Of a stretch of 35,140 nucleotides of DNA, positions 1 to 35,140 are shown piece after piece. Under the pieces are notes generated by a model. That model was not told the origin of the DNA. It searched no databases and worked only from the letters and a program-made list of their open reading frames with translations. Source of the stretch: an uncultured Eubacteriales bacterium (GTDB taxonomy: Bacteria; Bacillota; Clostridia; Oscillospirales; Oscillospiraceae); NCBI GenBank assembly GCA_900316205.1, contig ONBX01000031.1, positions 1-35,140 on the forward strand, in the 5' to 3' direction. A program made the position numbers and the translations under genes. Positions within the stretch are counted from its first letter, which is position 1; each line of letters opens with the position of its first letter.

Positions 1-1
1 C

Positions 2-914
2 AACCTGTTCTCTGACCGCACGAATGGAGACTATCCCTGCACCGTGCGGATCAGCGGAGCAGACGCGGACGGCAGGGAGCTGACGACAGATCTTCCCACG
101 GTCATCCATATCCGGGACGGTCAGACAAACACAGAGCCTGCGCAGATCAGCATTTCAGAGAACACATCGAGCTTGAACGTGGGTGAGGATGGTGTAATTG
201 CAGTCAAACTCACAAACGCAAGCCGCAGCATCGGCTTTGAAAACCTGTCTCTCACGTTGAGCGATCCCAGTGGCGACATTCTCCCAAAGGAACTGGGCAC
301 CGTTGTGCTGGGCGATCTGATGCCCGGTGAAAGCCTTGATCTCTCTTTCCCCGTAACCGTGCTTTCTTCCGCAAAGGTCACGCCGCACAGCCTGCACTTT
401 GATTTCAGCGGGCAGTCTTTGGGGCAAGAGGCAAAGCTCTCCGTCAGCTACACTGTCCCCGTCCGGCAGGAAATCCGTTTGGAGCAGGGCGGGCTTCGTA
501 TGGCCGAAAGCGTTGTCGCCGGAGACTCCATTACGGCAACGATGCCCCTTATGAACATGGGCAAAGCCGACATTATAAACGCTATGGTCACGATCTCCCT
601 GCCGGGGATCACCGAGCGCCAGAGTGTGCTTGTCGGCACGATCCAGCCCGGTGAAACCAAGCAGGCACAGCTCACGATCACCGCACCGAAAAATGCTTTG
701 GGTGAAAGTGGTGGAACGGTCACCGTCTCCGGCGAGGATAATGACGGCAACTCCGTCTCCTTTGATCTCCCCGTCAGCCTAAACGTGGAGGAAGCCGTCA
801 AGACCGACGTGCTCGACACCCAGGGAACGGCCAAACAAAAAACGCCTGTGCTTGATCGCGCAAAGCATTCTCCTCAAAGGCAAGCTCCACAGGCTGGAAG
901 AAGACCGGCTGTAA
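2..914 (+). CDS. Surface protein with CARDB/NEW3-like Ig-type repeats, partial, probably frameshifted at its 3' end
   Basis: The reading frame is open from the first bases of the window, so the 5' end lies outside; the GTG at 44 is not needed as a start. The protein shows repeated beta-rich segments of about 120 residues with the pattern of CARDB or COG1361/NEW3 extracellular domains (LxPGE turns, alternating hydrophobics, few Cys), which normally sit on the outside of the cell. The in-frame reading continues without a stop into the downstream ATPase. In the +1 frame, however, bases 843-914 encode a short hydrophobic stretch followed by a charged tail ending HRLEEDRL and TAA at 912-914. That looks like the remnant of a membrane anchor and cytoplasmic tail. 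I infer a small deletion or frameshift near 840. Such proteins often sit beside MacB-type transporters, but that neighbour is not in view. Confidence 0.55.
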
Positions 915-919
915 GATAC

Positions 920-948
920 TTGACAAATAAGCGAACACATGATAGAGT
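920..948 (+). promoter_or_regulatory. Promoter candidate for the DUF4143 ATPase gene
   Basis: A perfect TTGACA at 920-925 is followed after 17 nt by TAGAGT at 943-948, which matches the -10 consensus at four of six positions. It lies just behind the remnant stop at 914 and about 60 nt ahead of the ATG at 1007, so the ATPase gene probably has its own transcription unit. Confidence 0.45.
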
Positions 949-988
949 ATCGACAAATCCAGATTCCATTTCTGGATTTGTCGATACT
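946..988 (+). promoter_or_regulatory. Perfect 18-bp inverted repeat, operator or attenuator
   Basis: Bases 946-963 are the exact reverse complement of 971-988, separated by 7 nt. The 3' arm is followed by a T-rich run (TTTGTTTT), so in RNA it resembles an intrinsic terminator. It covers the expected transcription start of the promoter at 920-948 and ends 18 nt before the ATPase ATG. It could be an autoregulatory operator, an attenuator, or the terminator of the upstream gene. Confidence 0.6.
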
Positions 989-1006
989 TTTGTTTTGGTG
1001 ATCTAT

Positions 1007-2266
1007 ATGAACTATATTAAGCGCAGTATTGAGGATTTAGTCAAATCCTCGGACAAGACCTTTAAATGCGTGCTGGTCACTGGCGCAAGGCAGACAGGGA
1101 AATCCACCATGCTCAAAGCCCTGTTTCCCGACAAGAAGTATGTGCCCATTGACGATCCCTTTATCGAGGAACAAGCGAATGAGAATCCCAATATGTTCAT
1201 GATGCTCAATCCGCCCCCTGCGTTTTATGATGAGGTGCAGCGCGCGCCGGGTCTGTTCCGCTTTATCAAAATCAAGTGTGATGAAAGTGATAAACGTGGG
1301 CAATTCTGCCTGTCAGGATCACAGCCTCTGGAACTGATGGAGAGCGCTTCCGAATCCTTATCCGGCCGTGTCAGCATCATAGAATTGGCCGGCTTATCTC
1401 TGCGTGAGATCCAGGGGTCCCCGTTCAACGAACCGTTTGTCCCGACAATGGAGCATGTGCAAAGACGCAGCAGTTCCGCGAAAGCACCTGATAATCTCTG
1501 GTCCATTATCCATCGCGGAAGCTATCCAGAGTTGCAAAACCCGGAGTTGGACTGGTCGGCGTTTTTCTCAAGCTATGTGAAGACCTATCTGGAGCGCGAT
1601 GTGCGCAAGCTGTCTGCTGTCCAGGATCTGGACGATTTCCGCCGCTTCATGGTAGCGGTGGCCGCCAGAACCGGGCAGATGTTGAACTATGCAAACATTG
1701 CTGACGAAATCAGCAAGGACGCCATGACGGTCAAAAAATGGATGTCCATTCTGGAGGCGTCCGGAATTGTGTATTTGTTGGAGCCCTATACACCGTCCGT
1801 GCTAAAAAAAGCAATCAAGACCCCGAAGGTCTATTTCCGCGATACTGGCCTAGCTGCCTATCTCACTCGCTGGCTCACGCCGGAGGCACTTGCTTACGGT
1901 GCCATGAGCGGCGCTATGTTTGAGACCTTTGTTATTTCTGAAATCCTGAAATCCTATTCCAATCGCGGTATTGATTACCGGTATTGTGTTTCCTATTACC
2001 GTGGCCGTGATAAGAAAAAAGTCCGAAAGGATGGGCAAGAATACGAGACCGAGAGCGAAATTGACCTGATCATTGAAGAAAACGGAACGCTCTATCCCAT
2101 TGAGATCAAGCAAAGCCCCGCAGTCACGGCAGATGAGGCCAGTGCTTTCACTGTGCTGGACAAGGTTGAGAAAAAGCGCCGTGGAATGGGAGCAATCATC
2201 TGCACTTGCCCACAGCCCAATTTGCTGAGAGACAATCTGCTGCAATTACCGGTGTGGTATATATAG
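1007..2266 (+). CDS. DUF4143-family AAA ATPase
   Basis: The protein of 419 residues has a Walker A GARQTGKST at residues 26-34, a Walker B ending in DE at 75-76 (FYDEVQ) and a sensor-1-like LSGSQ near 102-106. This is followed by the DUF4143 region, with the YLERDVRKL helix and a winged-helix part. The C-terminal part contains ESEIDLI followed by PIEIKQS, the PD-(D/E)XK-like fold usual for this family. The family's biochemical role is unknown; members are common accessory genes in anaerobes and archaea. The frame is open upstream into the surface protein remnant, but the ATG at 1007 is where family homology starts, and promoter and hairpin sites precede it. The fused reading is therefore probably accidental. 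The ribosome site is weak. Confidence 0.85.
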   Translation: MNYIKRSIEDLVKSSDKTFKCVLVTGARQTGKSTMLKALFPDKKYVPIDDPFIEEQANENPNMFMMLNPPPAFYDEVQRAPGLFRFIKIKCDESDKRGQFCLSGSQPLELMESASESLSGRVSIIELAGLSLREIQGSPFNEPFVPTMEHVQRRSSSAKAPDNLWSIIHRGSYPELQNPELDWSAFFSSYVKTYLERDVRKLSAVQDLDDFRRFMVAVAARTGQMLNYANIADEISKDAMTVKKWMSILEASGIVYLLEPYTPSVLKKAIKTPKVYFRDTGLAAYLTRWLTPEALAYGAMSGAMFETFVISEILKSYSNRGIDYRYCVSYYRGRDKKKVRKDGQEYETESEIDLIIEENGTLYPIEIKQSPAVTADEASAFTVLDKVEKKRRGMGAIICTCPQPNLLRDNLLQLPVWYI

Positions 2267-2374
2267 CGCCCGTGACAACAGAATGACAACAAAAATCTTG
2301 ATAGTCCAAGATTTATAGGTAATGTGAATAATCCTGATAATCTGAGCTAAATGACCTATACAAAATCGTTTAGC

Positions 2375-2684
2375 TCACGGTTTTCAGGAGCGAGTGGGAA
2401 TAATTGCAGATGTTCCGTTACAACATCAATTAGCGTCTGAATGACAAGCTGATTGGAGCTTACAGCGGACCGAAAAATAGCAAAACTTAGAAGCCTTGTG
2501 CATTGGAAAAATCCAGTGCATGAGGCTTTTTTATATCCTTTCGTCTTGTAGATTACCCAACTTCTGAGGATGAAAAGTCGCAGAAAGTCCCGAAATTACA
2601 GGGATTCTGGGAACGAAGAGGACGTCCCGAGAAGGATGGTTCGAGATGATATCACGGCACCGAAGACGGTGCGAGAGATGACGG
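2375..2684 (+). ncRNA. Structured non-coding element, copy 1 of 2
   Basis: This stretch aligns with 25681-25995 on the same strand, by eye at about three quarters identity. Shared blocks include CGAGTGGGAATAAT, ATTAGCGTC, GCGGACCGAAAA or its near match, a hairpin with a T-run, TCCTTTCGTCTTG, TACCCAACTTCTGA, GGGATTCTGGGAAC and TCACGGCACCG. The frames do not stay open in both copies, so it is not coding. A GCACCG/CGGTGC hairpin near 2656-2671 keeps its stem in both copies while its four loop bases differ. I do not recognise a known RNA family. It may be an RNA gene or a degenerate mobile repeat. In 2267-2374 I see only two short inverted repeats (2293-2314 and 2344-2376); in 2685-2790 nothing. 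Confidence 0.5.
2491..2532 (+). terminator. Intrinsic terminator inside non-coding element copy 1
   Basis: A 17-bp stem (2491-2507 with 2512-2528, three G-U pairs) closes an AAAA loop and runs into TTTTTT. The stem is kept in the second copy, where a further C-to-T change preserves pairing by becoming G-U. It is a strong terminator on the plus strand, and it sits in the middle of the conserved element rather than at its end. Confidence 0.75.
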
Positions 2685-2790
2685 ATCGACCTGGGACGCC
2701 ACGTCATTAACGCCTTGTGAGGAGGTTCAACGAGAATGTCATCTATGATCCAGAACCGTTTCCTTGATTCCACCTGTATTATACCAGCAG

Positions 2791-2822
2791 CGGAGGGCTG
2801 CCGCGCTTGCGGCAGCCCTCCG
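2791..2822 (-). terminator. Strong hairpin behind the minus-strand operon
   Basis: A perfect 14-bp GC-rich stem (2791-2804 with 2809-2822) closes a GCTT loop 76 nt beyond the stop of the dehydrogenase gene. There is no good T-run on either strand, so it may stabilise the transcript 3' end or be a weak terminator. The assignment to the minus-strand operon is by position. Confidence 0.45.
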
Positions 2823-2897
2823 TTAAAGCTGTTAAGAAATACACTATACGCAGCTGCCCACATCAGATAATCCCTCTGGCAGCAGGTTTTCCATCCT

Positions 2898-4262
2898 TCA
2901 GATTCTATCGAGGTCACGAAGACGCTGAACGACTGTATCCGAAAGCTCCTCCATCAGGCCCAGATCCCAGGCCAGCTGATAAACGGTGTACCGGTCACGG
3001 GTCTCCTTGCAGTAGAGGAAGGTATCCTTGAGGATTTCCGGTGTAATACCAATGTCCTTGGGGTCACAGGGGCAGCCCACTTCCAAAAGGATTTCCCGCA
3101 ACTGCTGGGACGGGCAGACATTGTTCAGCAGGGACAGGAGCCGCGGCCACTTCGTCTCTATCCGATCAATCCGCTGTAAGCGACCCTCGGTGCTGTTTTT
3201 CTCCGCGATGGCCTCCAATTCGATAATGGCGTCAGCTGCGCTGCCATAAGCCCGTCGAATCTCTGCCTCCCAGGCGGTTGGATCATAAGCATATGCACAT
3301 TTTCTCGCCCGGTTAAAGTCCGGGGTAATGTTTCGCAGCTCTTCAATCAGCATCAGGGCCAGGACAGTGGCTACCGCTACCTGCTCGCCGTGCATAGCAA
3401 AGTCTTTTCCCCGCTGTTCACCAAGGACCTCCCAATAGTGGGACATGTGGTGCTCTGCCCCAGAAATGGCCCGTGAGCTACCGTAGAGACTGATGGAAGC
3501 ACCGGTGAGAAGCAGCGCGTTCATAATATTGCCGATGGCGGCAGGATCGTGTTTTTTCAATGCGTCCAAATTCTCCAAAATATCATCTACGTAGAAGCTG
3601 ACCAGCTCGTCGATTCGCTTACAGTAGTGGTCGTCATGGATCATTACACTCAGGCGCCAGTCGTTCAGTGCGTTCAGCTTGCCGATCAGATCGCCAAAGC
3701 CGGCGATTGTCATCCGAAAAGGAGCGCCGGCCAGGATGTCCGTATCTCCAAGGATCAGCTCGGTACTGTGGGCAGGCATGGTGGCTTTCAGGTTTTCCAC
3801 ATTCATGATACCCACGGAAGCGGAGAAGCCGTCCATAGGCGCTGCCGTGGCCACAGTAAAGCAGGGCAGACCCAGCTTGAAGCTGGAATAACGCAGCATA
3901 TCCGTGATGGAACCCGTGCCCACGCCGATCATCAGGTCACAGTCATCCGGTCTGTGGATGACGATTTCCCCAAGCGTTGCTTCATCAAAGCCCATATGCC
4001 GTAAAACACGCACCGCAGGTTCAAAGCCCGCTTCGCGGAGCAGTGCTTCACAGCGCTGACCGGCGATCTGATAGGTAGTGGCATCACAAAGGATATAGGG
4101 CCTGTGATAGCCAAAGTCCTTCACGTATTCGGGCAAGGTATTCAGGGCGCCGGGGCCTATGTTCATGGCCTTGATCGGGGCGAAATGCGTGCGGCCGCAG
4201 CTGCATTCCAGCGGGACATTCAGATATTTTTCTACGGGCTGGGGACTTTCATACATCTTCAT
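2898..4262 (-). CDS. sn-glycerol-1-phosphate dehydrogenase-like (AraM/EgsA type) metal-dependent dehydrogenase
   Basis: The 454-residue protein belongs to the iron-containing alcohol dehydrogenase/dehydroquinate synthase fold. The nucleotide-binding GVGTGSITD is at residues 113-121. Likely metal ligands are D191 (FGDLIGK), H271 in GAEHHMSH and H291 in AMHGEQ. The GAEHHMSHYWE and MHGEQVAVAT blocks are typical of the AraM/EgsA group, which reduces dihydroxyacetone phosphate to glycerol-1-phosphate with NAD(P)H. It is longer than usual AraM (about 390-400 residues), mainly at the C-terminus. It is the last gene of operon 1, 16 nt behind the SIS isomerase. In this context it may oxidise or reduce a phosphorylated polyol or ketose freed from a sulfated substrate, so its real substrate may differ from the family's. 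A ribosome site (GAGGG) lies upstream of ATG 4262. Confidence 0.8.
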   Translation of the reverse strand: MKMYESPQPVEKYLNVPLECSCGRTHFAPIKAMNIGPGALNTLPEYVKDFGYHRPYILCDATTYQIAGQRCEALLREAGFEPAVRVLRHMGFDEATLGEIVIHRPDDCDLMIGVGTGSITDMLRYSSFKLGLPCFTVATAAPMDGFSASVGIMNVENLKATMPAHSTELILGDTDILAGAPFRMTIAGFGDLIGKLNALNDWRLSVMIHDDHYCKRIDELVSFYVDDILENLDALKKHDPAAIGNIMNALLLTGASISLYGSSRAISGAEHHMSHYWEVLGEQRGKDFAMHGEQVAVATVLALMLIEELRNITPDFNRARKCAYAYDPTAWEAEIRRAYGSAADAIIELEAIAEKNSTEGRLQRIDRIETKWPRLLSLLNNVCPSQQLREILLEVGCPCDPKDIGITPEILKDTFLYCKETRDRYTVYQLAWDLGLMEELSDTVVQRLRDLDRI

Positions 4263-4278
4263 AGTTTACTTCGCCCTC

Positions 4279-4887
4279 TCATTCTAAATGGTGTAACAGC
4301 CGTTGGCCGACGGCGCCGCCGGGGTGTATTACGGCAAACTGCTCGCGCGTATAGCCGGTCATTTGCATCAGGGCAATGCATATGGCGTCGAAAGTGGCGA
4401 TAACGGCCAGCGTGCTGGCTGTAGCCAGCATGTTGAAACAGCACGGTTCCTGTTCTACTTTGATCTTGAGGTAAAGATCCGCGGCTTTTGCAATAGTGGA
4501 ATCCGGATTTTCGGAAACGCCGATCAACATGGCCCGTTTGCTTTTGCAGGCCGGGATCAGGTTGACTAGCTCCTGGGTATTGCCGTCCTTGCTGATCAGG
4601 ATCAGAATATCCTCCTCCTGAAGTGCGCCAAGGCCGCCGTGTACCGCATCGGAGGGCGTCATAAAAAGGGCGGGGATCTCAATGCAACAAAGGGAGTGCG
4701 CGATTTTTTTCGCGGCCATAGCCGAGGTACCGCAGCCGGAGAGGATGACCTTTCCCTTGCGTGCCATCAAGGCTTTTGCCGTGTCCAAGACGCTGGCTTC
4801 TTCCAATATTTCCGGAAGCCGGCGGATAGATTCCGCCTCTATTTGAATACAGCGATAGATTTTCTCCAGAATTTCTTGATCGGTCAT
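4279..4887 (-). CDS. SIS-domain sugar-phosphate isomerase (KpsF/GutQ-like, no CBS domains)
   Basis: The 202-residue protein is a single SIS (sugar isomerase) domain. It has the phosphosugar loop SGCGTS at 50-55, SKDGNTQEL at 99-107 in place of the usual SxSGxTxE, and the C-terminal HPGGAVGQRLL block typical of arabinose-5-phosphate isomerases KdsD/GutQ. Those enzymes carry two CBS domains after the SIS domain; here they are absent and the chain ends at HHLE, as in short SIS proteins of catabolic operons. The likely role is aldose-ketose isomerisation of a phosphorylated sugar made by the operon's kinase. The start ATG at 4887 follows GGAGGAG by 5 nt. It lies 24 nt behind the ATPase gene and 16 nt ahead of the dehydrogenase gene. 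Confidence 0.78.
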   Translation of the reverse strand: MTDQEILEKIYRCIQIEAESIRRLPEILEEASVLDTAKALMARKGKVILSGCGTSAMAAKKIAHSLCCIEIPALFMTPSDAVHGGLGALQEEDILILISKDGNTQELVNLIPACKSKRAMLIGVSENPDSTIAKAADLYLKIKVEQEPCCFNMLATASTLAVIATFDAICIALMQMTGYTREQFAVIHPGGAVGQRLLHHLE

Positions 4888-4911
4888 AGGCTCTCCTCCA
4901 GTGTGCCTATT

Positions 4912-5652
4912 TTACCACCATTTGATGGCTTCCTCAACATGCGTGCGGATCGCGACAAATTCTTCCGATGCGATATCCCGGGGGCGCGGCAGGTCCAGAT
5001 GCAGGTCCTCTTTGACACTTGAAGGCTTGTTGGAAAGAATCAGTACCCGGTCAGCCAAATAGCAGGCTTCTTCCACGTTATGGGTGATAAAAAGCACCGT
5101 GCTGCCCAACTCTTTCCACAGACGGATGACTTCGTCTTCCAAATAAAATCGGGTTTTGATATCCATCTGTCCATAGGGCTCATCCATTAGCAGCAGATCC
5201 GGCTCCATGGCAAAGGCCCGGCCAATCACCACTTTCTGCTCTGTGCTGACGGAAAGCTCATGGGGATACTGGTTGCGGCACTTGTTCAAGCCCATCAAAT
5301 TGATTATCCTGTCTGTCTGTTCCTTGATTCTGGCCTTTGGCCACCGCTTCAGCGTCATGCCAAATTCGATGTTTTTCTCCACGGTAAGCCATGGCATGGC
5401 AGAGGGTTCCTGAAAAACAAAGGAAAGATTGTGCTTTTTAGGGTTGGCAGGCTCGCCGTCGATCAAAATCTCCCCGGAACTGGGTGGGATCAGGCAGGTG
5501 AGTGTATTCAGAAATGTAGTTTTGCCGCAGCCAGTCGGGCCCACGACGCAGACAAATTCGCCCCGGGCTACATTAAAATTGCAGTTTTTCAGGACCTCGA
5601 GCGAACCGAAATTTTTGCAGAGCTCCCGCACTTCAACCTTGTATTCGTTCAT
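4912..5652 (-). CDS. ABC importer ATPase, subunit with degenerate signature motif (NitT/TauT-type, operon 1)
   Basis: This 246-residue nucleotide-binding subunit energises uptake with the permeases of operon 1. Walker A is GPTGCGKT (residues 38-45), the Q-loop is FQEPS, Walker B LLLMDEP ends in catalytic E158, and the H-loop His is present (FITHN, H191). The ABC signature, normally LSGGQ, is LSVST at 133-137, and the D-loop reads GQMD. It therefore supplies a good Walker side but a poor signature to the dimer, the mirror image of its partner at 5667-6431. It ends in IKWW, as does the matching subunit of operon 2. An ATG at 5670 overlaps the partner's stop, but ATG 5652 is preferred because AAAGGGG lies 8 nt upstream. 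Confidence 0.9.
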   Translation of the reverse strand: MNEYKVEVRELCKNFGSLEVLKNCNFNVARGEFVCVVGPTGCGKTTFLNTLTCLIPPSSGEILIDGEPANPKKHNLSFVFQEPSAMPWLTVEKNIEFGMTLKRWPKARIKEQTDRIINLMGLNKCRNQYPHELSVSTEQKVVIGRAFAMEPDLLLMDEPYGQMDIKTRFYLEDEVIRLWKELGSTVLFITHNVEEACYLADRVLILSNKPSSVKEDLHLDLPRPRDIASEEFVAIRTHVEEAIKWW

Positions 5653-5666
5653 TTCGTCGCCCCTTT

Positions 5667-6431
5667 TCATTCCAGCGCCAGCTCTTCGTTTGACGCGATC
5701 TCCTGCCGAATGCGCAGGAATTCCGGAGACACATGGTTCCTGGGACGCGGCAGACAGCTTAGATCGTATTCCTTTTTCACTTTAGCCGGGCGCTCCGTAA
5801 ACTGAATGATCCGATCACCCAAGGTAACCGCTTCTTCAATGTTGTTCGTCACAAAGATAACTGTGCGCTTCTCAGCCTCCCAGATACGAAGGATTTCCTC
5901 CTCCATGGCATAGCGGGTCTGGGCGTCCAGAGCCCCAAAGGGCTCATCCATCAGCAAAATCTCGGGATTTGCCGAGTAAGCCCGCGCAATGCCGACGCGC
6001 TGCTTCATGCCGCCCGATAATGCGTGTGGGTATGCGTTTTCAAAACCGGTAAGACCTACCAGCTCCAGATACTTCATGGCAGTTTCTCGCCGCGCTGCTT
6101 TGGAGACATTGCGGTACTTGAGACCCAACTCCGTGTTTTCCAGGGCAGTTTTCCAACCGTAAAGGCCGGTCTTCTGAAACACCATGGCAATGCGAGGGTC
6201 GGTGCCGGTGACGGGCTTCCCGTCCAGAAGGATGGTACCGGAGGTGGGCTTGACAAGACCAGCGATGATATCCAGGAAGATTGTTTTGCCGCATTGACCG
6301 GGACCCAGAAGGACCAGAAATTCGTTCTTCCGCACGCTCAGCGTAATGTCCTCAAGCGCGTCGGTATCACCATGCCGGGAGAAAAAGGTTTTAGCGATGT
6401 GGTTGGCTTCCAATATTATTTTCTCTTCCAC
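5667..6431 (-). CDS. ABC importer ATPase, subunit with altered Walker A and H-loop (NitT/TauT-type, operon 1)
   Basis: This is the second ATPase of the operon 1 importer, about 254 residues. The signature LSGGMKQR is intact and Walker B (LLMDEP) has its glutamate. The P-loop reads GPGQCGKT, with Gln where GxxGxGK[ST] has its second Gly, and the H-loop reads VTNN, with Asn in place of the catalytic His. It thus offers a good signature to its partner's ATP site but a weakened Walker side. The closest functional types are SsuB/TauB/NrtD. The open frame begins with a GTG at 6443; GTG 6431 is preferred because AAAGGTGG lies 8 nt upstream. The start overlaps the end of the permease gene, suggesting translational coupling. 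The gene ends 14 nt before the partner ATPase start. Confidence 0.88.
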   Translation of the reverse strand: MEEKIILEANHIAKTFFSRHGDTDALEDITLSVRKNEFLVLLGPGQCGKTIFLDIIAGLVKPTSGTILLDGKPVTGTDPRIAMVFQKTGLYGWKTALENTELGLKYRNVSKAARRETAMKYLELVGLTGFENAYPHALSGGMKQRVGIARAYSANPEILLMDEPFGALDAQTRYAMEEEILRIWEAEKRTVIFVTNNIEEAVTLGDRIIQFTERPAKVKKEYDLSCLPRPRNHVSPEFLRIRQEIASNEELALE

Positions 6432-7213
6432 GGACACAACCACCTTTCAAGGTAATCAAAGCCATAGGCAAACAGCGCGCCAAAGGCGCCAATCATAACC
6501 ATACCGACGATTGACAGCGTCAGATCATTTGCCGAGCTGCCCTGCATGATGAGAAAACCAAGGCCCTCCTTGGCGCCCAGCATCTCAGATGCCAGCAGTA
6601 CCATCCATCCACCGCCCAAGGCTGTGCGGATTCCGGCAAAAATTGCGTCCAGGGAGCTGGGGAGCACGATATCAAACAGCATATCGGTACTCTTGGCGCC
6701 GAAGACCTTGCCTACCTGGAAATTGATCTCCGGGACCATAATTACGCCGGAGTAGGAATTGATGACGATGGGCATAAATACACCCATTGTGATGATGGCG
6801 ACACGGGAAAATTCCTTGGTTCCGAACCAGAGGGTGAACAGAGGGACCCACGCGATGGGTGGGACTGGACGGATTACCTCAAAAAGAGGTTTAAAAATTG
6901 CCCGAAAGGTCTTGTTCCAGCCCATGGCGATGCCAAAGGGCACGCCAACCACAACGGAGAACAGCAGGGCTGTGAGGACGCGGCGCATGGAGATCCACAC
7001 ATGATAGATCATCGGATGCTTTGCCACATTGCCGGACCAGACCGTAATGAGCCGCATCAGGGTTTGATACGGAGATGGGAGGATGGACCGGCCGCTAGCG
7101 GAGACGCTGTTCCACAACAGAAGGAACAGAACGATCAGGATATACGGGCCTGTATAATATGCAATCTTGTAGAGAACGCTACGGTCCTCCAGCAAAGGAT
7201 TTGTTCTTTTCAT
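6416..7213 (-). CDS. ABC importer permease (NitT/TauT/SsuC-type), second permease of operon 1
   Basis: This 265-residue membrane protein has about six hydrophobic helices and a BPD_transp_1 core. The EAA-type loop (VFGAKSTDMLFDIVLPSSL) contacts the ATPases, and the IRPVPPIAWVPL segment is typical of sulfonate/nitrate permeases. It is distinct in sequence from the permease at 7210-8046, so the transporter probably uses a permease heterodimer. The start ATG overlaps the stop of the upstream permease by 4 nt (ATGA), a sign of coupled translation and equal dosage. No substrate can be read from the sequence. Confidence 0.88.
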   Translation of the reverse strand: MKRTNPLLEDRSVLYKIAYYTGPYILIVLFLLLWNSVSASGRSILPSPYQTLMRLITVWSGNVAKHPMIYHVWISMRRVLTALLFSVVVGVPFGIAMGWNKTFRAIFKPLFEVIRPVPPIAWVPLFTLWFGTKEFSRVAIITMGVFMPIVINSYSGVIMVPEINFQVGKVFGAKSTDMLFDIVLPSSLDAIFAGIRTALGGGWMVLLASEMLGAKEGLGFLIMQGSSANDLTLSIVGMVMIGAFGALFAYGFDYLERWLCPWKRK

Positions 7214-8046
7214 GATTTAGGCCTCCATTTTAGGACTACGCTTTCGACGAGGCCGATGATACCCGAAGAAATGAAGCCCAGAATGCCAATGACCAAAATA
7301 CCGGCCATGATCAGAGATACCACGCCGAAGGACCGGCCCATCTGGATCATATAGCCAAGTCCATTGGAGGAGGCAAGCATCTCCGCAGCCACGATGGTTC
7401 CCCAGGCTGACCCCATTGAGGTCTTGAGGCCGGCGAAGATCATGGGCATAGCGGAGGGAATGCCAACCTTCCAGAAGATCTTAAAGTTGCCTGCGCCGCA
7501 GGTTTTCGCCACATGGATCAGCGTCTGATTGGTGGAGCGGATGCCGGTGTATGTATTGAGCACGGTTGCAACGAAGCAGCCGGCGAAAATGATCACAGCC
7601 CGAGCCTGCACGCCGATACCCAGCAGGACAATTACGATGGGGATCCAGGCGAGCCCGGGGACAGGGCGGATGATCTCAAAAAGCGGACGGATAATCCGGT
7701 CACAGATCCCATACCAGCCCATAAACAGGCCCAGCGGGATGCCGATTATGGCCGCCAGAATAAAGCCCAGCCATACGACCTTCGCGCTTGCCCAGATGTG
7801 CTGAAACAGAAGGCCGCCGTCTGGCTTTTTGCTGGATATTTTCGTTATGATGGTTTGAATGATTCCTACAGGAGAATCAAAGAATCTGGTGCTCACCCAA
7901 TGAAAGGAGACAGCGGTCTGCCAGATTGCAAGGACGAAGAGAACAGTAAAAATGCTGATGCCGAGATACTTCACCCGTGTTGTGCGGATCTCCTGCAATT
8001 CGGCGGCGCGGGCCTGTTCTCGGATCACGCTATAGTCTTTTTCCAT
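7210..8046 (-). CDS. ABC importer permease (NitT/TauT/SsuC-type), first permease of operon 1
   Basis: This 278-residue protein has a cytoplasmic N-terminus of about 25 residues, then about six membrane helices. It has the IRPVPGLAWIPI block and the EAA loop (AKTCGAGNFKIFWKVGIP), both typical of SsuC/TauC-like permeases. The start ATG at 8046 follows AGGAG by 8 nt. It lies behind the binding-protein gene, separated by a strong stem-loop, and overlaps the next permease gene by 4 nt. Confidence 0.88.
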   Translation of the reverse strand: MEKDYSVIREQARAAELQEIRTTRVKYLGISIFTVLFVLAIWQTAVSFHWVSTRFFDSPVGIIQTIITKISSKKPDGGLLFQHIWASAKVVWLGFILAAIIGIPLGLFMGWYGICDRIIRPLFEIIRPVPGLAWIPIVIVLLGIGVQARAVIIFAGCFVATVLNTYTGIRSTNQTLIHVAKTCGAGNFKIFWKVGIPSAMPMIFAGLKTSMGSAWGTIVAAEMLASSNGLGYMIQMGRSFGVVSLIMAGILVIGILGFISSGIIGLVESVVLKWRPKS

Positions 8047-8075
8047 AGTATTTGCTCCTGTCGTGCCGGAATGGA

Positions 8076-8102
8076 CCCTTTCCCGGCTGAGCCGGGAAAG
8101 GG
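8076..8102 (-). other. Intercistronic stem-loop between binding protein and permease genes, operon 1
   Basis: A perfect 12-bp stem (8076-8087 with 8091-8102) with a 3-nt loop lies 14 nt beyond the binding-protein stop. There is no T-run. Such hairpins usually protect the upstream message, so that the binding protein is made in excess over the membrane parts. Operon 2 has an unrelated hairpin at the same place (17513-17542). Confidence 0.6.
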
Positions 8103-8116
8103 CTGAAGTGTTGAAA

Positions 8117-9277
8117 TCAGGAATGAAGCTCTTTGTACAGGTCTATGGCCTTGGCCAGATAGCTGCAGTCCACTGCATTGACGACGGTGTCACGGTCAAC
8201 TGCGTCGCGGTTACCGATGGCGACCTGAATGTCAAAGAAGGTGCCGAAGGCGTTTTGCATACCGGTCAGGCCGTTGTCCTGCACCTTGCAGAGGTCTTCA
8301 TAGAAGCTCAGATCCCGGAACTTGGTGAGCTTCTCGGAGGCCATGGCGGCCTCGGGCGTGGTCTCGGTGCCGAATTCTTCCAGCATGACCTCGGAGAACC
8401 ACTCGGCACCCTGCTGCAGGTTTGCGTCATCCGCGCACCAGAGCAGCACTTCCAGCGCGCCCTCCAGATACTTTACGACCACGTCTTCGTTGGCGGCCAG
8501 CCAATCGCCTTCGCAGATGATGTTGCCGGCCATGGCGGCGTCCATGCCTTGCATGGTGTGGCAGACGGTGTAGCTGTCATCCTCTTCCAGAGAGGTGGTA
8601 TAGGTGGAGCTGGCGAAGAACACGTCGCCGGAGCCGGAGATGAAGGCCTGGTAGCCCTTGTCAATATCCATGTTGATGATCTCAACATCGTCTTCCGTTA
8701 GGTCCAGCTTGTCGAGCATAAACATGAAGTCGGCGTCGCAGGCGGTGCCGCGGCCGACCAAAATGGTCAGGCCCTTCCAGTCATCGCCGGTGCCCAGCGT
8801 CTCAGGGATGGGACCCTCAGCGGCCTTGGCCAGAGGGCTGTCGCTGCGACAGAATGCTTTGTTGGAATAATCATAACCGGAGAGGGAGACGACCTTCATG
8901 TTGTAGGTCAGCACACCGGTGATGGCGGCGGGGGCACCGATCCAGCCGATATCCCAGTCGCCGGAGGGGTTGGCCTCCAGCTGGGGGGGGCCGGATACAT
9001 AGTGGGTACGACTTACATTGAGCCCCAACTTCTCCCAGGTGCCCATTTTCTCACCTGCAATCAGAGGTACCGCGGTTTGTACCACGTTCTGACCGCTGGT
9101 GGGCAGGTCAATCATCTCGACCGGAGCAGCGGGACTTTCCGCCTCATCCGCGCCGCCGTCAGCTGCAGAGGCAGCGGGCGCTGCAGTGGCGGCGGGAGTG
9201 TCGGTGCTTGCGCTGCCGCATGCGCATAGCGCAAAGAGCATACACAGAGCAAGCAACATTGCAAGGATTTTCTTCAT
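8117..9277 (-). CDS. ABC importer substrate-binding lipoprotein (NitT/TauT-type), operon 1
   Basis: This 386-residue protein starts with a lipoprotein signal peptide (basic MKK, hydrophobic core, lipobox LCAC with Cys20). A low-complexity Ala/Thr/Pro linker follows, then a periplasmic-binding-protein fold of the NMT1/TauA/SsuA kind: DIGWIGAPAA early, GRGTACDADFMF in the middle. It would capture the substrate outside the membrane and present it to the permeases. Substrate identity cannot be read; the sulfatase in the operon suggests a sulfated small molecule. ATG 9277 follows GGAGGAAAG. It is about 50 nt behind the kinase gene. Confidence 0.88.
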   Translation of the reverse strand: MKKILAMLLALCMLFALCACGSASTDTPAATAAPAASAADGGADEAESPAAPVEMIDLPTSGQNVVQTAVPLIAGEKMGTWEKLGLNVSRTHYVSGPPQLEANPSGDWDIGWIGAPAAITGVLTYNMKVVSLSGYDYSNKAFCRSDSPLAKAAEGPIPETLGTGDDWKGLTILVGRGTACDADFMFMLDKLDLTEDDVEIINMDIDKGYQAFISGSGDVFFASSTYTTSLEEDDSYTVCHTMQGMDAAMAGNIICEGDWLAANEDVVVKYLEGALEVLLWCADDANLQQGAEWFSEVMLEEFGTETTPEAAMASEKLTKFRDLSFYEDLCKVQDNGLTGMQNAFGTFFDIQVAIGNRDAVDRDTVVNAVDCSYLAKAIDLYKELHS

Positions 9278-9326
9278 TTTTTCTTTCCTCCATTTTTATA
9301 TTTTTACGGTATCCCGAATAAAAAAC

Positions 9327-10277
9327 TTATTCAGTCGCTGCGAGCAGCGCGTAATCTGTAAGAAAGCGTTCCCGGATGCGGTCCGTCACAGGGATTCCCG
9401 CGTCCCACATTGCCTCTATCGCAGCGCCATAGACCGGCGGGGCCTGCTGTAGAATCAGCCTGGCGCCGGGAGCGGATTTTTCCCGAATGGCCTCCACATA
9501 CTCGGGGTAGTGGTTAACAATCCCGCCGCCCAGGACCACATCAAACGGACCGGTGAAATACCGCTGGGCTACATAGGTCAAATCTGCCAGAAGAGATGCC
9601 TGGGTGTCGAAGATCTCCCGGCATACCGGATCCCCCATGGCCCGTCCCTGAAATACGGCCTTGGATAGGGAAGCAATGAGCGGCCGTCCGCCGCGATGAA
9701 CGTGGGGAATCACCCCGTCGTCAACGGGCATACCGAGGATATTGGCAAGAAGCTCCGTCAAAACGGTGGGGCCGATGCGCCCATCCACGGAGCGCAGCGC
9801 CATTTTGATGGCGGCCTGCCCCAACTCAAACCCGCTGCCGCCGGTGTCGATCAGATAGCCTTTGCCGCCGATGTGGCGAAGGGGCTGCCCGGCGATCCGA
9901 ATGAACAGAGAAGAGCCGGTGCCGCATACCATGCCGCAGCCATCCTGCCTGCCCAGCGTGCCGGAGATCAGGTTGCAGCCGTCGTCATCGAAGCGGGTAT
10001 GCGCAATTTGGGGAAAACGCTGTTTCACATAAGGGGAGAAAAAATCCCCCTGCGCGATTTCGCCCGCCATACCTCCATAGATTGCCGTTATGGTCTCGGG
10101 CCCCCGGGACAGAAGCTCCTGGATACAGGCACCCAGCCGTGCCAGAGATTCCTCCTGGCCAATGTCGGTGGGGTTGCTGCCGGGACCTACGCTTTGGCAG
10201 AGGATATGCCCATCCTCATCAAACAGCACCAGATCCGTTTTGGTTCCGCCACCGTCAGCCGCTATACAATACTTCAT
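9327..10277 (-). CDS. BadF/BadG-type sugar kinase (N-acetylglucosamine kinase-like), operon 1
   Basis: This 316-residue ASKHA-fold protein has the phosphate-1 loop ADGGGTKTD at residues 7-15, a GTGSSLFIR block, and a GGSGFELG block in the adenosine region. Length and motifs fit PF01869 kinases such as eukaryotic and bacterial GlcNAc kinase, not the benzoyl-CoA reductase activators, which carry Fe-S Cys motifs. The likely role is ATP phosphorylation of a (possibly amino) sugar or polyol after desulfation. ATG 10277 has GAGGAG 5 nt upstream. It lies between the sulfatase and binding-protein genes. A paralogue opens operon 2 (18672-19706). Confidence 0.8.
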   Translation of the reverse strand: MKYCIAADGGGTKTDLVLFDEDGHILCQSVGPGSNPTDIGQEESLARLGACIQELLSRGPETITAIYGGMAGEIAQGDFFSPYVKQRFPQIAHTRFDDDGCNLISGTLGRQDGCGMVCGTGSSLFIRIAGQPLRHIGGKGYLIDTGGSGFELGQAAIKMALRSVDGRIGPTVLTELLANILGMPVDDGVIPHVHRGGRPLIASLSKAVFQGRAMGDPVCREIFDTQASLLADLTYVAQRYFTGPFDVVLGGGIVNHYPEYVEAIREKSAPGARLILQQAPPVYGAAIEAMWDAGIPVTDRIRERFLTDYALLAATE

Positions 10278-10303
10278 ACTGTCTCCTCAATTTTGCGCGG
10301 CCT

Positions 10304-11725
10304 TCAGGTCAGGTCGATCTTATACTCGGAAGGGATTGCGGCCAGTTCTTCCTCATGAAGATAGGTGTGATCCATTCGTCCGGGATAGTGCGGGTGCGTT
10401 TTGGTGTATACCTCATACGTCACACTTTCGTGGGACTTGTTGCAGTCGCTGCTTCTGTAGGCGTCCAGCTTTTGCTTCAGCGCCGTGACCACGGGATTTG
10501 CCGGATCATAGTGGTTTCGAATTTCCGGGACTGAGTCGAAGAAATAGTATGCGTCTGTCTTGGCCAGATAGACGAGCTTGTTTTTTCCATCGGTGACCAT
10601 ATAGGAGCCGCAGGCCCCGCAGCCGTGCTGCGAGTATACCAGATCCCGGTCATAGTCTGAGAACAGGTCAACGCCATCAAAATCCGCAGGATTGTAGTCG
10701 ATACCGGCATAATGCAGAAGTGTCGGCGCAATATCCACAAGGGAGCAGGGCGCATCTCTGCGCGCAGGCGCCGCGCCGGGGTACTTGATCATGAGTGGGA
10801 TGTGGCAGGAGGAATCCACCATGGTCCGCTTTCCGATGGCGTTAAAGTCGCCCATCATATCGCCGTGGTCGCTGGAGAAGAGGATCAGCGTGTCCTCGTA
10901 CATCCCTTTGTCTTTGAGCGCCTGAATGATTCTTCCAATCTGATAGTCTACGAAGGATACGCAGGCGTAATAGAAATTCTTGGTGCGGAGGATATCCTGA
11001 CGGCTGGTTTGCAGACGGTCCAGTGAGCAGCGCTCACCGATCATCGCCTGGAACGTGTCCAGATCCTCCGGCGCAGGGCAATAGGGCTCCGGGGGATCCT
11101 CACGGTAAAGCTTCTGCCAGGGAGCAGGAGGCGAATAGGGCGGATGCGGATGTATAAAAGAAGACACAAGCAACATGGGTTTGCAGGAATCGAATGAGCG
11201 GATATACTCGATGCTCCGGTCACCGACCCACTGCGTTGGATGATCCTCCGGCGGCAATTGAGAGATTTGCGGGATATAGTACATCTCGCTGCGCATACCG
11301 TTGTAGTCAAACACCCAGGGATACTTCCCGCGGATGTACTCCATATAGCCGTCCCCAGGCGCGGCCAGCTCCTCCTGGGAGTGCCGCTTTTCAAAGCCGA
11401 GGGAGCCATAAGGATCCCAGAGATGATGCATCTTTCCGACGCAGCAGCTGTGGTAGCCGCCAGCGGTGATCTGGGAATAGAAGCCGTCGGCGACGCCCGC
11501 GCGTTCGGTATTGTTGTTATTGCAGCCTGTGCGGGCCGGATACTGACCGGTAAAAAGGGAGTAACGGGCCGGCACGCAGACAGGGGAGGGGGTAAAACAA
11601 TGGCCGAACACCACAGAATCCGAAGCCAACGCGTCCAGGTTTGGCGTCTGGATATGTCGGTTCCCCAAAGCGGAGATGGTATCATAGCGCTGTTGGTCAG
11701 TAAAAAGGATTAGAATATGTTTCAT
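10304..11725 (-). CDS. Cytoplasmic Cys-type sulfatase, first gene of operon 1
   Basis: This 473-residue alkaline-phosphatase-superfamily protein has metal-ligand residues near the start (FTDQQR) and the sulfatase signature CVPAR at residues 50-54, followed by a typical TGQYPARTG. Its central SSDHGDMMGD carries further metal ligands. Cys50 is the residue turned into formylglycine. Because it is Cys rather than Ser it could be matured by the anSME enzyme at 21913-23004 (established for both Cys and Ser types). There is no signal peptide, so it should act inside the cell on imported sulfate esters. The open frame extends to 11770, but ATG 11725 has GGAG 10 nt upstream and fits the family N-terminus. 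The exact substrate is unknown; choline-sulfatase-like and sugar sulfatases share these features. Confidence 0.87.
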   Translation of the reverse strand: MKHILILFTDQQRYDTISALGNRHIQTPNLDALASDSVVFGHCFTPSPVCVPARYSLFTGQYPARTGCNNNNTERAGVADGFYSQITAGGYHSCCVGKMHHLWDPYGSLGFEKRHSQEELAAPGDGYMEYIRGKYPWVFDYNGMRSEMYYIPQISQLPPEDHPTQWVGDRSIEYIRSFDSCKPMLLVSSFIHPHPPYSPPAPWQKLYREDPPEPYCPAPEDLDTFQAMIGERCSLDRLQTSRQDILRTKNFYYACVSFVDYQIGRIIQALKDKGMYEDTLILFSSDHGDMMGDFNAIGKRTMVDSSCHIPLMIKYPGAAPARRDAPCSLVDIAPTLLHYAGIDYNPADFDGVDLFSDYDRDLVYSQHGCGACGSYMVTDGKNKLVYLAKTDAYYFFDSVPEIRNHYDPANPVVTALKQKLDAYRSSDCNKSHESVTYEVYTKTHPHYPGRMDHTYLHEEELAAIPSEYKIDLT

Positions 11726-11783
11726 GGACTGGGCACTCCAAATCATTAAAATGGCGAGAGGGCGAACCATGTTTCGAAAAACT

Positions 11784-11802
11784 TATAAAACGAAAGTTTA
11801 TC
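11784..11802. promoter_or_regulatory. DeoR-type operator candidate, site 1
   Basis: TATAAAACGAAAGTTTATC carries the core AAACGAAA flanked by A/T arms. It lies just downstream of the expected start of the minus-strand sulfatase operon. It resembles sites 2 and 3 upstream of the regulator gene, and the TTTCGTTT type of site known for AgaR/DeoR-family regulators. Confidence 0.5.
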
Positions 11803-11827
11803 ATTTTGTTTCGGAATATGGTATTAT

Positions 11828-11855
11828 ATTATAATAAAGCCCCATGCTTTGTCAA
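11828..11855 (-). promoter_or_regulatory. Promoter of operon 1
   Basis: On the minus strand a perfect TTGACA (11855-11850) is followed after 16 nt by a perfect TATAAT (11833-11828). A second TATAAT overlaps it at 11828-11823. The expected transcript starts near 11820 and runs into operator site 1 before the sulfatase gene. Confidence 0.7.
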
Positions 11856-11944
11856 ATATCACTTTTCATAAAAATGCAAAGATGATTTCGGCCATTTTGC
11901 CGAAGCTGAGACAAGGAAGTGGAGCGGTCAGAAAGTATAGCTTA

Positions 11945-11973
11945 TTGACTTTTTATGAAACGAAACTTATAAT
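11945..11973 (+). promoter_or_regulatory. Promoter of the deoR-type gene with operator site 2 between -35 and -10
   Basis: TTGACT (11945-11950), 17 nt, then a perfect TATAAT (11968-11973). The spacer holds operator site 2, TTATGAAACGAAACTTATAA (11953-11972). A related site 3 (core AAACGAAAG) lies at 11983-12000. The placement predicts autorepression. Confidence 0.6.
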
Positions 11974-12009
11974 TTCACATATGATAGATAAACGAAAGTG
12001 GTGAGCTGC

Positions 12010-12762
12010 GTGGGGAGAAACATACACGAGAGGCGAAAGGAAATCCTATCGCTGGTAAATCAATGCGGCACGCTGGATTTTACACAATTGCGGGAACGGT
12101 TTCCGGATGTGTCTGATGTTACGCTTCGGAAGGATCTGCAGTACTTGGATGAGACCCATCAAGCAATGCGGACCCATGGCGGCATCAAATCGATTCCGTC
12201 GGCACTAAACTATTATTACCGCTCCAATGTCAACCAAGACAAAAAGCGGACAATTGCCCGAAAGGCAACGGAATTGATCCATCCCGGAGACTCCATCTTC
12301 ATTTCCGCTGGTACGACCTGCGCGGAATTGGCCAGGTGTTTGCCGGCCTTTCCTGTCAGGGTTTGCAGCGATGGCGTATACACAGTCAGCAGCATGGCCA
12401 ACCTCCCCAATATTTCCGTTGAGCTTCTGGGCGGGGATGTGGATCTGAACATTATGCGTGTGGAGGGCATTGCCGCGCTTAACAATCTGGAAGGGAAATA
12501 TTTTTCCACGGCGTTCATGAGCGCCATGTGCGTGCACCCCGATTACGGCTTTGCGCATAATACCGCAATGACAGTGGCGATCCTGGAAAAAGTGATTGAG
12601 CATTCGGATAAGGTTGTACTTCTGGCAGACACCACCAAGTTCTTTAATACCTTTTTCCCCTATTCCATTCCGATTACCTCCGTGGATGTAATTGTCACAG
12701 ATGAGATCCCACCGGATGAGATTGTTGCCTGCTATGAGGAAAAAGGAATCACGATTATATAG
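12010..12762 (+). CDS. DeoR-family transcriptional regulator
   Basis: This 250-residue regulator has an N-terminal winged helix (ERRKEILSLVNQ, then the recognition helix around VSDVTLRKDLQYL) and a C-terminal DeoRC sensor fold (ISAGTTCAELA, ADTTKF) that usually binds a phosphorylated sugar. It sits between the two catabolic operons and is divergent from operon 1, whose promoter carries a similar operator, so it is the probable repressor or switch of both. The start is uncertain: GTG occurs at 11998, 12001 and 12010. GTG 12010 is preferred because it leaves the operator untranslated and has GGTGAG upstream. Confidence 0.85.
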   Translation: MGRNIHERRKEILSLVNQCGTLDFTQLRERFPDVSDVTLRKDLQYLDETHQAMRTHGGIKSIPSALNYYYRSNVNQDKKRTIARKATELIHPGDSIFISAGTTCAELARCLPAFPVRVCSDGVYTVSSMANLPNISVELLGGDVDLNIMRVEGIAALNNLEGKYFSTAFMSAMCVHPDYGFAHNTAMTVAILEKVIEHSDKVVLLADTTKFFNTFFPYSIPITSVDVIVTDEIPPDEIVACYEEKGITII

Positions 12763-12796
12763 AGCATAAAGAAACAGGCACCGGATAAGGAAAAGA

Positions 12797-12831
12797 TGTT
12801 GTCTCTGTAGAAACGGAGACAACACCTTTTT
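12797..12831. terminator. Bidirectional intrinsic terminator between convergent genes
   Basis: A 12-bp stem (12797-12808 with 12813-12824, one G-U) with an AGAA loop is followed by a T-run on the plus strand and preceded by an A-rich run serving the minus strand. It separates the deoR-type gene from the convergent sulfatase gene. Confidence 0.8.
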
Positions 12832-12853
12832 GTTTTGCTCCGCAGCCAGATGG

Positions 12854-14359
12854 TTAAAGTTGAGGAGCCGTTACCTTTTTGGACATCCAGTCATTGATCT
12901 GGTTTTTCATATTGACGCCCTTGGGCCCGGGAACGCCGTGAACCTCGGCGGCCTCATACTGGCGGTACTGCTGCCAGTACAAACGGCCGAATTCGTTGGA
13001 CTCTTCCTGCCACTCCTCCCGGTACTCGGCCATCCTGCCGCGCAACTTTTCCACCAGAGGGGCGGTTCCCGCCGTCCCGGCCAGGTTGTTCTTTTCCCAG
13101 GGATCCTGGTTGAGATCAAAAAGCTGGGTGAGCTTTAGCTGCTCGGAGCGGTATTCCAGGAGCTTGAACCCATGGCTGATCACGCCCCGTATTCTGGCCT
13201 GGAAAACCAGATAGAGATCCTCTCTTGTTACATACGCCGGATTCTGGAACATACCGGCAAAGCTCTTCCCGTCTACGCTGCCCGGGATGGGAATGTCGCA
13301 GAGTTCGCAAAGGGTGGGATAAATATCCAGCAGATACACATAGCCGTTGATCCGTTGACCCGCGGGTATCCCAGGACCGCACATGACGAGCGGGAGCTTG
13401 ATGCTGTGTTCATACAGATTCTGCTTGCCCATCAGTCCGTGCTGACCCACCGCCAGGCCGTTGTCGCCGGTGAACACGATGATGGTATCCTCCAATAGGC
13501 CTTTTTGCTCCAGCGCGTCCAGAATCTTGCCGATCTGCGCGTCGATATGGCTGATCATGGCATAGTAATCCGCTATGTGCCGGCGGATCTTTTCCGGCTT
13601 TCTCGGGTAGGCCTCGGTGGTTTCGTCCCGGCCATTGGCATTCCAGCCGTAATCAAAGGAAGGCATCTCCTGAAAATTCGGCGGTAAAGTGATGGCCGCG
13701 GGGTCGTACATGTTCCGGTATTCCTCCGGCATGGTCCTGGGGTCATGCGGTGCCAGAAAGGATACATACATGAAAAACGGGGCATCCCCGCTATAGTCAT
13801 GGATGAACTTGATCGCAGAGTCTGAGAACAGGTTTGTGGAGTGCTTTCCGGCGTGAATCCGGTCGGCGATGACCTTTACCGGCTCCATATTGGCGGAAAA
13901 ATTGGGAGTGAAATTAATCAGATTGTCGTAAACACCGTCTTCTCTGAAGTCACTGACCGGCACGTTCCAGTGATCCCACATGCCGCCAAAGAAGATGTTT
14001 TCACCGGAGTCAAAGCTCCGGGCAAAGCTCTCAGTCCCGTTATGCCATTTCCCGGTTTCAAAGCAGTGATAGCCGCCTGCGCGGAAAGCCTGCCCCATGG
14101 TCACATGCTCTTTGGGGATGTCTTTACCGCAGGCATCCAGATAGAAGATGTACTTTCCGGAGTTGATCATGGCCCGACTGGGCATGCAGACGGCAGAGGT
14201 GGTACCGCCGGGAATATAGGTATTCATGAACGAGGTACCGCGTTCTACCAGCCGGTCCATATTGGGCGTAATGACCTCCTCATTGCCCAGCGCATGGATG
14301 GTACCATAGCGCTGGTCATCGGTCAGAAGAAATAGGACATTAGGTCTCTTTTTTTTCAT
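12854..14359 (-). CDS. Cytoplasmic Cys-type sulfatase, last gene of operon 2
   Basis: This 501-residue sulfatase has the N-terminal metal ligands LLTDDQR (residues 11-17) and the signature CMPSR at 58-62 (Cys58 is the formylglycine precursor). Its C-terminal catalytic block FTGDNGLAVGQHGLMGK contains Asp/Asn metal ligands and a catalytic Lys. There is no signal peptide, so the enzyme should be cytoplasmic. It differs clearly in sequence from the operon 1 sulfatase, so a different sulfated substrate is likely. ATG 14359 has AGGAGG 6 nt upstream. It follows the ATPase gene by 22 nt. In operon 1 the sulfatase is first, here it is last: the same parts in a different order. Confidence 0.88.
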   Translation of the reverse strand: MKKKRPNVLFLLTDDQRYGTIHALGNEEVITPNMDRLVERGTSFMNTYIPGGTTSAVCMPSRAMINSGKYIFYLDACGKDIPKEHVTMGQAFRAGGYHCFETGKWHNGTESFARSFDSGENIFFGGMWDHWNVPVSDFREDGVYDNLINFTPNFSANMEPVKVIADRIHAGKHSTNLFSDSAIKFIHDYSGDAPFFMYVSFLAPHDPRTMPEEYRNMYDPAAITLPPNFQEMPSFDYGWNANGRDETTEAYPRKPEKIRRHIADYYAMISHIDAQIGKILDALEQKGLLEDTIIVFTGDNGLAVGQHGLMGKQNLYEHSIKLPLVMCGPGIPAGQRINGYVYLLDIYPTLCELCDIPIPGSVDGKSFAGMFQNPAYVTREDLYLVFQARIRGVISHGFKLLEYRSEQLKLTQLFDLNQDPWEKNNLAGTAGTAPLVEKLRGRMAEYREEWQEESNEFGRLYWQQYRQYEAAEVHGVPGPKGVNMKNQINDWMSKKVTAPQL

Positions 14360-14381
14360 CGCTGCCTCCTGTAACCATTGT

Positions 14382-15128
14382 TTACCACCATTTGATGAGA
14401 TCCGTCACCCGGTTGCGGAGCGCTACGAATTCCGGATCCGATACCTTGCGGGGACGGGGAAGATCGTTGATGATGTTCTCTTTGACCTTTGTGGGCTTGT
14501 TGGTCAGCACCAGGATCCGGTCACTGAGATATACGGCCTCTTCAATGTTGTGGGTAATGAAAATGACCGTTGTTCCCGTGTTTTTCCACAGGCTGATCAG
14601 CTCGTCCTCCAGATGGTATTTCAGCTGCAGATCCAGCTGCCCGTAGGGCTCGTCCATTAAGAGCAGGTCGGGTTCCACAGCAAAGGCTCTTGCAATGACT
14701 ACGCGCTGCAGCATGGAGGCGGAAAGCTGGCTGGGATAGTATTTGGCATAATCCGTCAGGCCGACGATCTTCATGACCTTTTGCACCCGCTCATCCGCCA
14801 CGTCTTTGGGAAAATGCTTGATTTTGAGACCGTAACGGATATTATCCTCCACGGTCAGCCATTCCATCGTGGAGTATTCCTGGAAAATATAGGCGATGTC
14901 ATGCTTTTTCGGATCGATCTCCTCACCCTGCAGGGTAATGGATCCGGCGTCAATATCATACAACCGGCACAGGCTGTTCAGAAAGGTGGTCTTCCCGCAG
15001 CCGGTAGGCCCTACGATGCAGAGAAACTCACCCTCCTGAACATCGAAAGAGATATCGTCCAGCACCAGCAGATCACCGAAGCTTTTGGTTAGGTTTTTTA
15101 CAGATACTTTGACTTTGTTTTCGGCCAT
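14382..15128 (-). CDS. ABC importer ATPase, subunit with degenerate signature motif (operon 2)
   Basis: This 248-residue ATPase is orthologous in position and motif pattern to 4912-5652. Walker A GPTGCGKT (40-47) is normal, Walker B LLLMDEP has E160 and the H-loop His is present (FITHN, H193). The ABC signature is LSASM (135-139) instead of LSGGQ/M, and the D-loop reads GQLD. It ends in IKWW like its operon 1 counterpart. ATG 15128 is preferred over 15134 because AAGGAGG then lies 9 nt upstream, instead of 3. It forms the importer with 15143-15907 and the two permeases. Confidence 0.9.
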   Translation of the reverse strand: MAENKVKVSVKNLTKSFGDLLVLDDISFDVQEGEFLCIVGPTGCGKTTFLNSLCRLYDIDAGSITLQGEEIDPKKHDIAYIFQEYSTMEWLTVEDNIRYGLKIKHFPKDVADERVQKVMKIVGLTDYAKYYPSQLSASMLQRVVIARAFAVEPDLLLMDEPYGQLDLQLKYHLEDELISLWKNTGTTVIFITHNIEEAVYLSDRILVLTNKPTKVKENIINDLPRPRKVSDPEFVALRNRVTDLIKWW

Positions 15129-15142
15129 GCCCATACGCCTCC

Positions 15143-15907
15143 TTACAGGGTCTTATCCATCTCATCCGTGATCTTCTCGCGCAACGCGAGAAAATCGGGA
15201 GCGGTGTAGTCGCGCGGCCGGGGAAAATCGACCTTATACTCCTTGTGGACGCTGGTTGGACAATTATGCAGGAGGATAATGCGGTCGGCCAGATATATGG
15301 CCTCTTCCACATTGTTTGTCACAAAGAGCACCGTGCGTTTTTCCGCGTGGGTGATCCGATCCACATCGGCCTCCATCAGATACCGGGTCTGCGCATCCAG
15401 GTGGCCGAAAGGCTCATCCATACAAATGATCTTCGGTTCGTTGGCATAGGCGCGGGCGATGCCAACGCGCTGCTGCATGCCGCCGGAGAGCTTTACGGGA
15501 TAATGCTTCTCAAAGCCGGTGAGGCCCACAAGATCAATATATTTCTGCGCGATCTCACGCCGCTTTTTCCGGGGCACGTGGCGCACCGAGGGGCCAAACT
15601 CCACGTTTTGCATGACGGTTTCCCACATGAAAAGATTGGTGGTTTGATAGACCATGCCGCGATTGGGGGATGGACCAACGACGGGTTCACCATCCACAAT
15701 GATCTTCCCCTTCGTGGGCAGCTCCAGGCCGGCAATCAGGTTGAGAATGGTAGATTTCCCGCATTGGCCGGGACCGAACAGGACCACGAACTCATTCTCA
15801 TATACATTAAAACTCAGGTCATCCACGACCAAATGGTCGCCGGCAAGACTATAGAACGTTTTGCTGACGTGGTCGCAGCTAATGATTGGATTTTTTGTTT
15901 CCGCCAT
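15143..15907 (-). CDS. ABC importer ATPase, subunit with altered Walker A and H-loop (operon 2)
   Basis: This 254-residue ATPase is the counterpart of 5667-6431. The signature LSGGMQQR (140-147) is intact and Walker B has its glutamate (CMDEP, E165). The P-loop is GPGQCGKS with Gln48 in place of Gly, and the H-loop has Asn198 (FVTNN) in place of His. ATG 15907 overlaps the permease stop (TGATG), pointing to coupled translation; longer in-frame starts lie inside the permease gene and lack ribosome sites. It probably pairs with 14382-15128. Confidence 0.9.
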   Translation of the reverse strand: MAETKNPIISCDHVSKTFYSLAGDHLVVDDLSFNVYENEFVVLFGPGQCGKSTILNLIAGLELPTKGKIIVDGEPVVGPSPNRGMVYQTTNLFMWETVMQNVEFGPSVRHVPRKKRREIAQKYIDLVGLTGFEKHYPVKLSGGMQQRVGIARAYANEPKIICMDEPFGHLDAQTRYLMEADVDRITHAEKRTVLFVTNNVEEAIYLADRIILLHNCPTSVHKEYKVDFPRPRDYTAPDFLALREKITDEMDKTL

Positions 15908-16692
15908 CAGGATCCACGCTCCCTCCATTGACACAACACCTTTTCCAGCCATCGCATCAGGACAGCCATTAACAGCCCGACTACCGCTATGGCGATAATG
16001 CCGACAAAGATTTGAACCATGTCGCCGTTTTCCTGACCGGAAGTGATTGTCCAGCCAATGCCAGCGGTGGAACTGACCATCTCTGCGGCGAGCACGGCCA
16101 TCCAGCAGGTGGACAGGCCCACCTGCATCCCGGCAAAAATATAGGGAACACAGGAGGGGATAACAACCCGAAAGAAGGCCTGCAGCTTACTGGCACCCAG
16201 CATGTATGCCGCGCCCAGAACATTTTCATCTACCTGCTTTGCGCCGGCAAAGGTGTTAACGGTAATGTTGACAAAACCAGCCATGAAGATGATATAGAAT
16301 TTCGCGTTCTCTCCGATGCCAAACCAGACGATTGCCAGCGGAATCCAGGCAACGGAGGGGATAGGACGCACGATCTCAAAAATCGGACGAAAGATTGCCT
16401 CGATCATTTTGAAGCGGCCCATGCTGATTCCGAGAATGATGCCGGCAACAGAGGCCGCGGCGAAACCGATGAGAACTCGCTTAAGGGAGATCAAAAGGTG
16501 TCCGAAGACGGTATATTTCTTACCAATGGTGTGAGAGCACACATAGGCAAAGCGTTTTACGACTTCCCAGGGGCTGGGAAGCAGAAGGCCGATCCGGGTA
16601 TAGCGTACAGCCAGCGCCCAGATGATGATCACGGCGCCGATGCCAAGCAGGGAAAGCGCCAATGTGCCAAGCCGCTTACTAAGGTTTTTCAT
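15907..16692 (-). CDS. ABC importer permease (NitT/TauT/SsuC-type), second permease of operon 2
   Basis: This 261-residue protein has about six membrane helices, the IVRPIPSVAWIPLAIVWFG block and the EAA loop (AYMLGASKLQAFFRVVIPS) that docks to the ATPases. Its ATG overlaps the preceding permease stop by 4 nt, and its TGA overlaps the following ATPase ATG. It is more like the second permease of operon 1 than like its own partner, as expected if a whole two-permease, two-ATPase importer was duplicated. Confidence 0.88.
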   Translation of the reverse strand: MKNLSKRLGTLALSLLGIGAVIIIWALAVRYTRIGLLLPSPWEVVKRFAYVCSHTIGKKYTVFGHLLISLKRVLIGFAAASVAGIILGISMGRFKMIEAIFRPIFEIVRPIPSVAWIPLAIVWFGIGENAKFYIIFMAGFVNITVNTFAGAKQVDENVLGAAYMLGASKLQAFFRVVIPSCVPYIFAGMQVGLSTCWMAVLAAEMVSSTAGIGWTITSGQENGDMVQIFVGIIAIAVVGLLMAVLMRWLEKVLCQWRERGS

Positions 16693-17495
16693 CGCTCCTT
16701 TCCTCCTCTGACAAATAATTTCTCCAAGAGGTCAAAAAGGAAGGAGATCACTATTCCAATCAGACCAAGGCACAGAATACCAACGATGATCAGATCGGAC
16801 CGAAGCAGCGCGCGCCCAACGGAGATCATGTATCCCAGGCCTTTTGTGGAGGCCAGAAGCTCGGCCGCTACCAGCGCCATCCAGGAGGAGCCCATTGCCA
16901 CGCGAAGTCCCGCAAAAATCATAGGCATGGCAGAGGGGATCGCAATGGTAAACAGCTGTTGGCGGCGGCTGGCGCCGAAGGTCTGTGCGACCCAGAGATG
17001 GATTGACTTGGTCTGTTTTATTCCTGAATAAGAATTGAGAATGCAGGGAATTACGGTCGAGAAAAAGATCAGAACCGCTTTCGCTTTGATCGTAATGCCG
17101 AGAAGGACGATCATGACGGGAATCAGCGCAATAGGGGGAATGGGCTTAAGGAAGTCAAAAACCGGACGAACGATAATATCAACCCACTTGTGCCAGGCCA
17201 TCAGAATTCCCAGGGGTACGCCGATAACAACACCCAACACGTATCCGGTGAATGCGACCTGCAGGCTCGCGAGAAAATGCTGGCCAAGAGTTGCGCCCTC
17301 AGGCGCGGTTTTGGTCAACTTGGTGATAAAGGTCTGGAAAACCTTTACGGGGCTTGGCAGAGAGTAAGACGGTGCCAGCTGAAGTACGGCTGTTGCCAAA
17401 TACCAGATACCGATAAAGACAAGGATAGAGCACAGGGAAATGAGCCTGTACTGAAGTCTCCGCTTTCGGGCGGTGTTTTGAAGCTTTTCATCCAT
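16689..17495 (-). CDS. ABC importer permease (NitT/TauT/SsuC-type), first permease of operon 2
   Basis: This 268-residue protein has a positively charged N-terminus (RKRRLQYR) and then about six membrane helices. It has FLKPIPPIALIPV in the family's conserved loop and the EAA segment (AQTFGASRRQQLFTIAIPSAMP). ATG 17495 has AAGAGGG 8 nt upstream. It is the counterpart of 7210-8046; both lie directly behind a binding-protein gene with a hairpin between. Confidence 0.88.
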   Translation of the reverse strand: MDEKLQNTARKRRLQYRLISLCSILVFIGIWYLATAVLQLAPSYSLPSPVKVFQTFITKLTKTAPEGATLGQHFLASLQVAFTGYVLGVVIGVPLGILMAWHKWVDIIVRPVFDFLKPIPPIALIPVMIVLLGITIKAKAVLIFFSTVIPCILNSYSGIKQTKSIHLWVAQTFGASRRQQLFTIAIPSAMPMIFAGLRVAMGSSWMALVAAELLASTKGLGYMISVGRALLRSDLIIVGILCLGLIGIVISFLFDLLEKLFVRGGKER

Positions 17496-17512
17496 AGTAT
17501 ATACCCTCTTGA

Positions 17513-17542
17513 GAAGAGGAGAATGGGGTCATTCTCCTCTTC
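17513..17542 (-). other. Intercistronic stem-loop between binding protein and permease genes, operon 2
   Basis: A perfect 13-bp stem (17513-17525 with 17530-17542) and a 4-nt loop lie between the binding-protein stop and the permease start, without a T-run. The position matches the operon 1 hairpin but the sequence does not, so the structure seems selected. Confidence 0.6.
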
Positions 17543-17581
17543 CCGGATCAAACAAATTTCACTGTGAAGGACTGGTGAAAA

Positions 17582-18640
17582 TCACAGGCCCGCCAGAGCG
17601 TCGGCGAACACATCGGAGGCGATGTTGTTCTTTACGTTCTCAAGGCCGGTGGCATCGATTAGTTCTCTGGACTCAAACCATGCGGCATAGGAATTCATAA
17701 AATCACCCAGCTTAATGGTCTTGGCCTCCTCAATGCTGATCATGGGCTTGCCCTCCAAAGAGGTCTTGGCATCCTCGAGAGAGAGGGTCTTGCCGCAGGC
17801 CTCATACCAGGCAGAGACGGATTCTGCCGCCATATCCTCGTCCTTGGAAAGCGCATCGGTGGCCTTGTACAGTACCTGCACAAAGGCGACGATGTCGTCA
17901 TAGCGGTTTTCATAGGCGGCCTTGGTGCATACGGTAGATTCGAAGAGGGAACCGCCGACGGAATCCAGGGTAGCAAAGACGGTGGAATTAATCTCGTTCA
18001 TATCATAGTAGCAATAGGGCTCGGTTACAACTGCATAATCACCCTCGCCGGCAACCCAGGAGTTGTAGACATTCGCAACTTCCAGATTTACCAGATCACA
18101 TTCAGCGGGATCTACGCCCAGGGATTCCAGCCAGAGGTTGGCGGTATAGTGGCCGGTCTGACCGAAAGTGCAGAGAACGGTTTTACCCCGAACAAGCGCA
18201 GCCTGCTCTTCCTTGGTGGTGGCGTTGAGAATGGGATCGTTGTCTCTGGCGATGATGTAGTTGCCATCGGTGCCATTGACCTGATGCGCAACAAGCTTGC
18301 ATTCATAGTTAGCCAGTGCGTATACGGCTGCGCCGCCGGTGATTGCCAGATCCCACTCGCCCATGGCTTCATTGATGGGGGCGCCGCCGGTGAATACGAT
18401 CCATTCGACATCGTAATCGAGCGTGTCCAGCAGTCCACTGTCCTGGATGTACTGTGCCATGGAGCTGCAGTAGAAGGACTGAACTGCCACGCGTAGCGGC
18501 TCTTTCGCTGCGGGAGTGTCCTGAGTAGGTTCGCTGTTGCCGGAGGAAGCTGCAGGGGGTGCTGCCGTCTGGGAGCCGCAGGCTGCGAGTGCAAATACCA
18601 TAGCAGCGGCCAGAAGCAGTGCAAGGATCTTCTTAGACAT
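17582..18640 (-). CDS. ABC importer substrate-binding lipoprotein (NitT/TauT-type), operon 2
   Basis: This 352-residue protein has a lipoprotein signal peptide with lipobox LAAC (Cys21), a short Pro/Ser/Glu-rich linker, and an NMT1/TauA-like binding fold (FTGGAPINEAMGEWDLAITGG). It would collect the operon 2 substrate at the membrane outside. It is clearly diverged from the operon 1 binding protein (8117-9277), consistent with a different ligand. It is the second gene of operon 2, about 30 nt behind the kinase. Confidence 0.88.
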   Translation of the reverse strand: MSKKILALLLAAAMVFALAACGSQTAAPPAASSGNSEPTQDTPAAKEPLRVAVQSFYCSSMAQYIQDSGLLDTLDYDVEWIVFTGGAPINEAMGEWDLAITGGAAVYALANYECKLVAHQVNGTDGNYIIARDNDPILNATTKEEQAALVRGKTVLCTFGQTGHYTANLWLESLGVDPAECDLVNLEVANVYNSWVAGEGDYAVVTEPYCYYDMNEINSTVFATLDSVGGSLFESTVCTKAAYENRYDDIVAFVQVLYKATDALSKDEDMAAESVSAWYEACGKTLSLEDAKTSLEGKPMISIEEAKTIKLGDFMNSYAAWFESRELIDATGLENVKNNIASDVFADALAGL

Positions 18641-18671
18641 GTGTTTTCATCCTTTCATGTGAATTTTTATA

Positions 18672-19706
18672 TCAGCCCGTGAAGGGTGATGACCAATCGG
18701 CAGGGGGCTTGCGGCAGAGCATACCACAATCCAAAGTGCTGTTTTCATAACCGGGACTTTGACTGGCGACCAACGCCCGGTAGCTTTTCATAAACCGTTC
18801 TTTAAAAGCTCCGTCTGCGTCTATGCCCAGAGACCAAAGCGCTTCTACGGCCGCGCCATAGATCGGCTCGGTATCGATGGAGACAAGCGTGGCGCGCGGC
18901 GGGATGGCAGCTTGCAGGGCCTCCCGATATTCCGGGAAGAAAGTGAAAAGACCGCCGCCGGTATACACAAAGAAATCCTTTTGCAGGATTCGGTCACCGA
19001 TCTCTACCAGTTCCGCAAGGCATTTGACGCCGTGGTCGAATATCTCGTAAGCGACTTCGTCCCCCAATTTTCGCGCGGTAAAAACACACTGGGCGAACAT
19101 GGAGATGTAAGGCCGGCCCTTTTCATAAATCTCCGGAAGGCGGTTTTCCGGCTTGGCGCCCATTTGCTCCGCGATTAGATCATAAAGCAGCGTTTTGGGC
19201 CCTCTGCCGTCGAGGGAACGAAAGGCAGCATAAAAGGCGTGCAGGCCCAGCTTATAACCGCTCCCTTCCGTGTCAATGGTTGGGCCCCAACCGCCATAGC
19301 GCTGCAGAACGTCATTTGAGCGGATATAGAGAGAAGAACCTGTTCCGGCAATCAGACTGGCGCCGTCGGAATGGCCCTGCATGGCAGCGATCAAACTGCC
19401 TCCATCCCCCTCCAGACGCAGCGCGGCGTTCTTGATCTGGGGACGCAGGAAAGCATACATGACCCCGGGGTAATAGTCCACACATGCGGCAAGACCGCCA
19501 TAGACAGAGTCTAGGCTTCCCCCTTCGGGGAGCTGGGCGGAAAGGCGTTTGATCGCGCCTGCAACACGTTGCTTTGCGTTTTCAATTCCCACATCCAGAG
19601 CATTGACGCCCTGCGCAAGATCGCGCTGCAGGACTTCTCCCGTTCCCGTAAAAAGGACAGATTCTGTTTTTGAGCCACCGCCATCAATTGCAATCAGATA
19701 ATTCAT
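18672..19706 (-). CDS. BadF/BadG-type sugar kinase (N-acetylglucosamine kinase-like), first gene of operon 2
   Basis: This 344-residue paralogue of 9327-10277 has the phosphate loop IDGGGSKTE (residues 7-15), AGTGSSLYIRS, and an EGSGYKLG adenosine block. The open frame goes back to 19733, but ATG 19706 aligns exactly with the start of its paralogue; the ribosome site there is weak (GGTTGG). The likely job is phosphorylation of the sugar or polyol freed by the operon's sulfatase. It is transcribed away from the LysR-type gene, with which it shares a regulatory intergenic region. Confidence 0.8.
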   Translation of the reverse strand: MNYLIAIDGGGSKTESVLFTGTGEVLQRDLAQGVNALDVGIENAKQRVAGAIKRLSAQLPEGGSLDSVYGGLAACVDYYPGVMYAFLRPQIKNAALRLEGDGGSLIAAMQGHSDGASLIAGTGSSLYIRSNDVLQRYGGWGPTIDTEGSGYKLGLHAFYAAFRSLDGRGPKTLLYDLIAEQMGAKPENRLPEIYEKGRPYISMFAQCVFTARKLGDEVAYEIFDHGVKCLAELVEIGDRILQKDFFVYTGGGLFTFFPEYREALQAAIPPRATLVSIDTEPIYGAAVEALWSLGIDADGAFKERFMKSYRALVASQSPGYENSTLDCGMLCRKPPADWSSPFTG

Positions 19707-19788
19707 GTTCAAACCAACCAAACCCGCAAACAAATTTTATGAAATACGCACAAACAATGAAAAAAATTTCGGATTCTCTTCACAAGAA

Positions 19789-19847
19789 AATAGGTATTTT
19801 AGACAAGGTCATATTACTGCAAAATAGGTCTTGTGTAAAATACTATT
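19789..19847. promoter_or_regulatory. Divergent regulatory region with a long imperfect inverted repeat
   Basis: Bases 19789-19807 pair with 19830-19847 (AATAGGTATTTTAGACAAG against CTTGTGTAAAATACTATT, one mismatch and one bulge). AAAATAGGT also occurs twice in direct orientation (19787 and 19821). Minus-strand TTTACA (19838-19833), 17 nt, TAATAT (19815-19810) could drive operon 2. This is a fitting binding region for the divergent LysR-type protein. Confidence 0.55.
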
Positions 19848-19859
19848 AAATAATATAAT
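19831..19859 (+). promoter_or_regulatory. Promoter of the LysR-type gene
   Basis: TTGTGT (19831-19836), 17 nt, then a perfect TATAAT (19854-19859). The -35 box lies in the right arm of the inverted repeat, which would allow autoregulation. Confidence 0.6.
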
Positions 19860-19860
19860 T

Positions 19861-19878
19861 CATAGATAAATATCTATG
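19861..19878. promoter_or_regulatory. Perfect 18-bp palindrome in the LysR-type gene leader
   Basis: CATAGATAAATATCTATG is an 8-bp inverted repeat around AA. It directly follows the -10 box and overlaps the expected transcription start, about 25 nt before the start codon. It is probably an operator. Confidence 0.5.
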
Positions 19879-19902
19879 CTAAAAATGCAGGAGGAGTATA
19901 AC

Positions 19903-20871
19903 ATGACACTGCGACACATTGAGATTTTTGCTATGGTCTGCCGGGAGGGCTCTGTGACCCGGGCTGCCGAGCGGCTCCATATCTCGCAGCCTACGGTCAG
20001 CGTTGCCATCCGGGAGATGGAGGAGCACTATGGCGATGCGCTGTTTGAGCGGATTTCGCATAAATTGTATCTTACCCCCTTTGGGCACATAATTTATGAT
20101 TATTCTCTCAACCTGCTGAACGTATATTCCGACATGTCCGATGCACATCAAAAATATGATATGATTCGCGTGGGGACCGGAACCGCAGTTGGCAAGCTGT
20201 TTCTTCCTTCCGTTGTGAAAGGCTTTACTACGATGCACCCCGATGTCCGCGTGCGCGTATCGGTAGGGGACGCAACGAGGATGAATCAGCTGGTCATGCA
20301 GAACAATGCCGACTTTGTAATTGCGGAGACGGTGGATGATATCTATGGCCTGGCGCACAGGTCGATCCAGCATTATCCCATTGTGGCGATCTGCCATAAG
20401 GACAACCCCCTGGCAAAGAAAGAGGTCGTTACCGCTGAGGACCTAGCCGCGCAGAACCTGTTGTTGCGTGAACCGAAATCCAGGACCCGCCGTTTGGTGG
20501 ACAGCTTTTTTCAGCGCCATAACATTGAGGCATCGCCCATGTGGGAAAGCTACAGTGTGCAGACGCTGCTGAATGCCACTATGGAAAATATTGGAGTTTC
20601 CTTTCACTCCCTGGATCACGCTGTGGCATGCAGAAACGTGAGCCTGGTGATTCTCAATGTCCCGGATTTTCAGGGTGAGCGGTATGTAAATATCAGCTAT
20701 CACAAGGACAAGATCATTACCCCCAACATGCAGGCGTTTCTGGATTACTATCAGAAAGAGACGCAACACATGCTTCTTGAAGGGATTGATGCCTACAACC
20801 GGCTGCACCCGGAAGCAACATACGATGTGGAGGTGCTATTTCAGCGGGATCCGGTTTCGGAGAGGGCTTAA
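19903..20871 (+). CDS. LysR-family transcriptional regulator
   Basis: This 322-residue protein has the N-terminal LysR winged helix (LRHIEIFAMVCREGSVTRAAE, with SQPTVSVAIREME as recognition part), then a periplasmic-binding-like effector domain with the usual RVGTGTAVGKLFLPSVV strand. ATG 19903 has AGGAGGAG 7 nt upstream; the longer frame from 19876 starts inside the palindrome. It is divergent from operon 2 and upstream of the exporter and sulfatase-maturation genes, so it may control either or both, with a small sulfur- or sugar-related effector. The effector cannot be predicted. Confidence 0.9.
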   Translation: MTLRHIEIFAMVCREGSVTRAAERLHISQPTVSVAIREMEEHYGDALFERISHKLYLTPFGHIIYDYSLNLLNVYSDMSDAHQKYDMIRVGTGTAVGKLFLPSVVKGFTTMHPDVRVRVSVGDATRMNQLVMQNNADFVIAETVDDIYGLAHRSIQHYPIVAICHKDNPLAKKEVVTAEDLAAQNLLLREPKSRTRRLVDSFFQRHNIEASPMWESYSVQTLLNATMENIGVSFHSLDHAVACRNVSLVILNVPDFQGERYVNISYHKDKIITPNMQAFLDYYQKETQHMLLEGIDAYNRLHPEATYDVEVLFQRDPVSERA

Positions 20872-20948
20872 GGAAATTTCCGTCTGGTTTCGATGTGGTC
20901 GGCGCCGGATCAGCGGAAAAAGAGGTTTATTCTTTCGCCGTTTCGCGC

Positions 20949-20999
20949 TATAATGATCATCGCAGAGCGAAAACAATCGAAGATTCGATTGTTTTCGCT
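20949..20999 (+). promoter_or_regulatory. Promoter -10 box with adjacent perfect 16-bp inverted repeat
   Basis: A perfect TATAAT (20949-20954) with a weak -35 (TTTATT at 20926) is followed by AGCGAAAACAATCGAA (20966-20981), 2 nt, and its exact reverse complement (20984-20999). The repeat lies where the transcript begins, so it is either an operator or an RNA hairpin at the 5' end of the tauE-anSME message. There is no T-run, so it is not a terminator. Confidence 0.55.
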
Positions 21000-21115
21000 G
21001 CCAAACGACAGGCTGGGCAGCAAAATGATTTTTTCGATTATTTGCGCGATGCTCATTGCAATGAGGAACACATTCCCGGAAGTGTTTCGGATGCTGGATG
21101 AAGGAGGGGTTATTT

Positions 21116-21904
21116 ATGTCGTATGCTGCGTTGCTGCTGGCCTTCGGCGCTTCTGTGATCGGAGGGATCTGCGGGATTGGCGGTGGTGTGATCATCAAGC
21201 CGGTTCTGGATATGATCGGCTTTGCCAGTGTGTCCGCCATCAGCTTTATGTCCAGCTGTACGGTTCTCTCTATGTCACTGTATAATGTGGGAAGAAGCTT
21301 TGCTCAAAAGAGTAAAGCCCTGGAAAAGGGAAAGAGCGATGCGCTTGCCGTCAGTGCGGCTTTGGGCGGCCTTGCAGGAAATGCTACGTTCAAGGCCTTG
21401 AAGGCCGCCATGGCAAACGACCGGGTGATCGGCGCGTCCCAATCGATCCTTTTGCTGATCCTGGTTCTCGGGACGCTGCTTTATACAATAAACAAAAAGA
21501 GAATTCAGCCAAAGCCAACGGATAGCAAAATGGCATGCGGTGTGATCGGACTGCTCCTGGGTGCGGTCTCCAGTTTTCTCGGTATCGGCGGCGGCCCTTT
21601 TAATCTGGTGGTCCTGCACTATTTTCTGGGTTATGAAACCAAGAAAGCGGTAGAAAACTCGCTTTATATTATTCTGTTAAGTCAGATTGCCAACCTGTTG
21701 CTGTCGGTTCTCACCGGTACGGTCCCGGCCTTCCGGCCATCCTCGCTTCTGCTTATGATTTTCGGTGGTATTACCGGCGGGATTGTGGGCAAAGCGATCA
21801 GCCGAAAGCTGGATGGAGATACGGTGGACAGGCTGTTCATAGGCCTGTTGGCGCTGATTATCCTGATCTGTGTCTACAATACCAGAAAGTATCTTTTGGG
21901 GTGA
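21116..21904 (+). CDS. TauE/SafE-family sulfur oxyanion/sulfonate exporter
   Basis: This 262-residue membrane protein has about eight hydrophobic helices and the two-fold family signature, GGICGIGGGVIIKP in the first half and SSFLGIGGGPFNL in the second. Known family members move sulfite, sulfoacetate or other organosulfur acids out of the cell. Here it is translated just before the sulfatase-maturating enzyme and beside two sulfatase operons, so export of sulfate or sulfite set free in the cytoplasm is a reasonable guess. ATG 21116 has AAGGAGG 8 nt upstream; the frame itself is open from 21098. Confidence 0.85.
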   Translation: MSYAALLLAFGASVIGGICGIGGGVIIKPVLDMIGFASVSAISFMSSCTVLSMSLYNVGRSFAQKSKALEKGKSDALAVSAALGGLAGNATFKALKAAMANDRVIGASQSILLLILVLGTLLYTINKKRIQPKPTDSKMACGVIGLLLGAVSSFLGIGGGPFNLVVLHYFLGYETKKAVENSLYIILLSQIANLLLSVLTGTVPAFRPSSLLLMIFGGITGGIVGKAISRKLDGDTVDRLFIGLLALIILICVYNTRKYLLG

Positions 21905-21912
21905 AGGAACGA

Positions 21913-23004
21913 ATGCCAGATCTGGTTGTCTTAATTAAGCCTGCCTCCGGCGGCTGTAATATGCGCTGCAAATATTGCTTCTACGCAGATGAACTGAATA
22001 AACGAAAAGAGGGCGTTAGAAGCTTTATGAGCTATGAAACCGCCCGGAACCTGATTGCAAGAGCATTTGACTACGCAGACGGGACCTGCACCTTCGCCTT
22101 TCAGGGGGGGGAGCCTACGCTGCGGGGGCTGGAATTTTTCCATTTTTTCGTAAAGACGGCCGCCGAATCGCCCGCGCGGAAATGTGCGGTCCATTATGCC
22201 ATACAGACCAACGGGCTTTTGATTGATGAGGCTTGGGCCGCCTTTCTGAAAGAGAACAATTTCCTTGTGGGGCTGTCGCTGGATGGGAGCAGCGAGATCC
22301 ACAATGCAAACCGGGTGGATGCCAACGGAAGAGGAACCTATAATCGGTGTGTTCAGGCGGCGGCTATTTTAAAAAAGTATCAGATCCCCTTTAATATATT
22401 GACAGTCGTAACGGCAAGATCGGCGAAAAATATCGTGTCGGTCTATAATTCCTTTATGAAAAACGGCTACCTGTATCAGCAGTATATTCCCTGCCTTGAC
22501 CCGATTTTTGAGGAAAGAGGGCAGAGTGAATTCTCTTTGACGCCAGAAGCCTTTGGAAATTACCTGATTCGTCTGTTTGACCGCTGGTTGCTTGACCGAA
22601 AAAATGGGAAGTTTGTATACGTGCAATATTTTGAAAACCTGGCCGGGATGCTGAAAGGCTATGCGCCGTCCAGCTGCGGGATGACAGGTGTGTGTTCCCG
22701 TCAGAATGTGATTGAGGCGGACGGCTCGGTATACCCCTGCGATTTCTATGCGCTGGATGAGTATCTCGTAGGAAATATTAATCATGATTCTTTTTTCGAC
22801 TTGGATAAAAACCGGGTCGGATTTCTCGATGACTCCCTAAAAGGGTTGGAGAAATGCCAGAGTTGCCCCTATCTGCAGATTTGCCGGGGGGGCTGCCGCA
22901 GAGACCGGCAGGAAGCGAACGGAATTGGGGATAATTATCTTTGTGAAGGGTACAAGATGTTCTTTGCACATGCGCTTCCAAAGCTGTATGAGCTGATTCG
23001 CTAA
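21913..23004 (+). CDS. Anaerobic sulfatase-maturating enzyme (radical SAM/SPASM, anSME)
   Basis: This protein of about 363 residues has the radical SAM cluster motif CNMRCKYC (Cys15, 19, 22) and AFQGGEPTLRG. It has the twitch/SPASM cysteines in CGMTGVC, YPCDFY, CQSCPYLQICRGGC and a final LCEGY, the exact layout of anSMEs that oxidise the sulfatase Cys or Ser to formylglycine without oxygen. EADGSVYPCDFYALDEY is close to the anSME consensus. Its targets should be the CVPAR and CMPSR sulfatases of this locus. An in-frame GTG at 21901 overlaps the exporter stop, but ATG 21913 has AAGGA upstream and is preferred. It forms an operon with the TauE/SafE gene. Confidence 0.92.
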   Translation: MPDLVVLIKPASGGCNMRCKYCFYADELNKRKEGVRSFMSYETARNLIARAFDYADGTCTFAFQGGEPTLRGLEFFHFFVKTAAESPARKCAVHYAIQTNGLLIDEAWAAFLKENNFLVGLSLDGSSEIHNANRVDANGRGTYNRCVQAAAILKKYQIPFNILTVVTARSAKNIVSVYNSFMKNGYLYQQYIPCLDPIFEERGQSEFSLTPEAFGNYLIRLFDRWLLDRKNGKFVYVQYFENLAGMLKGYAPSSCGMTGVCSRQNVIEADGSVYPCDFYALDEYLVGNINHDSFFDLDKNRVGFLDDSLKGLEKCQSCPYLQICRGGCRRDRQEANGIGDNYLCEGYKMFFAHALPKLYELIR

Positions 23005-23033
23005 GCATGCGGCGGGTTCCGAAGAAAACAAAG

Positions 23034-23086
23034 CAGGAAGCCTGCAGAGTTCTGTAGAGCAGAGTTCTGTAGACTTCCTGTTTTTA
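23034..23086. terminator. Long intrinsic terminator between anSME and the pfkB remnant
   Basis: CAGGAAG (23034-23040) pairs with CTTCCTG (23074-23080), and the stem continues inward with CTGCAGA against TCTGTAG. A TTTTTAT run follows. The minus-strand side is also T-rich, so it may serve both convergent genes. Confidence 0.8.
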
Positions 23087-23101
23087 TATTTGTTGTGTAT
23101 T

Positions 23102-23736
23102 TTACCCATCCAGCTCCGCCGCGGTGGGCATGGCGGGAATCGCCCCGCTGCGGGAGCAGGTCAGAGCGGCCGCTCGATTGGTATAGGCCAGATGGGCTTC
23201 CAGCTTCTCCGGGAAGAGGTCCGCGAAGGGTCCGCCCGGACGTTTGGCCAGGCGGCTGAGCAGGGCGCCCAGGAAGGTATCGCCCGCGCCGTTGGTATCG
23301 GCCATCTGAACGGTGTGCCCGGCAACACGGCCGCTGTAATTGCCCAGCCGGTAGTATACGCCCTCGGCACCCAGCGTGACCAAAACCAGCCTGGGGCCGT
23401 ATGCGGCAAGCTTCTCGCAGCCTGCTTCCAGATTGTTCAGCCCCGTGAGCAGGGGCAGCTCTTCATCCGAGACCTTGAGCACATCGGCGAAGGGCAGCGG
23501 CGTTTTCATCCAGCGGACAGTGGTCACCTCATCCGGCCAGAGGCTGGCCCGGTAATTGGGATCGTAGCTGACGAAGATCCCGTTTTCACGGGCGTATTCC
23601 AGGGCCGAAAGACTTGCGCTGCGGCTGGACTCCGCCGTCAGGCTCAGCGGGCCCAGATGCAGAAAAACTGGCGGTTCCTGTTCACGGAGGGCAGAGAGCG
23701 CCTCTTCGGTGTCCAGCAAAGTGTCCGCGCCGGGAC
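23102..23736 (-). pseudogene. PfkB-family sugar (fructo)kinase, 5' part lost at an IS insertion
   Basis: About 210 codons of a ribokinase/fructokinase-type gene remain, from the PGADTLL region to the C-terminus, including the catalytic NGAGDTFLGALL motif and the SYDPNYR block. Family members have about 310-320 residues, so about 95 N-terminal residues with the sugar-binding half are missing. The homology stops exactly at the left end of the IS3-family element, and the frame runs on into the element. I find no N-terminal part on the far side of the IS. The protein is therefore probably inactive. It may once have been the sugar kinase of this region. Confidence 0.82.
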
Positions 23737-23787
23737 TGGGGGCGCGGATGGAATCTTGGACCAAAATGAGCTGAGGAAGGTACCAAG

Positions 23788-25341
23788 ATGTATTCATATG
23801 AAGATCGAATTAGAGCTGTAAAGTTGTATGAGAAATATGGCAAGCGTGCTGCCGCGGTTATCCGAGAGTTAGGTTATCCAGATCGGCACGTTCTCGCAAA
23901 ATGGTATCAGGAATATATCAGCGAGGGAACGCTCAAAGAAAAGATAACCAGAAAACCTAAGTACACGGAAGAACAGAGGGCTGCTGCCATAGAGTTCTAT
24001 CTGAGCCACGGTAAAAATATGAATCTCACCATTCATGTTCTTGGATATCCCGGACGCGCAACGCTCAGCCAGTGGATCTCGGAAGATTGCCCTGAGGAAA
24101 AACGCACTTGCAACAGTGGCACTCCAAAGGTATATTTATCACAAGAACAACGAGAGCATGCAGCCATTGACATGTGTACCAGAACGGAGTCGGCTCAGGA
24201 GATTGCAGACCGGTATCAAGTCAGCCGGTATACCCTTTATAACTGTCAGTGGCAAGTATTTGGGAAAGAGACTTCCTACATGAAAAAGCCTGCAAAGCAA
24301 CCTGCCACGGAAGAACTGGTGCAGGAACTGCGATCCGAAGTCGAGCGTCTGACCAAGGAGAAAGGGGAGCTGGATCGCCAAGTGTACCGGCTTCAACTGG
24401 AACGGGATGTCCTCGCAAAGGCCGCTGAAATTCTAAAAAAAGACCAGGGCGTCAGTCTAAAGGCACTGACAAACCGTGAGAAAGCGGTTGTGATTGACGC
24501 CCTGAGAGACACATACAAGCTCGAAGAGCTGCTGTCAGTGCTTTATATGGCCAAAAGCAGTTACTGTTACCAAGAATCTGTATTGCGAGGGCCGGATAAG
24601 TACGCTTCCGTCAGGAAGCGAATCGGGGAGATCTTTCTCGCGTCATCCAAGCGATACGGCTACCGCCGGATACACTGTTCGCTCAAGAACGAGGGCATCG
24701 TTGTCTCCGAAAAGGTTGTTCGTGCAATCATGCGGGAAGAATCGCTGGTTGTCCCCTTCGTCAAGATGAAAAAGTACTCTTCCTATGTCGGAGAAGTGAC
24801 ACCAGCGGTACCGAACCTTGTAAAGCGCATTTTTCATACCGACGCACCGAACAAGCTGTGGCTGACAGACATTACCGAGTTCCATATTCCAGCAGGTAAG
24901 ATTTATCTGTCTCCCATGGTCGACTGCTTTGACGGGCTTCCGGTTGCTTGGACGATTGGGACGTCACCAAATGCCGATCTGGCAAATACAATGCTCGACG
25001 TAGCCATCTCAACGCTCCATGAGGGCGAGCATCCAATTGTACATACAGACCGCGGCGGACATTACCGCTGGCCGGGATGGATCGAGAGGATGAATGCCGC
25101 TAGGCTGACGCGCTCTATGTCCAAGAAGGGGTGCTCCCCAGACAATGCTGCGTGCGAAGGCTTCCATGGTCGGCTGAAAAATGAATTCTTTTATAACAGA
25201 GATTGGCGCGGTGTTACGGTTGACTCATTTGTTTCCCAGCTCGACGAATATCTGCACTGGTACGGCGAAGACAGAATCAAGATCAGCTTAAATGGCATGA
25301 GCCCGATGGATTATAGGCGGAGCTTAGGCCTGGCCGCTTAG
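23788..25341 (+). CDS. IS3-family transposase, fused single ORF
   Basis: The 517-residue transposase begins with three helix-turn-helix repeats of similar spacing (about residues 1-50, 65-105 and 112-155). A coiled-coil with Leu/Glu heptads follows (about 168-215), then the HTH_21 region, and an rve integrase core with the DDE triad: D in LTDITEF, D in HTDRGGHY, and E in DNAACEGFHGRLKNE, 35 residues after the second Asp as in IS3 elements. IS3 elements usually need a frameshift to join OrfA and OrfB; here both are in one frame. ATG 23788 has AGGAAGG 7 nt upstream. The core looks intact. Confidence 0.92.
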   Translation: MYSYEDRIRAVKLYEKYGKRAAAVIRELGYPDRHVLAKWYQEYISEGTLKEKITRKPKYTEEQRAAAIEFYLSHGKNMNLTIHVLGYPGRATLSQWISEDCPEEKRTCNSGTPKVYLSQEQREHAAIDMCTRTESAQEIADRYQVSRYTLYNCQWQVFGKETSYMKKPAKQPATEELVQELRSEVERLTKEKGELDRQVYRLQLERDVLAKAAEILKKDQGVSLKALTNREKAVVIDALRDTYKLEELLSVLYMAKSSYCYQESVLRGPDKYASVRKRIGEIFLASSKRYGYRRIHCSLKNEGIVVSEKVVRAIMREESLVVPFVKMKKYSSYVGEVTPAVPNLVKRIFHTDAPNKLWLTDITEFHIPAGKIYLSPMVDCFDGLPVAWTIGTSPNADLANTMLDVAISTLHEGEHPIVHTDRGGHYRWPGWIERMNAARLTRSMSKKGCSPDNAACEGFHGRLKNEFFYNRDWRGVTVDSFVSQLDEYLHWYGEDRIKISLNGMSPMDYRRSLGLAA

Positions 25342-25351
25342 GAGGTACAAC

Positions 25352-25543
25352 ATGAAAGCAGGAGATTTAATTGATCTTTTGATGCTCTATGACAATGAAG
25401 ACGAGGTTGAGATCGAAATCTACGAAACCGGAACCGGCAAGTACGTTCATACAACAGCTGCCATCCAAATCGTGGAAGAAGATGCTTTTGTCCCCACGTT
25501 AAGAATTGATGTGGAAGCAGGCAAGTTCAAAAAATATCTCTGA
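25352..25543 (+). CDS. Small acidic passenger protein inside the IS element, unknown
   Basis: The 63-codon frame starts 10 nt after the transposase stop with GGAGG 6 nt before its ATG, so it is probably co-translated. The product is acidic (YDNEDEVEIEIYE), with alternating hydrophobics that suggest a small beta fold, and ends EAGKFKKYL. I do not recognise a family. It lies wholly within the inverted repeats and travels with the element. It may regulate transposition or be an unrelated passenger. Confidence 0.55.
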   Translation: MKAGDLIDLLMLYDNEDEVEIEIYETGTGKYVHTTAAIQIVEEDAFVPTLRIDVEAGKFKKYL

Positions 25544-25680
25544 TATAAGGGTAGAGACAAAGTCCAAAGATTTGTCCGCACCCCCAAATGGTCATTTCTG
25601 CCGGGCGCTAACAGAGATGCAGTATAACTGAGAGAGAAAACCGGCTAAAAGCACTTTAAACCTAACTGAAATACGTTAAG

Positions 25681-25995
25681 TAACGGTCTGCCGGTATCGA
25701 GTGGGAATAATGGCAGAATTGTTTCGTTATAACGCCGATTAGCGTCGAAATGACAAAATAATTGAGCGTCTAACGGACCGAAAACATAGAAACCCAAACA
25801 AGCCTTGTGTATTGGAAACCCCAGTGCATGAGGCTTTTTCTATGTCCTTTCGTCTTGAAAACTACCCAACTTCTGAAGAACAAAATGACCCAGAAAGCTG
25901 CATAAATACTGGGATTCTGGGAACTTGAGGAACGTCCTGGAAGGCGACAGTTCGTGAAGAAGTCACGGCACCGAGTGCGGTGCGAGAAATGACGG
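25681..25995 (+). ncRNA. Structured non-coding element, copy 2 of 2
   Basis: This is the second copy of the element at 2375-2684, in the same orientation, 95 nt beyond the IS and 93 nt before the DUF1016 gene. It keeps the mid-element terminator and the GCACCG/CGGTGC hairpin with a different loop. A CAGAA/TTCTG pairing around 25891-25919 is also present in copy 1. Small insertions and deletions between copies are not multiples of three. It could be a transcribed RNA or a repeat. In 25587-25680 I see nothing else. Confidence 0.5.
25800..25839 (+). terminator. Intrinsic terminator inside non-coding element copy 2
   Basis: A 16-bp stem (25800-25815 with 25821-25836, four G-U pairs) with an AAACC loop runs into TTTTT. 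It is the counterpart of 2491-2532. Confidence 0.75.
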
Positions 25996-26028
25996 TGCGG
26001 TGTTCTATCTTTTCCGGTGCTTTCTCGC

Positions 26029-26056
26029 TTGTGTTTTTGGCTTTTTGTCGTATAAT
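26029..26056 (+). promoter_or_regulatory. Promoter of the DUF1016 gene
   Basis: TTGTGT (26029-26034), 16 nt, then a perfect TATAAT (26051-26056), about 30 nt before the start codon. Confidence 0.55.
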
Positions 26057-26088
26057 AATTTTAATTAAAGAAATGCGAGGACTTACCG

Positions 26089-27135
26089 ATGGCTGATCAA
26101 ATTCTGCCTCTTAACCAGGATATCAAGCTCGTCGTTCATGAGATCGGCGAGCTGCTGGTCGCCGCCCGGAGCAATGTCGCCCGGCAGGTGAACAACGAGC
26201 TTCTGAGCACCTATTGGAATATCGGCCGCATTATTGCCGAGTATGAGCAGACAGTACCAGAGCGGGCTGATTACGGAAAACAGACGCTCAAGGAACTGTC
26301 GAAGGCGCTGACCGCTGAATTCGGAAAGGGCTTTTCGCGTGCAAATCTGCAAAACATGCGCTCGTTTTATCTGACCTTTGAAAAATGCCAGACACTGTCT
26401 GGCAAATTGAGCTGGTCGCATTACTGTGAGCTTCTTTCTATCTCAGACCCGGACAAGCGCAGCTTTTATGAAAAAGAGGCCGTCAACTCCAACTGGTCGG
26501 TGCGCGAGCTCAAGCGCCAGATCGACAGCTCCCTGTTCGAGCGTCTGCTGCTTTCCCGAGGGGACGCAAACAAAGAGCAGGTGTTGGCTCTGGCGGAAAA
26601 AGGGATCGAGATTGCGGAGCCTGCCGATCTCATCCGCGACCCGTATGTGTTTGAATTTCTCGGCATCCCGGAGGATAAGCCCATGCTGGAGAGTGACCTG
26701 GAACGCGCACTGGTGCAGCAGATCGAAAAATTTCTGCTGGAGCTGGGGCGTGGCTTCATGTTTGTCGGCACACAGCAGCGGGTGACGATCAACAACACGC
26801 ACTACTATGTGGACATGGTGTTCTATAACAAGATCCTCCGCGCCTATGTGCTGATCGAGCTGAAGACCACAAAACTGACGCCGGAAGCCGCAGGACAGAT
26901 CAACATGTATCTGAATTACTACGCCTCCGAGGTCAACGATCCGGACGACAATCCGCCGATCGGGATCATCCTGTGCACCGAGAAGGACAGCATCACGGCG
27001 GAATACGCGTTGGGCGGCCTGTCGAACAACATCTTTGCCTCGCGTTACGTGCTGGTTATGCCGAATAAGGAGCAACTAATCGCCCAGGTAGAAGCGGTTT
27101 TGGAAAAGCGAAAAGAAAACGGGAGCGAATCTTGA
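26089..27135 (+). CDS. DUF1016 (YhcG-like) PD-(D/E)XK nuclease-domain protein
   Basis: This 348-residue protein has a DUF1016_N helical domain (about 10-170, with STYWNIGRIIAE and FSRANLQNMRSFY) followed by the YhcG nuclease-like domain (about 185-340). The PD-(D/E)XK residues are visible as D242 in YYVDMVFYN and E257/K259 in VLIELKTTK. The family is common in accessory regions, often next to restriction-modification or mobile genes; its function is not established. It stands alone here between promoter and terminator. ATG 26089 follows GAGG by 8 nt. Confidence 0.9.
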   Translation: MADQILPLNQDIKLVVHEIGELLVAARSNVARQVNNELLSTYWNIGRIIAEYEQTVPERADYGKQTLKELSKALTAEFGKGFSRANLQNMRSFYLTFEKCQTLSGKLSWSHYCELLSISDPDKRSFYEKEAVNSNWSVRELKRQIDSSLFERLLLSRGDANKEQVLALAEKGIEIAEPADLIRDPYVFEFLGIPEDKPMLESDLERALVQQIEKFLLELGRGFMFVGTQQRVTINNTHYYVDMVFYNKILRAYVLIELKTTKLTPEAAGQINMYLNYYASEVNDPDDNPPIGIILCTEKDSITAEYALGGLSNNIFASRYVLVMPNKEQLIAQVEAVLEKRKENGSES

Positions 27136-27152
27136 TTATTGATGAACATGGG

Positions 27153-27178
27153 CGGCGGGGAGCAATCCCCGCCGTTTT
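27153..27178 (+). terminator. Intrinsic terminator of the DUF1016 gene
   Basis: A 9-bp GC-rich stem (27153-27161 with 27166-27174) with a GCAA loop is followed by TTTT, 17 nt beyond the stop. Confidence 0.8.
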
Positions 27179-27281
27179 CTATCTTGGATAATCCATTGAT
27201 TGATAAAAAATCTTATACTATGGTGAGATATCCGCACGCGAATCCATACTTGTAGGGCGAGGCGGAAAGGAAGTGACGCGA

Positions 27282-27839
27282 TTGGAGGACAGACAGATCA
27301 TCAACCTGTTCTATGAGCGCTCGGAACAGGCCATTGAAGAGCTGGACCGAAAATACGGAGCGGTCGTAAGGAAAACGGCAGCCAATATCCTGAGACACAC
27401 GCAGGATGTGGAAGAGTGTACGAACGATACCTATCTGGGAGTATGGAATACGATCCCGCCTCAGAATCCAAATTCCCTGATCAGTTATGTTTGCCGCATT
27501 GCCCGCAATCTTGCGTCTGTGAAGTACCGCAGCAATATTGCACGCAAACGCAACGGTCAATACGACCTCGTGTTGGATGAGCTGGCGGAGTGCATCCCGT
27601 CTTCCGCAGATGTGGAATCGGAGCTTGAGGCAAAGGAGCTCTCTGCAGCGGTTAACCGTTTTTTGGATACGGTCAGCTATGAGGATCGCTTCTGCTTTGT
27701 GCGGCGCTATTGGTATGCGGATTCCGTTTCGGATATTGCTGACCGAATCAACGGCGACAGCCGCCGGATCTCCGTCCGTCTTTTCCGCACTCGTGAAAGA
27801 CTATATCGCTATTTGAAAGAGGAGGGTTTGCTGGAATGA
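27282..27839 (+). CDS. Sigma-70 family (ECF-like) sigma factor, module 1
   Basis: This protein of about 185 residues has sigma region 2 (ERSEQAIEELDRKYG to SYVCRIARNLA) and region 4 (FCFVRRYWYADSVSDIADRINGDSRRISVRL). It is very similar to the sigma factor at 30741. The start is unusual: at the codon where module 3 has ATG (30741), in an otherwise identical leader, this gene has TTG (27282). A GTG 9 nt earlier is in frame but sits too close to the AAAGGA site. The region 2 basic tail reads SVKYRSN where module 3 has IDRYHAN. It overlaps the next gene by ATGA. Confidence 0.85.
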   Translation: MEDRQIINLFYERSEQAIEELDRKYGAVVRKTAANILRHTQDVEECTNDTYLGVWNTIPPQNPNSLISYVCRIARNLASVKYRSNIARKRNGQYDLVLDELAECIPSSADVESELEAKELSAAVNRFLDTVSYEDRFCFVRRYWYADSVSDIADRINGDSRRISVRLFRTRERLYRYLKEEGLLE

Positions 27840-28903
27840 CACGGGAACAGCTTTGGGACATCATCGGCGATATTGACGATCGGTTTATTGCCGAGGCGGC
27901 TCAGTACGATCCCAAACAACGCAGCCGCTCCCCGGAAAGGATCGGAGTCATGAGCAAAAAGCGCATTATTACCTTAGCCTTGGCTGCAGCGCTGATCCTG
28001 GCGCTGGGCGTGACAGCTTGCGCAATTGGCGTGAGTATTCATCGGCAGCGGCAGGAAGCGTTGCGCCATGAACTGCAGATTGATGAAAACAATGTGACAG
28101 ACTATGTGGAGTTTGCGGTGCCGGAGGAGGGCGCTACGGAAGGCGGCCTAACGCTTCTGTCTACCATGAATAACGGCGACTATCAGCTTTTATACTTCAA
28201 CATCAGTCCCGTTTCTGAAGAGATGATTGCCTGTTTGGATCAGGAAAATCTGAGGGACAGGGAGAACAGGGACGATCGTGTGTTCTGGCCATATCTCTAT
28301 GTGAATGGGGAATACTATGGCATCCTTGTCAATCTGCATACTCTCTATCGGGACGCCTACGATCCCGAAACACAAACGCTGACGCTTCGCGCTTCGTTGC
28401 CCAATCTGAAATTCAGGGATAGCGAAACCGTGGAAATCCGTGTCGCGCTGGGCTATACAGATAATTATGCGCAGATCCATGAAAGCGCGAGCTACGGCCC
28501 TGTTCCCATCACCTTGACCCAGCAGAGCGTGATAAGCGTTCGGTTCCCGGAGCCAGTTGACTTTGAAAACCCGGAGACTGGAGGCGCGGGTCAGATCATT
28601 GGGGCAGATCTTTATGCCGAGGGCGTGACGTGGCTCGTCACGCACGATGACATGGAAAGCGTTTACCCCATTGAGTCACAGGATGACCTCCGCTGGTTAC
28701 CGTGGACAAGGGCGCGGGACAAGCTCGAGCTGGAAGCTCAACTTCATTTTGCCGACGGAAGCACCCGAACAAATCTGGCAGTCAATCGGTCGGAATATTG
28801 GAACGGAACGGTCTACGATATTTATTTGTTCTTTGACGGAACGATCAATATAGATCAAGTGGTCAGTATTACCATTGGTGGACAGACCTATGTAGTCCGT
28901 TAA
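27836..28903 (+). CDS. Membrane-anchored partner (putative anti-sigma/sensor) of sigma module 1
   Basis: The 355-residue protein has a cytoplasmic N-terminus of about 40 residues (LWDIIGDIDDRFIAEA), one membrane helix (about 43-63, IITLALAAALILALGV) and an extracellular beta-rich domain of about 290 residues. No zinc-finger anti-sigma motif is visible. The cytoplasmic piece is the likely sigma-binding part, by analogy with DUF4179-type sigma partners in Clostridia. A second in-frame start, Met39 at 27950, has its own GGAAAGGA 8-9 nt upstream, so a shorter form lacking the sigma-binding part is possible. The gene is coupled to its sigma factor by an ATGA overlap. Confidence 0.75.
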   Translation: MTREQLWDIIGDIDDRFIAEAAQYDPKQRSRSPERIGVMSKKRIITLALAAALILALGVTACAIGVSIHRQRQEALRHELQIDENNVTDYVEFAVPEEGATEGGLTLLSTMNNGDYQLLYFNISPVSEEMIACLDQENLRDRENRDDRVFWPYLYVNGEYYGILVNLHTLYRDAYDPETQTLTLRASLPNLKFRDSETVEIRVALGYTDNYAQIHESASYGPVPITLTQQSVISVRFPEPVDFENPETGGAGQIIGADLYAEGVTWLVTHDDMESVYPIESQDDLRWLPWTRARDKLELEAQLHFADGSTRTNLAVNRSEYWNGTVYDIYLFFDGTINIDQVVSITIGGQTYVVR

Positions 28904-28931
28904 TCTCAAGAAACGACAACTTCTGTCATGC

Positions 28932-28964
28932 GCAGAGTCCGCGTCAAGCGGGCTCTGCTTTTTT
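28932..28964 (+). terminator. Intrinsic terminator after sigma module 1
   Basis: An 11-bp stem (28932-28942 with 28948-28958, one G-U) with a GTCAA loop is followed by TTTTTT. Confidence 0.85.
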
Positions 28965-29067
28965 GTGTCTTCGTGCTATAATGGAAAAAACTTTTCTTGT
29001 TTCCGTGACACTTTGCCCGAAAAATGGATTAATATGAGTGAGGGCCCTTAAACAAAGGAGACGAGGT

Positions 29068-29575
29068 ATGAACGATAGAGAAATCGTAAACTTATACTGG
29101 CAGCGCTCGGAGCAGGCCATCACAGAAACTGAGCAGAAGTACGGGCGCTATTGCCATATCATCGCTTACAACATTCTGGAAAACAGCGAGGATTCCGAAG
29201 AATGTGTCAATGACACCTGGATGAGCGCCTGGAACGCCATGCCGGACAAGCGCCCGGATCGGCTCGGTCCCTTCCTGCGGTGAAGCAGAGCTTGCGCTGG
29301 AGGAGCTGGACGAGTGCCTTTCCTCCGGCTATGATCTGGAAAAAGAGATCGAGAATCGGGAGCTTAGCCACGCCATTGACGCCTTTGTCGGCAACCTTCC
29401 GGAGGAAGAACAGCTTGTCTTTATCAGCCGGTATTGGTTTGTGGCGACTGAGCGAGAGATTGCAGAAAAGCTGGGCATGAGCCGCAGCGGCGTTGCCGCC
29501 ATGCTGAAACGGACAAGAAGCAAGCTGAAAACGTATCTGATGATGGAGGGCTTATGTACAAGTCGGAACGAATGA
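29068..29575 (+). pseudogene. Sigma-70 family sigma factor, module 2, broken by an internal deletion
   Basis: ATG 29068 (AAAGGAGA upstream) opens a sigma region 2 that ends after RLGPFLR at a TGA (29281-29283). From 29279 another frame continues as GEAELALEELDECL and a complete region 4 (FISRYWFVATEREIAEKLGMSRSGVAAML), to TGA at 29573-29575. Compared with modules 1 and 3, about 22-24 codons between region 2.2 and the LDEL block are missing and the frame has shifted. These codons carry the -10 recognition part, so even a frameshifted product would lack it. The end overlaps the partner gene by 22 nt. Confidence 0.82.
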
Positions 29576-30600
29576 TGAAAGCCATCGGAGACATTTCCGA
29601 TGATAAGATTGAAAAAGCCAGCCGTGCGCTGGGCTATCAGAAAGATCGGCGTCAGGCTTCCCGCATTTCCATTCGGATGGGGCGGCTGATGAGCATTGCC
29701 GCAGTAGTTGCTTTGCTCCTTGCACTGGGTGCCGTGGCCTATGCCGTCAACCTCTTTGGGCTGCGAGAGCTTTATGCTAATCCCAACCGCGGCGATATGC
29801 CAGAGGAGGCTGCTGATCTGATTGCCATCCAGAGCGCAAAAGTCGAAGGCGAGGGCTGGAGTGCCAGCGTGCAGGAAACCTATTGCGATGAGGGAACGGT
29901 GCTCGTCACCGTTCACGTGAGCGCTGATGCAAGCTATATCGTTGTACCGACTGATGCGGATCTCGACAGCCCGCTGTCCGCGATTGGCTTGTCTGGCGAG
30001 GGAACGCTCCGCGAGTATGCCCAAAAAGAAGGGAAAACGCTTTTGTTTGTGGGGGCAAATCTCGACCGGGAAGCTCTGGGCCTTCATTCTGCCGGAGAGC
30101 GCTTTGAGAACGCCTCTCTACAGGAGATGACAATCTATGTGGAAGGCGCACGCGGCGGCGCGGCAGCGCCTGTTGATACGGTCTGCACCGTCGTTGCTGT
30201 GGCATGGTCTCCCGAAACACAAGACCCCGACACACTGGTACCGGAACGGAGGGAGCTTCCCATCACGCTGGTCGAGGGTAAAAGCACGCCGCTGGGGCTT
30301 TACGCGCCTGCCGATCCTTATGCCCTCCCCGGCTTTGAGCTGGGTGAGCTGAGCCTGACGCAAACGCCGCTGGGCATAGAGCTGCGTCTGAAAATGAGCG
30401 TCCTCGACGAAGAGGCGTCTAGGAATCTGCTTACCTTGCGCCTGGATGGTGTTGAGTTCCACGGGGCCGGTAGTATTGACCCGAACGGTTACGCTGTATT
30501 CAGTCAGGGGCAGGGCGATTTCGGCAACAGCCCGCTCATCCGCTTCCTAGATTGGGATAAAAACACTATCTCAGAAGTCGCGTATGAGAAGATCGGATAA
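29554..30600 (+). CDS. Membrane-anchored partner (putative anti-sigma/sensor) of broken sigma module 2
   Basis: The 348-residue protein has a cytoplasmic N-terminus of about 45 residues (RMMKAIGDISDDKIEKASRALG), one membrane helix (about 50-67, SIAAVVALLLALGAVAYAV) and a large extracellular domain (VQETYCDEGTVLVTVHV), as in DUF4179-type proteins. The frame is intact although its sigma gene is damaged. It may therefore be an orphan, or act on a sigma factor of the other modules. ATG 29554 lies inside the end of the sigma frame; GGAGGG precedes it. Confidence 0.75.
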   Translation: MYKSERMMKAIGDISDDKIEKASRALGYQKDRRQASRISIRMGRLMSIAAVVALLLALGAVAYAVNLFGLRELYANPNRGDMPEEAADLIAIQSAKVEGEGWSASVQETYCDEGTVLVTVHVSADASYIVVPTDADLDSPLSAIGLSGEGTLREYAQKEGKTLLFVGANLDREALGLHSAGERFENASLQEMTIYVEGARGGAAAPVDTVCTVVAVAWSPETQDPDTLVPERRELPITLVEGKSTPLGLYAPADPYALPGFELGELSLTQTPLGIELRLKMSVLDEEASRNLLTLRLDGVEFHGAGSIDPNGYAVFSQGQGDFGNSPLIRFLDWDKNTISEVAYEKIG

Positions 30601-30607
30601 ACCAAAT

Positions 30608-30648
30608 AGCACACAGGCCCGCCGGGCAAATCCGGCGGGTCTTGTGCT
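30608..30648 (+). terminator. Hairpin terminator after sigma module 2
   Basis: CCCGCCGG (30618-30625) pairs with CCGGCGGG (30632-30639), and AGCACA with TGTGCT outside. The T-run is weak, so termination may be partial. Confidence 0.55.
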
Positions 30649-30740
30649 GTCATGTTACAATAAAAAAGATTTTCCGAAATCCTGTAAGATTTGCTCCTCC
30701 ATCCCGTGATATAGGGTGAGGCGGAAAGGAAGTGACGCGA

Positions 30741-31298
30741 ATGGAGGACAGTAAAATCATCAGCCTGTTTTTTGAGCGCTCAGAGCAGGCCATTGAGGAG
30801 CTGGACCGCAAACATGGGCCTGCCGTGAAGAGAACGGCAGCCAATATCCTGAAAGACCGGCTGGATGTGGAAGAATGCGTAAGCGATACTTATCTCAGGA
30901 CTTGGAACAGTATTCCGCCTCAAGCTCCGAATCCCCTGGCAAGTTACGTTTGCCGCATCGCCCACAATCTGGCTATCGACCGCTACCACGCCAACACGGC
31001 TGAAAAGCGCAACGGCAATTACGATCTTGTGCTGGATGAGATCGAGGAATGTATCCCCTCCGGCATGAGTGTGGAAACGGAACTGGACGCAAAAGAACTC
31101 GGCGCTTCCATCAACCGTTTTCTGAGCAGTCTGAGCAAGGAAGACCGCTTTCTGTTCGTCCGGCGCTACTGGTATGCGGATTCTGTACGGGAGCTGGCCG
31201 CCATGACCAACGGCAGTCCCAACCGGATCTCCGTCCGTCTTTTCCGCCTCCGTGAGAAATTGCGGAACACTTTGACGAAGGAGGGCTTGCTTGTATGA
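30741..31298 (+). CDS. Sigma-70 family (ECF-like) sigma factor, module 3
   Basis: The 185-residue sigma factor has region 2 (FERSEQAIEELDRKHG through YVCRIAHNLAIDRYHAN) and region 4 (FLFVRRYWYADSVRELAAMTNGSPNRISVRL). ATG 30741 is preferred over an in-frame GTG at 30732, because AAAGGA then has a suitable distance. It shares a nearly identical leader with module 1 (GAGGCGGAAAGGAAGTGACG). It overlaps its membrane partner by ATGA. All expected regions are present, so it is probably the functional member of the array. Confidence 0.88.
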   Translation: MEDSKIISLFFERSEQAIEELDRKHGPAVKRTAANILKDRLDVEECVSDTYLRTWNSIPPQAPNPLASYVCRIAHNLAIDRYHANTAEKRNGNYDLVLDEIEECIPSGMSVETELDAKELGASINRFLSSLSKEDRFLFVRRYWYADSVRELAAMTNGSPNRISVRLFRLREKLRNTLTKEGLLV

Positions 31299-32380
31299 AT
31301 CGGGAACTGTTATCGAAGGCACTCTGCGAGATAGACGAGAGCTTTATCGCCGAAGCGTACCGTCCTGTGCCCGAGGCTGCATCCGGCTCCTCGGAAAGGA
31401 TCGTACACATGAAAAAGAAAAGAATTATTACTTTTGCTCTGGCTGCAGCGCTGATCCTGGCGCTGGGCGTAACAGCATATGCCATCGGCGTGCATACCGG
31501 CTTTTTTACTTCGGTTTTTGGAACTGGCCTGAAAGGGCGGGAAGCGTTTGACGTTGAAATCAAGGATGACAAAGGGAACACCGTAACTACTGAGCACTAT
31601 CCTGCTATCGAGCGAGTAGATGTTGATGAAGAACTGGCAGAAAACTTGACCGGTAATTATATCGCAGCTGTCGGTCAAAGCGTAGAGCTGGATGGATTCA
31701 CCTTTACCATTCAGGAAGCGCTGCTGGACGACAACGGCATTGGCGCGCTGACGGTGCATGTTTCAAATCCCGATGGTCATGGGCTCAAGCAGAGCGGCCG
31801 TTACGAAAACGGCGAGAGCCCGCGCTTTGGATGGACAGTCTATCCGCAGGGGGATGAAATGCACATGATGGACATGCGTGACTATATTCTCCCCGACTCG
31901 TTCAGCGACACGGAGGCAGATTTTGTTCTCTATATCACGCCTTTTACGCCGCTTCCGTCCGACACAGGTCTGACGCTTAAAATTATGGCTCACAAGGATG
32001 GCATGAATCCGCCCGATTGGCCTACAGCAGAGCTGACCATTCCTGCGCAGGAAAAAGTCCCCGTCCGCGAACTAACCGGCGATGGAATCACAGCAAAGAT
32101 TTCTCCCGTCGGCCTGACACTCTGCTATGATATTCCGAGTGCGCAGGAGGTCATTGACGACAGCATGGAACTCGTTTTTTCGGATGGCAGCAGCTATACG
32201 ATCAAGGACGATGACCTGGTCAATTTTGCCGTGGCCTCCCGCAGCCCGGATCAGAGGACGCTCTATTACTGCTTCAACCGTCTGTGCGACGCCGAACATG
32301 TCATCGAACTGCGTATTCAAAGTCACTGGTACGCAGCCGGAGATCAGGGCAACCACACGATCGATACTGTCCTGCGCTGA
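31295..32380 (+). CDS. Membrane-anchored partner (putative anti-sigma/sensor, DUF4179-like) of sigma module 3
   Basis: The 361-residue protein has a cytoplasmic N-terminus of about 40 residues (LCEIDESFIAEAYRP), one membrane helix (about 44-63) and an extracellular domain with a DUF4179-like first part (TVTTEHYPAIERVDVDEELA, then TFTIQEALLDDNG). The membrane helix is almost identical to module 1, at the DNA level as well, while the outer domains are hard to align. An internal Met39 (31409) again follows GGAAAGGA. Clostridial genes of this group are predicted to hold the sigma factor inactive until an outside signal; that role is inferred. Confidence 0.78.
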   Translation: MNRELLSKALCEIDESFIAEAYRPVPEAASGSSERIVHMKKKRIITFALAAALILALGVTAYAIGVHTGFFTSVFGTGLKGREAFDVEIKDDKGNTVTTEHYPAIERVDVDEELAENLTGNYIAAVGQSVELDGFTFTIQEALLDDNGIGALTVHVSNPDGHGLKQSGRYENGESPRFGWTVYPQGDEMHMMDMRDYILPDSFSDTEADFVLYITPFTPLPSDTGLTLKIMAHKDGMNPPDWPTAELTIPAQEKVPVRELTGDGITAKISPVGLTLCYDIPSAQEVIDDSMELVFSDGSSYTIKDDDLVNFAVASRSPDQRTLYYCFNRLCDAEHVIELRIQSHWYAAGDQGNHTIDTVLR

Positions 32381-32407
32381 CTCCTGACCATTATAATACC
32401 CTATGAA

Positions 32408-32446
32408 CAGCCAGCCGCACGCTCCCGGAGCGGCTGGCTGTTTTTG
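32408..32446 (+). terminator. Intrinsic terminator after sigma module 3
   Basis: An 11-bp stem (32408-32418 with 32430-32440) is followed by TTTTT. Confidence 0.88.
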
Positions 32447-32469
32447 TCCTGTTTTCTATAACGAAAACA

Positions 32470-32498
32470 TTGAAATCCGGCCAATTTCATGCTATAGT
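32470..32498 (+). promoter_or_regulatory. Promoter with no evident protein gene downstream
   Basis: TTGAAA (32470-32475), 17 nt, then TATAGT (32493-32498). It follows a terminator and points into 32505-32782, which has no credible coding frame. Confidence 0.6.
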
Positions 32499-32504
32499 AA
32501 CCAC

Positions 32505-32782
32505 ATCGAAAAGCATGTATCAATCTGCCAAAACATTCCCGTTAATCGTCAAAGCCACTGTATACAGCCGCAGTAATCCGGACCTGTGATAGCGTCGTTG
32601 ATAGCTTTTTGATAGCAAAAGTCCGTAGACCCAAAGGGTTGAGGATAATGGGAAACAACCGGAATCACGCCGAGTCAAAAGCGCTAAGCAAAAGCAGTTA
32701 AAGTGCGGTCTTGCTTGGCGAATACGAATAATGAAAAAGAACAAAGCCGCCCGGAATCTGCCAGATTCCGGGCGGCGCTTTT
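32505..32782 (+). ncRNA. Possible small RNA between promoter and terminator
   Basis: This stretch of about 280 nt runs from the expected start of the 32470-32498 promoter to a very stable terminator. It contains TGATAGC three times at 11-12 nt spacing (32587, 32599, 32610) and a 17-codon frame (ATGGGAAAC) without a clear ribosome site. It has no similarity I can see to the 310-nt element. It may be an RNA gene or the leftover of a mobile element. Confidence 0.3.
32746..32782. terminator. Bidirectional intrinsic terminator beside the MFS gene
   Basis: Bases 32746-32760 are the exact complement of 32762-32776. T-rich runs follow on both strands (GCTTTTGTT on plus; TTTGTTCTTTTT on minus). It ends the minus-strand MFS message and any plus-strand RNA. 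Confidence 0.85.
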
Positions 32783-32809
32783 GTTGTATAGCAGGAGAGG
32801 GAATACGCT

Positions 32810-34213
32810 TCAGCGATAGGTGTCCGCCGTAATGCTGTCGAGGTCGACGTCGCGTGTCTCCTTGACCTTGGTCAGCAGCACCAGCAGCGACAGGGCCATG
32901 AACGGCAGGCAGATCAGCAGGAACAGCACGTCCATCGGCAGGAAGTTCTGCAGCACGATAAAGAGGATCTGGCCGATGAACATGCCCGCGCCGATCAGCA
33001 CCGAGATCGTCCCCATGACGGACGAGCGCATCCCGGAGGGCGAGGACTCGGCCGGCATCGTCAGGATGATCGTGTCGGACATGGACCACAGCCCGCCGAT
33101 CGAGCAGCCGTAGGCGATGCCCGCGGCCACCGGCCCCCAGCCGAGACGGCAGGCCGCCACAAACAGCCCGAGCCCGACGAGCGCGAGACCGCCCAGCAGC
33201 ACGCAGACCTTTTTGCGCCCCATCCGGTCGGAGAAGAAGCCGCTCGCGATCGTGACAAGGCCGTTGAAGAAGGGATAGACGATCAGCGCGACGGCGACCA
33301 GCTCCGTGGACATGGCGCCCTCGAGCACCGTGGCGTAGTACGAGGTATAGAAGGTCGTGGCAAAGAAGAGGAAGCCCGCGATCAGGATCCAGCGGAGCTG
33401 GCGGTTGGTAAAGATGAACTTCAGCGCGCGGAACACGCCGCCCTCCTCGGCCGCACCGGTTTTACGGTCGGCCTCGGCGCGGGCAAGGCGCTCCTCGGGG
33501 CTAAGCGAGAGAAAGGCGCGGCGCTGCTGGAGGAATACCGGCGTCTCGCGCACGAGAAAATAGGACATCAGGCCGATCACGATCGCCACGACGACCGGGA
33601 TCAGATACACCATGCGCCAGCTGCCCGGCACGTCCTCGCGCAGAAAGGCGCGGGAAAGCACGCCGATGAGCGACACGCTGATGAGCGCGATGCCCTTGGC
33701 GACAAAGCTGTAGGTCGCGCGCTTGGACTTCGGCGCGGTCTCCATGATATAGAGCACCTGCATGTCGTTGGGCGTGAAGAACATCATCGCGAGCATGCCG
33801 AGGATATACTGCACGACGCTCTGGCTCGTCATGACGATCAGCATCCCGACGCCCATGCCGATGGTGTTGATCATCAGGAACAGCCGGCGGCCGTACTTGT
33901 CCGACAGCGCCTTATAGAACGGCGAGATGATCAGGAACAGGTTCGAGGCCACCTGCCACGGCGCGACCGTGTTGATCGCCCCGGTGTACTCCGGCGAGTT
34001 GACGCTGCGCGATGTGATCGAGAACAGGTCGAACAGCACATAGGGCTGCATCGCCGCGTTCATGTTCGAGGTGATCTCGTCGACGATGTAGATGACCGTC
34101 AGCACGACCATCACAAACAGCAGATAGTGCGCGAACTGCGGCCGCGCGGCCTCGCGGTCGAGCCGCGCGAGCTCCTTTTGCTCGCGCAGGGCGAGCTTTT
34201 CTTTCTTGTCCAT
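32810..34213 (-). CDS. MFS transporter
   Basis: The 467-residue protein has about twelve membrane helices and both copies of the MFS loop 2-3/8-9 motif (DKYGRRLF and DRMGRKKV). A central cytoplasmic loop is rich in Arg/Glu (SPEERLARAEADRK). The N-terminus is charged (KKEKLALREQKELARLDREA). ATG 34213 has AAGGAG 8 nt upstream; the open frame extends to 34297 without support. Base composition is much richer in GC than the sulfatase region. The substrate is unknown. Confidence 0.88.
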   Translation of the reverse strand: MDKKEKLALREQKELARLDREAARPQFAHYLLFVMVVLTVIYIVDEITSNMNAAMQPYVLFDLFSITSRSVNSPEYTGAINTVAPWQVASNLFLIISPFYKALSDKYGRRLFLMINTIGMGVGMLIVMTSQSVVQYILGMLAMMFFTPNDMQVLYIMETAPKSKRATYSFVAKGIALISVSLIGVLSRAFLREDVPGSWRMVYLIPVVVAIVIGLMSYFLVRETPVFLQQRRAFLSLSPEERLARAEADRKTGAAEEGGVFRALKFIFTNRQLRWILIAGFLFFATTFYTSYYATVLEGAMSTELVAVALIVYPFFNGLVTIASGFFSDRMGRKKVCVLLGGLALVGLGLFVAACRLGWGPVAAGIAYGCSIGGLWSMSDTIILTMPAESSPSGMRSSVMGTISVLIGAGMFIGQILFIVLQNFLPMDVLFLLICLPFMALSLLVLLTKVKETRDVDLDSITADTYR

Positions 34214-34268
34214 TTCCTGCGCTCCTTCGCGGGTAAACATTCTGGAAACATTATACATCTTCAAAGGG

Positions 34269-34309
34269 AAAAAGCAAGAAGCCGCTCCGGGCGACAAGCC
34301 CGGAGCGGC
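34269..34309 (-). terminator. Intrinsic terminator of the PadR/DUF2812-like operon
   Basis: A 12-bp stem (34281-34292 with 34298-34309) with a GACAA loop. On the minus strand it is followed by TTCTTGCTTTTT. It separates this operon from the MFS gene. Confidence 0.82.
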
Positions 34310-34324
34310 TATGAAGAGAGACCG

Positions 34325-34790
34325 TTATTCCTTCCGCTCCAGCTCGCGCTGCATGCGGCGCAGCTTGCCGCCGCAGTGGATGAAGAGATAGAGATACAGC
34401 GCGGTCATGACGCCGAAGAAGCCCAGGAAAAAGCCGCTGGCGCCGTACATTTCACCGTCGAGCGCGCGGAACAGGTTCGGCAGCACGCAGGCGAAGAAGA
34501 TTTTCGGTCTCGGCGGCGCGCCTGCGCCAATAGACCCAGCCCATGCAGCGCCCGCAGTTCTCCCAGCCGAAGTCCGTGAGCATCCGGGCGTAGTCGCCGC
34601 CCTCTTCGTTGTTCGGAAAGTCCAGCCGGTAGATCACATCCTCCGGCGCGCCTTTTTCAAAGATATAAAAGCAGGGGACGACCATGCGCACAAGGTGCAG
34701 CCCCTCCCGGGCGCGCTCGCGCAGCCAGACTTCCTCCTCCTTAAAATCCGCGATCGTGAAGACCGCGATCTTCGTCACTTGCTCAGCCAT
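34325..34790 (-). pseudogene. DUF2812-like membrane protein, frameshifted
   Basis: ATG 34790 (AGGGGAG 7 nt upstream) opens a cytoplasmic domain with a DUF2812-like look (FKEEEVWLRERAREGLHLV, YRLDFPNN, GWVYWRR). In this frame it ends early, after an Arg/Ala-rich unnatural tail (stop near 34452). In another frame from about 34508 the sequence continues KIFFACVLPNLFRALDGEM with a hydrophobic helix (FFLGFFGVMTALYLYLFI) and a basic tail to TAA at 34325-34327, just before the terminator. The join is within about 10 nt of 34505. Either a real frameshift or a sequencing error is possible. DUF2812 genes are typically paired with PadR regulators, as here. Confidence 0.65.
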
Positions 34791-35106
34791 CGTACTTCTC
34801 CCCTCTGCTGTTGCGATACAGCCTTTCGATCCGCCGCATCTCGCGGTCCAAAACCTCTTCTCCCAGCGCCGTGATGCGGTACAGGCGCCGCTTTTCCTCC
34901 TCGCGGTCAAAGACAATCAGCCCGTCCTTTTCCATCTTCGAAAGCGTGCCGTACATCGTCCCCGCGCCGATTGCGACCTCGCCGTTCGTCAGCCAGCTCA
35001 CCTGCCGCGCGATGCCGTAGCCGTGCTGCGGCGTCTGCAGACAGTAGAGGATGTAAAAGCCCGTCTCGGTCATCGGCACGTAGACGCGTTCGATCCTGTT
35101 GTCCAT
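34783..35106 (-). CDS. PadR-family transcriptional regulator
   Basis: The 107-residue protein has the PadR winged helix: ETGFYILYCLQ, HGYGIARQV, IGAGTMYGTLSKMEKDGLI with the YGTLSKME recognition helix, and the wing DREEEKRRLYRITALGEE. A GTG at 35115 is in frame, but ATG 35106 has GAGGTG 6 nt upstream. It overlaps the DUF2812-like start by 8 nt, so the two are translated together. PadR proteins of this size usually repress their own operon. Confidence 0.9.
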   Translation of the reverse strand: MDNRIERVYVPMTETGFYILYCLQTPQHGYGIARQVSWLTNGEVAIGAGTMYGTLSKMEKDGLIVFDREEEKRRLYRITALGEEVLDREMRRIERLYRNSRGEKYDG

Positions 35107-35122
35107 GTATTTCACCTCGATG

Positions 35123-35137
35123 TATCGCAGTTCGATA
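35123..35137. promoter_or_regulatory. PadR operator candidate
   Basis: TATCG, 5 nt, CGATA: an inverted repeat just upstream of the PadR ribosome site. Short ATCGAT-type palindromes at this place are common for clostridial PadR genes; binding is inferred. Confidence 0.35.
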
Positions 35138-35140
35138 TAA

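Follow-up and report, generated by a model that had tools for sequence, protein, structure and literature searches.

Complementary ATPase pairs with one degenerate ATP site in a clade of NitT/TauT-type importers of Bacillota and Spirochaetota

A lopsided design with one degenerate ATP site is best known in export pumps, and to our knowledge the role of such a site has been argued almost wholly from exporters and channels. Among importers, the nearest solved ATPases by sequence to those described here belong to the cyanobacterial nitrate and bicarbonate importers NrtBCD and CmpBCD, which likewise have two different ATPase subunits and a receptor of the SsuA/NrtA-type fold. In alignments, however, both ATPases of NrtCD and CmpCD carry GHSGCGKS, [LI]SGGM and VTHD or ITHD, i.e., motifs canonical in both subunits and thus two consensus sites, and NrtC and CmpC, of 665-690 residues, carry a regulatory domain at the C terminus. 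The sulfonate importers SsuABC and TauABC resemble the present systems in receptor fold and permease similarity, but each of their E. coli loci encodes a single permease and a single ATPase, the latter canonical in its motifs. A search of open-licence PMC papers turned up no account of the clade reported below, nor any of GPGQCGK or LSASMLQR, motif strings of the clade.

Two importer operons with paired ATPases

The window, i.e., the whole stretch of 35,140 nucleotides analysed here (contig ONBX01000031.1 of an uncultured Eubacteriales bacterium), carries two importer operons on the minus strand, A and B, about 53-54% identical in either ATPase. In operon B, the class-1 ATPase (4912..5670) has an intact Walker A (GPTGCGKT) and H-loop (FITHN), a degenerate signature (LSVST) and the D-loop YGQMD, and the class-2 ATPase (5667..6443) has an intact signature (LSGGM), with GPGQCGKT as Walker A, where Gln replaces a Gly, and FVTNN as H-loop, where Asn replaces the His. 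Upstream lie two permeases assigned by family models and a permease tree, one TauC/SaoP/NtrB-like of a 'dn' clade (6416..7213) and one of an 'up' clade (7210..8046), and a substrate-binding lipoprotein (8117..9277) with a weak SsuA-family match (39 bits versus a cut-off of 163.5). Operon A repeats this arrangement: class 1 (14382..15134) has GPTGCGKT, FITHN, the degenerate signature LSASM and the D-loop YGQLD; class 2 (15143..15952, with in-frame starts at 15907 and 15952) has GPGQCGKS, FVTNN and an intact LSGGM; and the same two kinds of evidence place its permeases in the 'dn' (15907..16692) and 'up' (16689..17495) clades. Its lipoprotein (17582..18640) gave an AlphaFold2 model (pLDDT 89.9) nearest to SsuA, TauA, CmpA and NrtA. 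That permease tree was built quickly and its outgroup drew a long-branch warning, and a motif-pattern search for the permease coupling loop gave no useful result.

The motif calls of an initial annotation were thus confirmed in 4/4 ATPases; plus-strand frames over the same positions were rejected as ATPases, all four being encoded on the minus strand. All four retain the Walker B Glu (MDEP), while the D-loops differ by class (YGQLD/YGQMD in class 1 versus FGHLD/FGALD in class 2). A class-1/class-2 heterodimer is the sole pairing that yields any fully canonical site. The initial annotation placed all defects in one composite site, which holds for the departures in Walker A, signature and H-loop; its companion claim that the other site is fully consensus stands for Walker A, Walker B, signature and H-loop but not for the D-loops, which depart from the Ala of relatives.

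These are NitT/TauT-type importers, kin of SsuB, TauB and NrtCD, with two distinct permeases and an SsuA/TauA/CmpA-like binding protein, in keeping with the SsuA/TauA/NrtA-type receptor of that group. The best PDB matches of the window ATPases are CmpC/D and NrtC/D and their top NCBIfam matches are SaoA, TauB and NtrCD; SaoA (NF040729) is the best or second-best match of all four, at 199-229 bits versus a cut-off of 360. Among the 25 best of 182 families, all four fall below every TauB, SsuB, NtrCD and SaoA equivalog cut-off, and all four permeases match TauC, SaoP and NtrB models, each below the equivalog cut-off. With 250-269 residues, none of the four ATPases has the C-terminal regulatory domain of NrtCD and CmpCD.

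One conserved split with a single origin

Of 103 distinct homologous pairs (106 minus the duplicate loci L143, L135 and L137), 101 show the complementary split: a broken LSxSx signature in class 1 and an altered P-loop and H-loop in class 2, with these departures in one composite site. This is more than the chance mutation that the initial annotation had already argued against. One hundred of the 101 passed scripted motif scoring and one (L027, a read-through ORF) was scored as passing separately. The other two are a deviating pair (L042) on a 3.2-kb contig, whose class 1 reads GPTVCGKT, and a pair (L071) whose class-1 P-loop cannot be read. Defects scattered over both sites were seen in no pair except L042, and no class 1 or class 2 was found without its partner except at a contig end (L063). 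The genomes sampled numbered 391, 300 and 398, plus 60 relatives (of 97,973). Sampled non-member relatives were canonical in 28/28 cases, namely 26 ATPases of 25 Clostridia loci together with E. coli TauB and SsuB.

Searches led by class 1, and therefore blind to its partner, showed that 23/23 foreign class-1 genes share their locus with a class 2, in which position 4 of Walker A was never Gly and the H-loop residue was Asn in 22 and Ser in one. In five of the 23 loci (L154-L158), class 1 and class 2 sit at opposite ends of the cluster and both are retained. Among the nearest non-redundant proteins listed, class 1 had GPTGCGKT, LSxSM and FITHN in 119/119, class 2 of B type had Gln in 118/119 and FVTNN in 119/119, and class 2 of A type had Gln in 119/120. 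In the window and throughout the 103 pairs, each class has its own gene, so that no fused two-ATPase chain of the RbsA kind occurs there; one metagenomic class-1/class-2 fusion exists (P0088), its class-2 half lacking its end, and its alignment placed both classes on one half. The fetched loci also contain ten ATPases of other ABC families, some with odd motifs (MSWGQ in L008; variants in L079 and L083), which were left out of the analysis.

The departures could in principle reflect pseudogenising ATPases drifting in one lineage, since some positions do vary among members (the substituted P-loop residue may be Q, H, R or Y), but this is very improbable: the reading frames are open, clade members are spread widely over Bacillota and Spirochaetota (among the best 80 of 158 relatives), and the replacement residues are conserved although their codons vary (H-loop Asn, AAC 48 and AAT 33; P-loop Gln, CAG 57 and CAA 24), which argues that the degenerate site is maintained and not decaying. 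The class-1 signature Ser is likewise encoded by both AGY (72) and TCN (8). Class 2 keeps the Walker A Lys and Ser/Thr and the Walker B Asp-Glu, and the catalytic Walker B Glu is present in 103/103 class-2 and 102/102 readable class-1 proteins. The class-1 D-loop has Gln in 102/102 readable members of the 103-pair set, and the corresponding class-2 residue (n=103) is His in 69, Ala in 22, Gln in 11 and Ser in one.

Two ATPase trees were built, a careful one (28+28+16 rows, motif columns removed, TauB and SsuB left out) and a quick one (31+31+28 rows, with two long outgroup rows). Each ATPase class forms one clade (support 100/100 and 100/98) with A, B and C sub-branches mirrored between the classes, and both are encoded alongside two permeases, which supports the distinct importer subfamily that the initial annotation had proposed. 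Its further claim, that the split arose independently in the two operons, fails: with each class one clade and the sub-branches mirrored, both operons inherited one ancestral event. Although the modest identity of the two operons might seem to favour convergent degeneration, we give it hardly any credence, since each class spans both operon types and an AU test rejects trees in which class 1 and class 2 share an origin within the A-type (p 3.6e-64) or within the B-type (p 2.1e-48). Distances within the two classes are correlated (Mantel r 0.877 over 94 pairs, L071 and L027 left out; null maximum 0.27 in 999). Given this shared single origin, the 101 pairs are evidence of conservation and not 101 independent events. 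A recent tandem operon duplication in the source genome is also unlikely, closer relatives of each copy being found elsewhere than in the neighbouring copy.

Gene context and a proposed transport cycle

Immediately past class 1 of operon A lies a CxPSR-type sulfatase (12854..14359, minus strand), and beyond its lipoprotein a BadF-family, NagK-like kinase (18672..19733, minus strand; match below cut-off), followed on the plus strand by a divergent LysR-type regulator (19876..20871), a TauE/SafE sulfite-exporter family protein (21098-21904) and an anaerobic sulfatase maturase (21901-23004) that exceeds the TIGR03942 cut-off. Operon B is flanked, all on the minus strand, by a second BadF-family, NagK-like kinase (9327..10277; match below cut-off) and a sulfatase (PF00884; 10304..11770, start likely near 11725) with a CxPAR-type active site, and past its class 1 by a two-gene stretch (2898..4887) encoding a KpsF/GutQ-like SIS-domain protein (4279-4887) and a glycerol-1-phosphate-dehydrogenase-like protein (2898-4262). 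Sulfatase or TauE neighbours are frequent in clade loci: sulfatase ORFs occur in 68/80 A-type loci, and in 47 of the 73 A-type loci having 4 kb downstream, no more than 300 bp separate class 1 from a sulfatase start. A crude ORF-end test on 102 sulfatase ORFs placed the start within 25 residues of the fold in 54, later in 40 and unclearly in eight; inspection of these 54 and of the two in the window suggests cytoplasmic enzymes. Organic sulfate esters or sulfonates are probably the cargo.

The best overall explanation, to which we assign a probability of about 0.65, is a single clade of heterotetrameric importers with complementary ATPases, hydrolysis at one site and organosulfur cargo. Each importer would combine a class-1/class-2 ATPase pair with two distinct permeases and one lipoprotein receptor, an ATPase gene having probably duplicated once before its copies grew complementary. 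Site 1 (class-1 Walker side and class-2 LSGGM) is canonical and would hydrolyse ATP in every cycle; site 2 (class-2 Walker side and class-1 LSxSx) would bind ATP with slow or no hydrolysis, and might keep the two ATPases partly engaged with each other from one cycle to the next, as has been suggested for TM287/288. The imported sulfate ester or sulfonate would then be processed by the associated sulfatases or sulfonate enzymes.

That both sites hydrolyse, the changes being tolerated variants in a pump like the usual SsuB/TauB importer, seems unlikely to us. Three motifs are altered together at one site only, sampled relatives all keep the consensus, and the fourth signature position is that of CFTR G551S/G551D, a change that impairs gating. 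What favours two-site hydrolysis is the catalytic Glu intact on both sides, together with the finding that ABCC1 can tolerate an H-loop Asn (PMC7756269).

Site 2 is rebuilt in a consistent way, with a P-loop Gln, Asn for the H-loop His, an LSxS signature, the catalytic Glu kept and an invariant D-loop Gln opposite. We would doubt, to about the same degree as two-site hydrolysis, that it is a regulatory or ligand-sensing site whose reshaped P-loop binds a nucleotide or other ligand and gates the pump: the non-random conservation of the altered residues, the retained Walker A and Walker B residues and the invariant D-loop Gln all fit, but no extra regulatory domain is seen in ATPases of about 250 residues. 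A less remote, still tentative possibility within one-site hydrolysis is that the rebuilt site serves clade-wide as a conserved clamp or sensor holding the ATPases together, a solution at which type I importers would have arrived separately from exporters and from RbsA.

Comparison with asymmetric transporters

The clade represents a receptor-dependent importer with a fixed, old asymmetry across many gut bacteria, for which canonical close relatives (TauB, SsuB, NrtCD) are at hand for comparison, so that the role of a non-hydrolysing site in an importer becomes directly testable; it also points to a widespread route by which sulfonates and organic sulfate esters are taken up in the gut. The initial annotation, partly supported as a whole, had treated the asymmetric site as an exporter trait. 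This is overstated, since the B. subtilis type II importers RbsA and NupO are described as having one degenerate site (PMC11466899). They share this feature with the clade but have fused ATPase domains, the second of them without the Walker A Lys, whereas here the genes are separate and the Lys is kept. The E. coli importer DppBCDF is reported to bind one nucleotide, on DppF, when its receptor is absent (PMC12136057), an asymmetry distinct from the clade's motif split. TM287/288-type heterodimeric exporters are similar in design, with a complementary motif split, one consensus and one degenerate site, and asymmetric D-loops, an asymmetry that matters in TM287/288 (PMC5216877). The present clade differs from them in being an importer with a receptor and in keeping on both sides the catalytic Glu, whose loss PMC7544095 names as a hallmark of degenerate sites.

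Two importer operons and their composite ATP sites

The window contains two importer operons, one of A type and one of B type, both on the minus strand. Operon A comprises a BadF-family kinase (18672-19733), a receptor, i.e., the substrate-binding lipoprotein (17582-18640), two permeases (16689-17495 and 15907-16692), a class-2 ATPase (15143-15952), a class-1 ATPase (14382-15134) and a sulfatase (12854-14359). Operon B consists of a sulfatase (10304-11770), a BadF-family kinase (9327-10277), a receptor (8117-9277), two permeases (7210-8046 and 6416-7213), a class-2 ATPase (5667-6443) and a class-1 ATPase (4912-5670), followed by a SIS-domain protein and then a glycerol-1-phosphate-dehydrogenase-like protein. 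Close to the operons are an anaerobic sulfatase maturase and a protein of the TauE family.

The initial annotation gave the motifs of the four ATPases correctly: class 1 has a normal Walker A and H-loop His with a broken signature (LSxSx), and class 2 has LSGGM with Gln in the Walker A and Asn for the H-loop His. In the established ABC architecture (PMC7756269), every ATP is sandwiched by the Walker side of one subunit and its partner's signature. The canonical composite site here is formed by the class-1 Walker side and the class-2 LSGGM, and the degenerate one by the class-2 Walker side (P-loop Gln, H-loop His to Asn) and the class-1 LSxSx; only a mixed dimer has a fully canonical site, and either homodimer would have two impaired ones.

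Elsewhere in the window, at 27273-28903 and 30732-32380, two sigma-factor-like genes, each followed by a membrane-anchored protein (DUF4179-type or unassigned), look like paired sigma/anti-sigma modules. An rve-type integrase-core transposase (23788-25341) adjoins the sulfatase maturase, and a YhcG/DUF1016 family protein (PDDEXK nuclease domain) is found at 26089-27135. In the ORF at 44-2266, the AAA_14/DUF4143 second part follows an unrelated first part, and this ORF is possibly two fused genes.

Co-occurrence of the two classes and their neighbours

A class-2-led search of species genomes, leaning to GPGQCGK (contained in one of its six patterns), yielded 80 loci, the best 80 of 158 relatives; in 77 of them the genes run receptor, permease, permease, class 2, class 1, and the other three (L042, L063, L072) are cut by contig ends. 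A class-1-only search, run to remove this motif bias, found foreign class-1 genes in samples of the class (6 in 391 genomes), family (10 in 300) and phylum (7 in 398), each including the window's own genome, with members scoring 348-467 bits versus 260-275 for the best non-members. Class 2 was present in the fetched locus for 23/23 of these genes, with Q, H, R or Y at Walker A position 4 in all 23 and an H-loop Asn in 22 (Ser in one). Five of these loci (L154-L158) represent a third type, C, where class 1 comes ahead of the receptor, with class 2 at the far cluster end, ~2.8 kb from class 1.

The 80 loci, the three class-1-led results and one more, counting the window's two, gave 106 loci with both genes. 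Of these 103 are distinct, and the motif split fits 101/103: position 4 of the class-2 Walker A holds Q in 98, H in 3, R in 1 and Y in 1, the class-2 H-loop residue is N in 102 and S in 1, and Ser occupies position 4 of the class-1 signature in all 102 readable cases. Among the nearest non-redundant proteins, best matches that gauge conservation rather than universality, class-1 motifs occur in 119/119, the P-loop Gln in 119/120 for class 2 of operon A (FVTNN in 118) and in 118/119 for operon B (FVTNN in 119/119). Since a canonical site exists only in the mixed dimer and the classes strictly co-occur, the two ATPases would form a heterodimer.

In the exception for operon A, the 448-aa metagenomic protein P0088, a class 2 without its C-terminal part continues in the same reading frame as an almost full-length class 1, and Arg replaces the P-loop Gln. 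It is likely a deletion or assembly fault; if real, it would be a natural single-chain class-2/class-1 pair. A further conserved feature of class 1 is its C-terminus, IKWW or IRWW (e.g., in the window at 4912-4935 and 14382-14405, minus strand); LI[KR]WW terminates 119/119 of the nearest non-redundant proteins of class 1 and is absent from class 2.

The model of the receptor from operon A (pLDDT 89.9) is nearest to SsuA and TauA, followed closely by CmpA and NrtA. With neighbour families called by our own HMMs (E 1e-10 or 1e-30), sulfatase-family ORFs were found in 68, the maturase in 21 and TauE in 20 of the 80 A-type loci (best 80 of 158 relatives); a sulfatase starts at most 300 bp from class 1 in 47 of the 73 A-type loci with at least 4 kb downstream, and an active-site motif of the form CxP[SA]R or CTPAR-like is present in 90/102 sulfatase ORFs. 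Some B-type neighbours, in six loci, include TauE (L127, L128, L138), transketolase halves (L128), a hydroxyisobutyrate-dehydrogenase-like protein (L127, L138), class II aldolase with triosephosphate isomerase (L131) and lactate-racemase-like proteins (L131, L139). Enzymes of these kinds fit sulfonate breakdown, and we thus propose sulfate esters as the A-type cargo and sulfonates or sulfate esters as that of the B type.

A single origin of the split

A careful tree with motif columns removed (28 class-1 rows, 28 class-2 rows and 16 sampled relatives) places all class-1 rows in one clade (support 100/100) and all class-2 rows in another (100/98), both jointly separate from the relatives (96/93), with A, B and C types arranged alike in the two halves. 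Grouping class 1 and class 2 into one clade was rejected both for the A type (log-likelihood loss 160.7, AU p 3.6e-64) and for the B type (195.5, AU p 2.1e-48). The split therefore arose once, before the A and B operon types diverged, and is an old inheritance from one event, not the independent occurrence in both operons that the initial annotation claimed. Distances within class 1 track those within class 2 (Mantel r 0.877 over 94 pairs). In a quick tree the permeases likewise fall into two clades, so that all four subunits of the membrane complex are fixed, distinct partners. L141 and L142 carry a divergent B-type pair (ISAS signature, GPSQCGK or GPGQCGK, LITNS) with a long class-2 stem branch.

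The degenerate site and known systems

The altered residues are kept across synonymous change, the signature Ser across both Ser codon families (AGY 72, TCN 8), and this conservation of the residues themselves indicates that the degenerate site is maintained, not decayed. A D-loop Gln is invariant in class 1, where sampled relatives have Ala. In TM287/288, the ATPase domains are held in contact by the asymmetric D-loops together with nucleotide in the degenerate site (PMC5216877); by analogy, the importer's degenerate site may act as a similar clamp on its ATPase domains. The Walker A stretch altered in class 2 is the one between the second and third Gly, where variation in MRP1 is reported to affect ATP binding or hydrolysis (PMC10246721).

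Importers with a degenerate site have been described, namely RbsA and NupO (PMC11466899). No description of the present importer clade was found in open-licence papers. Degenerate ATP sites are well documented in exporters. Many of those sites are without the Walker B Glu, which is here present on both sides. In contrast with the present pair, NrtCD and CmpCD, the closest relatives with solved structures, have two consensus ATP sites in the alignments.
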